Positions 1-64,000 of a stretch of 64,000 bases of DNA are shown piece by piece. The stretch is taken from contig NZ_JADR01000006.1 of assembly GCF_000518485.1 (NCBI RefSeq), positions 124,001-188,000 on the forward strand, written 5' to 3'. A program made the position numbers and the translations under genes. The stretch is from Olleya marilimosa CAM030. GTDB taxonomy: Bacteria; Bacteroidota; Bacteroidia; Flavobacteriales; Flavobacteriaceae. Position 1 is the first letter of the stretch. Each line of letters starts with the position of its first letter. The notes under the pieces are model-generated. The model was given only the letters and a program-made list of their open reading frames with translations. It ran no database searches and was not told the origin of the DNA.

Positions 1-836
1 ATTTTGAAAATGGAAGCGAAGCTTGGATAATTGGTGTAGATGATGCAGCTATTGCTCCTGTAGTTACAAATAGTGGTAATACTTACTACTCTGTAGATGT
101 AGTTACTGCAGGAAATCCATACGATGTAAACTTAAGTCAAAAAGTTGAAATTATCCAAGGTAATACTTATACACTAACATTTGATGCTTGGTCAGATGTA
201 AATAGAGCTATTGTTGCAGGAATTGGTTTAAGCGCAGACCCTTGGTCTAATGATTCTCAATCAGTAGACATTACAACTACTAGCACGACATATTCTTTAA
301 CACTTAGTGCAGCAGATTTTGGAGCTATTGATGCTCGTGTAATCTTTGATTTAGGTGCAGCAGTGGGTATGGTTAATATTGATAATGTGTCTTTAATTAT
401 TGGTACAGGTAACACTGTAGTTAATGGTAATTTTGAAAGTGGAAGTGAGGCTTGGATTATAGGTGTAGATGATGCATCTATTATACCTGTGGTTACAGTT
501 GCAGGTAATACATATTATTCAGTAGATGTTACTACAGCAGGAAATTCTTACGATGTAAATCTTAGTCAAAAACTAGAAATAATTCAAGGTAATACTTACA
601 CACTAACTTTTGATGCTTGGTCAGATGTAGATAGATCAATTATTGCTGGTATTGGTTTAAGTGCAGATCCTTGGTCTAACACTACAGAAACGGTGGATAT
701 TACAACAACAAAAACAACATACACATTGACTTTAGTTGCAACAGATTTTGGAGCTCCTGATGCTCGTGTTCTTTTTGATTTAGGAGCACAAATAGGTATG
801 GTTAATATTGATGACGTGTCTTTATCAAGTAACTAG
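1..836 (+). CDS. Tandem carbohydrate-binding-module protein, C-terminal part (5' end outside window)
   Basis: The reading frame is open from base 3 to the stop at 834-836 and enters from outside the window, so only the C-terminal 277 residues are seen. They form two near-identical units of 143 residues, each starting with an F-E-(N/S)-G-S-E-A-W motif and ending in G-M-V-N-I-D-(N/D)-V-S-L. The pattern of a bound-residue-rich jelly roll ending in IDDVSL is that of CBM4/9-type carbohydrate-binding modules. The gene lies 48 bp upstream of a GH16 glucanase, so a role as a surface glycan-binding protein or a multimodular glycanase tail of a beta-glucan locus is inferred. The catalytic or anchoring part, if any, lies upstream. 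No C-terminal sorting domain is seen after the second module. Confidence 0.7.
   Translation, partial: FENGSEAWIIGVDDAAIAPVVTNSGNTYYSVDVVTAGNPYDVNLSQKVEIIQGNTYTLTFDAWSDVNRAIVAGIGLSADPWSNDSQSVDITTTSTTYSLTLSAADFGAIDARVIFDLGAAVGMVNIDNVSLIIGTGNTVVNGNFESGSEAWIIGVDDASIIPVVTVAGNTYYSVDVTTAGNSYDVNLSQKLEIIQGNTYTLTFDAWSDVDRSIIAGIGLSADPWSNTTETVDITTTKTTYTLTLVATDFGAPDARVLFDLGAQIGMVNIDDVSLSSN
3..836 (+). repeat. Two tandem 429-bp coding repeats (CBM units)
   Basis: The first unit begins at base 3 and the second at base 432, a period of 429 bp or 143 codons. The two are close to identical at protein level with scattered synonymous and conservative changes, which points to an in-frame duplication that has since drifted. 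More copies may lie upstream of the window. Confidence 0.85.
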
Positions 837-884
837 TTATAAATCTATACTTTATTTACAGCAATTAATATTAAAAAATAGAAG

Positions 885-2516
885 ATGAAAAATAGATTTA
901 AAATAATAGCATTTATTCTTGTAACTGCCTTGTTTTCTGGTTGCCAAGAAGAAGACCAAACTTTTGGAAACATAGTTGCACCATCAAATATTGTTATTGT
1001 ACCAGAAATAGTTGGTCAAGATGCAACTAATCCAAATGGAGATGGTAGTGGTGTGGTTAACTTTACAGCAACAGCAGATAATGCATTAAGTTATAAATTC
1101 AGTTTTGGAAATGCAGAGCAAAATGCTCCTTCAGGAGTTACATCATACACGTTTTCAAATTTAGGTGTTAATACATACACAGTAACAGTAGTTGCTTATG
1201 GTACAGGAGGTGTTTCTTCAACAGCTACTATAGATATTGATGTTTTAGCAACTTATGCTCCACCAGCAGATTTATTAAGTGCATTGGTTGGTGATGGTTC
1301 TAAAACGTGGAGAATTAAGTCAGAAAAACAAGCACATTTTGGACTTGGACCAGTGGGTGGTGCTGTTGCAGCAGAATGGTATGCAGCAGGTCCTGGTGAG
1401 AAATCTGCAACAGGTATGTACGATGATCGTTATATTTTTAATGCAGACGGAACATTTACTCATATAGTTAATAGTACGAATGATGATCCTACAGTAGACG
1501 TTACAGGTACTGTTTTTGGAAGAGAACCTTTAATTACAGAGTTAGGTCCACACAGTGAGACTCCTGTTGGTGCAGATATAGAAAATTATCCTTATCAAGA
1601 TTATTCAGAAAACTGGGTAATTACAGCACCTGGTGGAGTAGAAACAATAAACATTACTGGTTTAGGGTTTATTGGATATTATACAGGTGGTGATCATAAA
1701 TATGAAATTTTTAGTCGTGATATTCCAAATGAGTTTACTATTAGAACAACTGATGGTAATAGTGAGTTTGATTGGTGGTTTATAATAACTTCTGAAGAAG
1801 AAGGTGCTACCACAGGATTTGAAACCATTTACACAGATTTACTTTGGTCAGATGAGTTTGATACCAATGGAGCGCCAAACCCAGCAAATTGGACTTACGA
1901 TTTAGGGAATGGAACAGATGGTTGGGGAAACCAAGAAGCACAAACTTACACCAACAATTTAGAGAATGCAGAAGTTATAGACGGAGTATTGAAAATTACT
2001 GCAATATCAACAGGAAGTGGGTATACCTCTGCAAGATTAAAATCAGAAGGTCTTTTTGATTTTACTTATGGACGTGTAGAAGTTAGAGCAAAACTTCCAT
2101 CAGGAGGAGGTACTTGGCCTGCAATTTGGATGCTAGGTTCTAATTATCAGACAAATGTATGGCCAGCTTGTGGAGAAATAGATATTATGGAACATAAAGG
2201 TAACCAGCAAAACACAATACATGGTACGTTACATTATCCAGAAGCTTTTGCAGGTAGTGCAGACGGAAGCACTACAGTAGTTGATGCTGCTTCAGATCAA
2301 TTTCATAATTATACTGTAGAGTGGTCTCCAGATGTTATAAAAATATTGGTAGATGATACAGTATATCATACCTATACAAACACCAGTGCTTCACCTTTTA
2401 ATAGTGATTTTTTCCTAATTCTAAATGTAGCAATGGGAGGAACTTTTGGTGGAGACATAGATCCAGCATTTACACAGTCGTCTATGGAAATTGAATATGT
2501 AAGAGTTTATCAATAA
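885..2516 (+). CDS. GH16 endo-beta-1,3-glucanase (laminarinase) lipoprotein with PKD domain
   Basis: Predicted to cut internal beta-1,3 (or mixed-link) glucan bonds at the cell surface. The 543-residue protein starts with a lipoprotein signal ending at Cys20 (LFSGC), followed by QEED, an acidic stretch like the surface-export signal of Bacteroidota lipoproteins. A PKD-like beta domain spans about residues 55-122. An uncharacterised domain spans about 130-300. The C-terminal GH16 domain runs from about 310 to 543 and holds the catalytic E-I-D-I-M-E motif with Glu431 as nucleophile and Glu436 as acid/base, after a W-P-A-I-W-M-L strand. It is first in a tight set with the GH3 and second GH16 genes, with only 2 bp between its stop and the GH3 start. 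Laminarin as substrate is inferred from family and neighbours. Confidence 0.9.
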   Translation: MKNRFKIIAFILVTALFSGCQEEDQTFGNIVAPSNIVIVPEIVGQDATNPNGDGSGVVNFTATADNALSYKFSFGNAEQNAPSGVTSYTFSNLGVNTYTVTVVAYGTGGVSSTATIDIDVLATYAPPADLLSALVGDGSKTWRIKSEKQAHFGLGPVGGAVAAEWYAAGPGEKSATGMYDDRYIFNADGTFTHIVNSTNDDPTVDVTGTVFGREPLITELGPHSETPVGADIENYPYQDYSENWVITAPGGVETINITGLGFIGYYTGGDHKYEIFSRDIPNEFTIRTTDGNSEFDWWFIITSEEEGATTGFETIYTDLLWSDEFDTNGAPNPANWTYDLGNGTDGWGNQEAQTYTNNLENAEVIDGVLKITAISTGSGYTSARLKSEGLFDFTYGRVEVRAKLPSGGGTWPAIWMLGSNYQTNVWPACGEIDIMEHKGNQQNTIHGTLHYPEAFAGSADGSTTVVDAASDQFHNYTVEWSPDVIKILVDDTVYHTYTNTSASPFNSDFFLILNVAMGGTFGGDIDPAFTQSSMEIEYVRVYQ

Positions 2517-2518
2517 AT

Positions 2519-4819
2519 ATGAAGATAATAAAATATTATGTATTAGTCTTAGCTAGTTTTCTCATTACCTCTTGTAATAATGGTAATGAGAAAAACTTAG
2601 CTTTAAATACGACTACGACCTCTAAAAATTCGGATATCGAAACTAAAGTATCAGATTTGCTAGCAAAGATGACTTTAGAAGAAAAAATAGGTCAAATGAA
2701 CCAGTATAATGGGTTTTGGGATGTAACAGGTCCTGTCCCTGAAAATGGAGACCAAGCAAAAAAATACGAACATTTAAGAAAAGGTTATGTAGGATCAATG
2801 CTTAATGTTAGAGGAGTAAAAGACGTTAGAGCAGTCCAGAAAATTGCAGTAGAAGAGACGCGTTTAGGGATTCCATTAATCATTGGTTTTGATGTGATTC
2901 ATGGTTATGAAACCTTAAGTCCTATTCCATTAGCCGAATCCGCGAGTTGGGATTTAGAAGCTATTAAAAAATCTTCAGAAGTTGCAGCTAAAGAAGCTGC
3001 TGCAGCAGGTATAAATTGGACATTTGCGCCAATGGTAGACATTTCTAGAGATGCACGTTGGGGACGCGTAATGGAAGGTGCAGGAGAAGATACTTATTTA
3101 GGGTCTAAAATTGCAATTGCTAGGGTAAAAGGGTTTCAAAGTGACGACCTATCTTCTCATTTTTCAATTGCAGCATGTGCTAAACACTTTGCAGCTTATG
3201 GGTTTGCAGAGGCTGGACGTGATTACAATACTGCAGATGTAGGGACTTCTACTTTAAATAATATCATTTTACCACCTTTTAAAGCTGCCAAAGAAGCTGG
3301 TGTTAGGACGTTTATGAATTCGTTTAACGAGCTTAATGGTATTCCTGCAACTGGAGATAAATATTTACAACGTGATATTTTAAAAGGAAAATGGGGTTTT
3401 GATGGCTTTATGGTTTCAGATTGGGGTTCAATTACAGAAATGATTGCTCATGGTTATGCTAAAGATGGTAAACAAGCTGCCCAATTAGCAGTTAATGCAG
3501 GTTCTGATATGGATATGGAATCCTATTTATATGTAGAAGAGCTTGCAGGTTTAGTAAACCAAGGTAAAGTAGATATTAAGCTTATTGACGATGCTGTAAG
3601 CCGAATTTTACGCGTGAAATTTGAGTTGGGTTTATTTGATGATCCTTATAAATATTTAAATGAAACTAGAGAAAAGCAAGTCATTGGAAGTCAGGAAATT
3701 CATGATGCAGTTTTAGATATGGCTAAAAAGTCCATTGTACTGCTTAAAAATGAAAATAACCTTTTACCATTACAAAAAGAAGGACAAAAAATAGCAGTCA
3801 TTGGTGCTTTAGCTTCAGATAAAACAAGTCCATTAGGAAGTTGGCGTATAGCTGCTAAGGATAGCACAGCTGTTTCTGTTTTAGAAGGATTAAATCAATA
3901 TTCAGGAAACAAGATTACCTATTCAAAAGGTGCAGATGTCGCTTTAGGTAAAACCGAATTTGCGATTGAAGTAAACATAAACAACACAGATAAAAGTGAG
4001 TTTGCAGAGGCAATTAACAACGCTAAGCAAGCAGATGTTGTAATTATGGTTTTAGGAGAACATGGTTATCAAAGTGGTGAGGGTAGAAGTCGTACAGACT
4101 TAGGCTTACCAGGTGTCCAACAACAGTTACTTGAAGAGGTTTATAAAGTTAACAAAAACATAGTTTTAGTTTTAAACAATGGAAGACCATTAACTATTAC
4201 TTGGGCAGACGATAATATTCCTGCAATTGTAGAAGCATGGCAATTAGGAACACAAAGTGGTAACGCTATTGCTCAAGTATTATATGGCGATTATAATCCA
4301 AGTGGTAAATTACCAATGACTTTTCCAAGACACGTTGGACAAGTTCCAATTTATTACAATTACAAAAGTACAGGTAGGCCTACTTTACCAGGTAAGGACG
4401 TGGTGTTTTGGTCACATTATCAAGACGAAACAAATGATCCATTATATGCTTTTGGCCACGGTTTAAGTTACACGACGTTTGAGTATAGTAACTTAAAAAT
4501 TAGTAATACCTTTTCTAATGATGAAACCATAAAAGTGTCTGTTGATCTAACAAACACAGGTAAATTAAAAGGTAAAGAAGTCGTGCAATTATATTTAAAA
4601 GATGTATTTGCTAGTGTTACAAGACCTGTAAAAGAATTAAAAGGTTTTGAATTAGTTGAATTAAATCCAAATGAAACCAAAACTATTCAATTAGTTTTAA
4701 CTAAAGCAGAACTTGGTTTTTATAATAACCAAGGAGAGTTTAACGTCGAAACTGGAGATTTTGAAGTCTATATTGGAGGAAGTTCTAAAACTGTTTTAAC
4801 AGATACATTTAAGTTATGA
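2519..4819 (+). CDS. GH3 beta-glucosidase lipoprotein (BglX-like)
   Basis: Predicted to release glucose from the non-reducing ends of the oligosaccharides made by the flanking GH16 enzymes. The 766-residue protein has a lipoprotein signal with Cys19 (LITSC). The residues after the cysteine (NNGNEKN) lack a strong acidic run, so a periplasmic location is more likely than the surface. The (alpha/beta)8 domain carries the GH3 nucleophile motif V-S-D-W-G-S with Asp301. It is followed by the alpha/beta sandwich domain with S-G-E-G-R-S-R near residues 520-526 and a C-terminal fibronectin-III-like domain from about 665. Length and domain order fit bacterial BglX-type enzymes. The gene starts 2 bp after the upstream GH16 stop and overlaps the next gene by 4 bp, so the three are translationally coupled. 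Confidence 0.9.
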   Translation: MKIIKYYVLVLASFLITSCNNGNEKNLALNTTTTSKNSDIETKVSDLLAKMTLEEKIGQMNQYNGFWDVTGPVPENGDQAKKYEHLRKGYVGSMLNVRGVKDVRAVQKIAVEETRLGIPLIIGFDVIHGYETLSPIPLAESASWDLEAIKKSSEVAAKEAAAAGINWTFAPMVDISRDARWGRVMEGAGEDTYLGSKIAIARVKGFQSDDLSSHFSIAACAKHFAAYGFAEAGRDYNTADVGTSTLNNIILPPFKAAKEAGVRTFMNSFNELNGIPATGDKYLQRDILKGKWGFDGFMVSDWGSITEMIAHGYAKDGKQAAQLAVNAGSDMDMESYLYVEELAGLVNQGKVDIKLIDDAVSRILRVKFELGLFDDPYKYLNETREKQVIGSQEIHDAVLDMAKKSIVLLKNENNLLPLQKEGQKIAVIGALASDKTSPLGSWRIAAKDSTAVSVLEGLNQYSGNKITYSKGADVALGKTEFAIEVNINNTDKSEFAEAINNAKQADVVIMVLGEHGYQSGEGRSRTDLGLPGVQQQLLEEVYKVNKNIVLVLNNGRPLTITWADDNIPAIVEAWQLGTQSGNAIAQVLYGDYNPSGKLPMTFPRHVGQVPIYYNYKSTGRPTLPGKDVVFWSHYQDETNDPLYAFGHGLSYTTFEYSNLKISNTFSNDETIKVSVDLTNTGKLKGKEVVQLYLKDVFASVTRPVKELKGFELVELNPNETKTIQLVLTKAELGFYNNQGEFNVETGDFEVYIGGSSKTVLTDTFKL

Positions 4820-5613
4820 TTAAAGGATTTAAACTAATATTAGTAGCCTTAATATGCTTTGCTTGTAAAGAAGAACATAAAAATCAAGCTAAGCTAAATA
4901 ATGATAAACCAGCCTTTAGTTTTATTGATCAATTTGATGGGACGCAATTAAACGATGCTAATTGGAATTACGATTTAGGAGATGGTTGTCCAAACTTATG
5001 TGGTTGGGGTAATAATGAAAGACAAATTTATACTAAAGAAAATGTATCTGTAACAGACGGTAATTTAATAATAACAGCTACTAAAGATTCGACTGGATAT
5101 TATTCAGGAAAAATCACAACTAAAGACAAAATTGAATTTCAATATGGTACAGTAGAAGTTAGTGCCAAATTGCCAAAAGGATCAGGATTATGGCCTGCAT
5201 TTTGGATGTTAGGTAATGATATTGATACTAATACTTGGCCTGCTTGCGGTGAAATTGATATTTTAGAATATGTAGGTAAGGCTCCTCATCAAATTCATAC
5301 GACGTTACATACGCCTGACAGTTATGGTAAATCTGTTAATACAAAAATTACAACTATAAAGGATATAGAGGAAGGGTTTCATAATTATAAAACACAATGG
5401 ACTAAAGACTCTATTTCATTTTATATAGATAATAATTTAGTGTACACCTTTTCACCAGAAATTAAAAATGAAAAAACCTGGCCTTTTGACAAGCCCTTTT
5501 ATATCATATTAAACCTTGCAATAGGTGGGAATTTTGGAGGTCCAGAAGTGGATGATTCTATTTTTCCGCAAGAATTTATTATTGATTATGTAAAGGTTTC
5601 AGGTTTAAATTAA
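4816..5613 (+). CDS. GH16 beta-glucanase lipoprotein, single domain
   Basis: A second, compact glucanase of 265 residues. The lipoprotein signal ends in Cys17 (CFAC) and is followed by KEE. The rest is a GH16 domain of usual size with the catalytic motif E-I-D-I-L-E (Glu146, Asp148, Glu151) and the preceding W-P-A-F-W-M-L strand. It resembles the catalytic domain of the 885-2516 enzyme but lacks the PKD and middle domains, so the pair probably divides the work between polymer and shorter oligomers or between surface and periplasm (inference). ATG overlaps the GH3 stop (ATGA), and a terminator follows the gene, so it is the last gene of the operon. Confidence 0.9.
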   Translation: MIKGFKLILVALICFACKEEHKNQAKLNNDKPAFSFIDQFDGTQLNDANWNYDLGDGCPNLCGWGNNERQIYTKENVSVTDGNLIITATKDSTGYYSGKITTKDKIEFQYGTVEVSAKLPKGSGLWPAFWMLGNDIDTNTWPACGEIDILEYVGKAPHQIHTTLHTPDSYGKSVNTKITTIKDIEEGFHNYKTQWTKDSISFYIDNNLVYTFSPEIKNEKTWPFDKPFYIILNLAIGGNFGGPEVDDSIFPQEFIIDYVKVSGLN

Positions 5614-5649
5614 AATAATAGTGGATTGATAGTTTAAATTACCTTAAAC

Positions 5650-5684
5650 AAAAAAAGGATGTCATTATTGATATCCTTTTTTTT
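5650..5684. terminator. Bidirectional intrinsic terminator between GH16 and Reg1
   Basis: Stem GGATGTC / GATATCC (one G-U pair) around ATTATT, flanked by a run of A before and T after the stem. It can end the glucan operon on + and the regulator gene on -. Confidence 0.8.
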
Positions 5685-5701
5685 ATAAATTAATTTTTAT
5701 T

Positions 5702-6379
5702 TTACTCCACACGTTTTAAAGCCTGCTCATCTTCAATTTTTATTTGCTTTCCTTTGGTACTAATAATGCCTTCCTTTTTAAATTGAGATAAAATTCTAAT
5801 AGCACTTTCTGTTGCTGTACCAACAATGCTAGCATAGTCATCTCTAGATAATGTTAAAGCTAAATAACCATCTGCATCATTATCAAATTTGTTTTTAACG
5901 TACAATAAAGTTTCAGCTAAACGTTGCTTTACTGTTTTTTGAGCCATATCCACAAGACTATCATCCGCATCTCTTAAATCTTGAGCCATTCGTTTTAAAA
6001 GATCCATAGAAAAGTTTACATTTTTCTGTAAATCATCTAATATTTCTTGTTTGGGTATAAAACAAATTTGCATATCATTTAAGGCTACAGCAGTTAAATT
6101 AGAACATTCATTACTAACCAAAGAGCGTTGTCCCATCATACCACCTTTTACAGATAATTTGACGACTTGATCTTTACCGTTTTCGCTTAATTTAGTCAGT
6201 TTACAAACGCCTTCTCTAATGCAATAAATACCATTTAATGCTTCACCTTCTCTAAAAATTATGTCACCTTTTTTGACTACTCGTCCAGTTTTACATGCAG
6301 ACACGCGCACTAATTCCTCTCTTGTCAAGGTGTTTAAACTATTAAATTGCCTGACAATACAATGTTCACATTTACTCAT
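5702..6379 (-). CDS. CRP/FNR-family transcription regulator, FNR-like (Reg1)
   Basis: A 225-residue regulator with a cyclic-nucleotide-binding-type beta barrel (about 30-120), a dimer helix and a winged helix-turn-helix (about 165-215). The start at 6379 gives the N-terminus M-S-K-C-E-H-C; an ATG at 6436 is also in frame but would overlap a promoter palindrome. Cysteines sit at 4, 7, 29, 53, 59 and 92; the N-terminal C-x2-C recalls FNR, but an iron-sulfur cluster cannot be proved from sequence. The recognition helix reads T-E-S-A-I-R with Glu191 and Arg195 aligned to CRP Glu181 and Arg185, the residues that read the GA of a TGA core. It is divergent from ccoI and beside the cbb3 operon, so a low-oxygen activator is likely. 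Its own upstream region carries boxes A and B. Confidence 0.85.
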   Translation of the reverse strand: MSKCEHCIVRQFNSLNTLTREELVRVSACKTGRVVKKGDIIFREGEALNGIYCIREGVCKLTKLSENGKDQVVKLSVKGGMMGQRSLVSNECSNLTAVALNDMQICFIPKQEILDDLQKNVNFSMDLLKRMAQDLRDADDSLVDMAQKTVKQRLAETLLYVKNKFDNDADGYLALTLSRDDYASIVGTATESAIRILSQFKKEGIISTKGKQIKIEDEQALKRVE

Positions 6380-6422
6380 ACCTAATTTTGTTGCAGTATA
6401 CCAAAAGTATACAATACCTGAT

Positions 6423-6466
6423 ATGACAAATATCATATATTAATTAATCACAAAATGTAACCTTTG
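6423..6466 (+). promoter_or_regulatory. Box A plus -7 element for ccoI
   Basis: Palindrome ATGACAAATATCAT at 6423-6436, centre 6429.5. The -7-like element AACCTTTG lies at 6459-6466 (one mismatch to TAnnTTTG). The distance from centre to last base is 36.5 bp, the same as at every other box A site here. The -7 element is covered by box B at 6456-6471. Confidence 0.65.
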
Positions 6467-6471
6467 TTACA
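6427..6471 (-). promoter_or_regulatory. Box B plus -7 element for Reg1
   Basis: Palindrome TGTAACCTTTGTTACA at 6456-6471, centre 6463.5. On the minus strand a -7-like element GATATTTG (6434-6427, one mismatch) ends exactly 36.5 bp away. That -7 element lies inside box A at 6423-6436, so the two overlapping promoters cannot be used freely at the same time. Confidence 0.65.
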
Positions 6472-6487
6472 GGTAAATGAGCAAATT

Positions 6488-8860
6488 ATGGAATCAAAAG
6501 TATGTTATCATTGTGGCGATAATTGTACAGATACAACAATACTAATAAAGGATAAACCTTTTTGTTGTCAAGGTTGTAAAACAGTTTATGAAATCTTGTC
6601 TGAAAGTGACTTAACATGTTACTACGACTTACAATCGTCTCCTGGAGCAATACCAAAGGAGATAGAAGGAAAGTATGATTTTTTATCGCAAGATAAAATT
6701 ATAGAGAAGTTAGTCGAGTTTGACGACGGTAAAACTCAAATAGCTACACTTTATATTCCGCATATTCATTGTAGTTCTTGTATATGGATTTTAGAAAATC
6801 TTAATAAATTAAATCCAGCAGTTTCTTTATCTCAAGTCAATTTTGGTAAAAAAACAGTACGAGTTTCTTATAACACCGAAGCTTTTTCGCTTAAACAACT
6901 AGTCCTTCTATTAAGCTCTGTTGGATATGAACCCTACATTAGTTTAGACGATTATAAAACAGGACAAGAAAATGTCAACCGTAGTTTAATTTATAAATTA
7001 GGCGTTGCAGGTTTTGCTTTTGGTAATGTGATGTTTTTATCATTTCCAGAATATTTTGAGGTAAATGAGTTTTGGTTAGAGCAATACAAGCATGTCTTTA
7101 GGTGGATTATGTTTGCGTTTTCATTACCTGTTGTGTTTTATGCAGCTCAAGATTATTTTATTTCGGCTTTTAAAGCTATAAAAACTAAAATATTAAACAT
7201 AGATATTCCAATAGCTTTAGGCGTAGTTGTTCTGTTTTTAAGAAGTACTGCCGAAATTGTTTTTGACATAGGTTCTGGTTTTTTTGATAGTTTAACAGGT
7301 TTAGTTTTCTTTTTATTATTAGGAAAGTTTTTTCAGCAAAAAACCTATTCGTTCTTGTCTTTTGAGCGCGATTACAAGTCGTATTTCCCAATAGCAGTTA
7401 CTAAAATTTTTAATAACGAAGAAGTGCCAGTTCAAGTATATGACATTAAAAAAGGAGATCGATTATTAATAAGAAATCAAGAATTAATTCCGGTTGATGG
7501 TATATTAATTAACGGAAACGCAAGAATCGATTACAGCTTTGTAACAGGTGAGTCCGAAACGGTTAAGAAAAGTTCTGGAGATAAGTTATTTGCAGGCGGT
7601 AAACAAACCTCTGGTGTTATAGAAATGGAAGCCATAAAATCTGTAGAACAAAGTTACTTGACACAATTATGGAGTAACGATGTGTTTAGTAAAAATAAAG
7701 AGGATGGTTTTACAACCCTAACCAATGCGATTAGTAAACGTTTTACAATTGCTGTTTTAAGTATTGCCTTTATAGCTACAGCATATTGGATGTTTATTGA
7801 TAGTAGTAAGGCTTTAAATGTCTTTACAGCAGTCTTAATTATTGCTTGTCCTTGTGCAATTGCTTTAGCAGCTCCTTTTACTTTTGGTAATTTGTTGCGC
7901 ATTTTTGGAAAAAAGAAATTTTACCTTAAAAATGCTTCTGTTTTAGAGCAGTTAGCACATATAGATACTGTTATTTTTGATAAAACGGGAACCATTACGT
8001 CTAATAAAAAAAGTGATGCTAAATATGAAGGTGTACCACTAAGTATAGATGAGGAAGTATTATTGAAAAACACCTTAAGAGGCTCAAACCACCCATTAAG
8101 TAGAGGGTTGTATGATATTTTAAAGGATAATGATATTGTAGCTTTAGATTATTTTGAAGAACATTTAGGACAAGGTATTGAGGCGTCTCATGCGACCCAA
8201 AATATAAAAATAGGTTCGGCTAAATTTGTAGGTTTTAACAACGATAGTGCAGTGTTAAATACAGCAGTACATATTAGTACAAATAAAGGTTACAAAGGAA
8301 AATATACTTTTTATAACAGCTATCGTAAAGGCTTGTCTAAGTTGTTTAATAAACTTAAAAAGCACTTTGATTTGGTCATCTTGTCTGGAGATAATGAAGG
8401 TGAATTAGAAAACCTTAAAAAGCTACTGCCAGCCAAAACTAAAATGCTATTTAATCAAAAGCCAGATGAGAAGTTAGAGTATATTAAATACCATCAATCC
8501 GAAGGTGCAAAAGTACTAATGGTTGGAGACGGTTTAAACGATGCAGGTGCTTTGGCACAAAGTAATGTTGGTATTGCGATTTCAGAAAATGTTAATGTGT
8601 TTTCTCCTGCTTGTGATGCCATTTTGGATGCTACAAAGTTTAACCAACTGTATCAATATATAAAGGCCTCTAAAAGTGCTATAAAGATTATAAAATGGAG
8701 TTTTTTATTATCACTATTCTACAATGTTATTGGTTTGTATTTTGCAGTAACAGGACAGTTAGCTCCAGTAATTGCAGCTATTTTAATGCCTTTAAGCTCG
8801 ATTAGTATAGTCATATTTACGACGTTAGCAACCAATTGGGTTGGACGTAAACTGCAATAA
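6488..8860 (+). CDS. ccoI: Copper-translocating P-type ATPase for cbb3 assembly (CcoI/FixI)
   Basis: Inner-membrane P1B ATPase that moves copper needed for cbb3 oxidase maturation. With the ATG at 6488 it has 790 residues. An N-terminal cysteine-rich metal-binding domain (C-Y-H-C, F-C-C-Q-G-C) is followed by an HMA domain with H-C-S-S-C (Cys95, Cys98). The membrane CPC motif is at 454-456, the phosphorylated Asp498 lies in D-K-T-G-T, and the hinge G-D-G-L-N-D is near the C-terminus. A TTG at 6464 extends the frame by 8 codons but lies inside a promoter palindrome, so the ATG is preferred. The N-terminal domain and the neighbouring cco operon mark it as CcoI rather than a general copper exporter. 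It has its own box A promoter. Confidence 0.93.
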   Translation: MESKVCYHCGDNCTDTTILIKDKPFCCQGCKTVYEILSESDLTCYYDLQSSPGAIPKEIEGKYDFLSQDKIIEKLVEFDDGKTQIATLYIPHIHCSSCIWILENLNKLNPAVSLSQVNFGKKTVRVSYNTEAFSLKQLVLLLSSVGYEPYISLDDYKTGQENVNRSLIYKLGVAGFAFGNVMFLSFPEYFEVNEFWLEQYKHVFRWIMFAFSLPVVFYAAQDYFISAFKAIKTKILNIDIPIALGVVVLFLRSTAEIVFDIGSGFFDSLTGLVFFLLLGKFFQQKTYSFLSFERDYKSYFPIAVTKIFNNEEVPVQVYDIKKGDRLLIRNQELIPVDGILINGNARIDYSFVTGESETVKKSSGDKLFAGGKQTSGVIEMEAIKSVEQSYLTQLWSNDVFSKNKEDGFTTLTNAISKRFTIAVLSIAFIATAYWMFIDSSKALNVFTAVLIIACPCAIALAAPFTFGNLLRIFGKKKFYLKNASVLEQLAHIDTVIFDKTGTITSNKKSDAKYEGVPLSIDEEVLLKNTLRGSNHPLSRGLYDILKDNDIVALDYFEEHLGQGIEASHATQNIKIGSAKFVGFNNDSAVLNTAVHISTNKGYKGKYTFYNSYRKGLSKLFNKLKKHFDLVILSGDNEGELENLKKLLPAKTKMLFNQKPDEKLEYIKYHQSEGAKVLMVGDGLNDAGALAQSNVGIAISENVNVFSPACDAILDATKFNQLYQYIKASKSAIKIIKWSFLLSLFYNVIGLYFAVTGQLAPVIAAILMPLSSISIVIFTTLATNWVGRKLQ

Positions 8861-8977
8861 TTATTCAATATAAATATAGCTTTATATTAAACTTTGTCTG
8901 GTAGATTACAATAGTTTTTGATGTAGCAATATTAACATAATATAATGTTAAAAAAGTTTTTCAAAATTACTGTAAAC

Positions 8978-9021
8978 ATGATAAATGTCATCTTTTAAAC
9001 AAGCCTACTAAATTACTTTTG
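8978..9021 (+). promoter_or_regulatory. Box A plus -7 element for the cbb3 operon
   Basis: ATGATAAATGTCAT at 8978-8991 (centre 8984.5) and a perfect -7 element TACTTTTG at 9014-9021. The spacing is 36.5 bp, which places the box near -41.5 of a start around 9027. The leader before ccoS is about 15 nt. Confidence 0.85.
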
Positions 9022-9041
9022 TAGCATAACTTCTAATAGGT

Positions 9042-9245
9042 ATGAGTGTTATATATATATTACTAACAGTAAGCATAATTATCGCAATTGTATTTTTTAC
9101 AGCGTTTATAATGGCAGTAAAAAATGGACAATTTGATGATGGTTACACACCATCTGTAAGAATGCTTTTTGAAGACGAATTGGTTAAAACGCCAATTAAA
9201 ACAATAAAAAAAACTAAAATCAAAAATAAGACTAATCACAATTAA
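9042..9245 (+). CDS. ccoS: cbb3 oxidase assembly protein CcoS
   Basis: A 67-residue protein with one N-terminal membrane helix (about 3-26) and a short charged tail, with the family motif around K-N-G-Q-F-D-D. CcoS is needed for cofactor insertion into the catalytic subunit of cbb3 oxidases. It is first in the operon and ends 2 bp before ccoNO. Confidence 0.9.
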   Translation: MSVIYILLTVSIIIAIVFFTAFIMAVKNGQFDDGYTPSVRMLFEDELVKTPIKTIKKTKIKNKTNHN

Positions 9246-9247
9246 TT

Positions 9248-11443
9248 ATGGAAATGCAGCAATTTTATTACGACAACAAGATTGTTAAAAAGTTTCTTTA
9301 CGCTACTATACTCTGGGGAGTTGTTGGTATGCTTGTAGGACTCATTTTAGCGTTTATGTTTTTATTCCCTAACATGACAGATGGGATTTCATGGCTAAGC
9401 TTTGGTCGTTTAAGACCATTACACACCAATGCGGTGATTTTCGCATTTGTTGGTAACGCTATTTTTGCAGGTGTTTATTACTCGACACAACGCTTACTTA
9501 AAGCTAGAATGTTTAGTGACTTGTTAAGTAATATTAATTTTTGGGGATGGCAATTAATTATTGTTGGAGCTGCCATTACGTTACCTTTAGGTTACTCGAC
9601 ATCTAAAGAATATGCCGAGTTAGAATGGCCTTTTGATATTGCTATTGCCTTAATTTGGGTCGCTTTTGGTGCTAACCTTATTGGTACAATGTTAAAGCGT
9701 CGTCAACGTCACTTATATGTTGCTATCTGGTTTTACATTGCTACGTTTGTTACTGTTGCAGTATTACATATTTTTAATAGTTTAGAGTTACCTGTTAGTT
9801 TAACTGGTATGAAGAGTTACTCGGTTTACGCAGGTGTACAAGATGCCTTAGTACAATGGTGGTATGGACATAATGCGGTTGCCTTTTTCTTAACAACACC
9901 TTTCTTAGGATTAATGTATTACTTTGTTCCTAAAGCTGCTAATAGACCTGTATACTCTTACAGACTATCTATTGTACACTTTTGGTCGTTAATCTTTATA
10001 TACATTTGGGCTGGACCACACCATTTATTATATACAGCGTTACCAGAATGGGCTCAAAATTTAGGAGTTGCTTTTTCTGTAATGTTATTAATGCCTTCTT
10101 GGGGAGGAATGATAAACGGATTATTAACGCTTCGTGGTGCTTGGGATAAAGTACGTGTTGATCCAGTACTTAAATTTATGGTAGTTGCAATTACTGGTTA
10201 TGGTATGGCAACATTTGAAGGACCAATGTTATCGCTTAAAAACGTTAATGCAATTGCTCACTTTACAGACTGGATTATTGCACACGTGCACGTTGGTGCT
10301 TTAGCATGGAATGGGTTTTTAACTTTTGGTATGATATACTATTTAGTGCCAAAATTATTTAAAACTAAATTATACTCGTTACCATTAGCAAATCTTCATT
10401 TTTGGATTGGTACTTTAGGTATTATTATGTATGCTTTACCAATGTATGTAGCAGGTTTTACACAAGCTAGTATGTGGAAGCAGTTTAATCCTGACGGAAC
10501 TTTAGTTTACGGTAACTTCTTAGAAACAGTATCAGAGATTATACCAATGTATTGGATGCGTGCAATAGGAGGTACGTTATACTTAACAGGTATGTTAATT
10601 TTAGTATTTAACGTTATAGCTACAATTAGAAAGGGAAGTGCTGTTGAGGATGAATTAGCAGAAGCTGCAGCTTTACAACGTGTATCTAACAAACGTGTAT
10701 CTGGAGAAGGTTGGCACACATGGTTAGAGCGTAAGCCTATTAAATTAACTATTGGAGCAACTATCGCTATTTTAATTGGTGGTATTGTACAAATTGTACC
10801 AACTATAATGGTTAAATCTAATATACCTACAATTAGTAGTGTTAAACCATACTCTCCTTTAGAGTTAGAAGGTCGTGATATTTATATACGTGAAGGTTGT
10901 GTTGGATGTCACTCACAAATGGTTAGACCTTTTAGAAGTGAAGTAGAACGTTACGGAGAATACAGTAAAGCAGGAGAGTTTGTCTATGACCATCCATTTT
11001 TATGGGGAAGTAAGCGTACAGGACCAGATTTACATCGTGTAGGAGGTAAGTACTCAGACAATTGGCACTTTAACCATATGTATGATCCACAAAGTACCTC
11101 TTCAGGATCTATTATGCCAGCATACAAATGGCTTATAGATAATGCTTTAGATAAGTCTCAAATTGAAGAGAAAATGAAGGTAATGGTAACACTTGGGGTT
11201 CCATATACAGATGAAGATATCGCAAATGCACAAACGCAAATGCTTGAACAAGGAACACAAATTGAGAAAAATCTTTACAATGATCCGGATTTTGCAAAAG
11301 CTTATGAAGCTAGCAAGAAAAATGGAGGAACTGATTTTGTTGAAATGCGTAATCGTGAGATAGTTGCTGTAATAGCTTACTTACAACGTTTAGGTACAGA
11401 CATAAAAGTAGACACAGTAGAAGAAACAACAGCACAAAACTAA
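9248..11443 (+). CDS. ccoN: cbb3-type cytochrome c oxidase, fused subunits I and II (CcoNO)
   Basis: Catalytic core of the high-affinity oxidase. The 731-residue protein joins CcoN (about 1-480, some 12 membrane helices) to CcoO (about 500-731). Haem and copper ligands are visible in P-L-H-T-N, W-Y-G-H-N, G-P-H-H and H-V-H-V. The CcoO part has one membrane helix and a haem c site C-V-G-C-H at 551-555, followed by a second domain reaching the stop. Separate ccoN and ccoO genes are usual in Proteobacteria; the fusion is a known Bacteroidota arrangement. There is no frameshift at the junction. Confidence 0.95.
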   Translation: MEMQQFYYDNKIVKKFLYATILWGVVGMLVGLILAFMFLFPNMTDGISWLSFGRLRPLHTNAVIFAFVGNAIFAGVYYSTQRLLKARMFSDLLSNINFWGWQLIIVGAAITLPLGYSTSKEYAELEWPFDIAIALIWVAFGANLIGTMLKRRQRHLYVAIWFYIATFVTVAVLHIFNSLELPVSLTGMKSYSVYAGVQDALVQWWYGHNAVAFFLTTPFLGLMYYFVPKAANRPVYSYRLSIVHFWSLIFIYIWAGPHHLLYTALPEWAQNLGVAFSVMLLMPSWGGMINGLLTLRGAWDKVRVDPVLKFMVVAITGYGMATFEGPMLSLKNVNAIAHFTDWIIAHVHVGALAWNGFLTFGMIYYLVPKLFKTKLYSLPLANLHFWIGTLGIIMYALPMYVAGFTQASMWKQFNPDGTLVYGNFLETVSEIIPMYWMRAIGGTLYLTGMLILVFNVIATIRKGSAVEDELAEAAALQRVSNKRVSGEGWHTWLERKPIKLTIGATIAILIGGIVQIVPTIMVKSNIPTISSVKPYSPLELEGRDIYIREGCVGCHSQMVRPFRSEVERYGEYSKAGEFVYDHPFLWGSKRTGPDLHRVGGKYSDNWHFNHMYDPQSTSSGSIMPAYKWLIDNALDKSQIEEKMKVMVTLGVPYTDEDIANAQTQMLEQGTQIEKNLYNDPDFAKAYEASKKNGGTDFVEMRNREIVAVIAYLQRLGTDIKVDTVEETTAQN

Positions 11444-11449
11444 ATCGTC

Positions 11450-11641
11450 ATGTTAAAATTTGTAAAAAATCACTTAGATAGTATTGCTGGTGTAGAGATA
11501 TACCCAATCCTTTCATTACTTATATTCTTTGGTTTTTTTGTAGTCCTTTTTTGGTGGGTAATTACTGCCAAAAAAGACTACATCACCACTGTAAGTAATT
11601 TACCATTAGACTTAGATAACCAAAACGAAACCGAATTATGA
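11450..11641 (+). CDS. ccoQ: cbb3 oxidase small subunit CcoQ
   Basis: A 63-residue protein with one membrane helix (about 18-40) ending in W-W-V-I-T-A-K-K, typical of CcoQ, which stabilises the oxidase complex. Its stop overlaps the start of ccoP by 4 bp (ATGA). Confidence 0.85.
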   Translation: MLKFVKNHLDSIAGVEIYPILSLLIFFGFFVVLFWWVITAKKDYITTVSNLPLDLDNQNETEL

Positions 11642-12600
11642 GACATTTAATTCCATCATACGTCAGAGTGCCTGCTGTATTCTTTATTATTTTTGGATTA
11701 GTAGAGTATTTTGTAGACTCAGGAGACAAACCAGCTTTTTTAGAGTATCCAATAATCATGTTATTTTTATTATTAGTATTAGTTATACTAATTGCTATAG
11801 AAGGAATTGTTGGCGCTATTGAAAACGTATTATTTCAAAGTTTAGATGAAGCAGGTAAACAACGTTATTTAGCTAATCAAGCTAAAGTACCTCAGTTCAC
11901 TAAGGTAAAGGCTTTGTATGCTAAACTTAAAGGTGATGATAAACCAATTGAAGAAGAACATGAAATTATATTAGATCATAACTACGATGGTATTAAAGAG
12001 TTAGATAATAACTTACCACCATGGTGGCTATACTCATGGTACGCATCTATGGTATTTGCTGTAATCTACTTGTTTAATTTTCATGTTACAGGATCTTCAG
12101 ATACACAATATGAAGAGTTAGATAACGAATATGCTCAAGCAAAAATCGAAATTGAAGCTTATAAAAAGACCGCTAAAAACCTAGTAGATGTTAATTCTGT
12201 GGTGCTATTAACAGACGCTTTAGATTTACAAAACGGTAAAAAAATCTTCACAGAAAACTGTATAGCTTGTCACATGGCAGATGGTGGTGGAGGTATTGGT
12301 CCAAACCTAACAGATAAGCATTGGATTTTAGGAGGAAGTATAAAAAATGTTTTTCATACAATCTCTGAAGGTGGACGTTCTGGTAAAGGGATGGTCTCTT
12401 GGAAAAAAGATTTAAAACCATTAGAAATGGCACAAGTAGCAAGTTATGTACTGTCTTTACAAGGTACAACTCCTGCTAATCCTAAAGAAGCAGAAGGTGA
12501 CCTTTGGCAACCAGAAGGTGCTGAAGATTTAGAAATACCTGCAGAAGCACAAGGTACAGACGTTTTAGAGGTAGAGAAATCTGTTTCAATGAACAATTAA
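11638..12600 (+). CDS. ccoP: cbb3 oxidase cytochrome c subunit CcoP, single haem
   Basis: Electron-entry subunit of the oxidase, 320 residues. Two N-terminal helices (about 10-28 and 36-60) precede a linker with the N-L-P-P-W-W motif of the FixP N-domain and a third helix near 125-145. One cytochrome c domain follows, with C-I-A-C-H at 208-212 and the axial methionine region G-K-G-M-V-S-W. Proteobacterial CcoP carries two haem c sites; only one C-x2-C-H is present here. The tail after about 290 is acidic and probably disordered. Confidence 0.92.
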   Translation: MRHLIPSYVRVPAVFFIIFGLVEYFVDSGDKPAFLEYPIIMLFLLLVLVILIAIEGIVGAIENVLFQSLDEAGKQRYLANQAKVPQFTKVKALYAKLKGDDKPIEEEHEIILDHNYDGIKELDNNLPPWWLYSWYASMVFAVIYLFNFHVTGSSDTQYEELDNEYAQAKIEIEAYKKTAKNLVDVNSVVLLTDALDLQNGKKIFTENCIACHMADGGGGIGPNLTDKHWILGGSIKNVFHTISEGGRSGKGMVSWKKDLKPLEMAQVASYVLSLQGTTPANPKEAEGDLWQPEGAEDLEIPAEAQGTDVLEVEKSVSMNN

Positions 12601-12611
12601 TAAATAAAACA

Positions 12612-14036
12612 ATGGAAGCTCCAGATAACGAGAGTTTTAGAGACTCAATTGCAACTATAAACGAAGACGGTAAACGTGCTTGGGTATTTCCTAAAAAGCC
12701 AAGCGGTAAGTTTTACGATTACAGGAAAATAGTAAGTTATATTCTTTTAGTCTTTTTATTTGCAGCTCCATTTGTTAAAATTAATGGTAATCAGTTTTTA
12801 CTATTTAATGTATTAGAAAGACGTTTTAATATTTTTGGTTTTCCTTTTTGGCCTCAAGATTTTCACCTATTTGTAATCTCAATGATTATTGGTGTTATCT
12901 TCATTACTGTATTTACAGTTGCATTTGGTCGTATATTTTGTGGATGGATTTGTCCACAAACCATTTTTTTAGAAATGGTTTTTAGACGTATCGAATATTG
13001 GATTGATGGTGATAGAGGTGCGCAAATGAAATTAAAACGTACTAAATGGACACCAGAAAAAATTAGAAAACGTGTTTTAAAACATACCATTTTTATTATT
13101 ATTTCCTTTTTAATAGCTAATGTTTTTTTAGCCTATTTAATAGGTAGTGATAAGCTATTAAACTATGTTACAGAAGGACCAATTAAACACTTAGGGACTT
13201 TATTTCCATTGTTAATTTTTACTGGATTATTTTACTTTGTATTTTCTTGGTTTAGAGAGCAAGTTTGTATTATAGCTTGTCCTTATGGACGTTTACAAGG
13301 TGTTTTACTTGATAATAAATCTATTATTGTTGCCTATGATCACAAACGTGGAGAAGGAGAAAATGGACGTAAAAAGTTTAGAAAAAACGAAGACAGAGCA
13401 GCACTTGGTCATGGAGATTGTATAGACTGTATGCAATGTGTGCATGTATGTCCAACAGGAATTGATATTAGAAACGGGACACAATTAGAGTGTGTAAACT
13501 GCACAGCATGTATTGACGAGTGTGACGATATAATGGAAAAAGTAGGCTTACCTAAAGGTCTAATCCGTTATGCTAGTGAAGATAATATTGAAAAGAAAGA
13601 ACCATTTAAGTTTACATTAAGACTTAAAGCATACATAGTTGTATTATTTATATTAATAGGTGTATTAATAGCAATGTTACAATTACGAAACGACGTTGAG
13701 GCACGTGTTTTAAGACTACCAGGTCAATTATTTGAACATAAAGCAGACAATATTATCAGTAACGTATTTACCTATAAACTTGTAAATAAAACAACCAAAG
13801 AGATTAATGATGTCAACTTTAAACTTAAAAAGTTTAAAGGAACAATTAAACTAGTATCAACAGATAAAAGTTTTGTTGTACCAGCACAAGGTCTTGCGGA
13901 AGGTACACTGTTTATTGAGTTAAACCAAAGTCTTATAAAAGGCGATAAAACAAAATTAACAATAGAAGTTTATAGTGGCAAAAAACTAATAGAAACCACA
14001 ACAGTTAACTTTTTAGGACCTAGAAGCTATAATTAA
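12612..14036 (+). CDS. ccoG: cbb3 oxidase accessory ferredoxin-like membrane protein CcoG (RdxA/FixG)
   Basis: Membrane iron-sulfur protein linked to copper reduction for cbb3 assembly. The 474-residue protein has several membrane helices and the motifs C-G-W-I-C-P-Q and C-I-I-A-C-P-Y-G. Two ferredoxin-type clusters follow (C-I-D-C-M-Q-C-V-H-V-C-P and C-V-N-C-T-A-C-I-D-E-C), and the C-terminus has a periplasmic Ig-like domain from about 375. Length and layout match FixG. It starts 11 bp after ccoP. Confidence 0.93.
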   Translation: MEAPDNESFRDSIATINEDGKRAWVFPKKPSGKFYDYRKIVSYILLVFLFAAPFVKINGNQFLLFNVLERRFNIFGFPFWPQDFHLFVISMIIGVIFITVFTVAFGRIFCGWICPQTIFLEMVFRRIEYWIDGDRGAQMKLKRTKWTPEKIRKRVLKHTIFIIISFLIANVFLAYLIGSDKLLNYVTEGPIKHLGTLFPLLIFTGLFYFVFSWFREQVCIIACPYGRLQGVLLDNKSIIVAYDHKRGEGENGRKKFRKNEDRAALGHGDCIDCMQCVHVCPTGIDIRNGTQLECVNCTACIDECDDIMEKVGLPKGLIRYASEDNIEKKEPFKFTLRLKAYIVVLFILIGVLIAMLQLRNDVEARVLRLPGQLFEHKADNIISNVFTYKLVNKTTKEINDVNFKLKKFKGTIKLVSTDKSFVVPAQGLAEGTLFIELNQSLIKGDKTKLTIEVYSGKKLIETTTVNFLGPRSYN

Positions 14037-14048
14037 ATTATACGTATT

Positions 14049-14495
14049 ATGAAATTAAATTGGGGAACAGGAGTAGTGATAGCATTTATACTATTTATAA
14101 GCTTTATAATGTATTTTGTTATTGCCATGAATACAGATAAAAATCTAGATCATGACTTAGTTAATGACAATTACTATAAGCAAGAATTAGAATATCAAAA
14201 TGATATTAATAAAGAAACAAAGTCTAAAGAGTTAGACTCTAAAATCACTTGGAAAAAAACACAAGAAGGTATGCTAATTAGTTTTCCTTCAGAGTTGGAT
14301 TACAACGACATTAAAGGTACAGTGTTCCTATATAGACCATCTAATAAACAACTAGATTTCGAAACCACAATTTTGTTGTCTAATCACAATTTGCTCATAC
14401 CTGACAAACGTATGTTAGATGGTCGTTGGAACATTAAAATAGATTGGAATTACAAAGGTACCAATTACATGTTTAAAGAAGACGTCTTATACTAA
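14049..14495 (+). CDS. ccoH: cbb3 oxidase assembly protein CcoH (FixH)
   Basis: A 148-residue protein with one N-terminal membrane helix (about 7-27) and a periplasmic beta domain. The motif D-H-D-L-V-N-D-N-Y-Y follows the helix, as in FixH proteins. FixH assists copper delivery and assembly of the oxidase. It lies 12 bp after ccoG and directly abuts the next gene. Confidence 0.85.
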   Translation: MKLNWGTGVVIAFILFISFIMYFVIAMNTDKNLDHDLVNDNYYKQELEYQNDINKETKSKELDSKITWKKTQEGMLISFPSELDYNDIKGTVFLYRPSNKQLDFETTILLSNHNLLIPDKRMLDGRWNIKIDWNYKGTNYMFKEDVLY

Positions 14496-15197
14496 ATGTT
14501 AATTACAGCAATCATATTTGGATTATTAGGAAGCTTTCACTGCGTTGGTATGTGTGGTCCTATTGCCTTTATGTTACCTGTTGACAGAAGTAATTCTTTT
14601 AAAAAAATAACACAAATTGGCGCTTATCATTTTGGTCGTATTTTAGCTTATAGTATTATAGGTTTAATTTTTGGCGTCATTGGTAAAAGCTTGTATATAT
14701 TTGGATTACAACAAAAACTATCTATCGTCATAGGGGTTTTAATGATTATAGTAATCCTTTTTCCTTATAAAAAATTAGGTCAAAATTTTATAGTAAAGCC
14801 TATTTACAAAGCTGTTGGTTTTGTAAAAAAACAAATGGGTCAAGCCTTAAAAAAGAAAACCACAGACACCTTTCTAACCATTGGCTTTTTAAATGGATTT
14901 TTACCATGTGGCTTAGTCTATATGGCAGTTTTTGGAGCCATAGCAACAGGTAATGCTTGGCAAGGTGGTTTATACATGGCTTTTTTTGGTTTAGGCACCA
15001 TCCCATTAATGACCACAGCAATTTACTTAGGTAAATTTTTAAACGCTCAGGTAAAACAACGCATACAAAAAGCAATTCCAGTGTTTGTAGTAGTTATTGG
15101 CGCCTTATTTATTTTACGTGGACTAGGACTTGGTATTCCGTACATTTCTCCAAGTCCAGTGGTAGAGATGGTTAATAGTGCAATTGATTGTCATTAA
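14496..15197 (+). CDS. SafE/DsbD-like membrane protein of cbb3 loci
   Basis: A 233-residue protein with six or so membrane helices and two matching half motifs, G-M-C-G-P near residue 20 and F-L-P-C-G-L near 135, each with a proline-associated cysteine. It belongs to the TauE/SafE-like or UreH/DsbD_2-like group often found at the end of cco operons. A role in copper or thiol handling during oxidase assembly is likely but inferred. The start codon follows the ccoH stop with no gap. No clear terminator follows. Confidence 0.75.
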   Translation: MLITAIIFGLLGSFHCVGMCGPIAFMLPVDRSNSFKKITQIGAYHFGRILAYSIIGLIFGVIGKSLYIFGLQQKLSIVIGVLMIIVILFPYKKLGQNFIVKPIYKAVGFVKKQMGQALKKKTTDTFLTIGFLNGFLPCGLVYMAVFGAIATGNAWQGGLYMAFFGLGTIPLMTTAIYLGKFLNAQVKQRIQKAIPVFVVVIGALFILRGLGLGIPYISPSPVVEMVNSAIDCH

Positions 15198-15215
15198 TAA
15201 ACTGTTTTATTTTAA

Positions 15216-15229
15216 CGCTTTCGCGGAAA
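15216..15229 (-). repeat. Recurrent element TTTCCGCGAAAGCG, copy 1
   Basis: One of four exact copies in the window (see 49559, 56760, 60163). Here it is intergenic, between the cbb3 operon and a stress-protein gene. The core is a near-palindrome with unusually high GC for this genome. Confidence 0.7.
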
Positions 15230-15321
15230 CAAAGCCAAGCCAACATAATCCTAAATTTACAAAAAGTCTAACTAATATTTTGTAAATTACAATACGCTAA
15301 TTCAATCAAAATCAGATTATA

Positions 15322-16146
15322 ATGCAAAATATACTATTACTTACAGATTTTTCTGAAAGCTCTAAAAATGCTATAAATTACACCTTGCAATTGTTGCAAT
15401 CTAAAACCATTCAGTTTCATTTGGTATATGTACATAAAGCGTCAGCATTTACATCTGCAGATTTAATGACAACTGGTAATGCTAACTTATATGCTTCAAT
15501 AGTAAAATCGCCTAAAGAAGATTTAGAGGATTTAGCAGCAGCACTTCATTTAAAATATAAAAATGACAGACATACATTTTTAACTCACATTGATTACGAT
15601 GTGTTTACAGATGCAGTCAATCAAATAATCACACAAAACGCTATAGATTTAGTCGTAATGGGAACAAATGGTGTTACAGGAGCAGATGAGGTTGTTTTTG
15701 GAAGCCATACGCTGCACGTTATACGTAACGTATCTTGTCCAACACTAATTATACCTAAACACTTTAAGTTTTCTAAACCAGAAACGGTATTAATTCCGTT
15801 GGACGAAAAAGATGTTTTAAATGAAAAAAGGTTACAACAAGTGACAAACTTAGTGGACAAGCATACAAGTAAATATGATATTTTACGTATAACTGAAACA
15901 GCAACTTCTGACCAAGAAGATTTAAAATTATTAAACAAACTATTACAGTCAAATAATTTTATATATCATCAGGTTGTTAGTGTGCCAATGCATCATGTAG
16001 TTGATACTTATTTGCAAACTAATCCTATAGATTTTGAAGTATTTATAATACAAAAAACTAGCTTTTTAGAACGTTTGTTTAAAGGGTCTCCAATAACAAA
16101 ACATAGTAAAATAGCTAGTGTTCCTTTGTTTGTTTTACACGATTAA
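15322..16146 (+). CDS. Universal stress protein, tandem UspA domains
   Basis: A 274-residue cytoplasmic protein with two Usp folds (about 1-145 and 150-274). The first keeps the nucleotide-binding pattern M-G-T-N-G ... G-S-H; the second is degenerate. Such tandem UspA proteins are often induced by low oxygen in Bacteroidota. It sits between the cbb3 operon and convergent minus-strand genes. A possible -7 element TAAATTTA lies at 15252-15259, but no A or B box lies upstream of it. Confidence 0.88.
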   Translation: MQNILLLTDFSESSKNAINYTLQLLQSKTIQFHLVYVHKASAFTSADLMTTGNANLYASIVKSPKEDLEDLAAALHLKYKNDRHTFLTHIDYDVFTDAVNQIITQNAIDLVVMGTNGVTGADEVVFGSHTLHVIRNVSCPTLIIPKHFKFSKPETVLIPLDEKDVLNEKRLQQVTNLVDKHTSKYDILRITETATSDQEDLKLLNKLLQSNNFIYHQVVSVPMHHVVDTYLQTNPIDFEVFIIQKTSFLERLFKGSPITKHSKIASVPLFVLHD

Positions 16147-16171
16147 AAGTGGACGTGTAGTACAGATAAAT

Positions 16172-16807
16172 TTATTTTATTTCAGGAATAATACCATCAT
16201 TTTCTAAAACCAAAATTAATAGTTTAGAATAATCGTTAACGGTTTGGTCAATATTTTCTGGATCTACAATATCAATATATCCTTTCCATATTAACGTACG
16301 ATCTTTAGTTGGACAAAGACAATACACAGATGTTTCAGCATTATAAACCTGATACTCTTGGTAAGCGTCTGGATTAAAAACTTGATCTTGATACATTAAA
16401 AAATCGTCATTAAATTTTTTGTGATTTTTATCAAAATTAGAGTAGTCTTTTTTGTATTGAATTTTGTTTTTTATTCCAGCTACTTTTGTGAAAATTACAG
16501 CATCGAACCCTTCTTGTATTAGTTGGTGTTCTAGCGCTTTTAATTCGTCATCAGTTTTTTTAGATTCTAAAAAGTCTGCATCAAATTTATCTAAGCTAAT
16601 AGACGCTTCAATGCCTCTTTCAATTAATTGTTTTTGTAGTTTTTTTTCAAATTGCGCTTTGGCAACTTCGTTGTTTGTTAAACCAACAATAAAAACTTTT
16701 TGAAGCGTATAATCATTAGCATCTGGACTTATCCAACGGTCTCTTAATTGCGTGCTATCGCAAGCATATAAAGCTGTAAGCAATAATATTAATAGTCCTT
16801 TTTTCAT
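16172..16807 (-). CDS. Lipoprotein of unknown function
   Basis: A 211-residue protein with a lipoprotein signal ending at Cys16 (LYAC). The mature part starts with R-D-R-W-I-S-P-D and has a mixed alpha/beta pattern with a Q-K-V-F-I-V-G-L strand, weakly like proteins of the DUF4136 type; I do not claim that family. It follows the 16812-17252 gene after 4 bp and is probably co-transcribed, downstream of a box A promoter. Confidence 0.6.
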   Translation of the reverse strand: MKKGLLILLLTALYACDSTQLRDRWISPDANDYTLQKVFIVGLTNNEVAKAQFEKKLQKQLIERGIEASISLDKFDADFLESKKTDDELKALEHQLIQEGFDAVIFTKVAGIKNKIQYKKDYSNFDKNHKKFNDDFLMYQDQVFNPDAYQEYQVYNAETSVYCLCPTKDRTLIWKGYIDIVDPENIDQTVNDYSKLLILVLENDGIIPEIK

Positions 16808-16811
16808 ATTA

Positions 16812-17252
16812 TTAATTTAATAAATGTTCATCTTTATCTGTTTTCATCAATCTTTTTACCAATTCAAAAACTTCAAACTTAACCGCTTTATAGTCGTAAA
16901 AAAAAGAACTTAATGTCTTTGTTAAAGCAATGTGGTCTTCTTTGTATTGTTTTTCTTTTTCAATTTCATCCTTACCATCAATCATAACACTTAATTCTTT
17001 TTCATGTTTAGTTAAGTCGTTAATTAGTGATTGATTACCTCTTGCAGTTCTTAGTAAAGCTGTAGTTACAATTTTAGCTCTATCTAAAATTTCAGCTCTA
17101 ACTATTTTATGTGTATAATCGGTTAATAATTCTTCTAAAAAGACTTGTTCATCTTTTATAAAGTTAAGTTCTGATAACCACGTTTTAGACATGTTATGCA
17201 TTCTGTCTGCACTATACCATTCTACAATTTTGGTTTTCTTTTCTGTTTTCAT
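16812..17252 (-). CDS. Helical protein of unknown function
   Basis: A 146-residue protein, highly charged and almost entirely helical, without signal peptide or membrane segment. No family is recognised. It may form a coiled-coil or four-helix bundle. It starts 20 bp after a minus-strand terminator whose promoter carries box A, so it is either reached by readthrough or has its own weak start. The lipoprotein gene follows after 4 bp. Confidence 0.6.
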   Translation of the reverse strand: MKTEKKTKIVEWYSADRMHNMSKTWLSELNFIKDEQVFLEELLTDYTHKIVRAEILDRAKIVTTALLRTARGNQSLINDLTKHEKELSVMIDGKDEIEKEKQYKEDHIALTKTLSSFFYDYKAVKFEVFELVKRLMKTDKDEHLLN

Positions 17253-17271
17253 AATTTATTTCTTGTTTTTT

Positions 17272-17310
17272 AAAAAAAAACAGGAAGCATAACACTGTTA
17301 ACTTCCTGTT
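17272..17310 (-). terminator. Intrinsic terminator of the candidate small RNA
   Basis: On the minus strand the stem AACAGGAAG / CTTCCTGTT encloses a loop with an inner TAACA / TGTTA pairing and is followed by nine T (plus-strand A run 17272-17280). It precedes the start codon at 17252 by about 20 bp. Confidence 0.8.
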
Positions 17311-17453
17311 TATTGATTACAAATTTTTGTACCACTTTTTTGGTATTACTTTGACTTAGTATACCATTTAACAAAACATAATTTTGTTGTTGATTAATAG
17401 CGTATCGTGGTATCAATTGTTTGCAATCTCTTACTACTCAGTTATTATTTTCT
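17272..17453 (-). ncRNA. Candidate box A-controlled small RNA or attenuated leader
   Basis: A promoter with box A at 17489-17502 and -7 TACCTTTA (17466-17459) predicts a minus-strand start near 17453. About 180 nt downstream lies a strong intrinsic terminator with nine T. Between them no convincing ORF is present (the best is a 24-codon GTG frame running through the terminator). The transcript can fold locally, for example GGTA with TACC pairings near 17330-17365. It could be a free small RNA or the leader of the 16812-17252 gene. Confidence 0.5.
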
Positions 17454-17458
17454 ATAGT

Positions 17459-17502
17459 TAAAGGTACAAGGATTATTATAGTTGTACTATGATAAATGTC
17501 AT
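17459..17502 (-). promoter_or_regulatory. Box A plus -7 element, minus strand
   Basis: ATGATAAATGTCAT at 17489-17502, identical to the box in front of ccoS. The -7 element TACCTTTA occupies 17466-17459 on the minus strand; centre to last base is 36.5 bp. Confidence 0.8.
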
Positions 17503-17514
17503 GTAACTAATAAC

Positions 17515-18888
17515 TTATAATTTAATTTTAATCACTTCATTTAATGTTGGACAATAACTATCCCAACCATATGTGTCTTTTAGTTTAATATGAAATGCTT
17601 GTTGTGCAGTTGCCTCTCCATGGATTAAATAAATTGCTTTTGGAGTATTTTTAATAGCACCTAGCCAATCCAATAAACCTGATTGATCTGCATGCGCAGA
17701 TAAGCTATCAATATGTTTTACTTTAGCCTTGACAGGATAATATTTACCGTAAAATTTAACTTCGTGTGTGCCTTCTTTTAATAAGCGTCCTCTAGTACCT
17801 TCTGCTTGGTAACCTACCAGTAAAATGGTTGTCGTGTCATGGTCTATTAATTGTTGCAAGTAGGTTAATACGCGTCCACCTGTTACCATTCCACTTCCTG
17901 CTATAATTATTTTAGAACGAGGATCGTCAATGGTTTTCCAAGTGTCTGCATAAGAGGTAATTATATTAATATGCTTACACATTGCGTCATAGTCTGTTGC
18001 GGACAATTTATGCCACTTTGGAAACTTATTAAAAACTTCTAATACATTATTGCCCATTGGACTATCTACAAATATTGGGATATTTGGAATTTGATTTTTT
18101 TGATATAATTTAAATAGAATAAACATTAACGTTTGTAAACGCTCCACTGCAAAACTTGGGATGATTAAATTACCTCTATCATTTATGGTTTGTTTTATTA
18201 TTGCAGCTAGCTTAGCTTCAATATCTTCTTTAGGGTGTAATTTGTCTCCATAAGTGCTTTCTACAAATAAATAGTCTGCACTATCTGGACGTTTTGGGTC
18301 GTTAAGTAAATAGTCATTTGTTCTACCTATATCTCCAGAAAAAACAAAACGTTTTCCTTCAATATCCAATTCTATAAAAGTGGAACCTATTATATGTCCA
18401 TTGTAATTAAACCTATAAGAGATGTGGTTATTTAAAACAATCCATTTGTCTTGAGTTTGCACTTCAAATTTAGCAACAATTTGTTCGACCTCTTTTTGTG
18501 TGTAAAAGGGTAAAGCAGGTTGGTGTTTGGAGTAATGTTCTTTATTGGCTTTTTTAGCTTCTTCTTCGTTAATTTTAGCACTATCTTTTAAAATAATTTC
18601 GGCTATAGCCAGTGTTGGAGCAGTGCCAATTATAGTGCCTTTAAACCCTTGTTTAATTAATCTAGGTAAATAACCTACGTGATCTAAATGTCCATGCGTT
18701 AATAGTATGGTTTGTATGGAAGCCACATTTATTGGCAATGCCTGCCAATTTAAAAGTCTTAAATCTTTTAAGCCTTGAAACAATCCACAGTCTATTAATA
18801 TTGAAGTGTCAAAAGCTTCAATTAAATATTTAGAGCCTGTAACGGTTTTTGCACCTCCTAAAAAGGTAATATTAACATGAGTATTCAT
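17515..18888 (-). CDS. MBL-fold beta-CASP nuclease (CPSF73-like)
   Basis: A 457-residue metallo-beta-lactamase-fold RNase-type protein. The metal motif H-x-H-x-D-H appears in L-T-H-G-H-L-D-H, with the later S-G-D-I-G-R strand. Beta-CASP motifs follow: an S-T-Y-G-D acidic site, the G-S-G-M-V-T-G-G-R loop, and S-A-H-A-D near the C-terminus. RNA cleavage or exonuclease action is the family role; the target here is unknown. It is the third gene of a minus-strand operon with a universal stress protein and an ATP-cone/nuclease protein (4 bp gap), all behind a degenerate box A. Confidence 0.88.
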   Translation of the reverse strand: MNTHVNITFLGGAKTVTGSKYLIEAFDTSILIDCGLFQGLKDLRLLNWQALPINVASIQTILLTHGHLDHVGYLPRLIKQGFKGTIIGTAPTLAIAEIILKDSAKINEEEAKKANKEHYSKHQPALPFYTQKEVEQIVAKFEVQTQDKWIVLNNHISYRFNYNGHIIGSTFIELDIEGKRFVFSGDIGRTNDYLLNDPKRPDSADYLFVESTYGDKLHPKEDIEAKLAAIIKQTINDRGNLIIPSFAVERLQTLMFILFKLYQKNQIPNIPIFVDSPMGNNVLEVFNKFPKWHKLSATDYDAMCKHINIITSYADTWKTIDDPRSKIIIAGSGMVTGGRVLTYLQQLIDHDTTTILLVGYQAEGTRGRLLKEGTHEVKFYGKYYPVKAKVKHIDSLSAHADQSGLLDWLGAIKNTPKAIYLIHGEATAQQAFHIKLKDTYGWDSYCPTLNEVIKIKL

Positions 18889-18892
18889 AGCT

Positions 18893-19738
18893 TTATTTGG
18901 TGTTACACAATAATTTAATTTCGTTTAAAATTCTTTTTTTACGTATTGCAGATACACCTAAATGATCTAAATAAAAGGTATCATTTAATAAATCTTTACA
19001 AAGCACGACCTCTCTGTTTAATAAAAATTGTTTTTCTCTTTTAGTCAATAATGTAGAGGTTGTAATTGGATAAAGTTTTAATTGATCAATACGCTCCTTT
19101 AGACCATTATTTAAAGGATAATCCCAACTTAATAAGTATAAACCAATACAATTACCATATGTTTTGGCATCCTCTGTAAATCTTGTGTTAGTGACGACCC
19201 AACCTTGTGTCATGTTTGTTTTAGAATGATAGGTCGTGTTCCAATTAAGTTGAATGTCCTGAAACCTAGATTGGATATACAATGGTATTTTTACATTACA
19301 ATTTAAACCAGCCTCACTATGAAACTTACACTCGACAAGAACAGTATTATTACTTTTTGTTGCTAGTACGTCTACTTCGTGCTTTACACATCTTCCGTTT
19401 ATAATCTCGCCAACTCTTGTCTGATATCCTGAGGCTTCTAAAATAGCAGCAACGTAACGCTCAAACGGAAATCCTGTAGGGCCTAATTCGTAAATTGCTT
19501 TTTTTAACTTGTATTTAGACGCTAAGTGACTTTTAGTAGCTTTTAGCATAGCAAACGCACGATTGTAGATTTCTTTAGTAGAAATCCCTTGGAATAACTC
19601 GTCCCTAACATTAGTCGTAATTTTTTCCGCTAAGGCTCTATCTGCTCCAGATTTTATTAAGGAGTTTTTAAGTTTTTCAACTGAAAATTTAACCTGCTCT
19701 CCTGATGATTTTTTGATGTAAAGGTCATTAGTTATCAT
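18893..19738 (-). CDS. ATP-cone plus PD-(D/E)XK nuclease-like protein
   Basis: A 281-residue protein. Residues 1-95 form an ATP-cone domain (starts I-K-K-S-S-G-E-Q-V, ends near K-K-A-I-Y-E-L), the nucleotide-sensing module known from ribonucleotide reductases and NrdR. Residues about 100-190 resemble the Mrr/restriction-endonuclease fold, with H-E-V-D-V-L followed by L-V-E-C-K-F, which gives the D...E-x-K catalytic set. The C-terminal 90 residues are helical and may bind DNA. It lies between usp and beta-CASP genes with 3-4 bp gaps. A nucleotide-gated DNA or RNA nuclease is an inference; no methylase partner is present, so classical restriction is unlikely. Confidence 0.75.
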   Translation of the reverse strand: MITNDLYIKKSSGEQVKFSVEKLKNSLIKSGADRALAEKITTNVRDELFQGISTKEIYNRAFAMLKATKSHLASKYKLKKAIYELGPTGFPFERYVAAILEASGYQTRVGEIINGRCVKHEVDVLATKSNNTVLVECKFHSEAGLNCNVKIPLYIQSRFQDIQLNWNTTYHSKTNMTQGWVVTNTRFTEDAKTYGNCIGLYLLSWDYPLNNGLKERIDQLKLYPITTSTLLTKREKQFLLNREVVLCKDLLNDTFYLDHLGVSAIRKKRILNEIKLLCNTK

Positions 19739-19741
19739 AAT

Positions 19742-20575
19742 TTATTGATTATCTGGAATTACTAAAAATGGAACAGTAGGATTAAAGCCTATTTTTTTTA
19801 TTACAGGTTCATTTAATAAGCGTTCCATTATGCTATGTTTATAATTAACCATAATTAGTAAATCAATATCTAGATCATTGATAAATGTATTAATGATTTC
19901 TGCTTTTTTATTATAGTTTGGCACAGAATGGTAATGCGTTTTAAAACCTTGGAGTCCCTTTTTTAAAATGGATAAATTGTATTGTTGTAAAGGAGCCAAA
20001 TTATCATTAACCTGAATATTGATAACTCTTAGCGTAGCATTATTATCATATGTAAAGTCGTTTATAGTTTTAATCTCTTGATCTGTATAAAACCTATTTA
20101 AATCTGTAGAAAAAACGATTTGTTTTATAGGTTTATAATCATATTGATCTGGTACAATTAACGTTGGACACACTTTAATAGTGTTAACCAATCGTGTTGT
20201 ATTACTACCAAAAAACAGCTGTTTATTTATAGAAACTCCTTTTGTACCCATAATAATTAAGTCTATTGGGTTTTCTGCAATATGTGCTTTGACAGCGACT
20301 TGTAAATCTATTAATTTTAATACAGTCTTAAAGCTGTGATTAGCATTTGCATCACTAGATTCTATTTGGTCCTTAACCTCTTTTAATTGTCGTTTACACT
20401 GCTGTATGGTGTTTTTTAAATACACATCTGACAAATTGGATAGGGAAGATGGTGTTAATGGATTAGCATGTAATATGTAAAATGTACAAACCTCATATTT
20501 ATACAATTTTACAGCATATACTAAAGCACTCCATGCATTATCAGAAAAATCAGTAGGTAGTAAGATATGTTTCAT
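19742..20575 (-). CDS. Universal stress protein, tandem UspA domains
   Basis: A 277-residue protein with two Usp domains. The first has the ATP-binding pattern M-G-T-K-G ... F-F-G-S-N. The second lacks the glycine-rich loop. It is first in the operon with the ATP-cone/nuclease and beta-CASP genes, with only 3 bp to the next. A degenerate box A promoter lies upstream, which suggests low-oxygen induction. Confidence 0.88.
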   Translation of the reverse strand: MKHILLPTDFSDNAWSALVYAVKLYKYEVCTFYILHANPLTPSSLSNLSDVYLKNTIQQCKRQLKEVKDQIESSDANANHSFKTVLKLIDLQVAVKAHIAENPIDLIIMGTKGVSINKQLFFGSNTTRLVNTIKVCPTLIVPDQYDYKPIKQIVFSTDLNRFYTDQEIKTINDFTYDNNATLRVINIQVNDNLAPLQQYNLSILKKGLQGFKTHYHSVPNYNKKAEIINTFINDLDIDLLIMVNYKHSIMERLLNEPVIKKIGFNPTVPFLVIPDNQ

Positions 20576-20597
20576 ATCCTTAAGTTTTAGGTTTACT

Positions 20598-20641
20598 TAA
20601 AGATATTCGAAATAAATGTTATTTGATATGATATATATTAG
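20598..20641 (-). promoter_or_regulatory. Degenerate box A plus -7 element for the usp operon
   Basis: ATGATATATATTAG at 20628-20641 keeps one perfect half-site; the other is poor. The -7 element TATCTTTA (20605-20598 on minus) lies at exactly 36.5 bp from its centre, and this spacing is the main reason to call it. Confidence 0.5.
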
Positions 20642-20647
20642 TTTTAT

Positions 20648-20687
20648 AAAAAAGGGGATTAAAATGATAGTTCATTTTAATCCCCTT
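20648..20687 (-). terminator. Strong intrinsic terminator after usp 20712-21548
   Basis: A perfect 16-bp inverted repeat (AAGGGGATTAAAATGA at 20652-20667 and its complement at 20672-20687) with a 4-nt loop, followed on the minus strand by a T run. It isolates the usp gene from the next minus-strand operon. Confidence 0.9.
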
Positions 20688-20711
20688 AATAACTAACTAT
20701 CAAAAGTTTAC

Positions 20712-21548
20712 TTATTTAATTCTGAAGGTTACCACAGGTAATGCTGCGTGGTTTGCGATATCTTCAGAGATACTTCCGGCTAAAAAATGTGTAAATCCAG
20801 TACGACCATGAGTGGCAACAGCTATAGCGTCTGCACCAGAAACATTTGCATAATTTAATACACCTTTTTCTACTGAATAATCTGAGATAAACTGTACTTC
20901 TGATAATTTATCTAAATTACCATCTGCTTTTTGTAAAAAGTTAGCAACCGTTTTTTCCATTTCAGAGGTACTGCTAAAGTTATCTCCTGGAGTATTAATA
21001 TATACTAAATGTAAGTTAGAGCCTAAAGTTTCAAATAATTTAGACGCGTTTAAATACGGAGTGACTGTTGCTTCAGAAAAATCTGAAGCAAAGACAACAT
21101 TATCAAAACTTAATGTTGTCGGTTTGTTTTTAACAACAAGAACTGGGATTTCTGCGTGACGTACTACTTTTTCAGTATTAGAACCAACAAAAATTTCTTT
21201 TAAACCACTGCTTCCGTGTGATCCCATAACTATTAAATCCACATTATGCTCTTTTGCAACATCATTAACTTCGCTAAAAACTTTAAAGTGTTTTACTATA
21301 GGTGTAACTTTTACATCTTTTAAAAAGTCTAAATCTAAAAACTCATTAAAACGATTTTCTGCTAATTTTAAAAAGAAAATAGTTTCTGATTGGATATCTG
21401 CTTCACCTTGAGTTAATATAGTTTCAGACATTTCTAGCATATGTAATGCAAATATTTCTGCATTATATTTTTTGGCCAATATTGCAGCAGATTCTAAAGC
21501 ATATTTTGAATGATCAGAAAAGTCTACTGGTACAATTATTTTTTTCAT
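20712..21548 (-). CDS. Universal stress protein, tandem UspA domains
   Basis: A 278-residue cytoplasmic protein with two well-kept Usp domains. Both have the nucleotide loop: M-G-S-H-G-S-S-G ... G-S-N in the first and A-T-H-G-R-T-G ... G-S-I in the second. It is a single gene with its own terminator. A -7-like TAACTTTA (21588-21581) lies upstream on the minus strand, but no box A or B is found 36.5 bp further on, unlike at neighbouring genes. Confidence 0.9.
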   Translation of the reverse strand: MKKIIVPVDFSDHSKYALESAAILAKKYNAEIFALHMLEMSETILTQGEADIQSETIFFLKLAENRFNEFLDLDFLKDVKVTPIVKHFKVFSEVNDVAKEHNVDLIVMGSHGSSGLKEIFVGSNTEKVVRHAEIPVLVVKNKPTTLSFDNVVFASDFSEATVTPYLNASKLFETLGSNLHLVYINTPGDNFSSTSEMEKTVANFLQKADGNLDKLSEVQFISDYSVEKGVLNYANVSGADAIAVATHGRTGFTHFLAGSISEDIANHAALPVVTFRIK

Positions 21549-21634
21549 GTTGTAAGTTTTTATGGTTGTGTTTTATGTTTTAAAGTTACCCATTGTATGG
21601 ATAAATAGCGACCTTTTATAAATTAATTAACAAT

Positions 21635-22999
21635 CTAAATGGTCATTGAAAATAGTTGGGTTTCTGGTTTGTTTCGCTGTAAAAGCAAATCAAAAGCCAT
21701 ACATATATTTCTAACAAAGGGTTTTCCTTTTTCGGTAATAAATATTTGATTTAATTCTATATTAAGTAACCCATCGTCCTGCATTTCTTTTAGTTTTATA
21801 AGGACCTCTGGAATATCTTCAAAATATAAATTATTTGCCATCCAATTAGTTTTAAAATGACACATTAAGTTTAAAATATGCTGCCTAATAATTAAATCTT
21901 CAGGCGATAATATGTGTCCTCTAAAAACAGGAATACTGTTATTTTCTAATAAATGATAATATTCCTCAATACCTTTTACATTTTGTGCAAAAGCATACCA
22001 GCTATCACTAATGGATGACACGCCTAACCCTATCATAACTTTGGTTTTAGAGGCAGTATAACCCATAAAATTACGATGCATAGTCTCTGATTGGCTTGCT
22101 TTGTATAAAGCATCTGTTTTAAGTGCAAAATGATCCATACCAATATCATAATAACCAGCTTGTGCCAATAATTTTTTACCTAGTTGATATTGATTTTGTT
22201 TTATACTTGGTGTTGGTAAATCACTGTCTTTGTAGCCTCTTTGTCCATTTCCTTTTATCCAAGGGACGTGAGCGTAACTGTAAAAAGCAATACGATCTGG
22301 TAATAATTGCTTAGTTTTTTTTATGGTATCTTCTACATGCGCTTCGGTTTGAAAAGGTAAACCAAAAATAATGTCGTGACCTATAGATGTGTAACCAATA
22401 GTTCTGGCTAATTCTGTTACATTTTTAACGTTTTCAAATGGTTGAAATCTGTGTATTGCTTTTTGAACAATAGGGTTGTAGTCCTGTACACCAAAGCTAA
22501 CACGTCTAAATCCTAAATCAAATAAGGTTTGTAAATGAGTTTTTGTGGTGTTGTTAGGATGACCTTCAAAACTAAACTCGTAGTCCTCTGCTAGTTTAGC
22601 TTTGTATTTTATACCATTGATTAAAATTTTTAAATTTTCAGAATCAAAAAAGGTTGGTGTTCCACCACCAAGATGTAACTCTTTAATTACAGGTTTTTCG
22701 CCTAATAAATCACAGTATAACTGCCATTCTTTTAAGACAGCATTTATGTAAGGTAGCTCGACATCATGACGTTTGGTAATACGTTTATTGCAACCACAAA
22801 ACGTGCAAAGACTTTCGCAAAAAGGTAAGTGAATGTATAAGCTAATACCTTCAGTACTGTTACTTTCATCAAAAGCTTTTTTAAGACTTTGTTTCCATTG
22901 TTTTAAAGAAAAAGTATCTAAATCCCAATATGGTACAGTAGGATAACTAGTATATCTAGGTCCAGCAACATTATATTTATTAACTAAAGACAAGCACAT
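21635..22999 (-). CDS. hemN: Oxygen-independent coproporphyrinogen III dehydrogenase
   Basis: Radical-SAM enzyme that makes protoporphyrinogen IX from coproporphyrinogen III without oxygen, in cytoplasmic haem synthesis. The 454-residue protein has the HemN N-terminus with P-R-Y-T-S-Y-P-T, the cluster motif C61-x3-C65-x2-C68-G-C70, and the G-G-G-T-P SAM-binding loop. The C-terminal HemN domain is complete. Its perfect box A promoter fits the FNR-type control of hemN known in other bacteria. Haem supply for the cbb3 oxidase is the obvious link. Confidence 0.95.
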   Translation of the reverse strand: MCLSLVNKYNVAGPRYTSYPTVPYWDLDTFSLKQWKQSLKKAFDESNSTEGISLYIHLPFCESLCTFCGCNKRITKRHDVELPYINAVLKEWQLYCDLLGEKPVIKELHLGGGTPTFFDSENLKILINGIKYKAKLAEDYEFSFEGHPNNTTKTHLQTLFDLGFRRVSFGVQDYNPIVQKAIHRFQPFENVKNVTELARTIGYTSIGHDIIFGLPFQTEAHVEDTIKKTKQLLPDRIAFYSYAHVPWIKGNGQRGYKDSDLPTPSIKQNQYQLGKKLLAQAGYYDIGMDHFALKTDALYKASQSETMHRNFMGYTASKTKVMIGLGVSSISDSWYAFAQNVKGIEEYYHLLENNSIPVFRGHILSPEDLIIRQHILNLMCHFKTNWMANNLYFEDIPEVLIKLKEMQDDGLLNIELNQIFITEKGKPFVRNICMAFDLLLQRNKPETQLFSMTI

Positions 23000-23019
23000 A
23001 TTTTAACTATTTGATAAGT

Positions 23020-23063
23020 CAAAGTTAATGGGCTTGTAGCTTTTAAAATATGACATATGTCAT
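23020..23063 (-). promoter_or_regulatory. Perfect box A plus -7 element for hemN
   Basis: ATGACATATGTCAT at 23050-23063 is a perfect 14-bp palindrome. The -7 element TAACTTTG occupies 23027-23020 on the minus strand; spacing is 36.5 bp. The leader to the hemN ATG is about 15 nt. Confidence 0.88.
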
Positions 23064-23084
23064 ACAGGTAGTAAAGCTTTAGTT

Positions 23085-23744
23085 TTAGTTTAGAATGTTG
23101 TAGATTTTACTATACTGTATGTCCTTAAAATGAGAAACAACTAGGTCTGCTTTACTATAATCTTGATTTTTAGAATGAAAACTATCAAAACCAATACAAT
23201 AACTTCCAGCAGCTTTTGCAGCTTTAATACCATTAGTTGAGTCTTCAATAACAATACAGTGATGCTGTAAATGACCAGCTAATTGTGCAGCTTTTTCAAA
23301 TATTTCGGGATGAGGTTTTGAGGCTTTTAAGTCTGCACCACTAATTTTAGCTTTAAAATATTGATCTAAATCAAAACGTTTAAAAACATTATTAATGGTT
23401 AGCATAGATGCAGAAGAAGCCAATACTAAGGTTAATCCATTATTGTAATAATCTTGAATAAGCTCCAAAACACCATCTATAAGCTGTAAACTAGGATCAC
23501 TATGAAAAAGATTTATAAATATATCACGTTTATATTGCACTAACTCTTCTGGAGAATTATCTAATTTAAAATGGTCACACATACGTTTGCAAACGTTTAT
23601 TGTAGATTGTCCAGTTGTAGATTCGTATAATTCATCCGATACTTCAATTTTAAAATAATCAAACATTTTAAAATAGGCTTTTTTGTGTAAAGGTTCGGTA
23701 TCCACAATAACACCATCCATATCAAATAATACTGCTTTTAACAT
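23085..23744 (-). CDS. HAD-family phosphatase (beta-phosphoglucomutase-like)
   Basis: A 219-residue HAD hydrolase with the nucleophile motif D8-M-D10-G-V-I-V-D-T-E, a helical cap of the type C1, the S/T motif (A-S-S-A-S), the lysine motif (K-P-H-P-E) and the acidic motif (I-E-D-S-T-N-G). This set marks sugar-phosphate phosphatases or phosphomutases. The substrate cannot be told. It is separated from hemN by the hemN promoter and seems to have its own start. Confidence 0.85.
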   Translation of the reverse strand: MLKAVLFDMDGVIVDTEPLHKKAYFKMFDYFKIEVSDELYESTTGQSTINVCKRMCDHFKLDNSPEELVQYKRDIFINLFHSDPSLQLIDGVLELIQDYYNNGLTLVLASSASMLTINNVFKRFDLDQYFKAKISGADLKASKPHPEIFEKAAQLAGHLQHHCIVIEDSTNGIKAAKAAGSYCIGFDSFHSKNQDYSKADLVVSHFKDIQYSKIYNILN

Positions 23745-23847
23745 AGGTTTTGTTTTTTAGCGAAGATACTTATTATGTCCTTTTTTTACCATAAATATAT
23801 TTTTTTGTCTATCATAATTCAATATTTTGCAGTAACAATTTTAAAAT

Positions 23848-24621
23848 ATGATTTATACAGTAGTTTTTATAATTTTAATAGGGTTTATAGTATATGCTTT
23901 TGTACTAATGAAGCCTAAACCTGTAAAACAAATTCCCAACCATTGGCATAATTTATTATTAGAAAATGTTTTGTTTTACAAAAGATTAACTCTGGCTAAT
24001 CAAAAGATATTTAGAAACCGAATAGCACTTTTTTTAGCAGAAATTAATATTGATGGTGTTAACACTACTATTGATGATCTGGATAAAATACTAATAGCAT
24101 CTAGTGCCATTATACCAGTTTTTGGGTTTAACCAATGGAGTTATAATAACTTATCAGGCATTATTGTTTATCCGGATAGCTTTAATAAGGATTTGCAATT
24201 TTCTGATATGGATAAAGACCGAAAAATTTTAGGGATGGTTGGTACTGGTCGTTATGAAAAACAAATGATTTTATCAAAAAAAGCCATCCGATTAGCCTTT
24301 AATAATAAAACTGATAAGCATAATACACCAGTCCATGAATTTGTACATTTACTAGATAAAATGGATGGAGAAACTGATGGTGTTCCAGAATATTTTTTAG
24401 GTAAAGAATTTATACAACCTTGGTTAGAATTAATGCATACTGAGATGGAAAGTATAAATAACGATACTTCCGATATTAGAAAATATGGAGGAACAAGTCA
24501 AGCCGAGTTTTTTGCAGTAGCTTCAGAGTATTTTTTTGAACGTCCTAAATTATTCAAACAAAAGCATCCAGAGTTATATAAGATGCTGTCGTTATGTTTT
24601 CAGCAACCAAAACAAAGTTAA
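23848..24621 (+). CDS. MtfA-like zinc peptidase with N-terminal membrane helix
   Basis: A 257-residue protein with one N-terminal membrane helix (about 3-22) and a domain of the M90/MtfA family. The zinc site is H163-E-F-V-H167 followed by L-L-D-K-M-D-G. MtfA in E. coli is a cytoplasmic metallopeptidase that interacts with the glucose regulator Mlc; here a membrane anchor is added and the partner is unknown. It precedes the Reg2 gene by 45 bp and may be read with it. Confidence 0.85.
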   Translation: MIYTVVFIILIGFIVYAFVLMKPKPVKQIPNHWHNLLLENVLFYKRLTLANQKIFRNRIALFLAEINIDGVNTTIDDLDKILIASSAIIPVFGFNQWSYNNLSGIIVYPDSFNKDLQFSDMDKDRKILGMVGTGRYEKQMILSKKAIRLAFNNKTDKHNTPVHEFVHLLDKMDGETDGVPEYFLGKEFIQPWLELMHTEMESINNDTSDIRKYGGTSQAEFFAVASEYFFERPKLFKQKHPELYKMLSLCFQQPKQS

Positions 24622-24638
24622 GTTAATCCTTTTTTGGT

Positions 24639-24646
24639 TAACTTTA
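24639..24646 (+). promoter_or_regulatory. Possible -7 element for Reg2
   Basis: TAACTTTA 21 bp before the Reg2 start codon. No box A or B lies at the regulator position, so Reg2 seems not to be controlled by either box. Confidence 0.35.
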
Positions 24647-24666
24647 CAATTGAAAAAAAATAGATT

Positions 24667-25299
24667 ATGCTAGAGCAGTTAAAACAACATTATGGTTATT
24701 TGTTTGAAGATGAGTTAATTCAAGAAATTAATAATGTTGGGACTTACAAAGATATTCCTGAAGGTTTTAAACTTATTGAAATTGGAGATTATATAAAGTC
24801 TATGCCACTTTTAGTTAGTGGAGCAATCAAGATTTTAAGAGAAGATGAAGATGGCGATGAGTTAATCCTTTATTTTATCGAGCAAGGAGACACTTGCGCA
24901 ATGACATTATCTTGTTGTTTAGGAAGCTCTAAAAGTGAAATTAGAGCCATAGCAGAAACAGATACTAAGTTAATTATGATACCAGTTGCCAAAATGGAAG
25001 AATGGCTAGGTAAATATAAGTCTTGGCAACAATTTGTGTTGCAAAGCTATCATAATCGTATGTCAGAGCTACTAGAAGCAATAGATACGATTGCATTTTT
25101 AAAAATGGACGAGCGTTTGTTTAAGTATTTAAAGGACAAAGCAATGGTTAATCATAACGAGGTTATCCATGTCACACACCAACAAATTGCTAGAGATTTA
25201 CATACCTCACGTGTCGTTATTTCAAGATTATTAAAAACACTTGAAATTGATGGAAAAATAGAACTTCATAGAAACAATATTAAGGTCTTGGACTTATAA
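24667..25299 (+). CDS. CRP/FNR-family regulator with cysteine cluster (Reg2)
   Basis: A 210-residue regulator with an N-terminal effector barrel (about 20-110), a dimer helix and a C-terminal winged helix-turn-helix. A cysteine cluster C77-A-M-T-L-S-C83-C84 lies in the barrel where other members bind a ligand, a plausible thiol or persulfide sensor (inference). The recognition helix reads S-R-V-V-I-S-R: Arg182 and Arg187 are kept, but Val183 replaces the Glu that reads TGA in CRP and FNR. A non-TGA site is therefore expected, which fits box B. A box B lies 1 bp after its stop codon, and most box B genes follow. Confidence 0.88.
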   Translation: MLEQLKQHYGYLFEDELIQEINNVGTYKDIPEGFKLIEIGDYIKSMPLLVSGAIKILREDEDGDELILYFIEQGDTCAMTLSCCLGSSKSEIRAIAETDTKLIMIPVAKMEEWLGKYKSWQQFVLQSYHNRMSELLEAIDTIAFLKMDERLFKYLKDKAMVNHNEVIHVTHQQIARDLHTSRVVISRLLKTLEIDGKIELHRNNIKVLDL

Positions 25300-25300
25300 G

Positions 25301-25345
25301 CGTAACAACTGTTACAAAGGGTGTCATATTTATATTTTAAGTTTG
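25301..25345 (+). promoter_or_regulatory. Box B plus -7 element for TauE/SafE gene
   Basis: CGTAACAACTGTTACA at 25301-25316 (centre 25308.5) and -7 element TAAGTTTG at 25338-25345; spacing 36.5 bp. It begins 1 bp after the Reg2 stop. Confidence 0.85.
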
Positions 25346-25362
25346 TATAAGATTAATAGATT

Positions 25363-26157
25363 ATGGATTTTATACAAGTAATAACATATATAGCAGCTTT
25401 TTTAATTGGTGCAGTTTTGGGATTAATAGGTGGTGGTGGATCTATTTTAACCGTTCCATTGTTAGTTTATTTTTTAGCCTATAATCCAGTTATAGCGACA
25501 GCATACTCATTGTTTGTTGTTGGATCCTCATCGCTAGTGGGTGTTATTCAAAAGCATCGCGAAGGATTAGTAGATTTTAAAACAGGTTTAGCGTTTTCAT
25601 TTCCATCCTTTATTGCTGTTTATATTTCTAGACGTTTTGTAGTACCAGCAATACCAGAAACTATAGTATCTATAGGTACATTTAGTTTGACCAAGGATAT
25701 GGCTATCATGATATTTTTTGCAATAATCATGTTTTTAGCAGCCTTTTCCATGATTAAAACTAAACAAAACACAAAAACAACTGCTACCTCACAACCTTAT
25801 TACAAGACATTTATGCAAGGTGTGGTAATTGGTATAATTACAGGATTAATTGGTGCAGGAGGAGGATTTTTATATGTTCCAGCACTAGTATTGTGGGCTG
25901 GATTAGACATGAAAAAAGCAGTAGGCACATCCCTAATTATAGTCGCAATAAACTCATTAATAGGGTTTTCAGGAGATATGCAAACCTTAGATATTGACTG
26001 GGTTTTCCTTTTATCCTTTACAGGTTTAACTATTTTTGGTATATTAATTGGAGGTTATTTTTCCAAATATATTTCTAGTAAAAAATTAAAAAAGAGCTTT
26101 GGTTGGTTTATATTAGTAATGTCCATTTATATTATATTAAAAGAGTTAGTTTTTTAA
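25363..26157 (+). CDS. TauE/SafE-family membrane transporter
   Basis: A 264-residue inner-membrane protein with about eight helices and the duplicated family motif, G-L-I-G-G-G-G-S near residue 20 and G-L-I-G-A-G-G-G near residue 165. Family members export sulfite or other organic sulfur anions. Its box B promoter and its place ahead of the persulfide dioxygenase gene point to sulfite or thiosulfate export after sulfide oxidation (inference). Confidence 0.85.
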   Translation: MDFIQVITYIAAFLIGAVLGLIGGGGSILTVPLLVYFLAYNPVIATAYSLFVVGSSSLVGVIQKHREGLVDFKTGLAFSFPSFIAVYISRRFVVPAIPETIVSIGTFSLTKDMAIMIFFAIIMFLAAFSMIKTKQNTKTTATSQPYYKTFMQGVVIGIITGLIGAGGGFLYVPALVLWAGLDMKKAVGTSLIIVAINSLIGFSGDMQTLDIDWVFLLSFTGLTIFGILIGGYFSKYISSKKLKKSFGWFILVMSIYIILKELVF

Positions 26158-26160
26158 TTA

Positions 26161-26205
26161 TGTAACTTAAGTTGCTGTAAAAATTTAAAAACATTAGTAA
26201 ATTTG
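26161..26205 (+). promoter_or_regulatory. Box B plus -7 element for MBL-rhodanese gene 1
   Basis: TGTAACTTAAGTTGCT at 26161-26176 (centre 26168.5), right half slightly degenerate, and -7 element TAAATTTG at 26198-26205; spacing 36.5 bp. The leader to the ATG at 26326 is about 115 nt and holds two related GC-rich stretches, GCCTTATGGCGAA and GCCCTAAAGGCGAA. Confidence 0.8.
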
Positions 26206-26325
26206 AAGAATTAAAAATGAATTTTTGCCTTATGGCGAATTTCTTTTAGTAAGAAAAATAGATTTAAAAGTGAACCGAGCCCTAAAGGCGAACACATTTT
26301 ACCAAAACATAAAATAGAATTGAAA

Positions 26326-27741
26326 ATGAAGATAGAGCAAATTTATACAGGTTGCTTAGCACACGCAGCCTATTATATAGAAAGTAATGGAGAGGCAGCA
26401 ATTATTGATCCTTTAAGAGAAGTACAGCCTTATATAAAAAGAGCACAAAAAGATAATGCTAAAATTAAATACATTTTTGAAACGCATTTTCATGCAGATT
26501 TTGTGTCTGGTCACTTAGATTTAAAAGAAAAAACAGGTGCTCAAATCGTATTTGGACCTACAGCAAAACCATCCTATGAAGCTATCATAGCCACAGATGG
26601 TCAGGTGTTTGAAGTTGGAGACTACAAGATAAAAGCTATCCATACTCCAGGACATACTATGGAAAGCACAACGTATCTTGTAATTGACCAAAACGGTAAA
26701 GAACATGGTATAGTTACAGGAGATACGCTATTTATTGGAGATGTTGGTCGTCCTGATTTAGCCCAAAAAATAGCTTCAGATTTAACTCAAGAAAAATTAG
26801 CTGGTTATTTATTCGATTCACTTCGTAACAAAATAATGCCATTAAGTGACGACTTAATAGTATACCCTAATCATGGTGCAGGTTCAGCTTGTGGTAAAAA
26901 CATGAGTAAAGAAACTACAGATACATTAGGGAATCAGAAAAAAGTAAATTACGCTTTGCGTGCAGACATGACCAAAGACGAATTTATAACCGAATTGTTA
27001 GATGGCTTATCAGATCCACCAGCATACTTTCCTCAAAACGTTATGATGAATATTAAAGGTTATGAAAGCTTTGATAAAGTTATGACTAAATCTCAAAAAC
27101 CATTATCTCCAAAAGCTTTTGAAGCTGCTGCTAATGATACCGAAGCTATAGTATTAGACGTGCGTCATCAAACTGAGTTTGTTAAAGGTCACATTCCACG
27201 TTCAATATTTATTGGTATAGATGGTGGATTTGCACCTTGGGTTGGTGCATTAATTGCAGATGTTAGTCAACCAATTTTATTGGTCATTCCAGAAGGAAGA
27301 GAAGAAGAGGTAATCACACGTTTATCTCGTGTTGGATTTGATAACGTTATTGGTTATTTAGAAGGTAGTTTCCAAGCATGGAAAGACGCAGGAATGGATT
27401 ACGACACGTTAACATCAATTTCTGCAGAAGAGTTTGAAAAACGATACGAAGATAACAAAGATGTTATTTTTGATGTTAGAAAGGATGGCGAGTTTACAGC
27501 CGAACATATCGATGGTGCAAAACACACTGCTTTAGATAATATTAATAGTCATTTAAGTGAGTTTCCGGAGGATAAGCCATTTTATGTGCATTGTGCTGGT
27601 GGATACAGATCTGTAATTGCTGCTTCTATATTAAAAAGTAGAGGAATTCATAATTTAATAGATGTAGCAGGTGGTTATGGTGCAATTAAAAAAACAACAA
27701 TACCAAGAACAGACTATGTTTGTCCGACCACATTAAAATAG
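26326..27741 (+). CDS. Persulfide dioxygenase-like MBL protein with two rhodanese domains
   Basis: A 471-residue cytoplasmic protein. Residues 1-240 form an ETHE1-type metallo-beta-lactamase domain with E-T-H-F-H-A-D-F and the later G-D-T-L-F-I-G-D-V-G-R-P-D-L motif of persulfide dioxygenases. Rhodanese domain 1 (about 260-350) has no catalytic cysteine. Rhodanese domain 2 (about 365-465) keeps the active Cys423 in H-C-A-G-G-Y-R-S. Such fusions oxidise persulfide to sulfite and can move sulfur to thiosulfate, as in CstB-type enzymes. The ATG at 26326 is preferred over a TTG 6 bp upstream. A strong terminator follows. Confidence 0.9.
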   Translation: MKIEQIYTGCLAHAAYYIESNGEAAIIDPLREVQPYIKRAQKDNAKIKYIFETHFHADFVSGHLDLKEKTGAQIVFGPTAKPSYEAIIATDGQVFEVGDYKIKAIHTPGHTMESTTYLVIDQNGKEHGIVTGDTLFIGDVGRPDLAQKIASDLTQEKLAGYLFDSLRNKIMPLSDDLIVYPNHGAGSACGKNMSKETTDTLGNQKKVNYALRADMTKDEFITELLDGLSDPPAYFPQNVMMNIKGYESFDKVMTKSQKPLSPKAFEAAANDTEAIVLDVRHQTEFVKGHIPRSIFIGIDGGFAPWVGALIADVSQPILLVIPEGREEEVITRLSRVGFDNVIGYLEGSFQAWKDAGMDYDTLTSISAEEFEKRYEDNKDVIFDVRKDGEFTAEHIDGAKHTALDNINSHLSEFPEDKPFYVHCAGGYRSVIAASILKSRGIHNLIDVAGGYGAIKKTTIPRTDYVCPTTLK

Positions 27742-27761
27742 TTTTTTAATCTTATAATTAT

Positions 27762-27801
27762 AAAAGCGCACATAGTAAAACAGTCTATGTGCGCTTTTTT
27801 T
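27762..27801 (+). terminator. Intrinsic terminator after MBL-rhodanese gene 1
   Basis: A 14-bp stem (AAAAGCGCACATAG / CTATGTGCGCTTTT) with a 9-nt loop and a T run. The next box B begins 2 bp later. Confidence 0.92.
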
Positions 27802-27802
27802 A

Positions 27803-27847
27803 TGTAACAAAGGTTACTATGTAAAGCCTTAAATAACCGTAACTTTA
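27803..27847 (+). promoter_or_regulatory. Box B plus -7 element for HMA-cytochrome-thioredoxin operon
   Basis: TGTAACAAAGGTTACT at 27803-27818 (centre 27810.5) and -7 element TAACTTTA at 27840-27847; spacing 36.5 bp. Confidence 0.85.
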
Positions 27848-27904
27848 TAGCATAACAAGTTATAGTTGTTTTAACCTAAAATGGCTAACTAAAAATTAAT
27901 TAAA

Positions 27905-28174
27905 ATGAACACTTCAATAGTAGTACAAAACTTAAAATGTGGTGGTTGTGCAAACACTATCACAACTAAATTAGCCCAAATAGAAAATATCACAGATATT
28001 AATATAGACGTCGATAATAGCATAGTTGCATTTAGTCATAACAATGACGCTGATGCTAAAATGGTAAAAGACAAACTTAAAACGTTAGGTTATCCAGCAA
28101 TAGACGATGATAATAACTTAGTTTCTAAAGCTAAATCCTTTGTTAGTTGTGCAACTGGTAAGCTATCTAAATAA
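27905..28174 (+). CDS. Small HMA-domain protein
   Basis: An 89-residue cytoplasmic protein with a heavy-metal-associated fold and the site C12-G-G-C15, in place of the usual M-x-C-x2-C. A C-terminal tail adds another cysteine (S-C-A-T-G). It could carry copper or, given the sulfur context, handle thiols; neither is proven. It is first of a four-gene operon with a c-type cytochrome, thioredoxin and methyltransferase. Confidence 0.8.
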   Translation: MNTSIVVQNLKCGGCANTITTKLAQIENITDINIDVDNSIVAFSHNNDADAKMVKDKLKTLGYPAIDDDNNLVSKAKSFVSCATGKLSK

Positions 28175-28183
28175 ATTATAGTT

Positions 28184-29182
28184 ATGAAAAAGGTTTACTT
28201 ACTTATAGTATTATCGTTGGTTTTGGTTAGCTGCAACAATTCTAAAAACAAAAAGCTATCTGCTTTTGACACTCAAATGAAAGCGAATAAGCATCCTGGA
28301 AAAAAGCTAATGGAAACTAACTGTTACACATGTCATAGTCCATCAGCTAGTCAAGCTGATAGGATTGGACCACCAATGATTGCTATTAAAAAGCATTACA
28401 TTGATGACAATACAACAAAAGAAGAGTTTATAGCAGATATACAATCATGGATTAAAAATCCCAATGCACAAGATGCTAAAATGCATGGAGCAGTAAAACG
28501 TTTTGGTGTTATGCCAAAGCAAGCATTTCCAGAAGAGACAATTGCTAAAATAGCAGATTATATGTTTGATTATGATATTGATCAACCAGAATGGTTTGAA
28601 AAGCATTTTAATGAAGAAAAAGGTAACCATAAAGGACAAGGAAAAGGACAAGGAAATGGTATGCACAAACAACAGGCTGAAACAAATTTTGAAGATTTAC
28701 CATACGCAGAACGTGGATTAAAATATGCCTTATCAACAAAAGCAGTTTTGGGTAAAAATTTAATGGGAACTATCCAGAAAAAAGGGACGTTAGAAGCTTT
28801 GGCGTTTTGTAATGAAAAGGCTTACCCTTTAACAGATAGCATGTCTGTAATACATAATGCATCCATAAAAAGAGTTTCCGACAAACCAAGAAATCAAAAT
28901 AATTTAGCAAATAATAAAGAATTGACGTATATTAATTCTTTTAAAAACGACATCAAAAATAATATAGAACCAAAACCAATAGTTGATCTATTAGACGATA
29001 AAGTACATGTGTATTACCCAATTACAACAAATACAATGTGCTTGCAATGTCATGGTAAACCAAATCAAGATATTAATAGACCAACCTTAAATAGTCTTGC
29101 TAATTTATACCCTAAGGATAAGGCAATAGGTTACTCTATAAATCAGGTTAGAGGTATTTGGAATATTAGTTTTGATAAATAA
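28184..29182 (+). CDS. Cytochrome c plus DUF3365-type dihaem lipoprotein
   Basis: A 332-residue exported protein with a lipoprotein signal ending at Cys17 (LVSC). An N-terminal cytochrome c domain has C47-Y-T-C50-H51. A glycine/lysine-rich linker lies near 145-165. The C-terminal half is a DUF3365 (Tll0287-like) haem-PAS domain with C286-L-Q-C289-H290. This fusion suggests a redox carrier or haem sensor in the periplasm. Its place in a box B operon beside sulfide oxidation genes is notable, but the electron partner is unknown. Confidence 0.8.
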   Translation: MKKVYLLIVLSLVLVSCNNSKNKKLSAFDTQMKANKHPGKKLMETNCYTCHSPSASQADRIGPPMIAIKKHYIDDNTTKEEFIADIQSWIKNPNAQDAKMHGAVKRFGVMPKQAFPEETIAKIADYMFDYDIDQPEWFEKHFNEEKGNHKGQGKGQGNGMHKQQAETNFEDLPYAERGLKYALSTKAVLGKNLMGTIQKKGTLEALAFCNEKAYPLTDSMSVIHNASIKRVSDKPRNQNNLANNKELTYINSFKNDIKNNIEPKPIVDLLDDKVHVYYPITTNTMCLQCHGKPNQDINRPTLNSLANLYPKDKAIGYSINQVRGIWNISFDK

Positions 29183-29195
29183 ATAATGTCAAAAA

Positions 29196-29492
29196 ATGAG
29201 TAAATTTTCAGAAATAATTAATCAAGACCAACCTGTATTAGTAGATTTTTTTGCAGAGTGGTGTGGACCTTGTAAAACTATGAGTCCGATTTTAAAGGAT
29301 GTAAAAGACAACTTAAAAGACCGTGTGTCTATTATAAAAATTGATGTAGATAAAAATCAAGAATTAGCATCTAAATATCAAGTTAGAGGTGTGCCAACGT
29401 TATTGTTATTCAAAAACGGAAAACAAGTTTGGAGACAATCAGGTGTACTACAAAAAAACGAATTAATTGATGTTATTACTGCAACATACTAA
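29196..29492 (+). CDS. trxA: Thioredoxin
   Basis: A 98-residue thioredoxin fold with the active site W-C23-G-P-C26 and the cis-proline segment R-G-V-P-T-L. There is no signal peptide, so it is cytoplasmic. Thioredoxin reduces protein persulfides and disulfides, which fits this operon. Its stop overlaps the next start by 1 bp. Other thioredoxins surely exist elsewhere in the genome, so this is probably a specialised copy. Confidence 0.88.
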   Translation: MSKFSEIINQDQPVLVDFFAEWCGPCKTMSPILKDVKDNLKDRVSIIKIDVDKNQELASKYQVRGVPTLLLFKNGKQVWRQSGVLQKNELIDVITATY

Positions 29493-30073
29493 TGGATTTA
29501 AGTGCGGATTTTTGGGATAATAGATATCAAACCAATGATATTGGTTGGGATTTAGGTACTATTTCTCCGCCATTAAAAGCCTATTTTGATCAGTTAACCA
29601 ATTTGGATTTAAAAATTTTAATTCCTGGTGGTGGTAATAGTTATGAGGCAGAATATCTTTTTAATAAAGGGTTTAAAAACGTATATGTTGTTGATTTATC
29701 TCAAACAGCTTTAGATAACTTAATAGCTAGAGTACCTGATTTTCCATCATCAAATTTAATTTTAAATAATTTTTTTGATTTAAATATGACGTTTGATCTA
29801 ATTATAGAGCAAACTTTTTTTTGTGCAATTAATCCTAGCCTAAGAGCCGATTATGCTAAAAAAGCTTCAGACATTTTAAATGTAAATGGTAAAGTTGCAG
29901 GCTTATTATTTGATGCGACTTTAAATACAACTCATCCACCTTTTGGAGGTAGTAAAAAAGAGTATTTAGGCTATTTTAACCCTTATTTTGATATAAAGAT
30001 AATGGATGCCTCTTATAACTCCATAAAGCCAAGAGCGGGAAAAGAATTGTTTTTTGTTATTCAGAAAAAATAA
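29492..30073 (+). CDS. TPMT-family SAM-dependent methyltransferase
   Basis: A 193-residue methyltransferase with the F-W-D-x-R-Y entry motif, the G-G-G-N-S SAM loop (I-P-G-G-G-N-S-Y-E) and the V-V-D-L-S acidic strand end, as in thiopurine or thiol methyltransferases. Some family members methylate hydrogen sulfide or thiols, so sulfide methylation is a reasonable inference here. It overlaps the thioredoxin stop by 1 bp (TAATG). Confidence 0.85.
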   Translation: MDLSADFWDNRYQTNDIGWDLGTISPPLKAYFDQLTNLDLKILIPGGGNSYEAEYLFNKGFKNVYVVDLSQTALDNLIARVPDFPSSNLILNNFFDLNMTFDLIIEQTFFCAINPSLRADYAKKASDILNVNGKVAGLLFDATLNTTHPPFGGSKKEYLGYFNPYFDIKIMDASYNSIKPRAGKELFFVIQKK

Positions 30074-30097
30074 AGGTCTAAAAAAGGTGTCGCAAAA

Positions 30098-30141
30098 CTG
30101 ATATATGTCATATTAATTATGAAAGTACAGTAGTAATTTTA
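30098..30141 (+). promoter_or_regulatory. Box A plus -7 element for a small membrane protein
   Basis: CTGATATATGTCAT at 30098-30111 (centre 30104.5) and -7 element TAATTTTA at 30134-30141; spacing 36.5 bp. The expected start near 30147 gives a leader of about 25 nt. Confidence 0.78.
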
Positions 30142-30171
30142 CAGTATTAAATAACGATACAATTTTACACT

Positions 30172-30321
30172 ATGATACCTCAAAACATTGCATTATATAA
30201 TTGGAACAACGGAGTAATTATGATTGCTATATTCGCAATTGTTTGCTTAGGACTTATAGGTTTATTAGTAAGCTCAATGACAAGTAGTGATAGAGATAAA
30301 GAAGAGCCTAAAGAAAGATAA
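30172..30321 (+). CDS. 49-residue single-helix membrane protein
   Basis: ATG at 30172 opens a 49-codon frame ending TAA at 30319-30321. It encodes a short polar N-terminus (M-I-P-Q-N-I), one membrane helix (about 15-35) and a charged tail rich in D, K, E and R. It has its own box A promoter upstream and a perfect terminator downstream, so it is a free-standing gene. The layout recalls small oxidase or stress subunits, but no family is recognised. Confidence 0.75.
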   Translation: MIPQNIALYNWNNGVIMIAIFAIVCLGLIGLLVSSMTSSDRDKEEPKER

Positions 30322-30347
30322 TTTAAAACAGTACACATAAAATTAAT

Positions 30348-30373
30348 AAAGCGCATATTATGCGCTTTTTTTT
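30348..30373 (+). terminator. Intrinsic terminator after the small membrane protein
   Basis: Stem AAAGCGCAT / ATGCGCTTT with a 3-nt loop and a run of T. Confidence 0.9.
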
Positions 30374-30439
30374 ATGCAAAAAGTTTTTGTTACAGCGATT
30401 GTTAACACTTATAACAGGATAGGGAATAGGTATCGTTTA

Positions 30440-30484
30440 AGTCACAAATGTTACATGTAGCCACAGCCTTGTAAAGTAATTTTA
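30440..30484 (+). promoter_or_regulatory. Box B plus -7 element for peroxiredoxin
   Basis: AGTCACAAATGTTACA at 30440-30455 (centre 30447.5), left half one mismatch in the core, and -7 element TAATTTTA at 30477-30484; spacing 36.5 bp. Confidence 0.7.
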
Positions 30485-30514
30485 TACTATAAATAATTTA
30501 AAATATTATATAAT

Positions 30515-31237
30515 ATGAATACACTAGAAACAACACCACAAGACACATTTGCAATGCCAAGAATTGGTGATAAAGCACCAGAATTTAAAGCTGTAACAAC
30601 ACAAGGAGATATCAATTACCCTTCAGATTATAAAGGGAAATGGTCAATATTATTCAGTCATCCTGCAGATTTTACGCCTGTTTGTACGTCTGAGTTTATG
30701 ACATTCGCGCATTTAGAAGAAAAGTTTGAAAAAGCTAACTGTAGCCTTATCGGTTTGTCAATTGATGGTTTATATAGTCATATTGCATGGTTAAGAACTA
30801 TTAAAGACAAAATTGAATTTAACGGAATGAAAAACATTGAAGTTAAATTTCCTTTAATCGAAGACATATCCATGGAAGTAGCCAAAAAATATGGTATGAT
30901 TCAACCAGGAGAAAGTAAAACGCAAGCGGTTAGAGCGGTCTTTTTTGTAGATCCAAACGAAACCGTTAGAGCTATTATTTACTATCCTTTAAGTTTAGGA
31001 CGTAATTTTGATGAGTTATATAGAGCCTTAATTGCAATGCAAACTTCAGACAAATTTAATGTAGCTACTCCAGCAGATTGGAATCCTGGTGACGATGTAA
31101 TTGTTTCTCCTGCTGGATCTTGTGGTGTTGCAGAAGAGCGTATGACCTCTACTGAAGATTTAGACTGTAAAGATTGGTTTTTCTGTACTAAAAAATTAGA
31201 TAAGGATTTAGTATTGGATTCAATCTTAAAAAAGTAA
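30515..31237 (+). CDS. 1-Cys/Prx6-type peroxiredoxin
   Basis: A 240-residue cytoplasmic peroxidase with the peroxidatic Cys57 in D-F-T-P-V-C-T. The long C-terminal domain marks the Prx6 subfamily. Three extra cysteines near the C-terminus (G-S-C-G, L-D-C-K, F-F-C-T) could resolve the oxidised form. It reduces peroxides and possibly persulfides. A terminator follows, so it is mainly a single gene, although readthrough to the next MBL gene is likely. Confidence 0.9.
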   Translation: MNTLETTPQDTFAMPRIGDKAPEFKAVTTQGDINYPSDYKGKWSILFSHPADFTPVCTSEFMTFAHLEEKFEKANCSLIGLSIDGLYSHIAWLRTIKDKIEFNGMKNIEVKFPLIEDISMEVAKKYGMIQPGESKTQAVRAVFFVDPNETVRAIIYYPLSLGRNFDELYRALIAMQTSDKFNVATPADWNPGDDVIVSPAGSCGVAEERMTSTEDLDCKDWFFCTKKLDKDLVLDSILKK

Positions 31238-31249
31238 GCTAATACATTT

Positions 31250-31279
31250 AAAAAGAGCCTTTTATTAAGGCTCTTTTTT
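31250..31279 (+). terminator. Intrinsic terminator after peroxiredoxin
   Basis: Stem AAAAAGAGCC / GGCTCTTTTT around a 9-nt loop with a T run. The next gene has no box of its own, so leaky termination is probable. Confidence 0.88.
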
Positions 31280-31306
31280 GTATTTTAATATCTAAATAAA
31301 AATATC

Positions 31307-32653
31307 ATGATTATTAAACAATTTCAAGATAAGCCATTAGCGCATTATTCTTATGCAATAATTAGTGATGGTAAAATGGCGCTTGTAGATCCATCAAGAG
31401 ATGTAAAACTGTATTACGATTTAGCAGAAAAACATAATGCTAAAATTATTGCTGTTTTTGAAACGCATCCACATGCCGATTTTGTGAGTAGTCATTTGCA
31501 AATTCATAAGGAAACTGGAGCAAAAATTTATGTAAGTAAATTGGTTGGCGCTAATTATCCGCATCAAACATTTGATGATGGAGATACTCTTAATTTAGGA
31601 GCGGTTACTTTTTCGGCTATTAATTCGCCAGGTCACTCGCCAGATAGTATTACAATTATTGCTAATGATGCAGATAATAATTATGCGATGTTTTCTGGAG
31701 ACACCTTATTTATTGGTGATGTTGGAAGACCAGATTTGCGTGAAAAAGCAGGTAACATGAAAGCTAAAAGAGAGGAGTTAGCTAAAAGTATGTATCATAC
31801 TATGCGTCATAAATTTAATCATTTACCAGACACAACAACTGTTTATCCAGCGCATGGTGCAGGATCGTTATGTGGTAAAAACATGAGTACAGATGCATCA
31901 AGCACTTTAGGAAGAGAACGTACTGAAAATTGGGCATTTAAAGATTTAACTGAAGATCAATTTGTAAAGCATATTTTAAATGATCAGCCTTTTATACCTT
32001 CCTATTTTGGATTTAATGTTGATATAAATAAAACAGGTGCAGATAATTTTGAATCTACATTTTGTGGCATACCTTTTTCATTTGGGATAACCAATTTTAT
32101 TAATGATGACAGTCTGATTATTGATTTTAGAAGCGCATCACAATTTAAAGAGAATCACCTAAAAGGAAGTGTTAATATTATTGCAGAAACGGAAGATGAT
32201 AAAGTAGAAACTTGGTTAGGTTCTATCGTTGCTCCTAATGAAGCGTTTCATTTAGTAATTAACTCAATTAACGACAGAAAAACAATGCTTAGTCGTATTG
32301 CTAAAATAGGTTATGAAAAGCAAATCAAATCGATTATTACGTTAGGTGCCAATACCTTTGAAACATTTAAAGTATTAGATATTGAAGATTTTAAAAAACA
32401 CCCAAATCAATATACTATTATTGATATCCGTAATGCAAGCGAGGTAGCAGAAGGTAAGATTTTTGAAACTGCGATTTCAATTCCTTTACATCAGTTAAGA
32501 GCTTCTCAAAGTCAAATTCCTACGGATAAACCTATTGTGGTGCATTGCGCAGGAGGTTACAGAAGTGCAGCAGGAAGTAGTATTATTTCAAATATAATTA
32601 AAAGAGTTCCTGTGTATGATCTTAGCGATGATGTTAAAACAATTATAGCTTAA
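31307..32653 (+). CDS. Persulfide dioxygenase-like MBL protein with two rhodanese domains, second copy
   Basis: A 448-residue paralogue of the 26326-27741 protein with the same three-domain plan. The metal motif is E-T-H-P-H-A-D-F and the G-D-T-L-F-I-G-D-V-G-R-P-D-L motif is kept. Rhodanese domain 1 (about 255-340) is degenerate and lacks the cysteine. Domain 2 keeps Cys414 in H-C-A-G-G-Y-R-S. It lies after peroxiredoxin and before cydA. Two paralogues in one island suggest different sulfur acceptors or affinities (inference). Confidence 0.88.
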   Translation: MIIKQFQDKPLAHYSYAIISDGKMALVDPSRDVKLYYDLAEKHNAKIIAVFETHPHADFVSSHLQIHKETGAKIYVSKLVGANYPHQTFDDGDTLNLGAVTFSAINSPGHSPDSITIIANDADNNYAMFSGDTLFIGDVGRPDLREKAGNMKAKREELAKSMYHTMRHKFNHLPDTTTVYPAHGAGSLCGKNMSTDASSTLGRERTENWAFKDLTEDQFVKHILNDQPFIPSYFGFNVDINKTGADNFESTFCGIPFSFGITNFINDDSLIIDFRSASQFKENHLKGSVNIIAETEDDKVETWLGSIVAPNEAFHLVINSINDRKTMLSRIAKIGYEKQIKSIITLGANTFETFKVLDIEDFKKHPNQYTIIDIRNASEVAEGKIFETAISIPLHQLRASQSQIPTDKPIVVHCAGGYRSAAGSSIISNIIKRVPVYDLSDDVKTIIA

Positions 32654-32678
32654 AAATATAAAATGAATATTAATTTTT

Positions 32679-32704
32679 AAAAGCCTCTTTTTGAGGTTTT
32701 TTTT
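32679..32704 (+). terminator. Intrinsic terminator before cydA
   Basis: Short stem CCTC / GAGG flanked by A and T runs (AAAAG before, eight T after). The T run touches the first base of the next box B. Confidence 0.7.
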
Positions 32705-32748
32705 GTAATAAAAGTTACAAAGCGTTTAAGCGTTGCGTCGTATTTTTG
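32704..32748 (+). promoter_or_regulatory. Box B plus -7 element for cydAB
   Basis: TGTAATAAAAGTTACA at 32704-32719 (centre 32711.5) and perfect -7 element TATTTTTG at 32741-32748; spacing 36.5 bp. Confidence 0.82.
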
Positions 32749-32766
32749 TATTAAAATAAACAAGCT

Positions 32767-34122
32767 ATGGATACCGAAATTTTAGCCAGAATTCAATTTG
32801 CCTTCACTATTGCCTTTCATTATATCTATCCACCTTTAAGTATTGGTATAGGTCTAATAATGGTTATTATGGAAGGGTTATATCTTAAAACAGGAAATAA
32901 ATATTATGAAGTACTAACACGTTTTTGGTTAAAAATATTTGCCATAACTTTTGGTATTGGTGTAGCTACTGGTATTATTATGGAGTTTGAGTTTGGTACC
33001 AATTGGGCAGTATATTCAAGATATGTTGGTGATATTTTTGGTAGTGCTTTAGCAGCAGAAGGCTTATTTGCATTTGGATTAGAAAGTGCTTTTTTAGGAG
33101 TATTAATTTTTGGATGGAATCGTGTGTCACCTAAAGTACATTTTATCTCTACAATTGGTGTTTTTCTTGGTTCTATGTTTTCGGCAGTTTGGATTGTTGT
33201 GGCTAATAGTTGGCAACAAACTCCTGCTGGGTATCATATTGTAGGAGAGGGATTTAATGCTAGAGCAGAAGTGACAGATTTTTGGGCAATGGTTTTTAAT
33301 CCATCTAGTGTAGATAGAATAATTCATGTTTGGCAAGGTGCCTTTTTGGCTGGTGCCTTTTTAGTATTAAGTGTGCATGCTTATTATCTACTTAAAGGTC
33401 GATATGTTGAAATTTCAAAAAAAGCATTTAAAATTGCATTAGGATTAGCAACTATTGTATCATTAACTCAGTTACTTTCAGGACATAGTTCGGCAGATGG
33501 TGTAGCTGTAAATCAGCCTGCAAAATTAGCAGCTATGGAAGGACATTATGACAAATCTGCACCTGCTGATTTATACTTGTTTGGTTGGGTTAATGATAAA
33601 ACTCAAGAGGTTACAGGTATTGGTATACCAGGAGGATTATCGTTTTTAGTGCATCAAGATTTTGAAGCGCCTATCACAGGATTAAACGCTTTTCCAGAAG
33701 CGGATAGACCAGGTCAAGTTAATGCAGTATTTCAATTTTATCATATTATGATTTCTATTGGTATGTTTTTAATTGGATTAACATTGTATGCTTCGTTTTT
33801 ATGGTGGAAAGGAACTTTATTTAAAAAACGATGGTTGTTAAAAATCTTTGCATTTTCAGTCTTACTGCCACAAATAGCAAATCAAGTCGGATGGTTTGCT
33901 GCAGAGATGGGACGTCAACCATGGATTGTGTATGGACATTTAAGAACAAACGAAGGATTTTCGCAAGAAGTGTCTTCTAATCAAATTTTATTCTCTTTAA
34001 TTTTATTTTTAGTAGTCTATACTATATTGTTTTTATTATTCCTTTATTCTGTAAATAAAAAGATAAAGCATGGTCCTTATGATGAAGCTAAAAACCCAGA
34101 TGAATTTTTAAAATACGTTTAA
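32767..34122 (+). CDS. cydA: Cytochrome bd quinol oxidase subunit I
   Basis: Membrane subunit of 451 residues that carries haems b558, b595 and d. The haem ligand His lies in the first helix (F-A-F-T-I-A-F-H). The conserved G-R-Q-P-W motif is present, and the region after helix 6 is short, as in the short Q-loop type. Cytochrome bd reduces oxygen with quinol and, unlike haem-copper oxidases, resists sulfide. Its box B control, shared with sulfide genes, makes sense on that basis. Confidence 0.95.
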   Translation: MDTEILARIQFAFTIAFHYIYPPLSIGIGLIMVIMEGLYLKTGNKYYEVLTRFWLKIFAITFGIGVATGIIMEFEFGTNWAVYSRYVGDIFGSALAAEGLFAFGLESAFLGVLIFGWNRVSPKVHFISTIGVFLGSMFSAVWIVVANSWQQTPAGYHIVGEGFNARAEVTDFWAMVFNPSSVDRIIHVWQGAFLAGAFLVLSVHAYYLLKGRYVEISKKAFKIALGLATIVSLTQLLSGHSSADGVAVNQPAKLAAMEGHYDKSAPADLYLFGWVNDKTQEVTGIGIPGGLSFLVHQDFEAPITGLNAFPEADRPGQVNAVFQFYHIMISIGMFLIGLTLYASFLWWKGTLFKKRWLLKIFAFSVLLPQIANQVGWFAAEMGRQPWIVYGHLRTNEGFSQEVSSNQILFSLILFLVVYTILFLLFLYSVNKKIKHGPYDEAKNPDEFLKYV

Positions 34123-34131
34123 TACAAAATT

Positions 34132-35169
34132 ATGGAAACAATATTAGGTATAGATTATCCAACACTTTGGTATTTAGTTGTGGGTTTATTATTTTCTGGT
34201 TACGCCATCTTAGAAGGCTTTGATTATGGCGCAGGAGCATGGCATTTATTTTTAAAAAAAGACTTAAGTCGTCGTATTGCAATTAATGCAATTGGTCCAT
34301 TATGGGATGCAAATCAAGTCTGGTTAATTATTGGTGGAGGCGCATTATTTGCTGGTTTTCCGGTTATGTATGCTACGATGTTGTCCGCCATGTATATTCC
34401 TTTCATGTTGTTTTTAATGCTTTTAGTATTAAGATCTGCTGCTATAAAATTTAGAAGTGCTGAAGAAATGACTTGGTGGCGAAAAACATGGGATATTATT
34501 TACTTTATTTCTAATACGCTAATAGCTTTTTTATTAGGTGTCGTTTTAGGAAATGTTTTACAAGGTTTTGAGTTAGGAGAAAATCTGACCTATCAAGGTG
34601 GTATTTTTTTCTCCTTTTTAAGTCCTTATGCTATTATGGTTGGGTTTACAACATTGTCTATTTTTATGACACAAGGAGCTATTTTTTTATTGCTAAAAAC
34701 TGAAGGTCGCTTACATGCTAGATTAACTTTTTTACTTAAAAAAGGAATGATTTTCTTTATTATAAGTTTTGCAGTAACATCCTTATATACTTTGACTTTT
34801 TTACACGGAGTTACAGATAAATTTAAAGAAAATCCTGTATTTTTTGTACTACCTATTTTAGCCTTTTTAGCAGTTGCTAATGTGCCTAGATTAGTGTCTA
34901 AGAAAAAATACGCTAATGCTTTAGTTTTTTCATCTTTAACAATGGCTTTTTTATTAATGTTGGTTGCTTTTCAGTTATATCCAGTATTATTACCTTCTAC
35001 CATAGATCCTAAATACAGTGTAACTATATATAATGCAGCTTCATCTCAAAAATCCTTAGGCATAATGTTAACCATTGTTGCTATTGGAGCACCATTATTA
35101 GCAGGTTATTTCTTGTTTTTATATAAAACATTTCATGGTAAAGTCAAGTTGGATGATACTAGTTATTAG
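34132..35169 (+). CDS. cydB: Cytochrome bd quinol oxidase subunit II
   Basis: A 345-residue membrane protein with about eight helices. The N-terminal signature G-F-D-Y-G-A-G-A-W and the G-P-L-W-D-A-N-Q-V-W motif are typical of CydB. It pairs with CydA and stabilises the haem site. It starts 9 bp after cydA. No separate CydX-like small subunit is seen directly after it. Confidence 0.94.
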   Translation: METILGIDYPTLWYLVVGLLFSGYAILEGFDYGAGAWHLFLKKDLSRRIAINAIGPLWDANQVWLIIGGGALFAGFPVMYATMLSAMYIPFMLFLMLLVLRSAAIKFRSAEEMTWWRKTWDIIYFISNTLIAFLLGVVLGNVLQGFELGENLTYQGGIFFSFLSPYAIMVGFTTLSIFMTQGAIFLLLKTEGRLHARLTFLLKKGMIFFIISFAVTSLYTLTFLHGVTDKFKENPVFFVLPILAFLAVANVPRLVSKKKYANALVFSSLTMAFLLMLVAFQLYPVLLPSTIDPKYSVTIYNAASSQKSLGIMLTIVAIGAPLLAGYFLFLYKTFHGKVKLDDTSY

Positions 35170-35172
35170 TTA

Positions 35173-35217
35173 TGTAACATAAGTAGCTGTACAGATTTTA
35201 GAGATGTAATATCTTTA
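35173..35217 (+). promoter_or_regulatory. Box B plus -7 element for SQR
   Basis: TGTAACATAAGTAGCT at 35173-35188 (centre 35180.5), right half degenerate as at 26161, and -7 element TATCTTTA at 35210-35217; spacing 36.5 bp. It begins 3 bp after the cydB stop. Confidence 0.75.
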
Positions 35218-35234
35218 TTAAAAATTAACAGTTT

Positions 35235-36692
35235 ATGTCTAAAATAGTCATTTTAGGAGCTGGAATTTCTGGTCATGTAGCAGCTTCACATTTACGTAGA
35301 AAACTATCCAAAGACCATGAAGTAGTCGTAGTGTCTCCTAACAGTAATTACCAATGGATTCCGTCTAATATTTGGGTTGGAATTGGTAGAATGAAATCAA
35401 ATAAAATCCTATTCCCATTAGCGCCTTTGTATAAAAAGAAAGGTATTGGATACAAACAAGCCAAAGCAATTTCGTTTTTTCCTGAAGGCGATAAAACAGA
35501 AGAAAAACCTTATGTTTTAGCAGAGTATGTCACAGGAGCTAGTAAAGGTCAACAGGAAAAAATAACATACGATTATTTAATTAATGCCACAGGTCCAAAA
35601 TTAAATTTTGAAGCTACAGAAGGCTTAATTCCTGGACAAAATAAAATCTATTCTGTTTGTACATATACACATGCAGACCATGCTTGGGAAGCTTTAAATG
35701 AAGTCATTCAGCAAATGAAAGCTGGTAAAAAAATGAAAATTCTAATAGGTACAGGTCACGCCAAATCAACTTGTCAAGGAGCTGCTTTTGAATATATTTT
35801 AAATGTAGAACAAGAATTGCGTAAACATAAAGTACGAGATATGGCTGAAGTGACTTGGATTTCTAACGAATATCAATTAGGCGATTTTGGTATGGATGGT
35901 ATGTTGTTAAGCTATGGAAGCATGACGATGAAATCTCATGAAATGGTTGAAATGATTTTTGAAGACAGAGACATTAAATGGATTCTTGGAGCTGGTGTTA
36001 ATAAAATTGAAGATGGCGTAGCGCATTACGAAACACTAGAAGGAGAATTTAAATCTGAAACCTATGATTTTGCAATGTTAATTCCTTCGTTTTCTGGTCA
36101 TGGTTTTAAAGCTTATGATAAAAATGAAAATGACATCACAGAAAAACTCTTTAAAGGGTTTATGATTGTAGATGCTGATTATACACCAAAACCATACGAA
36201 AAATGGTCTGTAAAAGATTGGCCAGAAACGTATCAAAATCCGAGTTATAAAAACATTTTCGCACCAGGAATTGCATTTGCGCCACCACATGCCATTTCTA
36301 AACCAAGAACAAGTAAAAACGGAACAGTTATTTCACCAGCTCCACCACGTACAGGAATGCCATCTGGTATTACCGCAAAATTGGTTGCAGATAATATTAT
36401 AGATTCTATAATATCCGGAAAAGAGTCTTTAAACCATAAGGGAAGTTTAGGTAATATGGGAGCAGCTTGTATTGCTTCTGCTGGATATGGAATGACACAA
36501 GGCAGTGGTGTTAGTATAACAACCTATCCCATTGTTCCAGATTACGAAAAATATCCTAAAACACAAGGTAGACAATTAGGGAAAACCTTCGGAGAAATAG
36601 GTTTAGCAGGTCATTGGTTAAAATTGGCTTTACATTACGCATTTATTTATAAAGCAAAAATGCGACCATTTTGGTGGTTGATTCCAGAATAG
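35235..36692 (+). CDS. sqr: Sulfide:quinone oxidoreductase-like flavoprotein
   Basis: A 485-residue FAD protein with the N-terminal dinucleotide loop G-A-G-I-S-G-H and a later N-A-T-G-P-K motif. Cysteines at the positions expected for the sulfide site appear in S-V-C-T-Y-T and K-S-T-C-Q-G-A-A, with another in A-A-C-I-A-S. A C-terminal amphipathic segment would bind the membrane. It would oxidise sulfide to persulfide or polysulfide and feed electrons to quinone, upstream of the MBL-rhodanese enzymes and alongside cytochrome bd. The SQR subtype cannot be fixed from reading alone. Confidence 0.82.
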   Translation: MSKIVILGAGISGHVAASHLRRKLSKDHEVVVVSPNSNYQWIPSNIWVGIGRMKSNKILFPLAPLYKKKGIGYKQAKAISFFPEGDKTEEKPYVLAEYVTGASKGQQEKITYDYLINATGPKLNFEATEGLIPGQNKIYSVCTYTHADHAWEALNEVIQQMKAGKKMKILIGTGHAKSTCQGAAFEYILNVEQELRKHKVRDMAEVTWISNEYQLGDFGMDGMLLSYGSMTMKSHEMVEMIFEDRDIKWILGAGVNKIEDGVAHYETLEGEFKSETYDFAMLIPSFSGHGFKAYDKNENDITEKLFKGFMIVDADYTPKPYEKWSVKDWPETYQNPSYKNIFAPGIAFAPPHAISKPRTSKNGTVISPAPPRTGMPSGITAKLVADNIIDSIISGKESLNHKGSLGNMGAACIASAGYGMTQGSGVSITTYPIVPDYEKYPKTQGRQLGKTFGEIGLAGHWLKLALHYAFIYKAKMRPFWWLIPE

Positions 36693-36738
36693 AAATCAAA
36701 CTAAAACAAGTTGATTCCTAATTAAAAATATAAATAGT

Positions 36739-36876
36739 ATGACACAAAGAATATCAAAATATCAAAGATTTAAAATGATGAATCCTATCATTCAGTTTTT
36801 CAAATTCATTTATTTAAGTATAAAAATAATGATTGTTGTAGCTGGAGGACATGGAGGCACAAGAAAAGTTAACTGA
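36739..36876 (+). CDS. 45-residue basic protein with hydrophobic segment
   Basis: ATG at 36739 opens a 45-codon frame ending TGA at 36874-36876. The N-terminus is basic (S-K-Y-Q-R-F-K), a hydrophobic stretch follows (about 18-35), and the C-terminus reads A-G-G-H-G-G-T-R-K. It lies 46 bp after sqr with no terminator between, and a terminator begins at its stop, so it is probably the last gene of the sqr unit. No family is recognised. Confidence 0.6.
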   Translation: MTQRISKYQRFKMMNPIIQFFKFIYLSIKIMIVVAGGHGGTRKVN

Positions 36877-36894
36877 TGTGGTTATCAGTTTTTT
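36871..36894 (+). terminator. Intrinsic terminator of the sqr unit
   Basis: Stem AACTGAT / ATCAGTT with a GTGGT-type loop and six T; it overlaps the stop codon of the small gene. Confidence 0.85.
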
Positions 36895-36905
36895 GATTGG
36901 TTGTG

Positions 36906-36941
36906 AAAAAGGCATTTATAAGCAATTATAAGTGTCTTTTT
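36906..36941. terminator. Bidirectional hairpin between convergent genes
   Basis: A 16-bp imperfect stem with G-U pairs, AAAAAGGCATTTATAA against TTATAAGTGTCTTTTT, around GCAA. It can end the minus-strand gene 36959-37957 and back up the + terminator. Confidence 0.75.
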
Positions 36942-36958
36942 CTATTGTATCTAGCGTA

Positions 36959-37957
36959 TTAATTTCCTTTTATACGTTGCCATAATTCGGTTAACAGCTT
37001 TTTACCATCACGACTATCTTTAGGTGCTTCATTAAAAGTAACTTTACCTGAAGCATCAATATCTAACCTATATTTAAACACGAAATTTTCAGATTTAGGT
37101 GTTAGACTTAGTAATCCAAATCTTAAATCGTTAAAATATAATGAGTCATTCTGTTTTGTAATTGTGTACCAACCTTCGGTAATTGCAATCATACGTTTTA
37201 CGCTTTCATCTTCAATCAAATGTCCTAACAACTCATGGTTTTTGGGATAGCTTTCAAAAGTAATGGGTTGGCTATCAAAAAATGAATAATTACCAAGTAA
37301 ATAAGCTTCTTCAGTTTGCACATTAGCACTCCAAAGTATGGTATTTAAAGGCGAAGGTCTAGTGTCAATATCTAAATACGCTATGTTTTGTGTTTCTAAA
37401 GCAGCTTCAAATTTAGTATAGGAAATCCATTTTAAAACTAAGGTTAATGCCAAATAAGAGGTACTTATTAGTAATCCCATTGTATTGTAAAAACCACGTT
37501 TTGTAGAAGTACGTTTTTGTCGCATTGCCAAAATTAAAAACACCAAAAAAGGGATTGTGTACAATGGATCAATTACAAATATGTTTTTAAAAGCTAATCG
37601 TAAATCAAAAGGCCAAAACAATTGCGTTCCCCAAGTAGTATGTGCATCTAAAATAGGATGCGTCACAAACGACCAAAAGAATAACCACGACCAATCCTTA
37701 AAATTTTTGTAGGTGTCATAACGCGATACCAACCATCCAAATATGGGAGCAAATAATACCGAAAACACAATAGAATGTGTAAATCCACGATGTGTAGCAA
37801 GTGCAGAAACAGTATCTGTAAAGTACGAAGCAAACACATCAAAATCAGGAATAGTTCCAGCTATAGCTCCATAAAGCATCGCTTTATTACCAACTTTTTT
37901 GCCTAAAACAACTTCTCCAACAGCTGCTCCTAATACTATTTGTGTTAATGAATCCAT
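36959..37957 (-). CDS. YdjM-like membrane metal-dependent hydrolase
   Basis: A 332-residue protein of the YdjM/DUF457 group: the start M-D-S-L-T-Q-I-V-L-G-A, then I-P-D-F-D and T-H-R-G-F-T-H-S provide the metal-binding histidines and aspartates, with further D-A-H-T in the middle. Four or more membrane helices lie in the first 190 residues, and a soluble C-terminal domain follows. The substrate is unknown (some members act on lipids). It has its own promoter and is unrelated to the sulfur island in orientation. Confidence 0.82.
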   Translation of the reverse strand: MDSLTQIVLGAAVGEVVLGKKVGNKAMLYGAIAGTIPDFDVFASYFTDTVSALATHRGFTHSIVFSVLFAPIFGWLVSRYDTYKNFKDWSWLFFWSFVTHPILDAHTTWGTQLFWPFDLRLAFKNIFVIDPLYTIPFLVFLILAMRQKRTSTKRGFYNTMGLLISTSYLALTLVLKWISYTKFEAALETQNIAYLDIDTRPSPLNTILWSANVQTEEAYLLGNYSFFDSQPITFESYPKNHELLGHLIEDESVKRMIAITEGWYTITKQNDSLYFNDLRFGLLSLTPKSENFVFKYRLDIDASGKVTFNEAPKDSRDGKKLLTELWQRIKGN

Positions 37958-37965
37958 ATAGTTTA

Positions 37966-37973
37966 CAAAAGTA
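37966..37973 (-). promoter_or_regulatory. -7 element for the YdjM-like gene
   Basis: On the minus strand TACTTTTG lies 8-15 bp upstream of the start codon, giving an almost leaderless transcript. No box A or B lies at the regulator position. Confidence 0.55.
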
Positions 37974-38027
37974 AGTGTTAGCGTTAAATTTACAACAATA
38001 CTTTATCTTTAACTTATCATGCTACTT

Positions 38028-38072
38028 GGTAACTTTTGTTACTGACTTCGGTGTTTATCTAACGTACATTTG
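38028..38072 (+). promoter_or_regulatory. Box B plus -7 element for the efflux operon
   Basis: GGTAACTTTTGTTACT at 38028-38043 (centre 38035.5) and perfect -7 element TACATTTG at 38065-38072; spacing 36.5 bp. Confidence 0.85.
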
Positions 38073-38091
38073 TACTGTAAATTAATAATTG

Positions 38092-39399
38092 ATGAAAAAA
38101 CACATTTATATACCTCTATTGGTTTTTGTTTTCAGCATAACTGTTAAAGCACAAGACGTTGTACCTATTGCAAAGTCTGATGTTTTGTCTAAAGTGTCTG
38201 AAAATAACACAAGTATTAAAATTTCTGAAGAAGAATTTAATGCTGCAAGAGCAGATTACAGACAAACAAATGCAGTATTTCTGCCTAATATTACAGCAAG
38301 TCATACAGGAATAGCAACTACCAATCCGTTAATGGCTTTTGGTTCTAAATTAAATCAGGAGATTTTAACGCAAAACGATTTTAATCCTGCGTTATTAAAC
38401 GATCCTTCTCAGATTGAAAACTATGCAACCAAGCTAGAAATTCAGCAACCATTAATAAACTTAGATGGTATTTACCAACGTAAAGCAGCCAAGTCTAAAA
38501 TGGAAGCCATGTCTTTAAAAACAGAGCGTACACAAGATTATTTAGTGTTTGAAGTCGATAAAGCTTACATGCAATTACAATTAGCCTATAAAGCAGTAGC
38601 TGTTTTAGAAAAAGCATTAGAAGCTGCAAATGCTAATAAAAAATTGGCAGACGATAGTTTTAAACAAGGCTATTTACAACGTGCAGACGTATTGAATGTG
38701 GAAGTGCGAGTAACTGAAGTTCAGAATCAATTACAAACGGCTAAAAGTAATGTGCAAAATGCCTCTAATTATTTGTCTTTTTTAATGAATGATGACACTT
38801 ATGTGGTATATACTCCAACCGATGAATTAACCATTGCAACGTTTTCATTAGAAGATAAAATGGTGTCAGAAAATCGTTCAGACATTAAAGCCATGCAATT
38901 AGCATCAAATGCTTATGAAGCTATGAATAAAGCGGATAAAATGGCGTTTTTACCACGTTTAAACGCGTTTGGAAGTTACGAGTTGTATGACGATAAAATT
39001 TTTCAAGGTGATGCAAATGGCTACTTATTTGGAGCGCAATTAAGTTGGGATTTATTTCAAGGCTCAAAACGTTTTGGAAAAGTACAAAAGAGTAAAGCCG
39101 AATTTGAAAAATCGAAGCTAGAATACAAACAATACGTATCGCAAAGTAATTTAGAATTAAATAAAGCAAAACGTGCGTTTTTAGATGCTGACAATAAGTT
39201 GAAATTAACAACTTTAGCATTACAACAATCTGAAGAGTCTTTAAGAATTAGAACCAACAGATTTAAAGAAGGTTTAGAAAAAACATCCGATTTACTAATT
39301 GCCGAAACACAATATGCACAAAAGCAATTGGAATACTACCAAACCATTTTTGAATACAATTACACACAAGCATACTTACAATTTTTAACTAAAGAATAA
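38092..39399 (+). CDS. TolC-family outer-membrane efflux protein
   Basis: A 435-residue outer-membrane channel. The ATG at 38092 gives a cleavable signal peptide ending near A-Q-D (about residue 20); a TTG one codon upstream is less likely. Two OEP repeats with long coiled-coil helices follow (about 140-215 and 330-400), with the beta-strand phrase G-A-Q-L-S-W-D-L-F-Q-G. It is first of a TolC/HlyD/RND set and would carry substrate out of the cell. Confidence 0.9.
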   Translation: MKKHIYIPLLVFVFSITVKAQDVVPIAKSDVLSKVSENNTSIKISEEEFNAARADYRQTNAVFLPNITASHTGIATTNPLMAFGSKLNQEILTQNDFNPALLNDPSQIENYATKLEIQQPLINLDGIYQRKAAKSKMEAMSLKTERTQDYLVFEVDKAYMQLQLAYKAVAVLEKALEAANANKKLADDSFKQGYLQRADVLNVEVRVTEVQNQLQTAKSNVQNASNYLSFLMNDDTYVVYTPTDELTIATFSLEDKMVSENRSDIKAMQLASNAYEAMNKADKMAFLPRLNAFGSYELYDDKIFQGDANGYLFGAQLSWDLFQGSKRFGKVQKSKAEFEKSKLEYKQYVSQSNLELNKAKRAFLDADNKLKLTTLALQQSEESLRIRTNRFKEGLEKTSDLLIAETQYAQKQLEYYQTIFEYNYTQAYLQFLTKE

Positions 39400-39407
39400 T
39401 TTTTAAG

Positions 39408-40484
39408 ATGAAAAACATATATACAATCCTAACACTTTCTGTATCGCTATTAATAGCAAGTTGTGGTAGCGAAGACAAAAAACCAGTTGTAGATAATTCG
39501 CCAGCAATTAGCGTAAAAACAAGTCAAGTAGCAGCAAATGGGAATAGTCCTTTTTTATCTGTAAGCGGAAAAATTCAAGCCACTAATAGTGCAGATTTAA
39601 GTACTAGAATGATGGGTTACGTTAATAAAGTTTATGTAAACGTTGGAGACAAAGTGCGTAAAGGACAATTATTAGTTTCTATTAATAATAGCGATTTACA
39701 AGCTAAAAGAGCGCAAGTAAATGCGGGAATTACAGAAGCAAATGTAGCTTTAAGTAATGCGCAAAAAGATTATAACCGTTTTAAAAATTTATTTGCAGAC
39801 AATAGTGCGTCTCAAAAAGAGATGGATGACATGACTGCAAATTACGAAATGGCAAAAGCTAGAGTTGAAGCTGCTAATCAAATGAAAAACGAAATCAACG
39901 CTCAGTTTGCTTATAGTAATATTACTGCACCTTTTAGCGGAACAGTAACTAGTAAAAATGTAGAAACTGGTAATATGGCAAATCCTGGTGTTCCATTAAT
40001 AAGTTTAGAAACACCTGGAAATTTTGAAGTGATGGCAATGGTACCTGAAACAGAAATTTCTGCGATTAAAAAAGGTTCTACTGTTGATGTTTTGGTGAAA
40101 TCGATTAACAAAACCATAAAAGGAAAAGTAAAAGAAGTGAGCACTTCTGCCAAAAATACAGGTGGACAATATTTAGTAAAAATAGATTTAGATAAAACGG
40201 AAGCGAATATTTTATCAGGCATGTTTACAACGGTTCAATTTCCTGTGGAAAGAAAAGCAACGTCATCTATGGTTTTAATACCAAATGAAGCGATTGTAAC
40301 AAACGGACAATTATCTGGTGTTTATACAGTAAGCCAAAGCAATACAGCATTATTACGTTGGTTGCGATTAGGTAGAACTTTTGGAGATCAAGTGGAAGTG
40401 TTATCTGGTTTAAATGCAGACGAAGCATACATTGTTTCAGCTGAAGGTAAACTGTTTAATGGCGCGAAAATTACAATTCAATAA
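39408..40484 (+). CDS. RND efflux periplasmic adaptor (HlyD/MFP)
   Basis: A 358-residue lipoprotein with Cys19 (IASC). A biotinyl-lipoyl-like part (V-N-V-G-D-K-V-R-K-G-Q-L-L) is followed by a coiled-coil hairpin (about 95-165), a second lipoyl half (A-P-F-S-G-T-V) and beta-barrel domains. It links the TolC channel to the RND pump. It lies 8 bp after the tolC-like gene; a structured 110-bp element separates it from the pump gene. Confidence 0.9.
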   Translation: MKNIYTILTLSVSLLIASCGSEDKKPVVDNSPAISVKTSQVAANGNSPFLSVSGKIQATNSADLSTRMMGYVNKVYVNVGDKVRKGQLLVSINNSDLQAKRAQVNAGITEANVALSNAQKDYNRFKNLFADNSASQKEMDDMTANYEMAKARVEAANQMKNEINAQFAYSNITAPFSGTVTSKNVETGNMANPGVPLISLETPGNFEVMAMVPETEISAIKKGSTVDVLVKSINKTIKGKVKEVSTSAKNTGGQYLVKIDLDKTEANILSGMFTTVQFPVERKATSSMVLIPNEAIVTNGQLSGVYTVSQSNTALLRWLRLGRTFGDQVEVLSGLNADEAYIVSAEGKLFNGAKITIQ

Positions 40485-40494
40485 CTAATAAGTT

Positions 40495-40606
40495 GCGTTA
40501 AGGATAGAAGAGGAAATCCTTTTTACGTCAGTTCGAGTGAATTTGCCTAAGCAAATTTGTACCGAGAACAAGTAAAAAGATTGTAACGGATAGCCTGTTA
40601 AAACGC
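40495..40606 (+). repeat. Structured intergenic element inside the efflux operon
   Basis: The 139-bp gap between adaptor and pump genes holds nested inverted repeats: an outer GCGTTAAGG pairing with CCTGTTAAAACGC, an inner AAGGAT / ATCCTT, and a central hairpin ATTTGC-CTAA-GCAAAT flanked by GTTC and GAAC. The phrase GTTCGAGTGA ... ACCGAGAAC resembles dispersed intergenic repeats common in this bacterial family. Only this copy is seen in the window. It may tune mRNA stability or pump level. Confidence 0.5.
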
Positions 40607-40623
40607 CCAAAATAAAAATTCAA

Positions 40624-43600
40624 ATGAAAGAAGGAATTGCAGGTAAAATTGCCAAAGTCTTTATGCAGTCTAAGCTTACAGTGCTTTTAATGATTGTATT
40701 TATGGTGGTTGGTGTGTACAGTTCGTTTTTAATTCCGCGTGAAGAAGAACCGCAAATTGATGTGCCTATGGCAGATATTTTTGTGGGTTATCCTGGAGCA
40801 AGTCCTACGGAAGTGGAGTCGCGTGTGATTAAGCCTTTAGAGCAATTAATTTCGAATATTAAAGGTGTGGAATACGTGTATTCTACGTCGATGAAAGAGC
40901 AAGGAATGGTCATCGTACAGTTTTATGTTGGCGAAGATATTGAGCGTTCTTTTGTGAAATTATACAACGAAATTAATAAGCATATGGACCAAATGCCACC
41001 TGGTGTTACGTTTCCATTAGTGAAAACACGTGCGATTGACGATGTGCCAATGTTAGGTTTAACGTTGTGGAGTGAAAATTATGACGATTACCAGTTAAAC
41101 CAAATGGCTCAAGAGTTGGAAGCTGAAATTAAGAAGATAAATGATGTAGCTATTACGCATAAAATTGGTGGTAGAGACCGTCAATTACGAGTGGTTTTAG
41201 ATAAAGATAAATTGGCTGCAAGTGGTTTAGATTTGTTGTCAGTTTCGGAAATGATTAAAGCCAATAATAGCCAATTAAGTGCTGGAAGTTTTGATAAGAA
41301 TGATACTGAGTTTTTAGTAAATACAGGTGCTTTTTTAGCTTCGGTTACTGATGTTGAAAACTTAGTAGTTGGCGTGCAACAAAACCAGCCTATTTATTTA
41401 AAGCAAGTCGCTACAATTATTGATGGACCAGAAGTACCGCAAAATTATGTGAGTTTAGGTTACGGAAAAGGAAGTATAAAATCGGCTGATTATAAGTCGG
41501 AATATCCTGCAGTCACTATTTCGGTAGCGAAACGTAAAGGTGCTGATGCCATGAAAATTGCTGATGTGATTATTGATAAAGTAGATCATTTACGTAGCAC
41601 TTTAATTCCGGATGATGTACATGTGGAAGTTACTAGAAATTATGGTGAAACAGCGTCGCATAAAGTATCGGAATTGCTGTGGCACCTTATTGGGTCTATC
41701 TTTGCAGTAACACTTGTAGTGATGCTAGCAATGGGTTGGCGTGGTGGATTGGTCGTGTTTTTATCGGTTCCAATTACGTTTGCTTTGACCTTATTGAGTT
41801 ACTACATGATGGATTATACGCTAAACCGAATTACCTTATTCGCGTTAGTATTTGTAACAGGAATTGTGGTGGATGACTCCATTATTATTGCCGAAAATAT
41901 GCACAGGCATTTTAAGATGAAGCGCTTGCCTTTTAAACAAGCTGCTTTGTATGCGATAAATGAAGTTGGAAATCCAACCATTTTAGCAACATTTACAGTT
42001 ATAGCATCTGTTTTACCTATGGCGTTTGTGTCTGGATTAATGGGACCATATATGGCACCAATGCCAATTGGAGCGTCTATTGCTATGATATTGTCTTTAT
42101 TTGTGGCCTTAACTATTACACCTTATTTAGGTTATATTTTCTTAAGAGAAAAAGATAAAAAAGGCGCAGAAGAGAAACCTGAAAAAGCAGTGGAAGACAC
42201 GTTTATTTATAAGGTTTACAACAAGTTTGAACGTCCTTTGTTAGAAAGTAAAGGAAAGCGTTGGTTGTTTTTAGGATTGACTTTTATGGGTTTAATGGCA
42301 ACTATGGTATTGTTTTTTACAAAATCGGTTGCAGTAAAAATGTTACCATTTGATAATAAGAATGAATTTCAAGTTGTTATAGACATGCCAGAAGGCACAA
42401 CGCTAGAAAGAACAGGAGTTGTAGCACAAGAAGTGTCGCAATATTTATCTACGCGACCAGAAGTGGTTAATTATCAAAATTACGTTGGTACATCTGCACC
42501 AATAACATTCAATGGGTTGGTACGTCATTATGATTTACGTGGTGGTTCTAATATGGCTGATATACAAGTGAATTTAATTGATAAGGGGGAACGCTCTGCA
42601 CAAAGTCATGATATTGCTAAGTTATTGCGTCCAGATATTCAGAAAATAGCTGCAAAATATAATGCAAACGTGAAGTTAGTTGAAGTTCCACCAGGACCTC
42701 CAGTTTTGTCAACTATTGTTGCAGAAGTGTATGGACCTGATTATAACGAGCAAATTAGAATTGCTAATAGCGTTCAGAAAATTTTAAAAAACACAGATGA
42801 TGTGGTAGATATTGATTGGATGGTGGAAGCAGACCAAACGGAATATCAATTTAACATAAACAAAGAAAAAGCCATGCTATATGGTGTTGCGCCACAGCAA
42901 ATTGCGTATACCATGAATATGGCATTGTCTAATAGAGCTATCACTAATTTATATGATGAAGATGCTGTAAACCAAGTTGGATTGATATTGGCTTTAGATG
43001 AAAAAGAGAAATCTACAATTACTGATATTTCGCAATTAAAAGTAAAATCTAAACAAGGGAATATGGTGCCTATTGCAGATTTAGTAACAATAACAGAAAC
43101 AACTGCTGCAAAAAGTATTTACCGTAAAAACCAAAAACGTGTGGTTTATGTTATGGCAGATATGGCTGGAGATTTAGAAAGTCCTGCGTATGCTATTCTT
43201 GGAATGGAAGAAAAGTTAAAAGAGATTCCATTGCCAAAAGGCTACGAGCTTAACGAAATGTATTTGGGACAACCAGATTTTGAAGATAATTATACTGTAA
43301 AATGGGATGGCGAATGGCAAATTACTTTAGAAGTATTTAGAGATTTAGGTATTGCCTTTTTAGGAGCCATCATCTTAATATATATTTTAATTGTAGGATG
43401 GTTTCAAAACTTTAAAGCACCTATCGTGATGATGGTTGCTATTCCGTTATCATTAATCGGAATTATTTTAGGACACTGGATTATGGGAGCGTTTTTTACA
43501 GCAACGTCGTTTATTGGTATGATTGCTTTAGCAGGAATAATGGTAAGGAATTCGGTATTACTTATTGACTTTATCAATTTAAGAACAGCAGAAGGTGTAC

Positions 43601-43818
43601 CTCTTAAAGAAGCTTGTATTGAGGCTGGAGCAGTACGTACAACCCCTATATTATTAACAGCAGGAACGGTTGTTATTGGTGCATTTGTAATACTGTTTGA
43701 TCCAATTTTTCAAGGATTGGCAATCTCATTAATGGGAGGAACTATTGTGTCTACAGTATTGACATTGTTAGTTGTACCATTAGTATATTATATGATCGAA
43801 AAAAAGAATTATAAATAA
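40624..43818 (+). CDS. RND-family efflux pump, inner membrane
   Basis: A 1064-residue AcrB/MexB-type transporter with 12 membrane helices and two large periplasmic loops. Helix 4 holds the proton-relay acidic pair in V-V-D-D-S-I-I-I-A-E-N, a pattern also seen in pumps for cations and for organic compounds. The substrate cannot be told from sequence. It runs 3' of adaptor and TolC genes and is followed by a DUF2892 protein after 16 bp. Box B control of the operon links it to the sulfur/redox response. Confidence 0.92.
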   Translation: MKEGIAGKIAKVFMQSKLTVLLMIVFMVVGVYSSFLIPREEEPQIDVPMADIFVGYPGASPTEVESRVIKPLEQLISNIKGVEYVYSTSMKEQGMVIVQFYVGEDIERSFVKLYNEINKHMDQMPPGVTFPLVKTRAIDDVPMLGLTLWSENYDDYQLNQMAQELEAEIKKINDVAITHKIGGRDRQLRVVLDKDKLAASGLDLLSVSEMIKANNSQLSAGSFDKNDTEFLVNTGAFLASVTDVENLVVGVQQNQPIYLKQVATIIDGPEVPQNYVSLGYGKGSIKSADYKSEYPAVTISVAKRKGADAMKIADVIIDKVDHLRSTLIPDDVHVEVTRNYGETASHKVSELLWHLIGSIFAVTLVVMLAMGWRGGLVVFLSVPITFALTLLSYYMMDYTLNRITLFALVFVTGIVVDDSIIIAENMHRHFKMKRLPFKQAALYAINEVGNPTILATFTVIASVLPMAFVSGLMGPYMAPMPIGASIAMILSLFVALTITPYLGYIFLREKDKKGAEEKPEKAVEDTFIYKVYNKFERPLLESKGKRWLFLGLTFMGLMATMVLFFTKSVAVKMLPFDNKNEFQVVIDMPEGTTLERTGVVAQEVSQYLSTRPEVVNYQNYVGTSAPITFNGLVRHYDLRGGSNMADIQVNLIDKGERSAQSHDIAKLLRPDIQKIAAKYNANVKLVEVPPGPPVLSTIVAEVYGPDYNEQIRIANSVQKILKNTDDVVDIDWMVEADQTEYQFNINKEKAMLYGVAPQQIAYTMNMALSNRAITNLYDEDAVNQVGLILALDEKEKSTITDISQLKVKSKQGNMVPIADLVTITETTAAKSIYRKNQKRVVYVMADMAGDLESPAYAILGMEEKLKEIPLPKGYELNEMYLGQPDFEDNYTVKWDGEWQITLEVFRDLGIAFLGAIILIYILIVGWFQNFKAPIVMMVAIPLSLIGIILGHWIMGAFFTATSFIGMIALAGIMVRNSVLLIDFINLRTAEGVPLKEACIEAGAVRTTPILLTAGTVVIGAFVILFDPIFQGLAISLMGGTIVSTVLTLLVVPLVYYMIEKKNYK

Positions 43819-43834
43819 TTTAAATAGAATTAAA

Positions 43835-44044
43835 ATGTTAAATACATATTTTAGAATAATTGTTGGTTTTATGGTGCTTTTAAGCGTCGTATTAACTACT
43901 TATGTTAATCCAAATTGGATGTGGTTTACTGTGTTTATTGGTGTAAATTTGATTCAATCTGCTTTTACAAAATGGTGTTTATTAGAGACTATATTAGTAA
44001 AATTAGGTGTAAAAAAAGAAGAGGGAAGTTGTTCTATTAAATAG
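43835..44044 (+). CDS. DUF2892 (YgaP transmembrane-domain-like) protein
   Basis: A 69-residue protein with two membrane helices (about 4-22 and 28-47) and a C-terminal tail ending in S-C-S-I-K. The domain is the membrane part of the E. coli rhodanese YgaP and is often found near rhodanese and sulfide genes. Here it ends the box B efflux operon, which supports a sulfur-related role (inference). Confidence 0.8.
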   Translation: MLNTYFRIIVGFMVLLSVVLTTYVNPNWMWFTVFIGVNLIQSAFTKWCLLETILVKLGVKKEEGSCSIK

Positions 44045-44194
44045 TTCTGAAAAACTGTAACATTTTGGTTTAATATTCGTCTTATATGTGTAAGTCAGTT
44101 AGATGATTTATAAAAAAGAGTAGTAACTAAATCAAGAGAGCTTATTAAATGTTTTGTGATGAATAAGCCTTTTGGTTAATTAAAAATAAGCAAA

Positions 44195-44533
44195 ATGAGA
44201 GAAGATAGACAGTTTTTAGTATTAACCCATTTAAGTCAATTAGTGACGTTAATTATTGGATGTGGTAGTTTAATATTACCGTTAATCCTTTGGTTAACAC
44301 AAAAAGATAAAATATATCAAATGGACGCACAAGGAAAAACCATTGTTAACTTTCAATTAAGTATAGTGGTCTTATATATTGTATGTGTACCGTTAATTTT
44401 ACTTTTTGGTTTAGGTTTATTAGGCTGGTTAGTTTTAGGATTAGTATCAATAATTTACCCAGTAATAAATGCCATTAAGGTTAGTAATGGAGAACAACCG
44501 CATTACCCTTTATCCTTTAATTTTATTAGTTAG
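44195..44533 (+). CDS. DUF4870 membrane protein
   Basis: A 112-residue protein with three membrane helices and the DUF4870 pattern L-T-H-L-S-Q-L near the start and V-N-F-Q-L-S in the middle. Its function is unknown. It is separated from the efflux operon by 150 bp that hold no clear box A or B, and a strong terminator follows. Confidence 0.8.
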   Translation: MREDRQFLVLTHLSQLVTLIIGCGSLILPLILWLTQKDKIYQMDAQGKTIVNFQLSIVVLYIVCVPLILLFGLGLLGWLVLGLVSIIYPVINAIKVSNGEQPHYPLSFNFIS

Positions 44534-44556
44534 TTTATATTAAACAGATAAAGAAG

Positions 44557-44587
44557 AAAAACGCAACCTACTTAGGTTGCGTTTTTT
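44557..44587. terminator. Bidirectional terminator between convergent genes
   Basis: Stem AAAACGCAACC / GGTTGCGTTTT with loop TACTTA, A run before and T run after. Confidence 0.9.
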
Positions 44588-44605
44588 GTTATAAGAGGTA
44601 AAAAG

Positions 44606-44989
44606 TTATTGTTTAGTAAACTCTAGATCTGAAAAACCTTCAATTTTAAGATGACCTTCATCAGTATATTCAACGGTTGTGTTATGCTGAATATCGTCAT
44701 TATCAACTATGGTTAGTATTTCGTTATGTATGGTCCATTCAAAAGGATTAGCACTAGATATTACATTGTCCTCTGCTGTTACAATAGTGACTATTTTTCC
44801 AAAATTTTGATTTTCAAAGTGAATGTGATATTCAAAAGTTGATGTAGCATCTTCGCGAAGCCAATCACCAATAATAGGACTGGTATTGGTATTGGTATTG
44901 TTTGCATTAGAAGCATCATCATCATTATTACAAGCGAATAAAGTGATACTAGATATTAATAAAAACAATAACTTATAACTGTACTTCAT
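44606..44989 (-). CDS. Small lipoprotein, lipocalin-like
   Basis: A 127-residue exported protein with lipid Cys20 (LFAC) and N-N-D-D-D right after, an acidic surface-export-like signal. After a low-complexity N/T linker comes a small beta domain starting I-I-G-D-W, as in lipocalin-like domains of this phylum. The function is unknown. It ends toward the terminator at 44557-44587. Confidence 0.7.
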   Translation of the reverse strand: MKYSYKLLFLLISSITLFACNNDDDASNANNTNTNTSPIIGDWLREDATSTFEYHIHFENQNFGKIVTIVTAEDNVISSANPFEWTIHNEILTIVDNDDIQHNTTVEYTDEGHLKIEGFSDLEFTKQ

Positions 44990-45100
44990 AGTGTAGATTA
45001 ATTATTTAAAACAATAGCTAAGCTTTTTAAAGTTGAGGGTTACTTAGGCAATTGTGTTGTAAAAGTATTAAAATAAAGGGAATATAATATTAATGTAATA

Positions 45101-45134
45101 AAAAAAAAGCAACTCTTTTGAGTTGCTTTTTTTT
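45101..45134 (-). terminator. Intrinsic terminator after dnaN
   Basis: Stem AAAGCAACTC / GAGTTGCTTT with a TTTT loop, flanked by A and T runs on both sides. It lies 18 bp after the dnaN stop. Confidence 0.9.
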
Positions 45135-45151
45135 ATTCTATGTCTTAATTA

Positions 45152-46270
45152 TTAGCTGTTTAACATTACAGGCATGACAAGCATGGTTACTTGCTCTCCA
45201 ACTTCTAAATCATCTATTGGAGTTAATATACCAGCTCTGTTAGGCATACTTAATTCTAATTGCACATCGTTAGACCCTAAGTTGTTTAACATTTCTGTTA
45301 AAAAACGAGAGTTAAATCCAATTTGCATGTCGTCACCTTGATAGTCACAAGTCAAACGCTCTTCAGCTTTATTTGAATAGTCAATATCTTCAGCAGATAT
45401 ATTTAATTCTGCTCCAGCAATTTTTAATCTTATTTGGTGTGTTGTTTTATTAGAAAATATACTAACACGACGCACAGAGTTTAAAAATTGTGTTCTGTCT
45501 ATGGTTAATTTATTTGGATTTTCTTTTGGTATTACTGCTTCGTAATTTGGATATTTACCATCGATTAGACGACAGATTAATATAGTGTTTTCAAATGTAA
45601 ACTTAGCGTTAGAATCATTATATTCAATAGTAATTTCCTCGTCACTTGCTCCTAAAATTCCTTTTAATAAGTTTAAAGGTTTTTTAGGCATAATAAACTC
45701 GGCTACCTGAGAGGCTTTTACATCTTCTCTAGAGTATTTTACTAATTTATGCGCATCTGTAGCAACAAACGTTAAACCTTCAGTAGAAAACTGAAAGAAT
45801 ACACCACTCATAACTGGTCTTAAATCGTCATTTCCTGCAGCAAAAATAGTTTTGTTAATGGCTGTAGCTAGAATATGACCAGGCATTTTTGTGCTACTTG
45901 GATCTTCTAAACTAATCGCCTTAGGAAATTCGTTTCCGTCTGCATAAGCTAAAGCATATTTACCATGGTTTGAGCTAATTTCAACGGTATTGTTTTCTTC
46001 AATAACAAATGTTAATGGCTGTTCTGGAAACGTTTTTAAAGTATCTAAAAGTAAACGTGCAGGAATGGCTACGCTTCCTTCGTTATCACTATCCACATCT
46101 AAAACAGCAGACATAGTTGTTTCTAAATCGCTTGCAGATACAGTTAGTTTAGATTCATTTAATTCAAATAAAAAGTTATCTAAAATAGGTAATGTATTTG
46201 AACTGTTAATAACACCTCCTAAAACTTGTAATTGCTTTAGTAAGTATGTGCTTGATACAATAAATTTCAT
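45152..46270 (-). CDS. dnaN: DNA polymerase III beta subunit (sliding clamp)
   Basis: A 372-residue protein with the three clamp domains in order and the usual length. The start M-K-F-I-V-S-S and the ending M-L-V-M-P-V-M-L are typical of the family. It tethers DNA polymerase to DNA. It has its own promoter (TATATTTG at 46316-46309 on minus) and is not next to dnaA; association with gld genes is common in flavobacteria. Confidence 0.97.
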   Translation of the reverse strand: MKFIVSSTYLLKQLQVLGGVINSSNTLPILDNFLFELNESKLTVSASDLETTMSAVLDVDSDNEGSVAIPARLLLDTLKTFPEQPLTFVIEENNTVEISSNHGKYALAYADGNEFPKAISLEDPSSTKMPGHILATAINKTIFAAGNDDLRPVMSGVFFQFSTEGLTFVATDAHKLVKYSREDVKASQVAEFIMPKKPLNLLKGILGASDEEITIEYNDSNAKFTFENTILICRLIDGKYPNYEAVIPKENPNKLTIDRTQFLNSVRRVSIFSNKTTHQIRLKIAGAELNISAEDIDYSNKAEERLTCDYQGDDMQIGFNSRFLTEMLNNLGSNDVQLELSMPNRAGILTPIDDLEVGEQVTMLVMPVMLNS

Positions 46271-46308
46271 CTATATATGGAAATTAATACTATTAATAAT
46301 TTGTCTTA

Positions 46309-46316
46309 CAAATATA
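46309..46316 (-). promoter_or_regulatory. -7 element for dnaN
   Basis: TATATTTG on the minus strand, about 39 bp upstream of the dnaN start codon. Confidence 0.6.
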
Positions 46317-46355
46317 TTGCTAATGTGTTAAAATAAGAAACAAACTTATTAACAC

Positions 46356-48035
46356 TTACTTGGCATATTTTTTCATACGCAAGTAGTTAAATGTTAAACC
46401 AAAAAGACCTAATAAAACCAATGGTAATAAGAGGTTTAGTAGTTGCCATTTTGTTTTTTCTTCAGTAATTTTTTCTGGATTTAAAAAGGCAACTGCAATT
46501 TCTTTAGATCTAATGTTTATAAGTCCTGTGTCGTCTAATAGATAATTAGCCACATTTATCAAAAATTCTTTATTACCAAAGGTTTGTCCTGTGTATTTGT
46601 CAAAACCTAGTTCTTCCACACCTAATCTTCCTACTTCATTTTTAATAACATCACCATCAGATATTACTACCATTTTAGTTGGTGTACTGCTATTTTTAGG
46701 GTTGTTAATAGTGACAGGTTTTACTCGGTTATTATAAGCAGAGGTAAAGGTGCCTTCTAGTAATACAGCCAAGGTTTGTGGACCTTTATTAAAAGTTTTA
46801 GGATCTAACTGGTCATTAACCATATCTAGGCTAATTTCGCGAGGTGTACCTTCTAATTTAGTTAAAGGCGCAGTTTGGAGTAATATTGTTTTTTGGGTAC
46901 TACTTTTAATAGTATCCATAGGATTGGCAAAATCAAATTTTAAAAAATCTAAATTGTGGACAATTGGATGCTTACTGTTTCCTTTAGCGAGAGGCGAATA
47001 GGTCCAAGGGTAGCTTTGAAATTGGCTATCACTACCTTCTCCAGAAGCTAACGTGATTGGAGCAGAGTACATGGAGCTTATTATAAGTGGATTAATTCGT
47101 ATACCATATTTAAAGAAAAAATCTGTAAGATTTAAATCTAAAGGGATAGCAATATTTTTACCATAATCGTTATATAAACTATCCTTGTCCATTGCGACTT
47201 GCTCTAGCAACCATAAACTTTTACCACCATTCATGGTATATTGGTCTAAAACAAATTTTTCTTTTTCTGTAAACGCTTCTGTTGGCTTAGCCGAAATTAT
47301 TAAATCGTATTCTTGTAGCTTTTTTAATGTACTCTCTGCATAATTAGAGACGCTATCTAATGTAAAGGGAGCAATAAAATAATAATCTCTAATGCTTTTA
47401 ATATAATCGGCTATATATCTATTTTCTAGTTGTCCGTTTCCTTTTAAAACTGCTATTTTACGTCGTTTAGGGTTTACTAATTTACTAATACCATCAGCAA
47501 ACGCGTATTCTAGTTGTTGTACAGAGTTTGTAACTAATTGTTGTTGTGTTGCTCCAAGTGTATTTTTTACTAACGGAATTTTTACCGTTTGGTCATTATA
47601 ACTTGCTAAAGCCCAAGGAAAAATAACAGCTTGACTTGTTTTTCCGTTTTCTTGGACGTTTAATTGCATGGGTGTTAATCCTCTAGCATTTAATTGCTGG
47701 ATATTTTGATCTCTGGTACCTTCGTCTTCAATTGGATTTATAAAGTTAAAGCTAATATTGTTATTGTAGGCAACTAACTCTTCTAACAATTGTTTGGTTT
47801 CTGATTGTAGTTTTCTAAACTCTGAAGGAAAATCATCTCCTTCTAAAAACACATCAACTATTACAGGAGACTCTACTTTATCTAATATGGTTAAAACCGA
47901 AGGATTTAAAGTGTAGCGTTGATCTGTCGTTAAATCAAAACGTTTATAAAAGGTATTAGCTATTACATTAATTACTATTAACCCAATAACTACAAGTACG
48001 ATATTTTTGATAGACTTATTCAAATTTTTTCTCAA
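46356..48035 (-). CDS. gldG: Gliding motility ABC transporter component GldG
   Basis: A 559-residue protein with an N-terminal membrane helix (about 11-30), a large periplasmic part of the ABC_transp_aux type and a C-terminal helix (about 535-552) before a basic tail. It matches GldG, which works with GldF and the ATPase GldA in gliding motility or in type IX secretion support. Here the gene is separated from gldF by a small overlapping gene. Its start overlaps that gene by 20 bp. Confidence 0.9.
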   Translation of the reverse strand: MRKNLNKSIKNIVLVVIGLIVINVIANTFYKRFDLTTDQRYTLNPSVLTILDKVESPVIVDVFLEGDDFPSEFRKLQSETKQLLEELVAYNNNISFNFINPIEDEGTRDQNIQQLNARGLTPMQLNVQENGKTSQAVIFPWALASYNDQTVKIPLVKNTLGATQQQLVTNSVQQLEYAFADGISKLVNPKRRKIAVLKGNGQLENRYIADYIKSIRDYYFIAPFTLDSVSNYAESTLKKLQEYDLIISAKPTEAFTEKEKFVLDQYTMNGGKSLWLLEQVAMDKDSLYNDYGKNIAIPLDLNLTDFFFKYGIRINPLIISSMYSAPITLASGEGSDSQFQSYPWTYSPLAKGNSKHPIVHNLDFLKFDFANPMDTIKSSTQKTILLQTAPLTKLEGTPREISLDMVNDQLDPKTFNKGPQTLAVLLEGTFTSAYNNRVKPVTINNPKNSSTPTKMVVISDGDVIKNEVGRLGVEELGFDKYTGQTFGNKEFLINVANYLLDDTGLINIRSKEIAVAFLNPEKITEEKTKWQLLNLLLPLVLLGLFGLTFNYLRMKKYAK

Positions 48036-48501
48036 GTTGATAGGTTTTTACTGCAACAACAGTATCGTTTTTAAATTGAAGCTCAATACACTCTTGGTCT
48101 TTAGTAAAAGCACCAGGTTTAAAGCCCATATTGTAATTCCATTGATCTTTAGAGTTAGCTTTAATACTATCATCCCAACCATACCATTCTGCAGTGCCAA
48201 AATCTGTTTTAATTTCAGCTTTAGTTTTTCCAATTAGTTGGTTGTTATTGTTTAATTGATCCATCATTTCAAACCTAAGTTCTGGATATTCTGCCCAATT
48301 TTCTGCATTAAAATATTTTTGATGATGGTAGCTAGAAAAAATATTAACTATAGGATAAAATAAATAAAAATAGAGTAGTGGTGTTGCTATTACAGTTAGT
48401 AATAAACTTATCCATTTATTGTCTCCAATAGTTTTTATAAATAGCCAGGCTAAAATAAAAACAACTATAAATGATATAATTAAAATGGGAGTAATTACCA
48501 T
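48016..48501 (-). CDS. Membrane protein of unknown function between gldF and gldG
   Basis: A 161-residue protein with two N-terminal membrane helices (about 3-22 and 32-52) and a C-terminal domain starting L-I-G-K-T-K-A-E-I, similar in outline to SmpA/OmlA-type small domains. It follows gldF after 1 bp and overlaps gldG by 20 bp, so it is translated with both. It is not part of the standard gldFG pair I know, and no gliding role is proven. Confidence 0.65.
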   Translation of the reverse strand: MVITPILIISFIVVFILAWLFIKTIGDNKWISLLLTVIATPLLYFYLFYPIVNIFSSYHHQKYFNAENWAEYPELRFEMMDQLNNNNQLIGKTKAEIKTDFGTAEWYGWDDSIKANSKDQWNYNMGFKPGAFTKDQECIELQFKNDTVVAVKTYQLEKKFE

Positions 48502-48502
48502 A

Positions 48503-49216
48503 TTATTGTTTTTTAATGTTGAATTTGGTTAAGGCAATAAATAAAATAGTAACACTTAAAAAGTAAATAAGGTCTCTGGTGTCTAAAACTCCACGACTCA
48601 TACTTTTATAGTGTGCATTCATACCTAATTGCTCCACAGTGTTACTAGATATTACGTCTGCAATACCCTCAAAACCAATATAAAAAAATAGGCATAAAAA
48701 TACAGCAACTATAAATGCTACAATTTGATTGTCAGATATGGTTGAAGCAAAAACACCAATTGCAGTGTAGGCAGCAACTAAAAAAAGTAAACCAAAATAG
48801 GAGCCTAAAGTACTTCCAAAATCTAAATTACCTAAAGGGTTTCCTAATTGGTAAACGGTATAGACGTATAATAACGTTGGCAGTAAGGCTATAATAATTA
48901 ATAAAAACGCGCCTAGATATTTGCCTAAAACTAATTGTAATGTGGATATTGGTTTAGTTAAAAGTAGCTCTAAAGTGCCTTGTTTTTTTTCGTCACTAAA
49001 GCTACGCATGGTTACTGCTGGAATTAAGAATATTAAGATCCATGGTGCCAATAAAAAAAACGTTGACAGATCAGCAAATCCGTTATCAAGGATATTAAAT
49101 TCGCCTTTAAATACCCATAAAAATAGACCGTTTAATAATAAAAATATAGCAATAACTAAGTAGCCTATTGGCGAAGCAAAAAATGAGTTTATTTCTTTTT
49201 TAAGTATGGCTAGCAT
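48503..49216 (-). CDS. gldF: Gliding motility ABC transporter permease GldF
   Basis: A 237-residue permease with six membrane helices of the ABC-2 type and the start M-L-A-I-L-K-K-E-I-N-S-F-F. The S-D-E-K-K-Q-G-T-L-E motif is typical of such permeases. It forms the membrane part of the GldAFG complex. No gldA is in the window. Confidence 0.93.
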   Translation of the reverse strand: MLAILKKEINSFFASPIGYLVIAIFLLLNGLFLWVFKGEFNILDNGFADLSTFFLLAPWILIFLIPAVTMRSFSDEKKQGTLELLLTKPISTLQLVLGKYLGAFLLIIIALLPTLLYVYTVYQLGNPLGNLDFGSTLGSYFGLLFLVAAYTAIGVFASTISDNQIVAFIVAVFLCLFFYIGFEGIADVISSNTVEQLGMNAHYKSMSRGVLDTRDLIYFLSVTILFIALTKFNIKKQ

Positions 49217-49243
49217 GCTTTATTTATTAATGTTATTTATAAT

Positions 49244-49540
49244 TTATTTCAATGAAGCTAGTTTGTCTACACTCCAAGCTTCTGGTTTAGCATTAAAAAG
49301 GGGTTTAGTTTTTGCCCAAACACCTTTAAATAGGTCTGAGTTGCGATAGTTTTCTAAATCACTTTCGTTATCCCAATAACTGTATGTAAAAAACACATTA
49401 GGATTGGTTTTGTCCTGATATAACTCTAATAGCTGGTTACCCTTAAAGTTTCTAATCTTAAATTTTACGGTTTCAAAATTAGCTAAAAAGGTGGCTATAT
49501 TTTCTTCAGCAAAACTTAATTTAACAATTCTTACAAACAT
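49244..49540 (-). CDS. Antibiotic-biosynthesis-monooxygenase-domain protein
   Basis: A 98-residue ferredoxin-like ABM fold (starts M-F-V-R-I-V-K-L; strand F-F-T-Y-S-Y-W-D). Such proteins are often small quinol or haem-degrading monooxygenases. It lies 27 bp upstream of gldF. The natural substrate is unknown. Confidence 0.8.
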   Translation of the reverse strand: MFVRIVKLSFAEENIATFLANFETVKFKIRNFKGNQLLELYQDKTNPNVFFTYSYWDNESDLENYRNSDLFKGVWAKTKPLFNAKPEAWSVDKLASLK

Positions 49541-49558
49541 GGATTGGATTTTTATGGG

Positions 49559-49572
49559 TTTCCGCGAAAGCG
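49559..49572 (+). repeat. Recurrent element TTTCCGCGAAAGCG, copy 2
   Basis: Exact copy in the 42-bp gap between the ABM gene and the SAM hydrolase-family gene, both transcribed on minus. Confidence 0.7.
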
Positions 49573-49582
49573 ATACTATTAT

Positions 49583-50416
49583 TTATTTAAAAAAATTAAT
49601 GGTTACTGTATCACGCAATCCTAATCCCATTAGGCTGCTTGCGCTACCAACCGTTTGGTTATTACTTTTATAAATGGCAATTTCTAGATAATTAGAACTG
49701 TTAAAGACGACTAATCCACGTCCTTCGTCGTTGCGTTTATCCTCTGGTGTGTCAAAGTTAACGATGTCACTATATTTAGTATATATTTTTTTAAACTTAT
49801 AATTTCTGGCAGAAACTTCGTAAGAACGTCCTTTTTGAAGTGTTTCAAAAAAGTTTTTTTTGATATTTGTAACCACATTACCATAATTGTCAATGTAAAT
49901 TATGCTGCCAATTATTTGTGTTTGTTCTTCATTAACGTATGGCACTAAGTTTTTAATTGGTTTAATTTTATCAATTGCTTTACCTACAACTTCCAATGTA
50001 CCACCACGTGCTATATGACAGGCTACCTTGACAAAAACATCTAAAACAGGAAAACTGGTTTCTATTTTATCGTGTATGTTTATTTCTACTAATTTAGAAT
50101 GTGCAATCTCATTAGCAATCATACTCATAATTCCATTATTGGCACAAATAAAGTAATGATCGTCTAACTCTACCGCAATATGTTTGTTTTCTGGATTAAT
50201 TTCGGAGTCAATACCAATGACATGTATTGTTCCTTTAGGAAAACTACTGTAAGCATTTTGAATAATATAGGCAGCCTCAGCAATATTAAATGGTGATATG
50301 GAATGCGAGATATCAACAATTTTGACTTCTGGTAATTCGCTATAAATAGCTCCTTTTATTGCGCCAGCAAAGTGATCTTTCTCTCCAAAATCTGTGGTAA
50401 GCGTTATAATTGGCAT
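49583..50416 (-). CDS. SAM hydrolase / SAM hydroxide adenosyltransferase family (DUF62)
   Basis: A 277-residue protein with the family start M-P-I-I-T-L-T-T-D-F-G and the metal/SAM-site phrases I-D-S-E-I-N-P and A-N-N-G-I-M-S. The family splits S-adenosylmethionine using hydroxide; true halogenases are rare, and none is implied here. It is divergent from phoH. Confidence 0.9.
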   Translation of the reverse strand: MPIITLTTDFGEKDHFAGAIKGAIYSELPEVKIVDISHSISPFNIAEAAYIIQNAYSSFPKGTIHVIGIDSEINPENKHIAVELDDHYFICANNGIMSMIANEIAHSKLVEINIHDKIETSFPVLDVFVKVACHIARGGTLEVVGKAIDKIKPIKNLVPYVNEEQTQIIGSIIYIDNYGNVVTNIKKNFFETLQKGRSYEVSARNYKFKKIYTKYSDIVNFDTPEDKRNDEGRGLVVFNSSNYLEIAIYKSNNQTVGSASSLMGLGLRDTVTINFFK

Positions 50417-50462
50417 GAATTATTGTTGATATTTTTTTAACCTAGAACACACAAAAAATGTG

Positions 50463-50470
50463 TAAATTTG
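50463..50470 (+). promoter_or_regulatory. -7 element for phoH
   Basis: TAAATTTG at 50463-50470, with the TTG start codon of phoH 54 bp downstream. Confidence 0.6.
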
Positions 50471-50524
50471 TTAGATACACAAAACTAATAAAATTGTACA
50501 GATTAATTTAATAAATCAGCGCTT

Positions 50525-51478
50525 TTGAACGAAATAATTATTGAACTACAGGAGATCTCTCCAAAAGAGTTTTTTGGAACGGGAAATGAAAATATTACAC
50601 TACTAAAAAAATACTTCCCTAAACTCAAGATTGTAGCTAGAGGAAACACCATTAAAGCTTTTGGAGATGAAGAGTTGTTAGATGAGTTTGATCGCAGAAT
50701 GACCATGCTACTAAAGCATTTTTCTAAGTACAATAAATTAGATGAAAATGTTATCGAACGCGTTTTAACTAGCCAAAGTAGCGATGATTATAATACTTCT
50801 GAAAAAAGTGGCGAAGTCCTAGTACATGGTGCAAACGGTAAACCTATTAAAGCTATTACAGCCAACCAACGAAAAATGGTCGAGCTTATGCGAAAAAACG
50901 ATATGGTATTTGCTATTGGTCCAGCAGGAACTGGTAAAACATATACAGGAGTAGCATTAGCAGTTAAAGCTTTAAAAAACAAGGAGGTAAAACGTATTAT
51001 TTTGACTCGTCCAGCAGTAGAAGCAGGTGAAAATTTAGGGTTTTTACCAGGCGATTTAAAAGAAAAATTAGATCCTTACATGCAACCTTTATACGATGCG
51101 TTACGCGATATGATTCCGGCAGAAAAATTAGCACAATATATAGAGAATGGTACCATACAAATTGCACCTTTAGCTTTTATGCGTGGTCGTACATTGGATC
51201 ATGCTTTTGTAATTTTAGATGAAGGTCAAAATACAACACATGCACAAATGAAAATGTTTTTAACCAGAATGGGTAAAAGCGCTAAATTTTTATTAACAGG
51301 TGATCCAGGACAAATAGATTTACCACGTCGTACTATTTCTGGGTTAAAAGAAGCATTACTTATCTTAAAAGGAGTAGAAGGTGTAGGTATGATTTTTCTA
51401 GATGACAAGGATGTAGTTAGACATAAACTAGTCAAAAAAATTATCGAAGCTTATAAAAATATAGAAAATAGAGAGTAA
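50525..51478 (+). CDS. phoH: PhoH-family ATPase (TTG start)
   Basis: A 317-residue cytoplasmic P-loop protein with Walker A G-P-A-G-T-G-K-T at 132-139 and the Walker B phrase V-I-L-D-E-G-Q-N, as in PhoH/PhoL proteins linked to RNA metabolism. The start used is TTG at 50525, because the N-terminus M-N-E-I-I-I-E-L is the usual one for this family in flavobacteria and no upstream in-frame ATG is available. purC follows after 33 bp. Confidence 0.9.
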   Translation: MNEIIIELQEISPKEFFGTGNENITLLKKYFPKLKIVARGNTIKAFGDEELLDEFDRRMTMLLKHFSKYNKLDENVIERVLTSQSSDDYNTSEKSGEVLVHGANGKPIKAITANQRKMVELMRKNDMVFAIGPAGTGKTYTGVALAVKALKNKEVKRIILTRPAVEAGENLGFLPGDLKEKLDPYMQPLYDALRDMIPAEKLAQYIENGTIQIAPLAFMRGRTLDHAFVILDEGQNTTHAQMKMFLTRMGKSAKFLLTGDPGQIDLPRRTISGLKEALLILKGVEGVGMIFLDDKDVVRHKLVKKIIEAYKNIENRE

Positions 51479-51511
51479 ATTTTAATTACAACAACAACAA
51501 CAATACAACTA

Positions 51512-52459
51512 ATGAGTAAGACTATTATAGACACCAATTTTAATTTTCCTAATCAAAAAAGTCTATACAAAGGAAAAGTTAGAGCGGTTTACAATATTAA
51601 TGATGAAGAATTAGTCATGATTGCAACAGACCGTTTAAGCGCGTTTGATGTAGTTATGCCAAAAGGAATCCCATATAAAGGACAAATACTTAATCAAATA
51701 GCAACAAGCATGATGAAAGCTACTGAAGATTTGGTGCCAAATTGGTTAACTGCAACTCCAGATCCTAACGTTGCTGTAGGACATTTATGCGATCCTTTTA
51801 AAGTAGAAATGGTAATACGTGGTTACTTATCTGGTCATGCTGCACGCGAGTATAAAGCTGGAAAACGAATACTTTGTGGTGTTGCTATGCCTGAAGGGAT
51901 GAAAGAAAACGACAAGTTTCCGGAGCCAATTATTACGCCTGCAACTAAAGCCGAAATGGGTGATCATGATGAAGACATCTCTAGAGACGATATTTTGAAA
52001 AAAGGTATTGTTAGTGAAGAAGACTACGTTGTATTGGAAGATTATACGCGTAAATTATTCCAAAGAGGTACTGAAATTGCAGCATCACGAGGATTAATTC
52101 TAGTAGATACTAAATATGAATTTGGTAAAACTAAGGATGGAAAAATTGTCTTAATTGACGAAATCCACACACCAGATTCTTCACGTTATTTTTATGCCGA
52201 AGGCTACCAAGAGCGTCAGGACAATAACGAAGCACAAAAACAATTGTCTAAAGAGTTTGTCAGACAATGGTTAATTGCAAATAATTTTCAAGGTTTAGAG
52301 GGACAAACTGTACCAGTAATGTCTGATGAATATATTGAAACCGTATCAGAACGTTATATTGAATTATACGAGAATATTATGGGAGAGCCCTTTGTAAAAG
52401 CAGAGGTGTCTAACATACAAGATCGTATTGAAGCTAATGTTTTAGCGTATTTAAAATAA
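51512..52459 (+). CDS. purC: Phosphoribosylaminoimidazole-succinocarboxamide synthase
   Basis: A 315-residue cytoplasmic ligase of purine synthesis (CAIR + Asp + ATP to SAICAR). The family signature L-V-D-T-K-Y-E-F-G is present, as is the ATP-site start Y-K-G-K-V-R. Length fits the longer fungal/Bacteroidota type. A terminator follows. Confidence 0.95.
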
Positions 52460-52480
52460 AGTCTAGTTTATATTAGAATA

Positions 52481-52513
52481 AAAAAGAGCTTGCAACTGCA
52501 AGCTTTTTTTTTT
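52481..52513. terminator. Terminator between purC and the DUF4269 gene
   Basis: Stem AGCTTGC / GCAAGCT around AACT, with an A run before and ten T after. Confidence 0.9.
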
Positions 52514-52525
52514 ATAATAGGTTAA

Positions 52526-53083
52526 TTAACTTTTAAGATAATCACTTTCCAAAGCTAATAAAGCTAAGTAGGGATTACCTTTTAAGCCTAGAAGTTTAGC
52601 AAAAGCAGGTTCGGTTTTAAAACCTTTTAATTTTAAAGAAACAATGTCTTTTTTAAACTGAAGTCCATTCTGTTTTAAAATTTCATTTTCAATAAGCATA
52701 TGTCTATAGGCATTTTGCTTTTTTGAAGGAATAGCTTGACCGAAAATTTCATATAAAAAATGTTCAGTTTTAAAGGTTGCAATTATTGAAGGTATAGTGT
52801 TTTGAATGGTTTGATAAACCTTAAAATCTTGATATTTTGAAAACTGTTGTTTTAAAAATAATAAAAAAGCATCATGATTTTTACACTCGCAAATAATATC
52901 TAAGTCGCTACTAGGTATATCTATACCAATTGGGATTGTACCTGTTAAAATTGGATTATAAGATGATAACAGTTGCAAAATATTATGTTTTTTCAAATCA
53001 AAATAAGCCTTAATCTGTTTCTTATTCCCGTGTTTTAAGTATTCAATAGTTATAAAATCTTCACTCAAAATTTTAGGTTTCAA
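52526..53083 (-). CDS. DUF4269 nucleotidyltransferase-like protein
   Basis: A 185-residue protein with the pattern G-T-I-P-I-G-I-D-I-P-x-S-D-L-D, a degenerate nucleotidyltransferase active site, as in DUF4269. The function is unknown. It is a single minus-strand gene. Confidence 0.82.
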   Translation of the reverse strand: MKPKILSEDFITIEYLKHGNKKQIKAYFDLKKHNILQLLSSYNPILTGTIPIGIDIPSSDLDIICECKNHDAFLLFLKQQFSKYQDFKVYQTIQNTIPSIIATFKTEHFLYEIFGQAIPSKKQNAYRHMLIENEILKQNGLQFKKDIVSLKLKGFKTEPAFAKLLGLKGNPYLALLALESDYLKS

Positions 53084-53140
53084 TTGGTTTTATTAAGTAA
53101 ATTGAAGTAAAATACACGTATTTATTCTAAAAAGAAACCA

Positions 53141-53830
53141 CTATTTATAAGTTAATAAAATATCTGCTACTTTTTGTAAATCACTTTCGTTGATTTCTGT
53201 TTGTGGTGCTAACGGAAATGTTTGCTGTCTTGGACGACTTACAAAAGCAGCTCTCCAACCCGCCCAAAGTGCGCCTGCAACATCCCAACCATGTGCAGCA
53301 ATAAGCATACACTCTTCTGGTTTTACATTCATTTTTGCTGCAGCCCAATTATAAACCTCTGTAAAAGGTTTAAATTTCCCCACAGATTCAATGCTTAAAA
53401 GCTGGTCAAAATAAGAAGTTAAACCAACGTTTTCAAATTTGTTTTTTAAGCTTTCTTTATTAGAGTTTGTTAATGCAACTAAAGTATAACCATCTTTTTT
53501 TAGATTAGCTAAAGCTTCCTTAACCTCTGGATGTGGTGGTAAATTTTGCATTGCATTTACAATAATATCTCGTGCTTTGTCTTCCGTAATGGTAATATCC
53601 TGATTGGCAGCTACCATTTGTAATGCTGCAGCACCAATATGTCCAAAAGGTTGATAACGTCCACTAGCAGATACCACTAATGAATACTGTAGCATTGTAG
53701 TAAACCATAATGATAACAACGCTTCGTTTCCGCCTAAAGCGTCACCAACTTGTTTTTTCATTATAGTTAAATCTAATAAGGTTTCGTTTACATCAAAAAA
53801 CAAAACTTTTGGTCTGACTATGCTACTCAT
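53141..53830 (-). CDS. Haloacid dehalogenase type II-like HAD hydrolase
   Basis: A 229-residue HAD protein with nucleophile Asp13 in F-F-D13-V-N-E-T-L, followed by T-N-S-N-K-E and K-P-F. The D-V-N motif fits type II haloacid dehalogenases, although activity cannot be assumed. It is the last gene of the TetR-controlled operon and overlaps the upstream gene by 4 bp. Confidence 0.85.
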   Translation of the reverse strand: MSSIVRPKVLFFDVNETLLDLTIMKKQVGDALGGNEALLSLWFTTMLQYSLVVSASGRYQPFGHIGAAALQMVAANQDITITEDKARDIIVNAMQNLPPHPEVKEALANLKKDGYTLVALTNSNKESLKNKFENVGLTSYFDQLLSIESVGKFKPFTEVYNWAAAKMNVKPEECMLIAAHGWDVAGALWAGWRAAFVSRPRQQTFPLAPQTEINESDLQKVADILLTYK

Positions 53831-54495
53831 AACTTTAGTTTTTTTAATACATTTAATATGTCTAATACTTCTGCGCGTTTAGTATAATCGGCATCTAAAA
53901 ACGCATATTGTATAATTCCTTTTGTATTTATTACGTAGGTTGCTGCTAGTGGTAATTGGTTACTAGCGTCTCCATTTTTTTCATTTAAACCAAAACCATC
54001 ATTATAAATAGTGGCTACTTCTGGAGTTAATTTAAATACAACACCATAATTTTTACCAATAACATTCCCAACATCGCTTAATACAGAAAATTCTAAATTG
54101 TTTTTTTCAGAAGTATTTATTGAATTATCTGGCAACTCCGGAGTTATTGCTAACAATGTAGCACCTTCAGCTTTAATGTCAGCTAATTTATTTTGTAAAT
54201 AGTGTAATGTAATGTTACAATATGGACACCAACCACCTCTATACCATGTTAATACAACAGGACCATTTTTTAATTGATCATATAAAGATACGTCTTGATT
54301 TAAATGGTTTTTTAATGTAAAATCAAGCGCTTTATCACCTATGTTTAAAGCGTTGTCTAATATTCCTGAATCAGAAACACTAGCAATACCATCAGCATAA
54401 ATTTTCTTTTTTTCCTTAGTAAATTTTAAAGCACCTTCTTGACGTTTTCTCTCTAATAATGTTTCTAACAAATCTGTATTTTTTGTGTTGTCCAT
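53827..54495 (-). CDS. AhpC/TSA-like peroxiredoxin family protein
   Basis: A 222-residue thioredoxin-fold protein with the site W-C-P-Y-C in R-G-G-W-C-P-Y-C-N. The C-x2-C makes it closer to thiol oxidoreductase-like peroxiredoxins than to classic AhpC. Cytoplasmic. It lies 28 bp after the DsbA-like gene and overlaps the HAD gene by 4 bp. Confidence 0.85.
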   Translation of the reverse strand: MDNTKNTDLLETLLERKRQEGALKFTKEKKKIYADGIASVSDSGILDNALNIGDKALDFTLKNHLNQDVSLYDQLKNGPVVLTWYRGGWCPYCNITLHYLQNKLADIKAEGATLLAITPELPDNSINTSEKNNLEFSVLSDVGNVIGKNYGVVFKLTPEVATIYNDGFGLNEKNGDASNQLPLAATYVINTKGIIQYAFLDADYTKRAEVLDILNVLKKLKL

Positions 54496-54523
54496 ATTGT
54501 TTTAACTTTGGTAATAACGGTTA

Positions 54524-55168
54524 TTATTCTGCTATTAATTCTGAAAGTACTTGTTTAAACGTGTCTACAGGTTGCGCACCTGTAATAGCGCTTTTACGAT
54601 TAAAAACAATAGTTGGCACAGAGTTTACACCCATATTTTTCCAATAACCTTGTTTGTTTCTTACTTCCAAACGTGCTTCGTCACTATCTAATTTCGCTAA
54701 AGCTTCATCTGCATTTAAACCAACTTCTAATAAAGCTGTTCTTAAAACATCACGTTTAGAGACATCTTTACGATCACTAAAAAACGCTTTTGTAAGAGTC
54801 ATTTTTAATTCGGTTTGTTTGCCAAAATCATTAGCATACTCTAATAAAACATGTGCGTCAAAGGTGTTTACCATACGCATATCATCAAAATAATCGAATT
54901 TAAAACCTAGTTCTTCGCCAGCATCAGTCATCATTTTTTTAGATTGATTTTGCTGTTCTAATGATGAACCATACTTTTCGGTAATATGCTCGTTTAAGTT
55001 TTGACCTTCGGCAGGCATATTTGGATTTAGCTCAAAAGGTTGCCATTCTATATCAATTTGATCTGCTACACCCAATTCTTGGATTGCTTTTTCTAATCGT
55101 TTGTATCCAATGGTACACCAAGGACATACAACATCAGATACGATATCTATTTTAAGTTTTTTTGTCAT
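54524..55168 (-). CDS. FrnE-type DsbA-family oxidoreductase
   Basis: A 214-residue cytoplasmic protein (no signal peptide) with the active site V-C15-P-W-C18 and the inserted helical domain of DsbA/2-hydroxychromene-isomerase-like proteins. FrnE-type members help with oxidative stress or isomerise aromatic products. It follows the EthD gene with 2 bp between. Confidence 0.88.
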   Translation of the reverse strand: MTKKLKIDIVSDVVCPWCTIGYKRLEKAIQELGVADQIDIEWQPFELNPNMPAEGQNLNEHITEKYGSSLEQQNQSKKMMTDAGEELGFKFDYFDDMRMVNTFDAHVLLEYANDFGKQTELKMTLTKAFFSDRKDVSKRDVLRTALLEVGLNADEALAKLDSDEARLEVRNKQGYWKNMGVNSVPTIVFNRKSAITGAQPVDTFKQVLSELIAE

Positions 55169-55170
55169 AA

Positions 55171-55485
55171 TTAAAAGGTTATTAGGTTACTAATTTGAAG
55201 TTGACCATCTACATTACTATAATTTTTTACATCTGCAGCAAAATCTTTAGCATGAGGACCAAAAGCAGCTTGAAAAGCAGCAACATCATCAAATTTTAAA
55301 TGCGCAATAGCAACGTATGGTGCAGGTTGACCAGGAACTCTGCTGGCAACACCTAAGTCTAGCTCTAAACCTTTTAAGGCATCACCAAGTGTATTAACAA
55401 TCATTGGTAAATGACTGTTGATATAATAATCAGAGTCAAATTTTACATCTTTACCGTTTGGGTACATTACAGATACTTTTATCAT
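55171..55485 (-). CDS. EthD-family protein
   Basis: A 104-residue small alpha/beta protein with the EthD pattern (starts M-I-K-V-S-V-M-Y-P-N; S-H-L-P-M near residue 30). EthD-like proteins often act with degradative enzymes. Its first base lies 2 bp from the next gene. Confidence 0.8.
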   Translation of the reverse strand: MIKVSVMYPNGKDVKFDSDYYINSHLPMIVNTLGDALKGLELDLGVASRVPGQPAPYVAIAHLKFDDVAAFQAAFGPHAKDFAADVKNYSNVDGQLQISNLITF

Positions 55486-55506
55486 AATATGTTTTTTATA
55501 AAATTA

Positions 55507-55539
55507 GTAAACCTTCTGTAAAAGTAACAGAAGGTTTAC
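55507..55539 (-). terminator. Strong hairpin between CMD and EthD genes
   Basis: A 13-bp perfect stem GTAAACCTTCTGT / ACAGAAGGTTTAC with a 7-nt loop. The T run after it is weak, so it may be a partial terminator or an mRNA processing site within the operon. Confidence 0.6.
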
Positions 55540-55567
55540 AGCTATTTATTAATATAAAGGGTATGTG

Positions 55568-56116
55568 TTATTTTTTCCAAGCAAATTTTTGGAAAGCTTC
55601 ATCCACAGGTGTGTTAGCAATGTGATTTGTATAATTACTAATCACTTTTTGAGATAATCCTAAAATAATTTCTAATACTTGTTGCTCGCCATATCCAGCT
55701 GTATAAAAAGCTTCTAAATCTGCTTGCGACACATTACCACGATTACGTGTTATAGACAATGTTAAAGTACGTAAAGCTTCTAATTTTGCATCTGCAAGTG
55801 GTGTTTGATTACGTAAAGCATTAATAATTGCATCGTCAACTTTCATCATTTTAGCAATTCCTGTATGTGCTGGTACACAGTAATGACAACCATGTTCTAC
55901 GTTAATGGTTTGCCATACCACAGTAAGCTCGTCGTTATTAAATGATGTTTCTGTAAATAGTTGGTGTAACTCTTGGTAAGCTTTTAATAATTCAGGTGAA
56001 GCTGCTAAAACTCCGTGTAACCCTGGAATCATTCCGTATGCTTTTTGAGAGTTTTCTAATAATGTTTTACTACCTTCTGGTGCAGTTTCGATGTTGTGAA
56101 TTTTTAAAGTTGTCAT
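55568..56116 (-). CDS. Carboxymuconolactone decarboxylase-family protein (AhpD-like)
   Basis: A 182-residue all-helical protein with the redox site E74-H-G-C77-H-Y-C80-V-P-A-H84, as in AhpD-type alkylhydroperoxidase proteins. The pair of cysteines and His84 support a peroxide-reducing rather than decarboxylase role. It is the first gene of the operon behind the TetR operator. Confidence 0.88.
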   Translation of the reverse strand: MTTLKIHNIETAPEGSKTLLENSQKAYGMIPGLHGVLAASPELLKAYQELHQLFTETSFNNDELTVVWQTINVEHGCHYCVPAHTGIAKMMKVDDAIINALRNQTPLADAKLEALRTLTLSITRNRGNVSQADLEAFYTAGYGEQQVLEIILGLSQKVISNYTNHIANTPVDEAFQKFAWKK

Positions 56117-56153
56117 AAATTTTTGTTTTAATTTAATGTTATGTTAATCTTTT

Positions 56154-56169
56154 CTAAACGTTCGTTTAG
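56154..56169 (-). promoter_or_regulatory. TetR operator in front of the detoxification operon
   Basis: CTAAACGTTCGTTTAG: two 7-bp arms (CTAAACG / CGTTTAG) around TT. A second near-copy lies in the TetR promoter at 56799-56814. It is 38 bp upstream of the first gene of the operon. Confidence 0.75.
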
Positions 56170-56189
56170 TTATTGTGTAAAAAAAATGT

Positions 56190-56753
56190 TTATAAATTTT
56201 TGAAGACCATTTCTATATAATCCTCAATCTCTTTTTTTGTGTTTACTCTGGCAGCTGCAGCTAATCCATGTTTTGCTAATAATAAATAATTAGCTTGTTT
56301 TAAAACCGTTTCTTCATTTTTAGAAGTATCCATTTTAAGTTTTTCAATAATTATGGATTTTAAATTATCCATAAAACTATTCATTTGCTTTTGGATACAT
56401 TCATCTTCTTTGTCAGAAAACTCATTGTAAGTATTAGTCACAAAACAACCTTTAATATTGTCGCTTTTAAAACTAGAACTTACAGAATCGTAAAAAAAAT
56501 GTTTAATATCTTCAACGCCTTGCGTTCCTTTTTTAAGTTTATCCAGGACCTGACTGACATTAGAACGGTATAGCTTTAAACTTTCCAGAAACAAACCATG
56601 TTTATTGCCAAAACTAGAATATATTGAAAACTTATTAATTCCCATTGCTTTTTCTAGCATTTGCATAGACGTAGCTTCATAACCATTTTTCCAAAAAAGG
56701 TGCATTGCTTTTTGGATGACTTCAGCTTCGTTATATTGTTTGGTTCTTGCCAT
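56190..56753 (-). CDS. TetR/AcrR-family repressor
   Basis: A 187-residue regulator with an N-terminal TetR helix-turn-helix (about 7-50; A-T-S-M-Q-M-L ... F-S-I-Y-S-S-F-G-N-K) and a ligand domain. The start is taken as the ATG at 56753 (M-A-R-T-K-Q-Y); a longer form from 56780 would include the 56760 repeat. It is upstream of, and in the same orientation as, the CMD-EthD-DsbA-peroxiredoxin-HAD operon, with a palindrome in front of each. Confidence 0.9.
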   Translation of the reverse strand: MARTKQYNEAEVIQKAMHLFWKNGYEATSMQMLEKAMGINKFSIYSSFGNKHGLFLESLKLYRSNVSQVLDKLKKGTQGVEDIKHFFYDSVSSSFKSDNIKGCFVTNTYNEFSDKEDECIQKQMNSFMDNLKSIIIEKLKMDTSKNEETVLKQANYLLLAKHGLAAAARVNTKKEIEDYIEMVFKNL

Positions 56754-56759
56754 TTTTAA

Positions 56760-56773
56760 TTTCCGCGAAAGCG
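56760..56773 (+). repeat. Recurrent element TTTCCGCGAAAGCG, copy 3
   Basis: Exact copy 6 bp upstream of the TetR start codon, in the leader between its promoter and coding region. Confidence 0.7.
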
Positions 56774-56793
56774 AAACCATTTTAATTATACAA

Positions 56794-56814
56794 CAAAACT
56801 AAACGATTGGTTAG
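56794..56814 (-). promoter_or_regulatory. TetR promoter with overlapping operator
   Basis: On minus the -7 element TAGTTTTG (56801-56794) overlaps the palindrome CTAAACGATTGGTTAG (56799-56814). The overlap predicts self-repression. Confidence 0.7.
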
Positions 56815-56839
56815 TATTAAAAAAGCTTTTAACACTTTT

Positions 56840-57928
56840 TTAGTTTTTAAGCTTTAAATAAAGCTTGCGAATCTTATTATATAAAAAGGTGTTGGTTTGC
56901 ACATAGTAAAATGAAATGAAACATACAACGACCATAAACACAATTGCTCCTAAGATGGCTTGAGTAGGGTTTAAGCTTTTGTAGAAAAAATGTTTTAAGC
57001 TAATACCTGTAAAACTGCCATAAATAATCATAAAATGAATCACATAAATAGATAAAGTTTTTTGCCCTATTTTAGTGATAATGGCCTGTTTAAGATAGGT
57101 TTCAAATGCATAAAATAATCCAAAAATGACTAATACATTACCAAGTCGGCTAAACAAGTAGTTGTAATTTGCACTTCTGGTAAATAATGGTAAATCAAAT
57201 AGGTTATCTAATAATTTTAAAGTTGCGGTAGAATAAAATATCATAAACACACCAATAATTAAAAAAGCTACTATTTTTATAGGTTTATAGTTGTTTTTAT
57301 GACCAAATTTAGAAAATAATACAGCAATAAAACCACCAAATGCAACATAACCAAACCAAGGGATTATAGTAAAAACAGATCCATTTTGTAGGCTTAAATA
57401 ATTAGTAAATAAAATTGGAGCGTTTTCAATTTTTAGGGTTCGGTATAATGGCTCAGACACAAAAATGCTAAAACCTATTATTAAAAATAATGTGGCTAAC
57501 ACCCATTCATTTTTAAAACTAATTTTAAATAAAAAAATTAAAAGTAACAAGGACAGTCCTATGCATTGTAAAACATCTACTTGTAAAAAGTTCATATTTA
57601 CCTTGCCATACATTAAACTAATAAACGAAAACCGTAAGGCATAACCTAAAACAATTAAAAGTAACCCTCGATTTATTCCTTTTTTAATGCGTTCTTGTTC
57701 GGCACCTTTTTCTTTAGCTTTTAGTAGTAAAAACACAAATACTAATCCAGTTATAGTAAAAAAAGTTGGTGCAGTAATCCCTCTAAAATAAGCCCAAATA
57801 TTATAAATAGTATTTGAAGTATCCCTATAAATAGGGTTTAAAAGCGAATCTATAAAATGACCTTGTAACATCATTAAAATAGCAAAAGCTCTAACAGCAT
57901 CAAGAAAAAAAAGTCTGGTTGGTTTCAA
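56840..57928 (-). CDS. HGSNAT-like membrane acyltransferase protein (DUF1624 type)
   Basis: A 362-residue membrane protein with about ten helices and the start R-L-F-F-L-D-A-V-R-A-F-A-I, as in heparan-alpha-glucosaminide acetyltransferase-like (DUF1624) proteins. The conserved Q-G-H-F-I-D is present in the first helix. The substrate is unknown; sugar O- or N-acetylation is the usual guess. It is a single gene. Confidence 0.82.
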   Translation of the reverse strand: MKPTRLFFLDAVRAFAILMMLQGHFIDSLLNPIYRDTSNTIYNIWAYFRGITAPTFFTITGLVFVFLLLKAKEKGAEQERIKKGINRGLLLIVLGYALRFSFISLMYGKVNMNFLQVDVLQCIGLSLLLLIFLFKISFKNEWVLATLFLIIGFSIFVSEPLYRTLKIENAPILFTNYLSLQNGSVFTIIPWFGYVAFGGFIAVLFSKFGHKNNYKPIKIVAFLIIGVFMIFYSTATLKLLDNLFDLPLFTRSANYNYLFSRLGNVLVIFGLFYAFETYLKQAIITKIGQKTLSIYVIHFMIIYGSFTGISLKHFFYKSLNPTQAILGAIVFMVVVCFISFYYVQTNTFLYNKIRKLYLKLKN

Positions 57929-57992
57929 ATGGTATTTATGTTAGGGTTGTAAAGATAATAGTTATATTTAAAGTCTAAAACTTTAGAATAAT

Positions 57993-59369
57993 ATGTACGA
58001 TAAAATAAATCAATTCATTTCCGATTTTGCCTCTTTTGTTTGGGGTTTACCATTATTAATTTTACTAATTGGAGGTGGATTATATCTATTAATTTTATCT
58101 CGTTTTTTACCATTTCGTTATTTAGGACATGCCATACAAGTCCTTCGTGGTAAGTATGATAATAAAGAGGATGAAGGCGAAATCACCCATTTTCAAGCCT
58201 TAACAACTGCTTTATCTTCTACCATAGGTATGGGTAATATTGCAGGAGTAGCAGTTGCTATTTCTATTGGTGGTCCAGGAGCAGTATTTTGGATGTGGAT
58301 TAGTGCAATTGTTGGTATGTCTACCAAGTTTTTTACTTCAAGTTTAGCCATTATGTATCGTGGTAAAGATAGTGCTGGTGTTACCCAAGGTGGTCCAATG
58401 TACTTTATAATGGAAGGTTTGGGTAAAAACTGGAAGCCATTAGCTGTATTTTTTAGTGCTTGCGGATTAATAGGTGCATTACCTGTTTTTAACGTCAACC
58501 AGTTAACACAAGCCATCAATGACATTGTTTTAAAGCCTAATGGGATTACAGTTAATTTTACATCAAATTTAATTATAGGTTTAATATTAGTAACCATTAC
58601 TTCTGTAGTCATTTTAGGTGGTTTAAACCGAATAAGCAAGGTGGCATCCAAATTAGTACCAAGTATGGTATTACTTTATTTTGTGCTAATACTTATTATA
58701 TTATTCGCTAATGCGGAAGTCGTGCCAACGTATTTTAAACTAATTTTTACAGATGCTTTTGCAGCAGAAAATTATAAAGGAGATGCTTTTTTAGGAGGTC
58801 TTTTAGGAGGCTTGATTATTTTAGGAGTTCGTCGTGGTGCGTTTTCAAACGAAGCAGGTATTGGTACAGCACCTTTAGCACATGGAGCAGCAAAAACAAA
58901 TGAGCCTATACGAGAAGGTTTAGTAGCAATGTTAGGTCCTGCAATAGACACATTAATTGTATGTACACTTACTGCTTTAGCAATTTTAGTAACTGGTGTT
59001 TGGCAAACTACAGATGCCAATGGTGTAAGCTTAACAGCAAAAGCGTTTAGTAATGCTATGCCACTTTTTGGTAAGTATTTATTGTTAATATGTATTGTTG
59101 TGTTTAGTGTATCGTCACTATTTTCATATTCTTATTATGGTAGTAAATGTTTATCCTTTTTAATAGGCGACAAAAACAAACACTACTACAATTACTTTTA
59201 TATAGTCAGTATTATTTTAGGTGCAACAACATCGTTAGCATTAATGATTAATTTAATCGATGGGATTTTTGCATTAATGGCAATACCAACCATGACAGCG
59301 ACTTTAATTTTGGCGCCAAAAGTAGTCAAGGAAGCTAAAGCGTATTTTAAACGTATGAATAAAGATTAA
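57993..59369 (+). CDS. Alanine/glycine:cation symporter (AGCS family)
   Basis: A 458-residue transporter with about eleven helices and the family phrases F-Q-A-L-T-T-A-L-S and G-A-V-F-W-M-W. It takes up alanine or glycine with sodium. It is divergent from the acyltransferase-like gene and overlaps the convergent AraC gene by 4 bp at the 3' ends. Confidence 0.92.
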   Translation: MYDKINQFISDFASFVWGLPLLILLIGGGLYLLILSRFLPFRYLGHAIQVLRGKYDNKEDEGEITHFQALTTALSSTIGMGNIAGVAVAISIGGPGAVFWMWISAIVGMSTKFFTSSLAIMYRGKDSAGVTQGGPMYFIMEGLGKNWKPLAVFFSACGLIGALPVFNVNQLTQAINDIVLKPNGITVNFTSNLIIGLILVTITSVVILGGLNRISKVASKLVPSMVLLYFVLILIILFANAEVVPTYFKLIFTDAFAAENYKGDAFLGGLLGGLIILGVRRGAFSNEAGIGTAPLAHGAAKTNEPIREGLVAMLGPAIDTLIVCTLTALAILVTGVWQTTDANGVSLTAKAFSNAMPLFGKYLLLICIVVFSVSSLFSYSYYGSKCLSFLIGDKNKHYYNYFYIVSIILGATTSLALMINLIDGIFALMAIPTMTATLILAPKVVKEAKAYFKRMNKD

Positions 59370-60292
59370 GCTTTATTAATTGAAGTCTTAAACTGTTGAG
59401 GCGTCATTAATTCCATTTTTTTAAACTGTCGGTTAAAGTAACTTGTGTTATTAAATCCAGATTTAAAAGCAATTTCAGACATTCTAAAATCCTTAGATTC
59501 TTTGATAAGTTTTTTAGAGAATTTTATTTTTTCAGAATTAATATAATCAATAGGAGAGATGCCTAATGTGTTTTTAAATTGTTTATGAAAATGCGAGGTG
59601 CTCATGTAAGCTTTCTTGGCTAAAAGATCTACGCTAATGTCTTTATTGGTTAAGTTTTCTTTAATATACTTAATAACAGTTCCAATTCTGGTGTCGTTAA
59701 AAATTTGATTAGGATCATTTATAATTAACGATTTTGCTTTGGTTTGTAACAGTCTTATAATTAATTCTTGAATCATTAAATCCAACAACACATCCTTTGA
59801 TTTATTGTTATTAGTAAAGGTGTATGTTAAGCGTTCAATTAAATGATTAACATCTGTATTGTTTATCAAATGTGAAGCAGTTTCATCTAAATTCCAATCG
59901 TTATTTTCATTTTCGATAGCTACCTGTTGATTAAATTTTTCAACAACCTCATCAATTTTAAAAGCATCAATACCTAACGCTAAACATTGTGTTGGGCTCT
60001 CTTTTGTGGCAATAGGGAAATCAATAACCATTTCTTTATTAGATGGCATTACTACAGATTCGCCTGGAAAAAAATCAAAAGCTTCAAAACCATCAATATG
60101 CATTATTTTTTTACCTGTAAGCATACTTGCAATAACAGGAAAGTTAAACGTCAACGAGACTTTTTCCGCGAAAGCGTGTGTTTCGTAGATGTTAAGTTCT
60201 GCATAATCAGCATTATAGGTTGTTCTGTTTTCCACTAAAGTGGTCAGTTTTCTATTGTTTCTATGTTGATTTAATATGGAATTCATACTCAA
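59366..60292 (-). CDS. AraC-family regulator of aldehyde dehydrogenase
   Basis: A 308-residue regulator with an N-terminal AraC_N-like effector domain (about 20-190) and a C-terminal pair of helix-turn-helices (about 210-305; A-Y-M-S-T-S-H-F-H-K-Q-F and S-Y-F-N-R-Q-F-K-K). It is divergent from the aldehyde dehydrogenase gene with two direct half-sites in between. The coding region contains copy 4 of the TTTCCGCGAAAGCG element. Another Met at residue 3 could also be the start. Confidence 0.88.
   Translation of the reverse strand: MSMNSILNQHRNNRKLTTLVENRTTYNADYAELNIYETHAFAEKVSLTFNFPVIASMLTGKKIMHIDGFEAFDFFPGESVVMPSNKEMVIDFPIATKESPTQCLALGIDAFKIDEVVEKFNQQVAIENENNDWNLDETASHLINNTDVNHLIERLTYTFTNNNKSKDVLLDLMIQELIIRLLQTKAKSLIINDPNQIFNDTRIGTVIKYIKENLTNKDISVDLLAKKAYMSTSHFHKQFKNTLGISPIDYINSEKIKFSKKLIKESKDFRMSEIAFKSGFNNTSYFNRQFKKMELMTPQQFKTSINKA
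60163..60176 (+). repeat. Recurrent element TTTCCGCGAAAGCG, copy 4
   Basis: Exact copy inside the AraC coding region; it encodes part of the segment H-A-F-A-E-K on minus. Confidence 0.7.
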
Positions 60293-60330
60293 TATTACTA
60301 AATTTTATTCCATAATTACTTAAATAAGAG

Positions 60331-60390
60331 ATATGTTCAAAACAATGATAAATATGTTCAAGATAATTAGAATATGATAAAATAACTTTA
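60331..60390 (+). promoter_or_regulatory. AraC-type half-sites and -7 element for aldehyde dehydrogenase
   Basis: Direct repeats ATATGTTCAA at 60331-60340 and 60352-60361 start 21 bp apart, two helical turns, as in AraC half-sites. A -7 element TAACTTTA lies at 60383-60390. The positions fit activation of the aldehyde dehydrogenase gene by the divergent AraC protein. Confidence 0.65.
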
Positions 60391-60458
60391 TCAAAACTAA
60401 AGATAATATATTTTTTAGAACCAATAATTATCTAATTACTAATTTAACAACAGATTAT

Positions 60459-61958
60459 ATGAGTTATTCTAAACCTAAATTTAAAGAGAAATATGGCAAT
60501 TTTATAAACGGAAAATTTGTGGATCCCATTGGTGGACAATATTTTGAAAACACCTCTCCAATTGATAATAGTTTAATTGCAAAATATCCGCGTTCTCAAA
60601 AAGAAGATGTCGAGCTTGCTTTAGATGCAGCCAATGCAGCAAAAGAAGCTTGGGGAAATACCTCAGCAACCGAAAGGTCTACATTATTAAATAAAGTTGC
60701 AGATATTATTGAAGCTAATCTAGAGGAATTTGCATTAGTTGAAACTTGCGATAATGGGAAGCCAATTCGCGAAACTTTAAATGCAGATGTGCCTTTAGCA
60801 ATAGACCATTGGCGTTATTTTGCAGCCTGTATTCGTTCGGAAGAAGGAAGCGCATCAGAGCTTGATCAGCATACATTATCCATGAATATTAAAGAACCAC
60901 TTGGTGTTGTTGGTCAAATTATTCCATGGAATTTCCCGTTATTAATGCTGTCATGGAAGTTACCTCCAGCATTAGTTACCGGAAATTGTGTGGTTTTAAA
61001 ACCAGCAGAACAAACACCATCTTCTGCAACCTTATTAATGGAAAAAATTGCAGAAGTGTTTCCTCCAGGCGTTGTAAATATTGTACATGGTTTTGGTCCA
61101 GAAGCTGGTAAGCCTTTAGCGTCTAGCTCTAGAGTAGATAAAGTTGCTTTTACTGGAGAAACTACAACAGGACAATTAATTATGCAGTACGCGTCTAAAA
61201 ACTTAAATCCTGTAACTATGGAATTAGGTGGTAAATCGCCAAACGTATTCTTTAATTCGGTTATGGATCATGACGATGCATATTTGGATAAAGCTATTGA
61301 AGGAGCAGTATTATTTGCTTTTAATCAAGGTGAAGTGTGTACGTGTCCATCAAGAATTTTAGTACAAGAGGATATTTACGATGCTTTTATGGAGCGTGTT
61401 ATTGAACGTACAAATGCAATAATACAGGACAATCCATACGATGTTAATACCATGGTTGGTGCGCAAGCTTCTAACGATCAATACGAAAAAATTCAGTCCT
61501 ACTTTAAAATTGGTAAAGATGAAGGCGCAAAGGTGTTAACAGGTGGAGCAGCTAAAAAACTATCAGGAAATTTAGCTAACGGATTTTATATACAGCCTAC
61601 CATTTTGGAAGGTCATAATAAAATGAGAGTGTTTCAGGAAGAAATTTTTGGACCTGTAGCTTGTGTTACTAAATTTAAAGATGAAGCGGAAGCAATCGAA
61701 ATTGCAAACGATACGCTTTATGGATTAGGAGCAGGAGTTTGGACGCGAGATGCACACCAATTATATCAAATTCCACGTGCTATAAAAGCAGGTCGAGTTT
61801 GGGTTAATTGTTACCATGCATATCCAGCACATGCACCATTTGGAGGTTATAAAAAATCTGGATTTGGTAGAGAAAACCACGTGATGATGTTAAACTACTA
61901 TCGTCAAACTAAAAACATGTTAATCTCTTACGATAAAAACAAATTAGGGTTCTTTTAG
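60459..61958 (+). CDS. NAD-dependent aldehyde dehydrogenase (AldB-like)
   Basis: A 499-residue cytoplasmic dehydrogenase that oxidises acetaldehyde or related aldehydes to acids. The catalytic Cys294 lies in N-Q-G-E-V-C-T-C-P, and the general-base glutamate lies in M-E-L-G-G-K-S-P. The paired C-T-C and the following DUF779 gene mark the AldB/ExaC type. A hairpin lies between it and the DUF779 gene. Confidence 0.94.
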
Positions 61959-61976
61959 TAGAAATATAATAGCAAG

Positions 61977-62012
61977 AAAGGCTGGTTACTTAGTAATACA
62001 GCCTTTTTTTTA
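61977..62012 (+). terminator. Hairpin between aldehyde dehydrogenase and DUF779 genes
   Basis: Stem AAAGGCTG / CAGCCTTT with an inner TTACT / AGTAA pairing and eight T. It would lower expression of the downstream gene, or the gene starts from its own element TACCTTTA at 62014-62021. Confidence 0.8.
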
Positions 62013-62025
62013 ATACCTTTAAACT

Positions 62026-62379
62026 ATGGAAAGAGTAGCAATTACAGACAAAGCAGCAAAAGTTTTAGAGCAATTAAAAGCAAAACATGGCGATTTAATT
62101 TTTCATCAAAGTGGAGGATGCTGTGATGGTTCTGCTCCAATGGTTTTTGAAAAAGGTGATCTATATTTAGATGAAAGCGATGTGCTTTTAGGAACACTAA
62201 ATGATGTTAATTTTTATATGAATCAGGATCAATTTGAATATTGGAAACACACACATTTAACTGTGGATGTAACCGAAGGTCGAGGTGCCAGTTTTTCGTT
62301 AGAAATTCCTTTAGGATTGCGTTTTTTAATTCAATCTAGATTATTAACAAAAGAAGAAGAGGCTTTTTTTAATAGTTAA
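62026..62379 (+). CDS. DUF779 protein
   Basis: A 117-residue protein with the DUF779 pattern H-Q-S-G-G-C-C-D-G-S near residue 26 and a D-E-S-D-V strand. It almost always lies next to AldB-type aldehyde dehydrogenases and is thought to support them; its chemistry is unknown. A strong terminator follows. Confidence 0.88.
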   Translation: MERVAITDKAAKVLEQLKAKHGDLIFHQSGGCCDGSAPMVFEKGDLYLDESDVLLGTLNDVNFYMNQDQFEYWKHTHLTVDVTEGRGASFSLEIPLGLRFLIQSRLLTKEEEAFFNS

Positions 62380-62410
62380 TTCTAAAGAAGATATTTCATT
62401 TTAATAATTT

Positions 62411-62454
62411 AAGCTTTAAAAATCAATAGTATTCTTGATTTTAAAGCTTTTTTT
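62411..62454 (+). terminator. Intrinsic terminator after DUF779
   Basis: A 15-bp stem with one bulge, AAGCTTTAAAAATCAA against TTGATTTTAAAGCTT, with a run of T. Confidence 0.9.
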
Positions 62455-62497
62455 ATGCCTAATAATTAATTTTTTAACATTTTGGTTTTAATTATAT

Positions 62498-62532
62498 TGC
62501 TAAATTGATATATTTATGCTAAATTAATATAT
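62498..62532 (+). repeat. Direct repeats abutting the InsA-like start codon
   Basis: TGCTAAATTGATATAT at 62498-62513 and TGCTAAATTAATATAT at 62517-62532 differ at one base and start 19 bp apart. The second copy ends at the ATG at 62533, so binding there would block translation or transcription of the gene. Confidence 0.75.
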
Positions 62533-62952
62533 ATGACTGTAGATTTATGTCCTAATTGTGGCTCAGACCATTACATTAAAAGCGGAATAGTTAACGACAG
62601 ACAACGTTATAAGTGTAAAAAATGCAACTATTTTTTTTCGGTAAATAAAATAGGAAAGAAGATAGACGACTACTATGTTAACAAATCGCTTCAATTATAC
62701 CTTGAAGGATTAACCTATCGAGAAATCGAACGTATTTTAGGAATCTCACACGTTAGTATCATGAATTGGGTAAAAAAATACAATATTAAACGTCCATACA
62801 ATTCTAATTACCACCCAACGTATAAGATTTTAAATGCTTCAGAGCTTGGTGTGTATTTTAGTAATGCCAATAATATTAAAGGAGCAGGTGTTGTAGTAAC
62901 TGAGTTAGGAGATAAATTTATGTTGATTAAATGGGAACGTTTTAAAGATTAG
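62533..62952 (+). CDS. InsA-like zinc-ribbon/helix-turn-helix protein (domesticated transposase relative)
   Basis: A 139-residue protein. A zinc ribbon C6-x2-C9 ... C28-x2-C31 resembles the IS1 InsA N-terminus, followed by a helix-turn-helix (about 45-85; L-T-Y-R-E-I-E-R-I-L-G-I-S). The C-terminal 50 residues are beta-rich and unlike a transposase catalytic domain, and no IS ends or catalytic DDE part are present. It is best seen as a captured regulator. The paired repeats in front of it suggest self-control. The porin gene follows after 106 bp. Confidence 0.8.
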   Translation: MTVDLCPNCGSDHYIKSGIVNDRQRYKCKKCNYFFSVNKIGKKIDDYYVNKSLQLYLEGLTYREIERILGISHVSIMNWVKKYNIKRPYNSNYHPTYKILNASELGVYFSNANNIKGAGVVVTELGDKFMLIKWERFKD

Positions 62953-63058
62953 TATAGTAATTTAACAAAAAGATATATTAATTTTTTGTTAACAGATTGT
63001 TTTTAAGAGCTTAGTAGTGCACACAAAACCAATTAATTACTAACTAATCTTTTAAACA

Positions 63059-64000
63059 ATGAGAAAACAAACCCTTTTATTGGCTGGACTCTTTTTAATG
63101 TCCTTTCAATTAATGACTGCTCAAGGCTCTCCAGATTACGATGGAGGACTTAAGTTTAAATTTAACGAAGATGGTTCTAAGTATCTTCGTCTTATTTCTT
63201 GGGCACAAGTCCAAGCTAATTACAATACAGACGACACATTTGATGCCAACGGAAACGAAAACAGTAAATTAAATTTTAATTTACGTCGTGCTCGTGTTTT
63301 AATGTTTGCACAAATCAATAAAGACTTTTTAATCTTAACACATTTTGGATTAAATAGCTTAACAAGCTCTACATTAAGTCCTACAGGAAAAGGGGATGGT
63401 TCTCAGCTATTTTTCCATGATGTTTGGGCACAATACAATTTAGGTAAGGACCACACAATTGGTGGAGGTTTGCACTATTTTAATGGTATTTCTAGATTAA
63501 ACAATCAAAGTACATTAAACATGATGACGTTGGATAACAACCGTCAATCTTGGGCAACAATTGGATTATCAGATCAATTTGCACGTCATTTAGGTGTATT
63601 TGCAAAAGGTAAGTTTGATAAGCTTCAATATCGTGTGGCTATTAATGATGCTTCGGTTTCTTCTTTAGATAGTCGTACAGCAGTTGCTGGTGGAGATGCT
63701 GTTTATAATGGTCGTGCTACTTTAGGATCTAAAGATGCTGGTAAAACATACGCTGGTTATTTTGATTATAATTTCTTAGATCAAGAATCTAATTTTCTGC
63801 CATATAAAGTAGGTAGTTATTTAGGTGGAAAAAAGATATTTAATGTTGGAGCAGGTTTTTTCTTGCATCCAAAAGGATCTGTAATAGATACTGGTACTGC
63901 ATTAACTCCTAATTTAGAAGGTGAGGATGTTTCAATCTTTGCTGTGGATGCTTTTTATGATGCACCAATTGGTGATAGTGGAAGCGCATTAACAGCTTAT
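63059..64000 (+). CDS. Porin of the OprO/OprP type, N-terminal part (cut by window end)
   Basis: ATG at 63059 opens a frame that stays open to the window edge, 314 codons. A signal peptide ends near A-Q-G (about residue 22), then beta strands start with Y-L-R-L-I-S-W-A-Q-V and N-L-R-R-A-R-V-L-M-F-A, as in phosphate-selective porins O and P. The C-terminal part lies outside the window. Selectivity for phosphate is only a family label here. Confidence 0.8.
   Translation, partial: MRKQTLLLAGLFLMSFQLMTAQGSPDYDGGLKFKFNEDGSKYLRLISWAQVQANYNTDDTFDANGNENSKLNFNLRRARVLMFAQINKDFLILTHFGLNSLTSSTLSPTGKGDGSQLFFHDVWAQYNLGKDHTIGGGLHYFNGISRLNNQSTLNMMTLDNNRQSWATIGLSDQFARHLGVFAKGKFDKLQYRVAINDASVSSLDSRTAVAGGDAVYNGRATLGSKDAGKTYAGYFDYNFLDQESNFLPYKVGSYLGGKKIFNVGAGFFLHPKGSVIDTGTALTPNLEGEDVSIFAVDAFYDAPIGDSGSALTAY

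Follow-up and report, generated by a model that had tools for sequence, protein, structure and literature searches.

E. coli CRP acts at class II promoters from a box centred at -41.5, with the half-site TGTGA, and has R180 and R185 in its helix. NtcA of cyanobacteria controls nitrogen genes through the box GTA-N8-TAC and has in its helix a valine at the position of CRP E181. FNR/FixK-type regulators use boxes of the TTGAT-N4-ATCAA type, and the genes of cytochrome bd and cbb3 are common FNR targets. The genes of sulfide and persulfide oxidation are controlled by other proteins: CstR, SqrR/BigR/YgaV and FisR (the last a sigma-54 activator), none of which belongs to the CRP/FNR superfamily. Passages of one article describe CstR (CsoR-like) and SqrR (ArsR-family) as persulfide regulators using cysteine thiols (PMC9774590). 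These two are named 'repressor', whereas the protein discussed here, Reg2, is proposed to be an activator. Reg2 shares superfamily and fold with E. coli CRP, and its R182 and R187 align with CRP R180 and R185; it differs by its putative box (TGTAAC versus TGTGA), by V183 in place of E181 and by promoters with the Bacteroidota -7 element TAnnTTTG, not a -10 box. With NtcA it has in common the superfamily, the valine and a box whose core fits GTA-N8-TAC, whereas the genes set behind that box are mainly sulfur genes. From FNR/FixK, of the same superfamily, it differs by its box and by the lack of N-terminal cysteines. No comparable CRP/FNR regulon was found in the open-access literature searched.

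The DNA comes from Olleya marilimosa CAM030 (GCF_000518485.1, NZ_JADR01000006.1, forward strand, 124,001-188,000), whose lineage we take from GTDB to be Bacteria; Bacteroidota; Bacteroidia; Flavobacteriales; Flavobacteriaceae. The window is this whole stretch of 64,000 nt, and coordinates are positions in it, position 1 being its first letter. Box B designates the 16-bp consensus TGTAAC-N4-GTTACA, and the -7 element is TAnnTTTR. The main locus reads as follows.

24667-25299, plus strand: Reg2, CRP/FNR-superfamily protein of 210 aa, proposed Box B binder (Pfam cNMP_binding, HTH_Crp_2)
25301-25316, plus strand: Box B CGTAACAACTGTTACA, with -7 element TAAGTTTG at 25338-25345, ahead of TauE
25363-26157, plus strand: TauE/SafE-type permease (Pfam PF01925, 5e-44)
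26161-26176, plus strand: Box B TGTAACTTAAGTTGCT, with -7 element TAAATTTG at 26198-26205, ahead of MBL-rhodanese 1
26320-27741, plus strand: metallo-beta-lactamase and rhodanese protein, CstB-like (MBL-rhodanese 1; Pfam)
27803-27818, plus strand: Box B TGTAACAAAGGTTACT, with -7 element TAACTTTA at 27840-27847, ahead of an HMA ORF, cytochrome c, thioredoxin and TPMT-like genes
27905-28174, plus strand: HMA (heavy-metal-associated) domain ORF of 89 aa (Pfam PF00403, 1.2e-9)
28184-30073, plus strand: cytochrome c/Tll0287-like protein, thioredoxin and TPMT-like methyltransferase
30440-30455, plus strand: Box B AGTCACAAATGTTACA, with -7 element TAATTTTA at 30477-30484, ahead of peroxiredoxin and MBL-rhodanese 2
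30515-31237 and 31307-32653, plus strand: peroxiredoxin and MBL-rhodanese 2
32704-32719, plus strand: Box B TGTAATAAAAGTTACA, with -7 element TATTTTTG at 32741-32748, ahead of cytochrome bd
32767-35169, plus strand: CydA and CydB of cytochrome bd oxidase (Pfam, 1.3e-162 and 6.1e-90)
35173-35188, plus strand: Box B TGTAACATAAGTAGCT (3 mismatches), with -7 element TATCTTTA at 35210-35217, ahead of SQR
35235-36692, plus strand: sulfide:quinone oxidoreductase-like (SQR) flavoprotein (phmmer to the PDB SQR 3sz0, 5.7e-32)
38028-38043, plus strand: Box B GGTAACTTTTGTTACT, with -7 element TACATTTG at 38065-38072, ahead of the OEP-HlyD-RND operon
38089-43818, plus strand: outer-membrane factor, CusB/HlyD-type adaptor and RND pump

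The sulfide and persulfide gene content claimed in the earlier note is found here, with the CstB-like protein, SQR, TauE, peroxiredoxin, cytochrome bd and the RND operon among the predicted targets. MBL-rhodanese 1 matches the PDB entries 3tp9 (1.6e-71) and 3r2u (1.1e-54) and would be a CstB-like persulfide dioxygenase/sulfurtransferase. MBL-rhodanese 2 has no box of its own among the listed sites and is probably carried in the peroxiredoxin operon. The SQR-like protein scores 55 bits with NCBIfam SQR type III, under the cut-off of 525. PADLOC gave no match. The unit at 27803, previously read as cytochrome/thioredoxin, does contain both genes, and the HMA ORF, which precedes the cytochrome, is its first gene.

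The earlier note had claimed eight promoters with one palindrome at one distance. All eight palindromes (6456, 25301, 26161, 27803, 30440, 32704, 35173 and 38028) are present, with 0-3 half-site mismatches; at the last seven a perfect plus-strand TAnnTTTR ends exactly 36.5 bp after the centre, whereas at 6456 the plus strand has no TAnnTTTR there. That the equal spacing reflects chance, or a reader's selection among many loose palindromes, was tested, not supported, and is in our opinion hardly credible. With up to 3 mismatches allowed, the palindrome by itself is no commoner in the window than chance allows (64 matches versus 53.5 expected; 9 of 100 shuffles reach 64) and was dropped as evidence. 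The same was done with the loose pair (up to 3 mismatches in the box and 1 in the -7 element), which gives 9 occurrences in the window, where shuffles average 3.1 and reach at most 10, and up to 8 at other spacings: the strictness of the limits therefore matters. One loose pair, at 12908, was treated as background. At strict limits (box with up to 3 mismatches, perfect -7 element at 36.5 bp), the window contains 7 pairs against a mean of 0.29 and a maximum of 3 in 300 shuffles, and the other 59 spacings tested give a mean of 0.34 and a maximum of 2. The shuffle check that the earlier note had named, applied here to the window, leaves its claim standing at strict limits.

In the scan of relatives, also named there as a check, the loci of 80 relatives contain 203 pairs at 36.5 bp, 19 at 35.5 bp and 0-10 at each of the other 58 spacings, and the sites recur at orthologous genes. 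With a reversed box as control, the same loci gave 1 pair at 36.5 bp and a peak of 12 at 44.5 bp. The own genome was scanned with a 45-base pattern (box, spacer and -7 element), mismatches being counted over the pattern. At up to 2 mismatches there are 13 matches: 7 in the window, namely six Box B sites (among them 27803, which also matches the strict pattern used on whole genomes with 0 mismatches) and 6456, and 6 outside it (C6:30994, C6:158953, C7:98990, C1:45037, C1:530250 and C4:117161). The first three of these precede plausible genes; C1:45037 lies inside an open frame, and C1:530250, whose -7 element is imperfect, touches a start codon. The 35173 site scores 3 mismatches, a limit at which 36 matches are found against 27 for the reversed pattern. 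Further matches have the 35.5 spacing, among them C2:13330.

The eighth palindrome probably belongs to a different promoter, between Reg1 and ccoI.

5702-6436, minus strand: Reg1, FNR-like regulator (Pfam; 98.8 bits with NCBIfam Fnr, under its cut-off of 228)
6423-6436, plus strand: FNR-like box ATGACAAATATCAT, upstream of ccoI, outside the Box B regulon
6456-6471, plus strand: palindrome TGTAACCTTTGTTACA, holding the probable ccoI -7 element AACCTTTG (6459-6466)

The membership of 6456 in the regulon was not borne out. Its minus strand does offer GATATTTG (1 mismatch to the -7 element) at 36.5 bp, an octamer that is part of the conserved FNR-like palindrome ATGACAAATATCAT; this FNR-like box itself stands 36.5 bp before the -7 element inside the 6456 palindrome. 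The 16 bases, N4 included, are identical in 9 of the 10 genomes of the genus (those with Reg1, own genome counted), and a TGTAAC palindrome with at most 1 mismatch occurs in just 2 of 20 other family genomes. The site was rejected as a Box B: it makes better sense within an FNR-like ccoI promoter, whose 6423-6436 box Reg1 probably binds. A putative FNR-like match (up to 2 mismatches) was found in the Reg1/ccoI stretches of 20 of 20 other family genomes, weak in one of them. In 15 of the 20 it is followed at 36.5 bp by an xAnnTTTG (1 mismatch allowed) oriented towards ccoI; the distance is 35.5 bp in one genome and 37.5 bp in another, and 3 genomes show the element at none of these distances; in one genome (G133) a perfect -7 element stands at 36.5 bp on the Reg1 side too. 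Since the FNR-like ccoI promoter shows the same distance, a 36.5 bp class II spacing to the -7 element may be common to activators of the CRP/FNR superfamily in these bacteria.

In F. psychrophilum the -7 box of sigma-A promoters has been mapped to positions -12 to -5 (PMC9723704). Because the -7 element ends 36.5 bp away, the centre of Box B falls at -41.5, which agrees with the class II geometry proposed earlier, the start positions being those of F. psychrophilum, another species, not of CAM030. The spacers of 133 non-redundant sites contain no conserved -33 element.

Which regulator binds these boxes? Reg2 combines a beta-roll (PF00027, 1.8e-9) with a C-terminal Crp-type HTH (PF13545, 1.3e-8; recognition helix TSRVVISRLL). 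Its AF2 model (pLDDT 89) has the CRP fold, and the best Foldseek matches are 3dv8 (TMq 0.82) and CAP 1zrf (TMq 0.77). It falls under the NCBIfam cut-offs for CRP (58.3 bits versus 266), NtcA (second-best match, 50.4 versus 244.95) and FNR (22.7 versus 228). Its only cysteines are 77, 83 and 84, so that the translation contains no N-terminal cysteine cluster. An alignment of 77 of the 121 available sequences, picked for spread, has nine invariant positions; Cys77 is among them, Cys83 and Cys84 are not.

In the order, a Reg2 homologue (E 1e-10) is present in 52 of 54 genomes with a box versus 49 of 142 without (p 1.6e-16), and phylum-wide in 37 of 41 with a box. Several small genomes carry the box directly downstream of Reg2. 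Reversed-pattern matches in 16 of 196 genomes of the order and 13 of 148 phylum-wide indicate that some of the single matches are due to chance, most of all those outside the order. Reg1, encoded in the same window, also tracks the boxes (present in 44 of the 54 genomes that have one, p 2.5e-9; threshold E 1e-20), and cytochrome genes of the bd and cbb3 types would be usual targets for it; the regulon would then answer to oxygen limitation, not sulfide, under Reg1 or a general CRP. We consider this very unlikely: 8 box genomes have Reg2 and no Reg1 match, none has Reg1 without Reg2, boxes occur in 0 of 8 Reg1-only and 8 of 17 Reg2-only genomes, and the Reg1/ccoI promoter bears a different box, ATGAY-N4-RTCAT. 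The half-sites covary, moreover, with Reg2 residue 183, which aligns with CRP E181: where it is V, 33 of 42 sites have A/A half-sites, and where it is E, 19 of 22 are mixed A/G (p 9e-8; 65 sites scored, one, in G144, without assigned residue). Within one genus the counts are 10 A/A and 0 mixed for V, and 1 A/A and 18 mixed for E; the E183 sites are mostly orthologous promoters of this genus, and independent events are thus few. Against Reg2 counts the absence of a strict box from 49 of 101 genomes with a homologue. Residue 183 was read in 81 of these 101 (best match only where several per genome), and the 29 boxless genomes among them have 17 E and 12 V. Co-occurrence and covariation together point to Reg2, as the earlier note had proposed, as the most likely binder of Box B.

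In the relatives' loci, genes were scored for a leading box, omitting those with less than 250 bp upstream or with matches starting beyond the first 25 residues. A box leads Prx in 14/14, SQR in 11/11, TauE in 45/48, MBL-rhodanese in 60/70, OEP in 5/6 and CydA in 9/15; it rarely or never leads M90 (0/15), TPMT (0/26), orf23085 (0/20), CydB (0/8), HlyD (0/6), RND (0/11) or Trx (1/36). A box precedes the Reg2 gene in 2 of 80 loci, so autoregulation was rejected as a rule. Among 97 sites without a window homologue, 8 had no ORF, and the others gave 19 ORF clusters, 9 representatives of which were Pfam-scanned. Further box-led families in relatives include Sulf_transp, rhodanese, NrfD, sulfate permease, DsrE and SoxA/TsdA cytochrome. 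Boxes also lead genes of DUF983 and fatty-acid hydroxylase families without a clear sulfur role, which speak against a sulfur regulon. The 3 mismatches at 35173 and the modest CydA count likewise weigh against a regulon; on the whole, the sequence comparisons support one regulon on seven promoters.

From the boxes, their spacing and conservation, the co-occurrence, the covariation and the gene families, we infer a scheme that we find reasonably probable and that covers DNA binding and activation, the enzyme reactions, the signal and the chemistry of its sensing. Reg2, which belongs to the CRP/FNR superfamily and lacks the iron-sulfur signature of FNR, would bind TGTAAC-N4-GTTACA at -41.5 of seven promoters and activate sigma-A RNA polymerase in the class II manner, compensating for the absent -33 element, to turn on sulfide and sulfane-sulfur disposal. 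SQR would convert sulfide to persulfide, the MBL-rhodanese proteins would oxidise and transfer its sulfur, and TauE would export the product; thioredoxin and peroxiredoxin would deal with thiol damage and the RND/HMA part with metals, and cytochrome bd would serve as a terminal oxidase tolerant of sulfide. The inducer is probably sulfane sulfur (persulfide or polysulfide) or a related change in thiol redox state. It would be sensed at Cys77, which Cys83 and Cys84 would join where present, in the region of the cAMP site of CRP. Some box-bearing genomes have Reg2 homologues lacking Cys83/Cys84, and a dithiol mechanism cannot therefore be general. Whether sulfide, persulfide or another redox cue, the signal is suggested by gene content only, and Reg2 might instead answer to nitrosative, peroxide, copper/thiol or redox stress, the sulfur genes being general thiol defence. 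The peroxiredoxin, thioredoxin, HMA and CusB-type RND genes and the variable C83/C84 would suit such a signal, which we nevertheless hold less likely: boxes lead Prx, SQR, TauE and MBL-rhodanese genes most consistently, and three of these four are sulfur genes; the families that are box-led in relatives add to these. More tentatively, and with rather more doubt than belief, Reg2 may found a Bacteroidota-wide class of sulfane-sulfur sensor activators on the CRP fold, with the cAMP-pocket region turned into a cysteine site and residue 183 switching between GTAAC and mixed GTAAC/GTGAC half-sites.

Marine Flavobacteriia play a major part in the degradation of algal matter, and we found no paper in the open-access literature searched describing the control of their sulfide oxidation. 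The present analysis names a candidate regulator, defines a 16-bp box with a fixed geometry and predicts a set of target families, all open to reporter and gel-shift tests. The shared 36.5 bp class II spacing would help promoter annotation in these bacteria and, if sensing at Cys77 is true, the CRP superfamily would gain a reactive-sulfur branch.

The window boxes form a genuine class II promoter family, conserved in relatives, with seven sites, not eight, and that the Box B set (TGTAAC-N4-GTTACA) forms one regulon is close to certain. The earlier note had claimed eight palindromes, each with its centre 36.5 bp from the last base of a -7 element. All eight were located in the window, whose source genome comprises 27 contigs and 3,343,709 bases; the spacing stood on the + strand at seven of them, each with a perfect TAnnTTTR, and failed at 6456.

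24667..25299 (+), Reg2, CRP/FNR-superfamily protein, proposed Box B binder
25301, 26161, 27803, 30440, 32704, 35173 and 38028, Box B sites with a perfect -7 element (+)
5702..6436 (-), Reg1, FNR-like regulator
6456, the eighth palindrome

The -7 elements ending 36.5 bp past the seven box centres are TAAGTTTG, TAAATTTG, TAACTTTA, TAATTTTA, TATTTTTG, TATCTTTA and TACATTTG. Strict pairs at 36.5 numbered 7 in the window, whereas shuffles averaged 0.29 and the other spacings 0.34; at these strict limits, shuffling of the window, proposed as a possible refutation, left the regulon standing. Because the palindrome by itself, at three mismatches, was not enriched in the window, the evidence lies in the spacing.

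A Reg2 scan returned 212 encoding stretches, and the best 80 loci (1.52 Mb in total) were retained; as these were picked for the presence of Reg2, their counts hold for these loci only and are silent on the remainder of those genomes. Four Olleya records (L031, L032, L034, L050) encode a Reg2 with 88-94% identity to that of the window. The scan of related genomes suggested earlier recovered the peak in these best 80 of 212 loci, with 203 pairs (box with at most two mismatches, perfect -7 element) at 36.5 and 19 at 35.5; all other spacings between 15.5 and 74.5 had 0-10, and the reversed-box control gave 1 at 36.5 and a maximum of 12, at 44.5. According to PMC9723704, the sigma-A consensus TAnnTTTG of F. 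psychrophilum spans -12 to -5, which would give the box centre the class II position of -41.5, in agreement with the placement first proposed. No conserved -33 element was found in the stretch separating the box from the -7 element in 133 non-redundant sites, as expected of activator-dependent promoters.

The palindrome at 6456 does not belong to Box B: on the + strand a -7 element is absent at 36.5 after it, its N4 is conserved and TGTAAC palindromes are rare at this place in the family. All 16 of its bases, even the N4, are the same in 9 of 10 genus genomes (the ones with Reg1), unlike the N4 of the seven Box B sites, which vary. Upstream of Reg1, 20 further genomes of the family carry the palindrome ATGACAAATATCAT or a similar one; in 15 of the 20 (raw counts) it is followed at 36.5 bp by an xAnnTTTG directed towards ccoI, and a TGTAAC palindrome with at most one mismatch occurs there in two of the 20. 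The window shows the same arrangement at 6423-6466, where the FNR-like ATGACAAATATCAT precedes a weak -7 element (xAnnTTTG) of ccoI by 36.5 bp, conserved in relatives. Given this conserved distance, the TTTG within TGTAACCTTTGTTACA probably serves as the -7 element of ccoI, and the ccoI promoter would, from its sequence, constitute a second activator class at a class II distance equal to that of Box B. The -7 element formerly assigned to 6456, GATATTTG, was rejected since it is the complementary strand of the FNR-like box; with 36.5 bp as a mirror-image distance, the site is easily misread. The listed start of Reg1 (window 5702-6436) may lie too far upstream: the FNR-like box overlaps that start codon, and internal M20 (MSKCEHC) therefore resembles the true start.

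Which regulator binds Box B was examined in 196 genomes of the order, where the strict box pattern was found in 54, a Reg2 homologue (E 1e-10) in 101 and a Reg1 homologue (E 1e-20) in 92. Reg2 is present in 52 of the 54 box genomes, the exceptions (G075, G100) being 54% and 59% complete; none of the 54 has Reg1 without Reg2, and eight have Reg2 without Reg1. Boxes occur in 0/8 Reg1-only and 8/17 Reg2-only genomes. Some single-hit genomes reflect chance, because the reversed pattern matches in 16/196. In the small genomes G011, G084, G136, G036, G024, G015, G027 and G054, the box lies immediately downstream of Reg2. Among 148 genomes of the phylum, a Reg2 homologue (E 1e-30) accompanies the box in 37 of 41 genomes, and the box occurs in 4 of 91 genomes without one at this threshold (G228, G231, G264, G274); as the reversed control matches in 13/148, the weight here rests on homologues adjoining a box (G211, G227, G243, G263, G286, G300, G331). 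The promoter family is very probably the Reg2 regulon, and Reg2 itself can be predicted with high confidence to be the Box B binder. At L126, L127 and L130, homologues with the helix ITREAVSRV adjoin OEP-HlyD-RND operons bearing another box, of TGTAACTTTCATCACT type, at spacing 36.5; these may represent a sister regulator whose code has shifted.

By alignment, V183 of Reg2 falls at the position of E181 in the recognition helix of CRP (CRP residue numbering). The degenerate pattern TGTRAC-N4-GTYAC at the exact spacing gave 65 sites, and its reversed control 0. Genomes with V183 have 33 A/A, 7 mixed and 2 G/G sites, those with E183 2, 19 and 1 (p 9e-8, orthology ignored), a value that overstates independence because many E183 sites resemble one orthologous promoter; within one genus alone, A/A to mixed sites stand at 10 to 0 for V183 and 1 to 18 for E183. 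In the known CRP code, E181 goes with the G of TGTGA, and the direction of the half-site shift agrees with it.

Genes led by a box in the relatives' loci (genes with enough upstream sequence only)
Prx, 14/14
SQR, 11/11
TauE, 45/48
MBL-rhodanese 1, 60/70
OEP, 5/6
CydA, 9/15
cytochrome c/Tll, 6/29
radical SAM, 3/14
Reg2, 2/80
Trx, 1/36
M90, 0/15
TPMT, 0/26
orf23085, 0/20
CydB, 0/8
HlyD, 0/6
RND, 0/11
MBL-rhodanese 2, 0/3
YdjM, 0/1

The low count for cytochrome c/Tll probably reflects a small gene that frequently stands in front of it. A further 97 sites lead genes without a homologue in the window set; 89 of these gave an ORF, forming 19 clusters, and Pfam names among nine scanned representatives were sulphur transport, rhodanese, NrfD, sulfate permease, DsrE, SoxA/TsdA cytochrome and Pyr_redox_2, together with DUF983 and fatty acid hydroxylase. 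In the window, MBL-rhodanese 1 matches PDB entries 3tp9 and 3r2u, the latter of which we take to be S. aureus CstB, SQR matches solved SQRs at 5.7e-32, and TauE, CydAB, peroxiredoxin, thioredoxin, HMA and RND proteins were assigned by Pfam. Genes led by distal boxes of the same genome encode proteins of the Thioredoxin_9, fatty acid hydroxylase and DUF983 families; the latter two genes lie at G000:C6:158953 (-) and G000:C7:98990 (-) (loci L012 and L013), and both families are box-led in Maribacter loci too. At G000:C2:13330 (locus L021), a good box with spacing 35.5 precedes a small, unassigned His-rich ORF of 129 aa.

Concerning the signal, 81 close Reg2 sequences all keep C77, C83 and C84; a broader alignment of 77 sequences has nine positions that never change, C77 among them, and C83/C84 vary there, even among box-bearing genomes. 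C77 falls in the segment aligned to the cyclic-nucleotide loop of CRP, where the predicted model is least certain (mean pLDDT 75 for residues 71-80, 68 for residues 81-90). The closest solved relative, PDB 3dv8, a Crp/Fnr protein of Eubacterium rectale from a structural-genomics programme, carries cysteines in the C77 and C83 columns of the alignment, which suggests that the cysteine site may extend outside Bacteroidota. Its invariance, its loop position and the 3dv8 cysteines make Cys77 the leading candidate thiol sensor; that it senses persulfide is a tentative proposal, somewhat more doubtful than not. PMC9774590 lists CstR and SqrR among reactive-sulfur sensors; 'Crp' appears there only among the references (two occurrences), and 'FNR', 'Bacteroidetes' and 'Flavobacteri' are absent. 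The open-access literature searched yielded no Bacteroidota regulator of the CRP/FNR type for sulfide oxidation. An inducing signal of the sulfide family is likely, in line with the led genes, and the alternative that Reg2 controls Box B but answers to a signal other than sulfane sulfur is rather unlikely. Since the full explanation includes the signal and leaves room for this alternative, we hold it as a whole to be reasonably probable, a shade less so than the sulfide-family signal itself. From the genes it leads, the Reg2 regulon would very probably serve for the most part to dispose of sulfide and sulfane sulfur.
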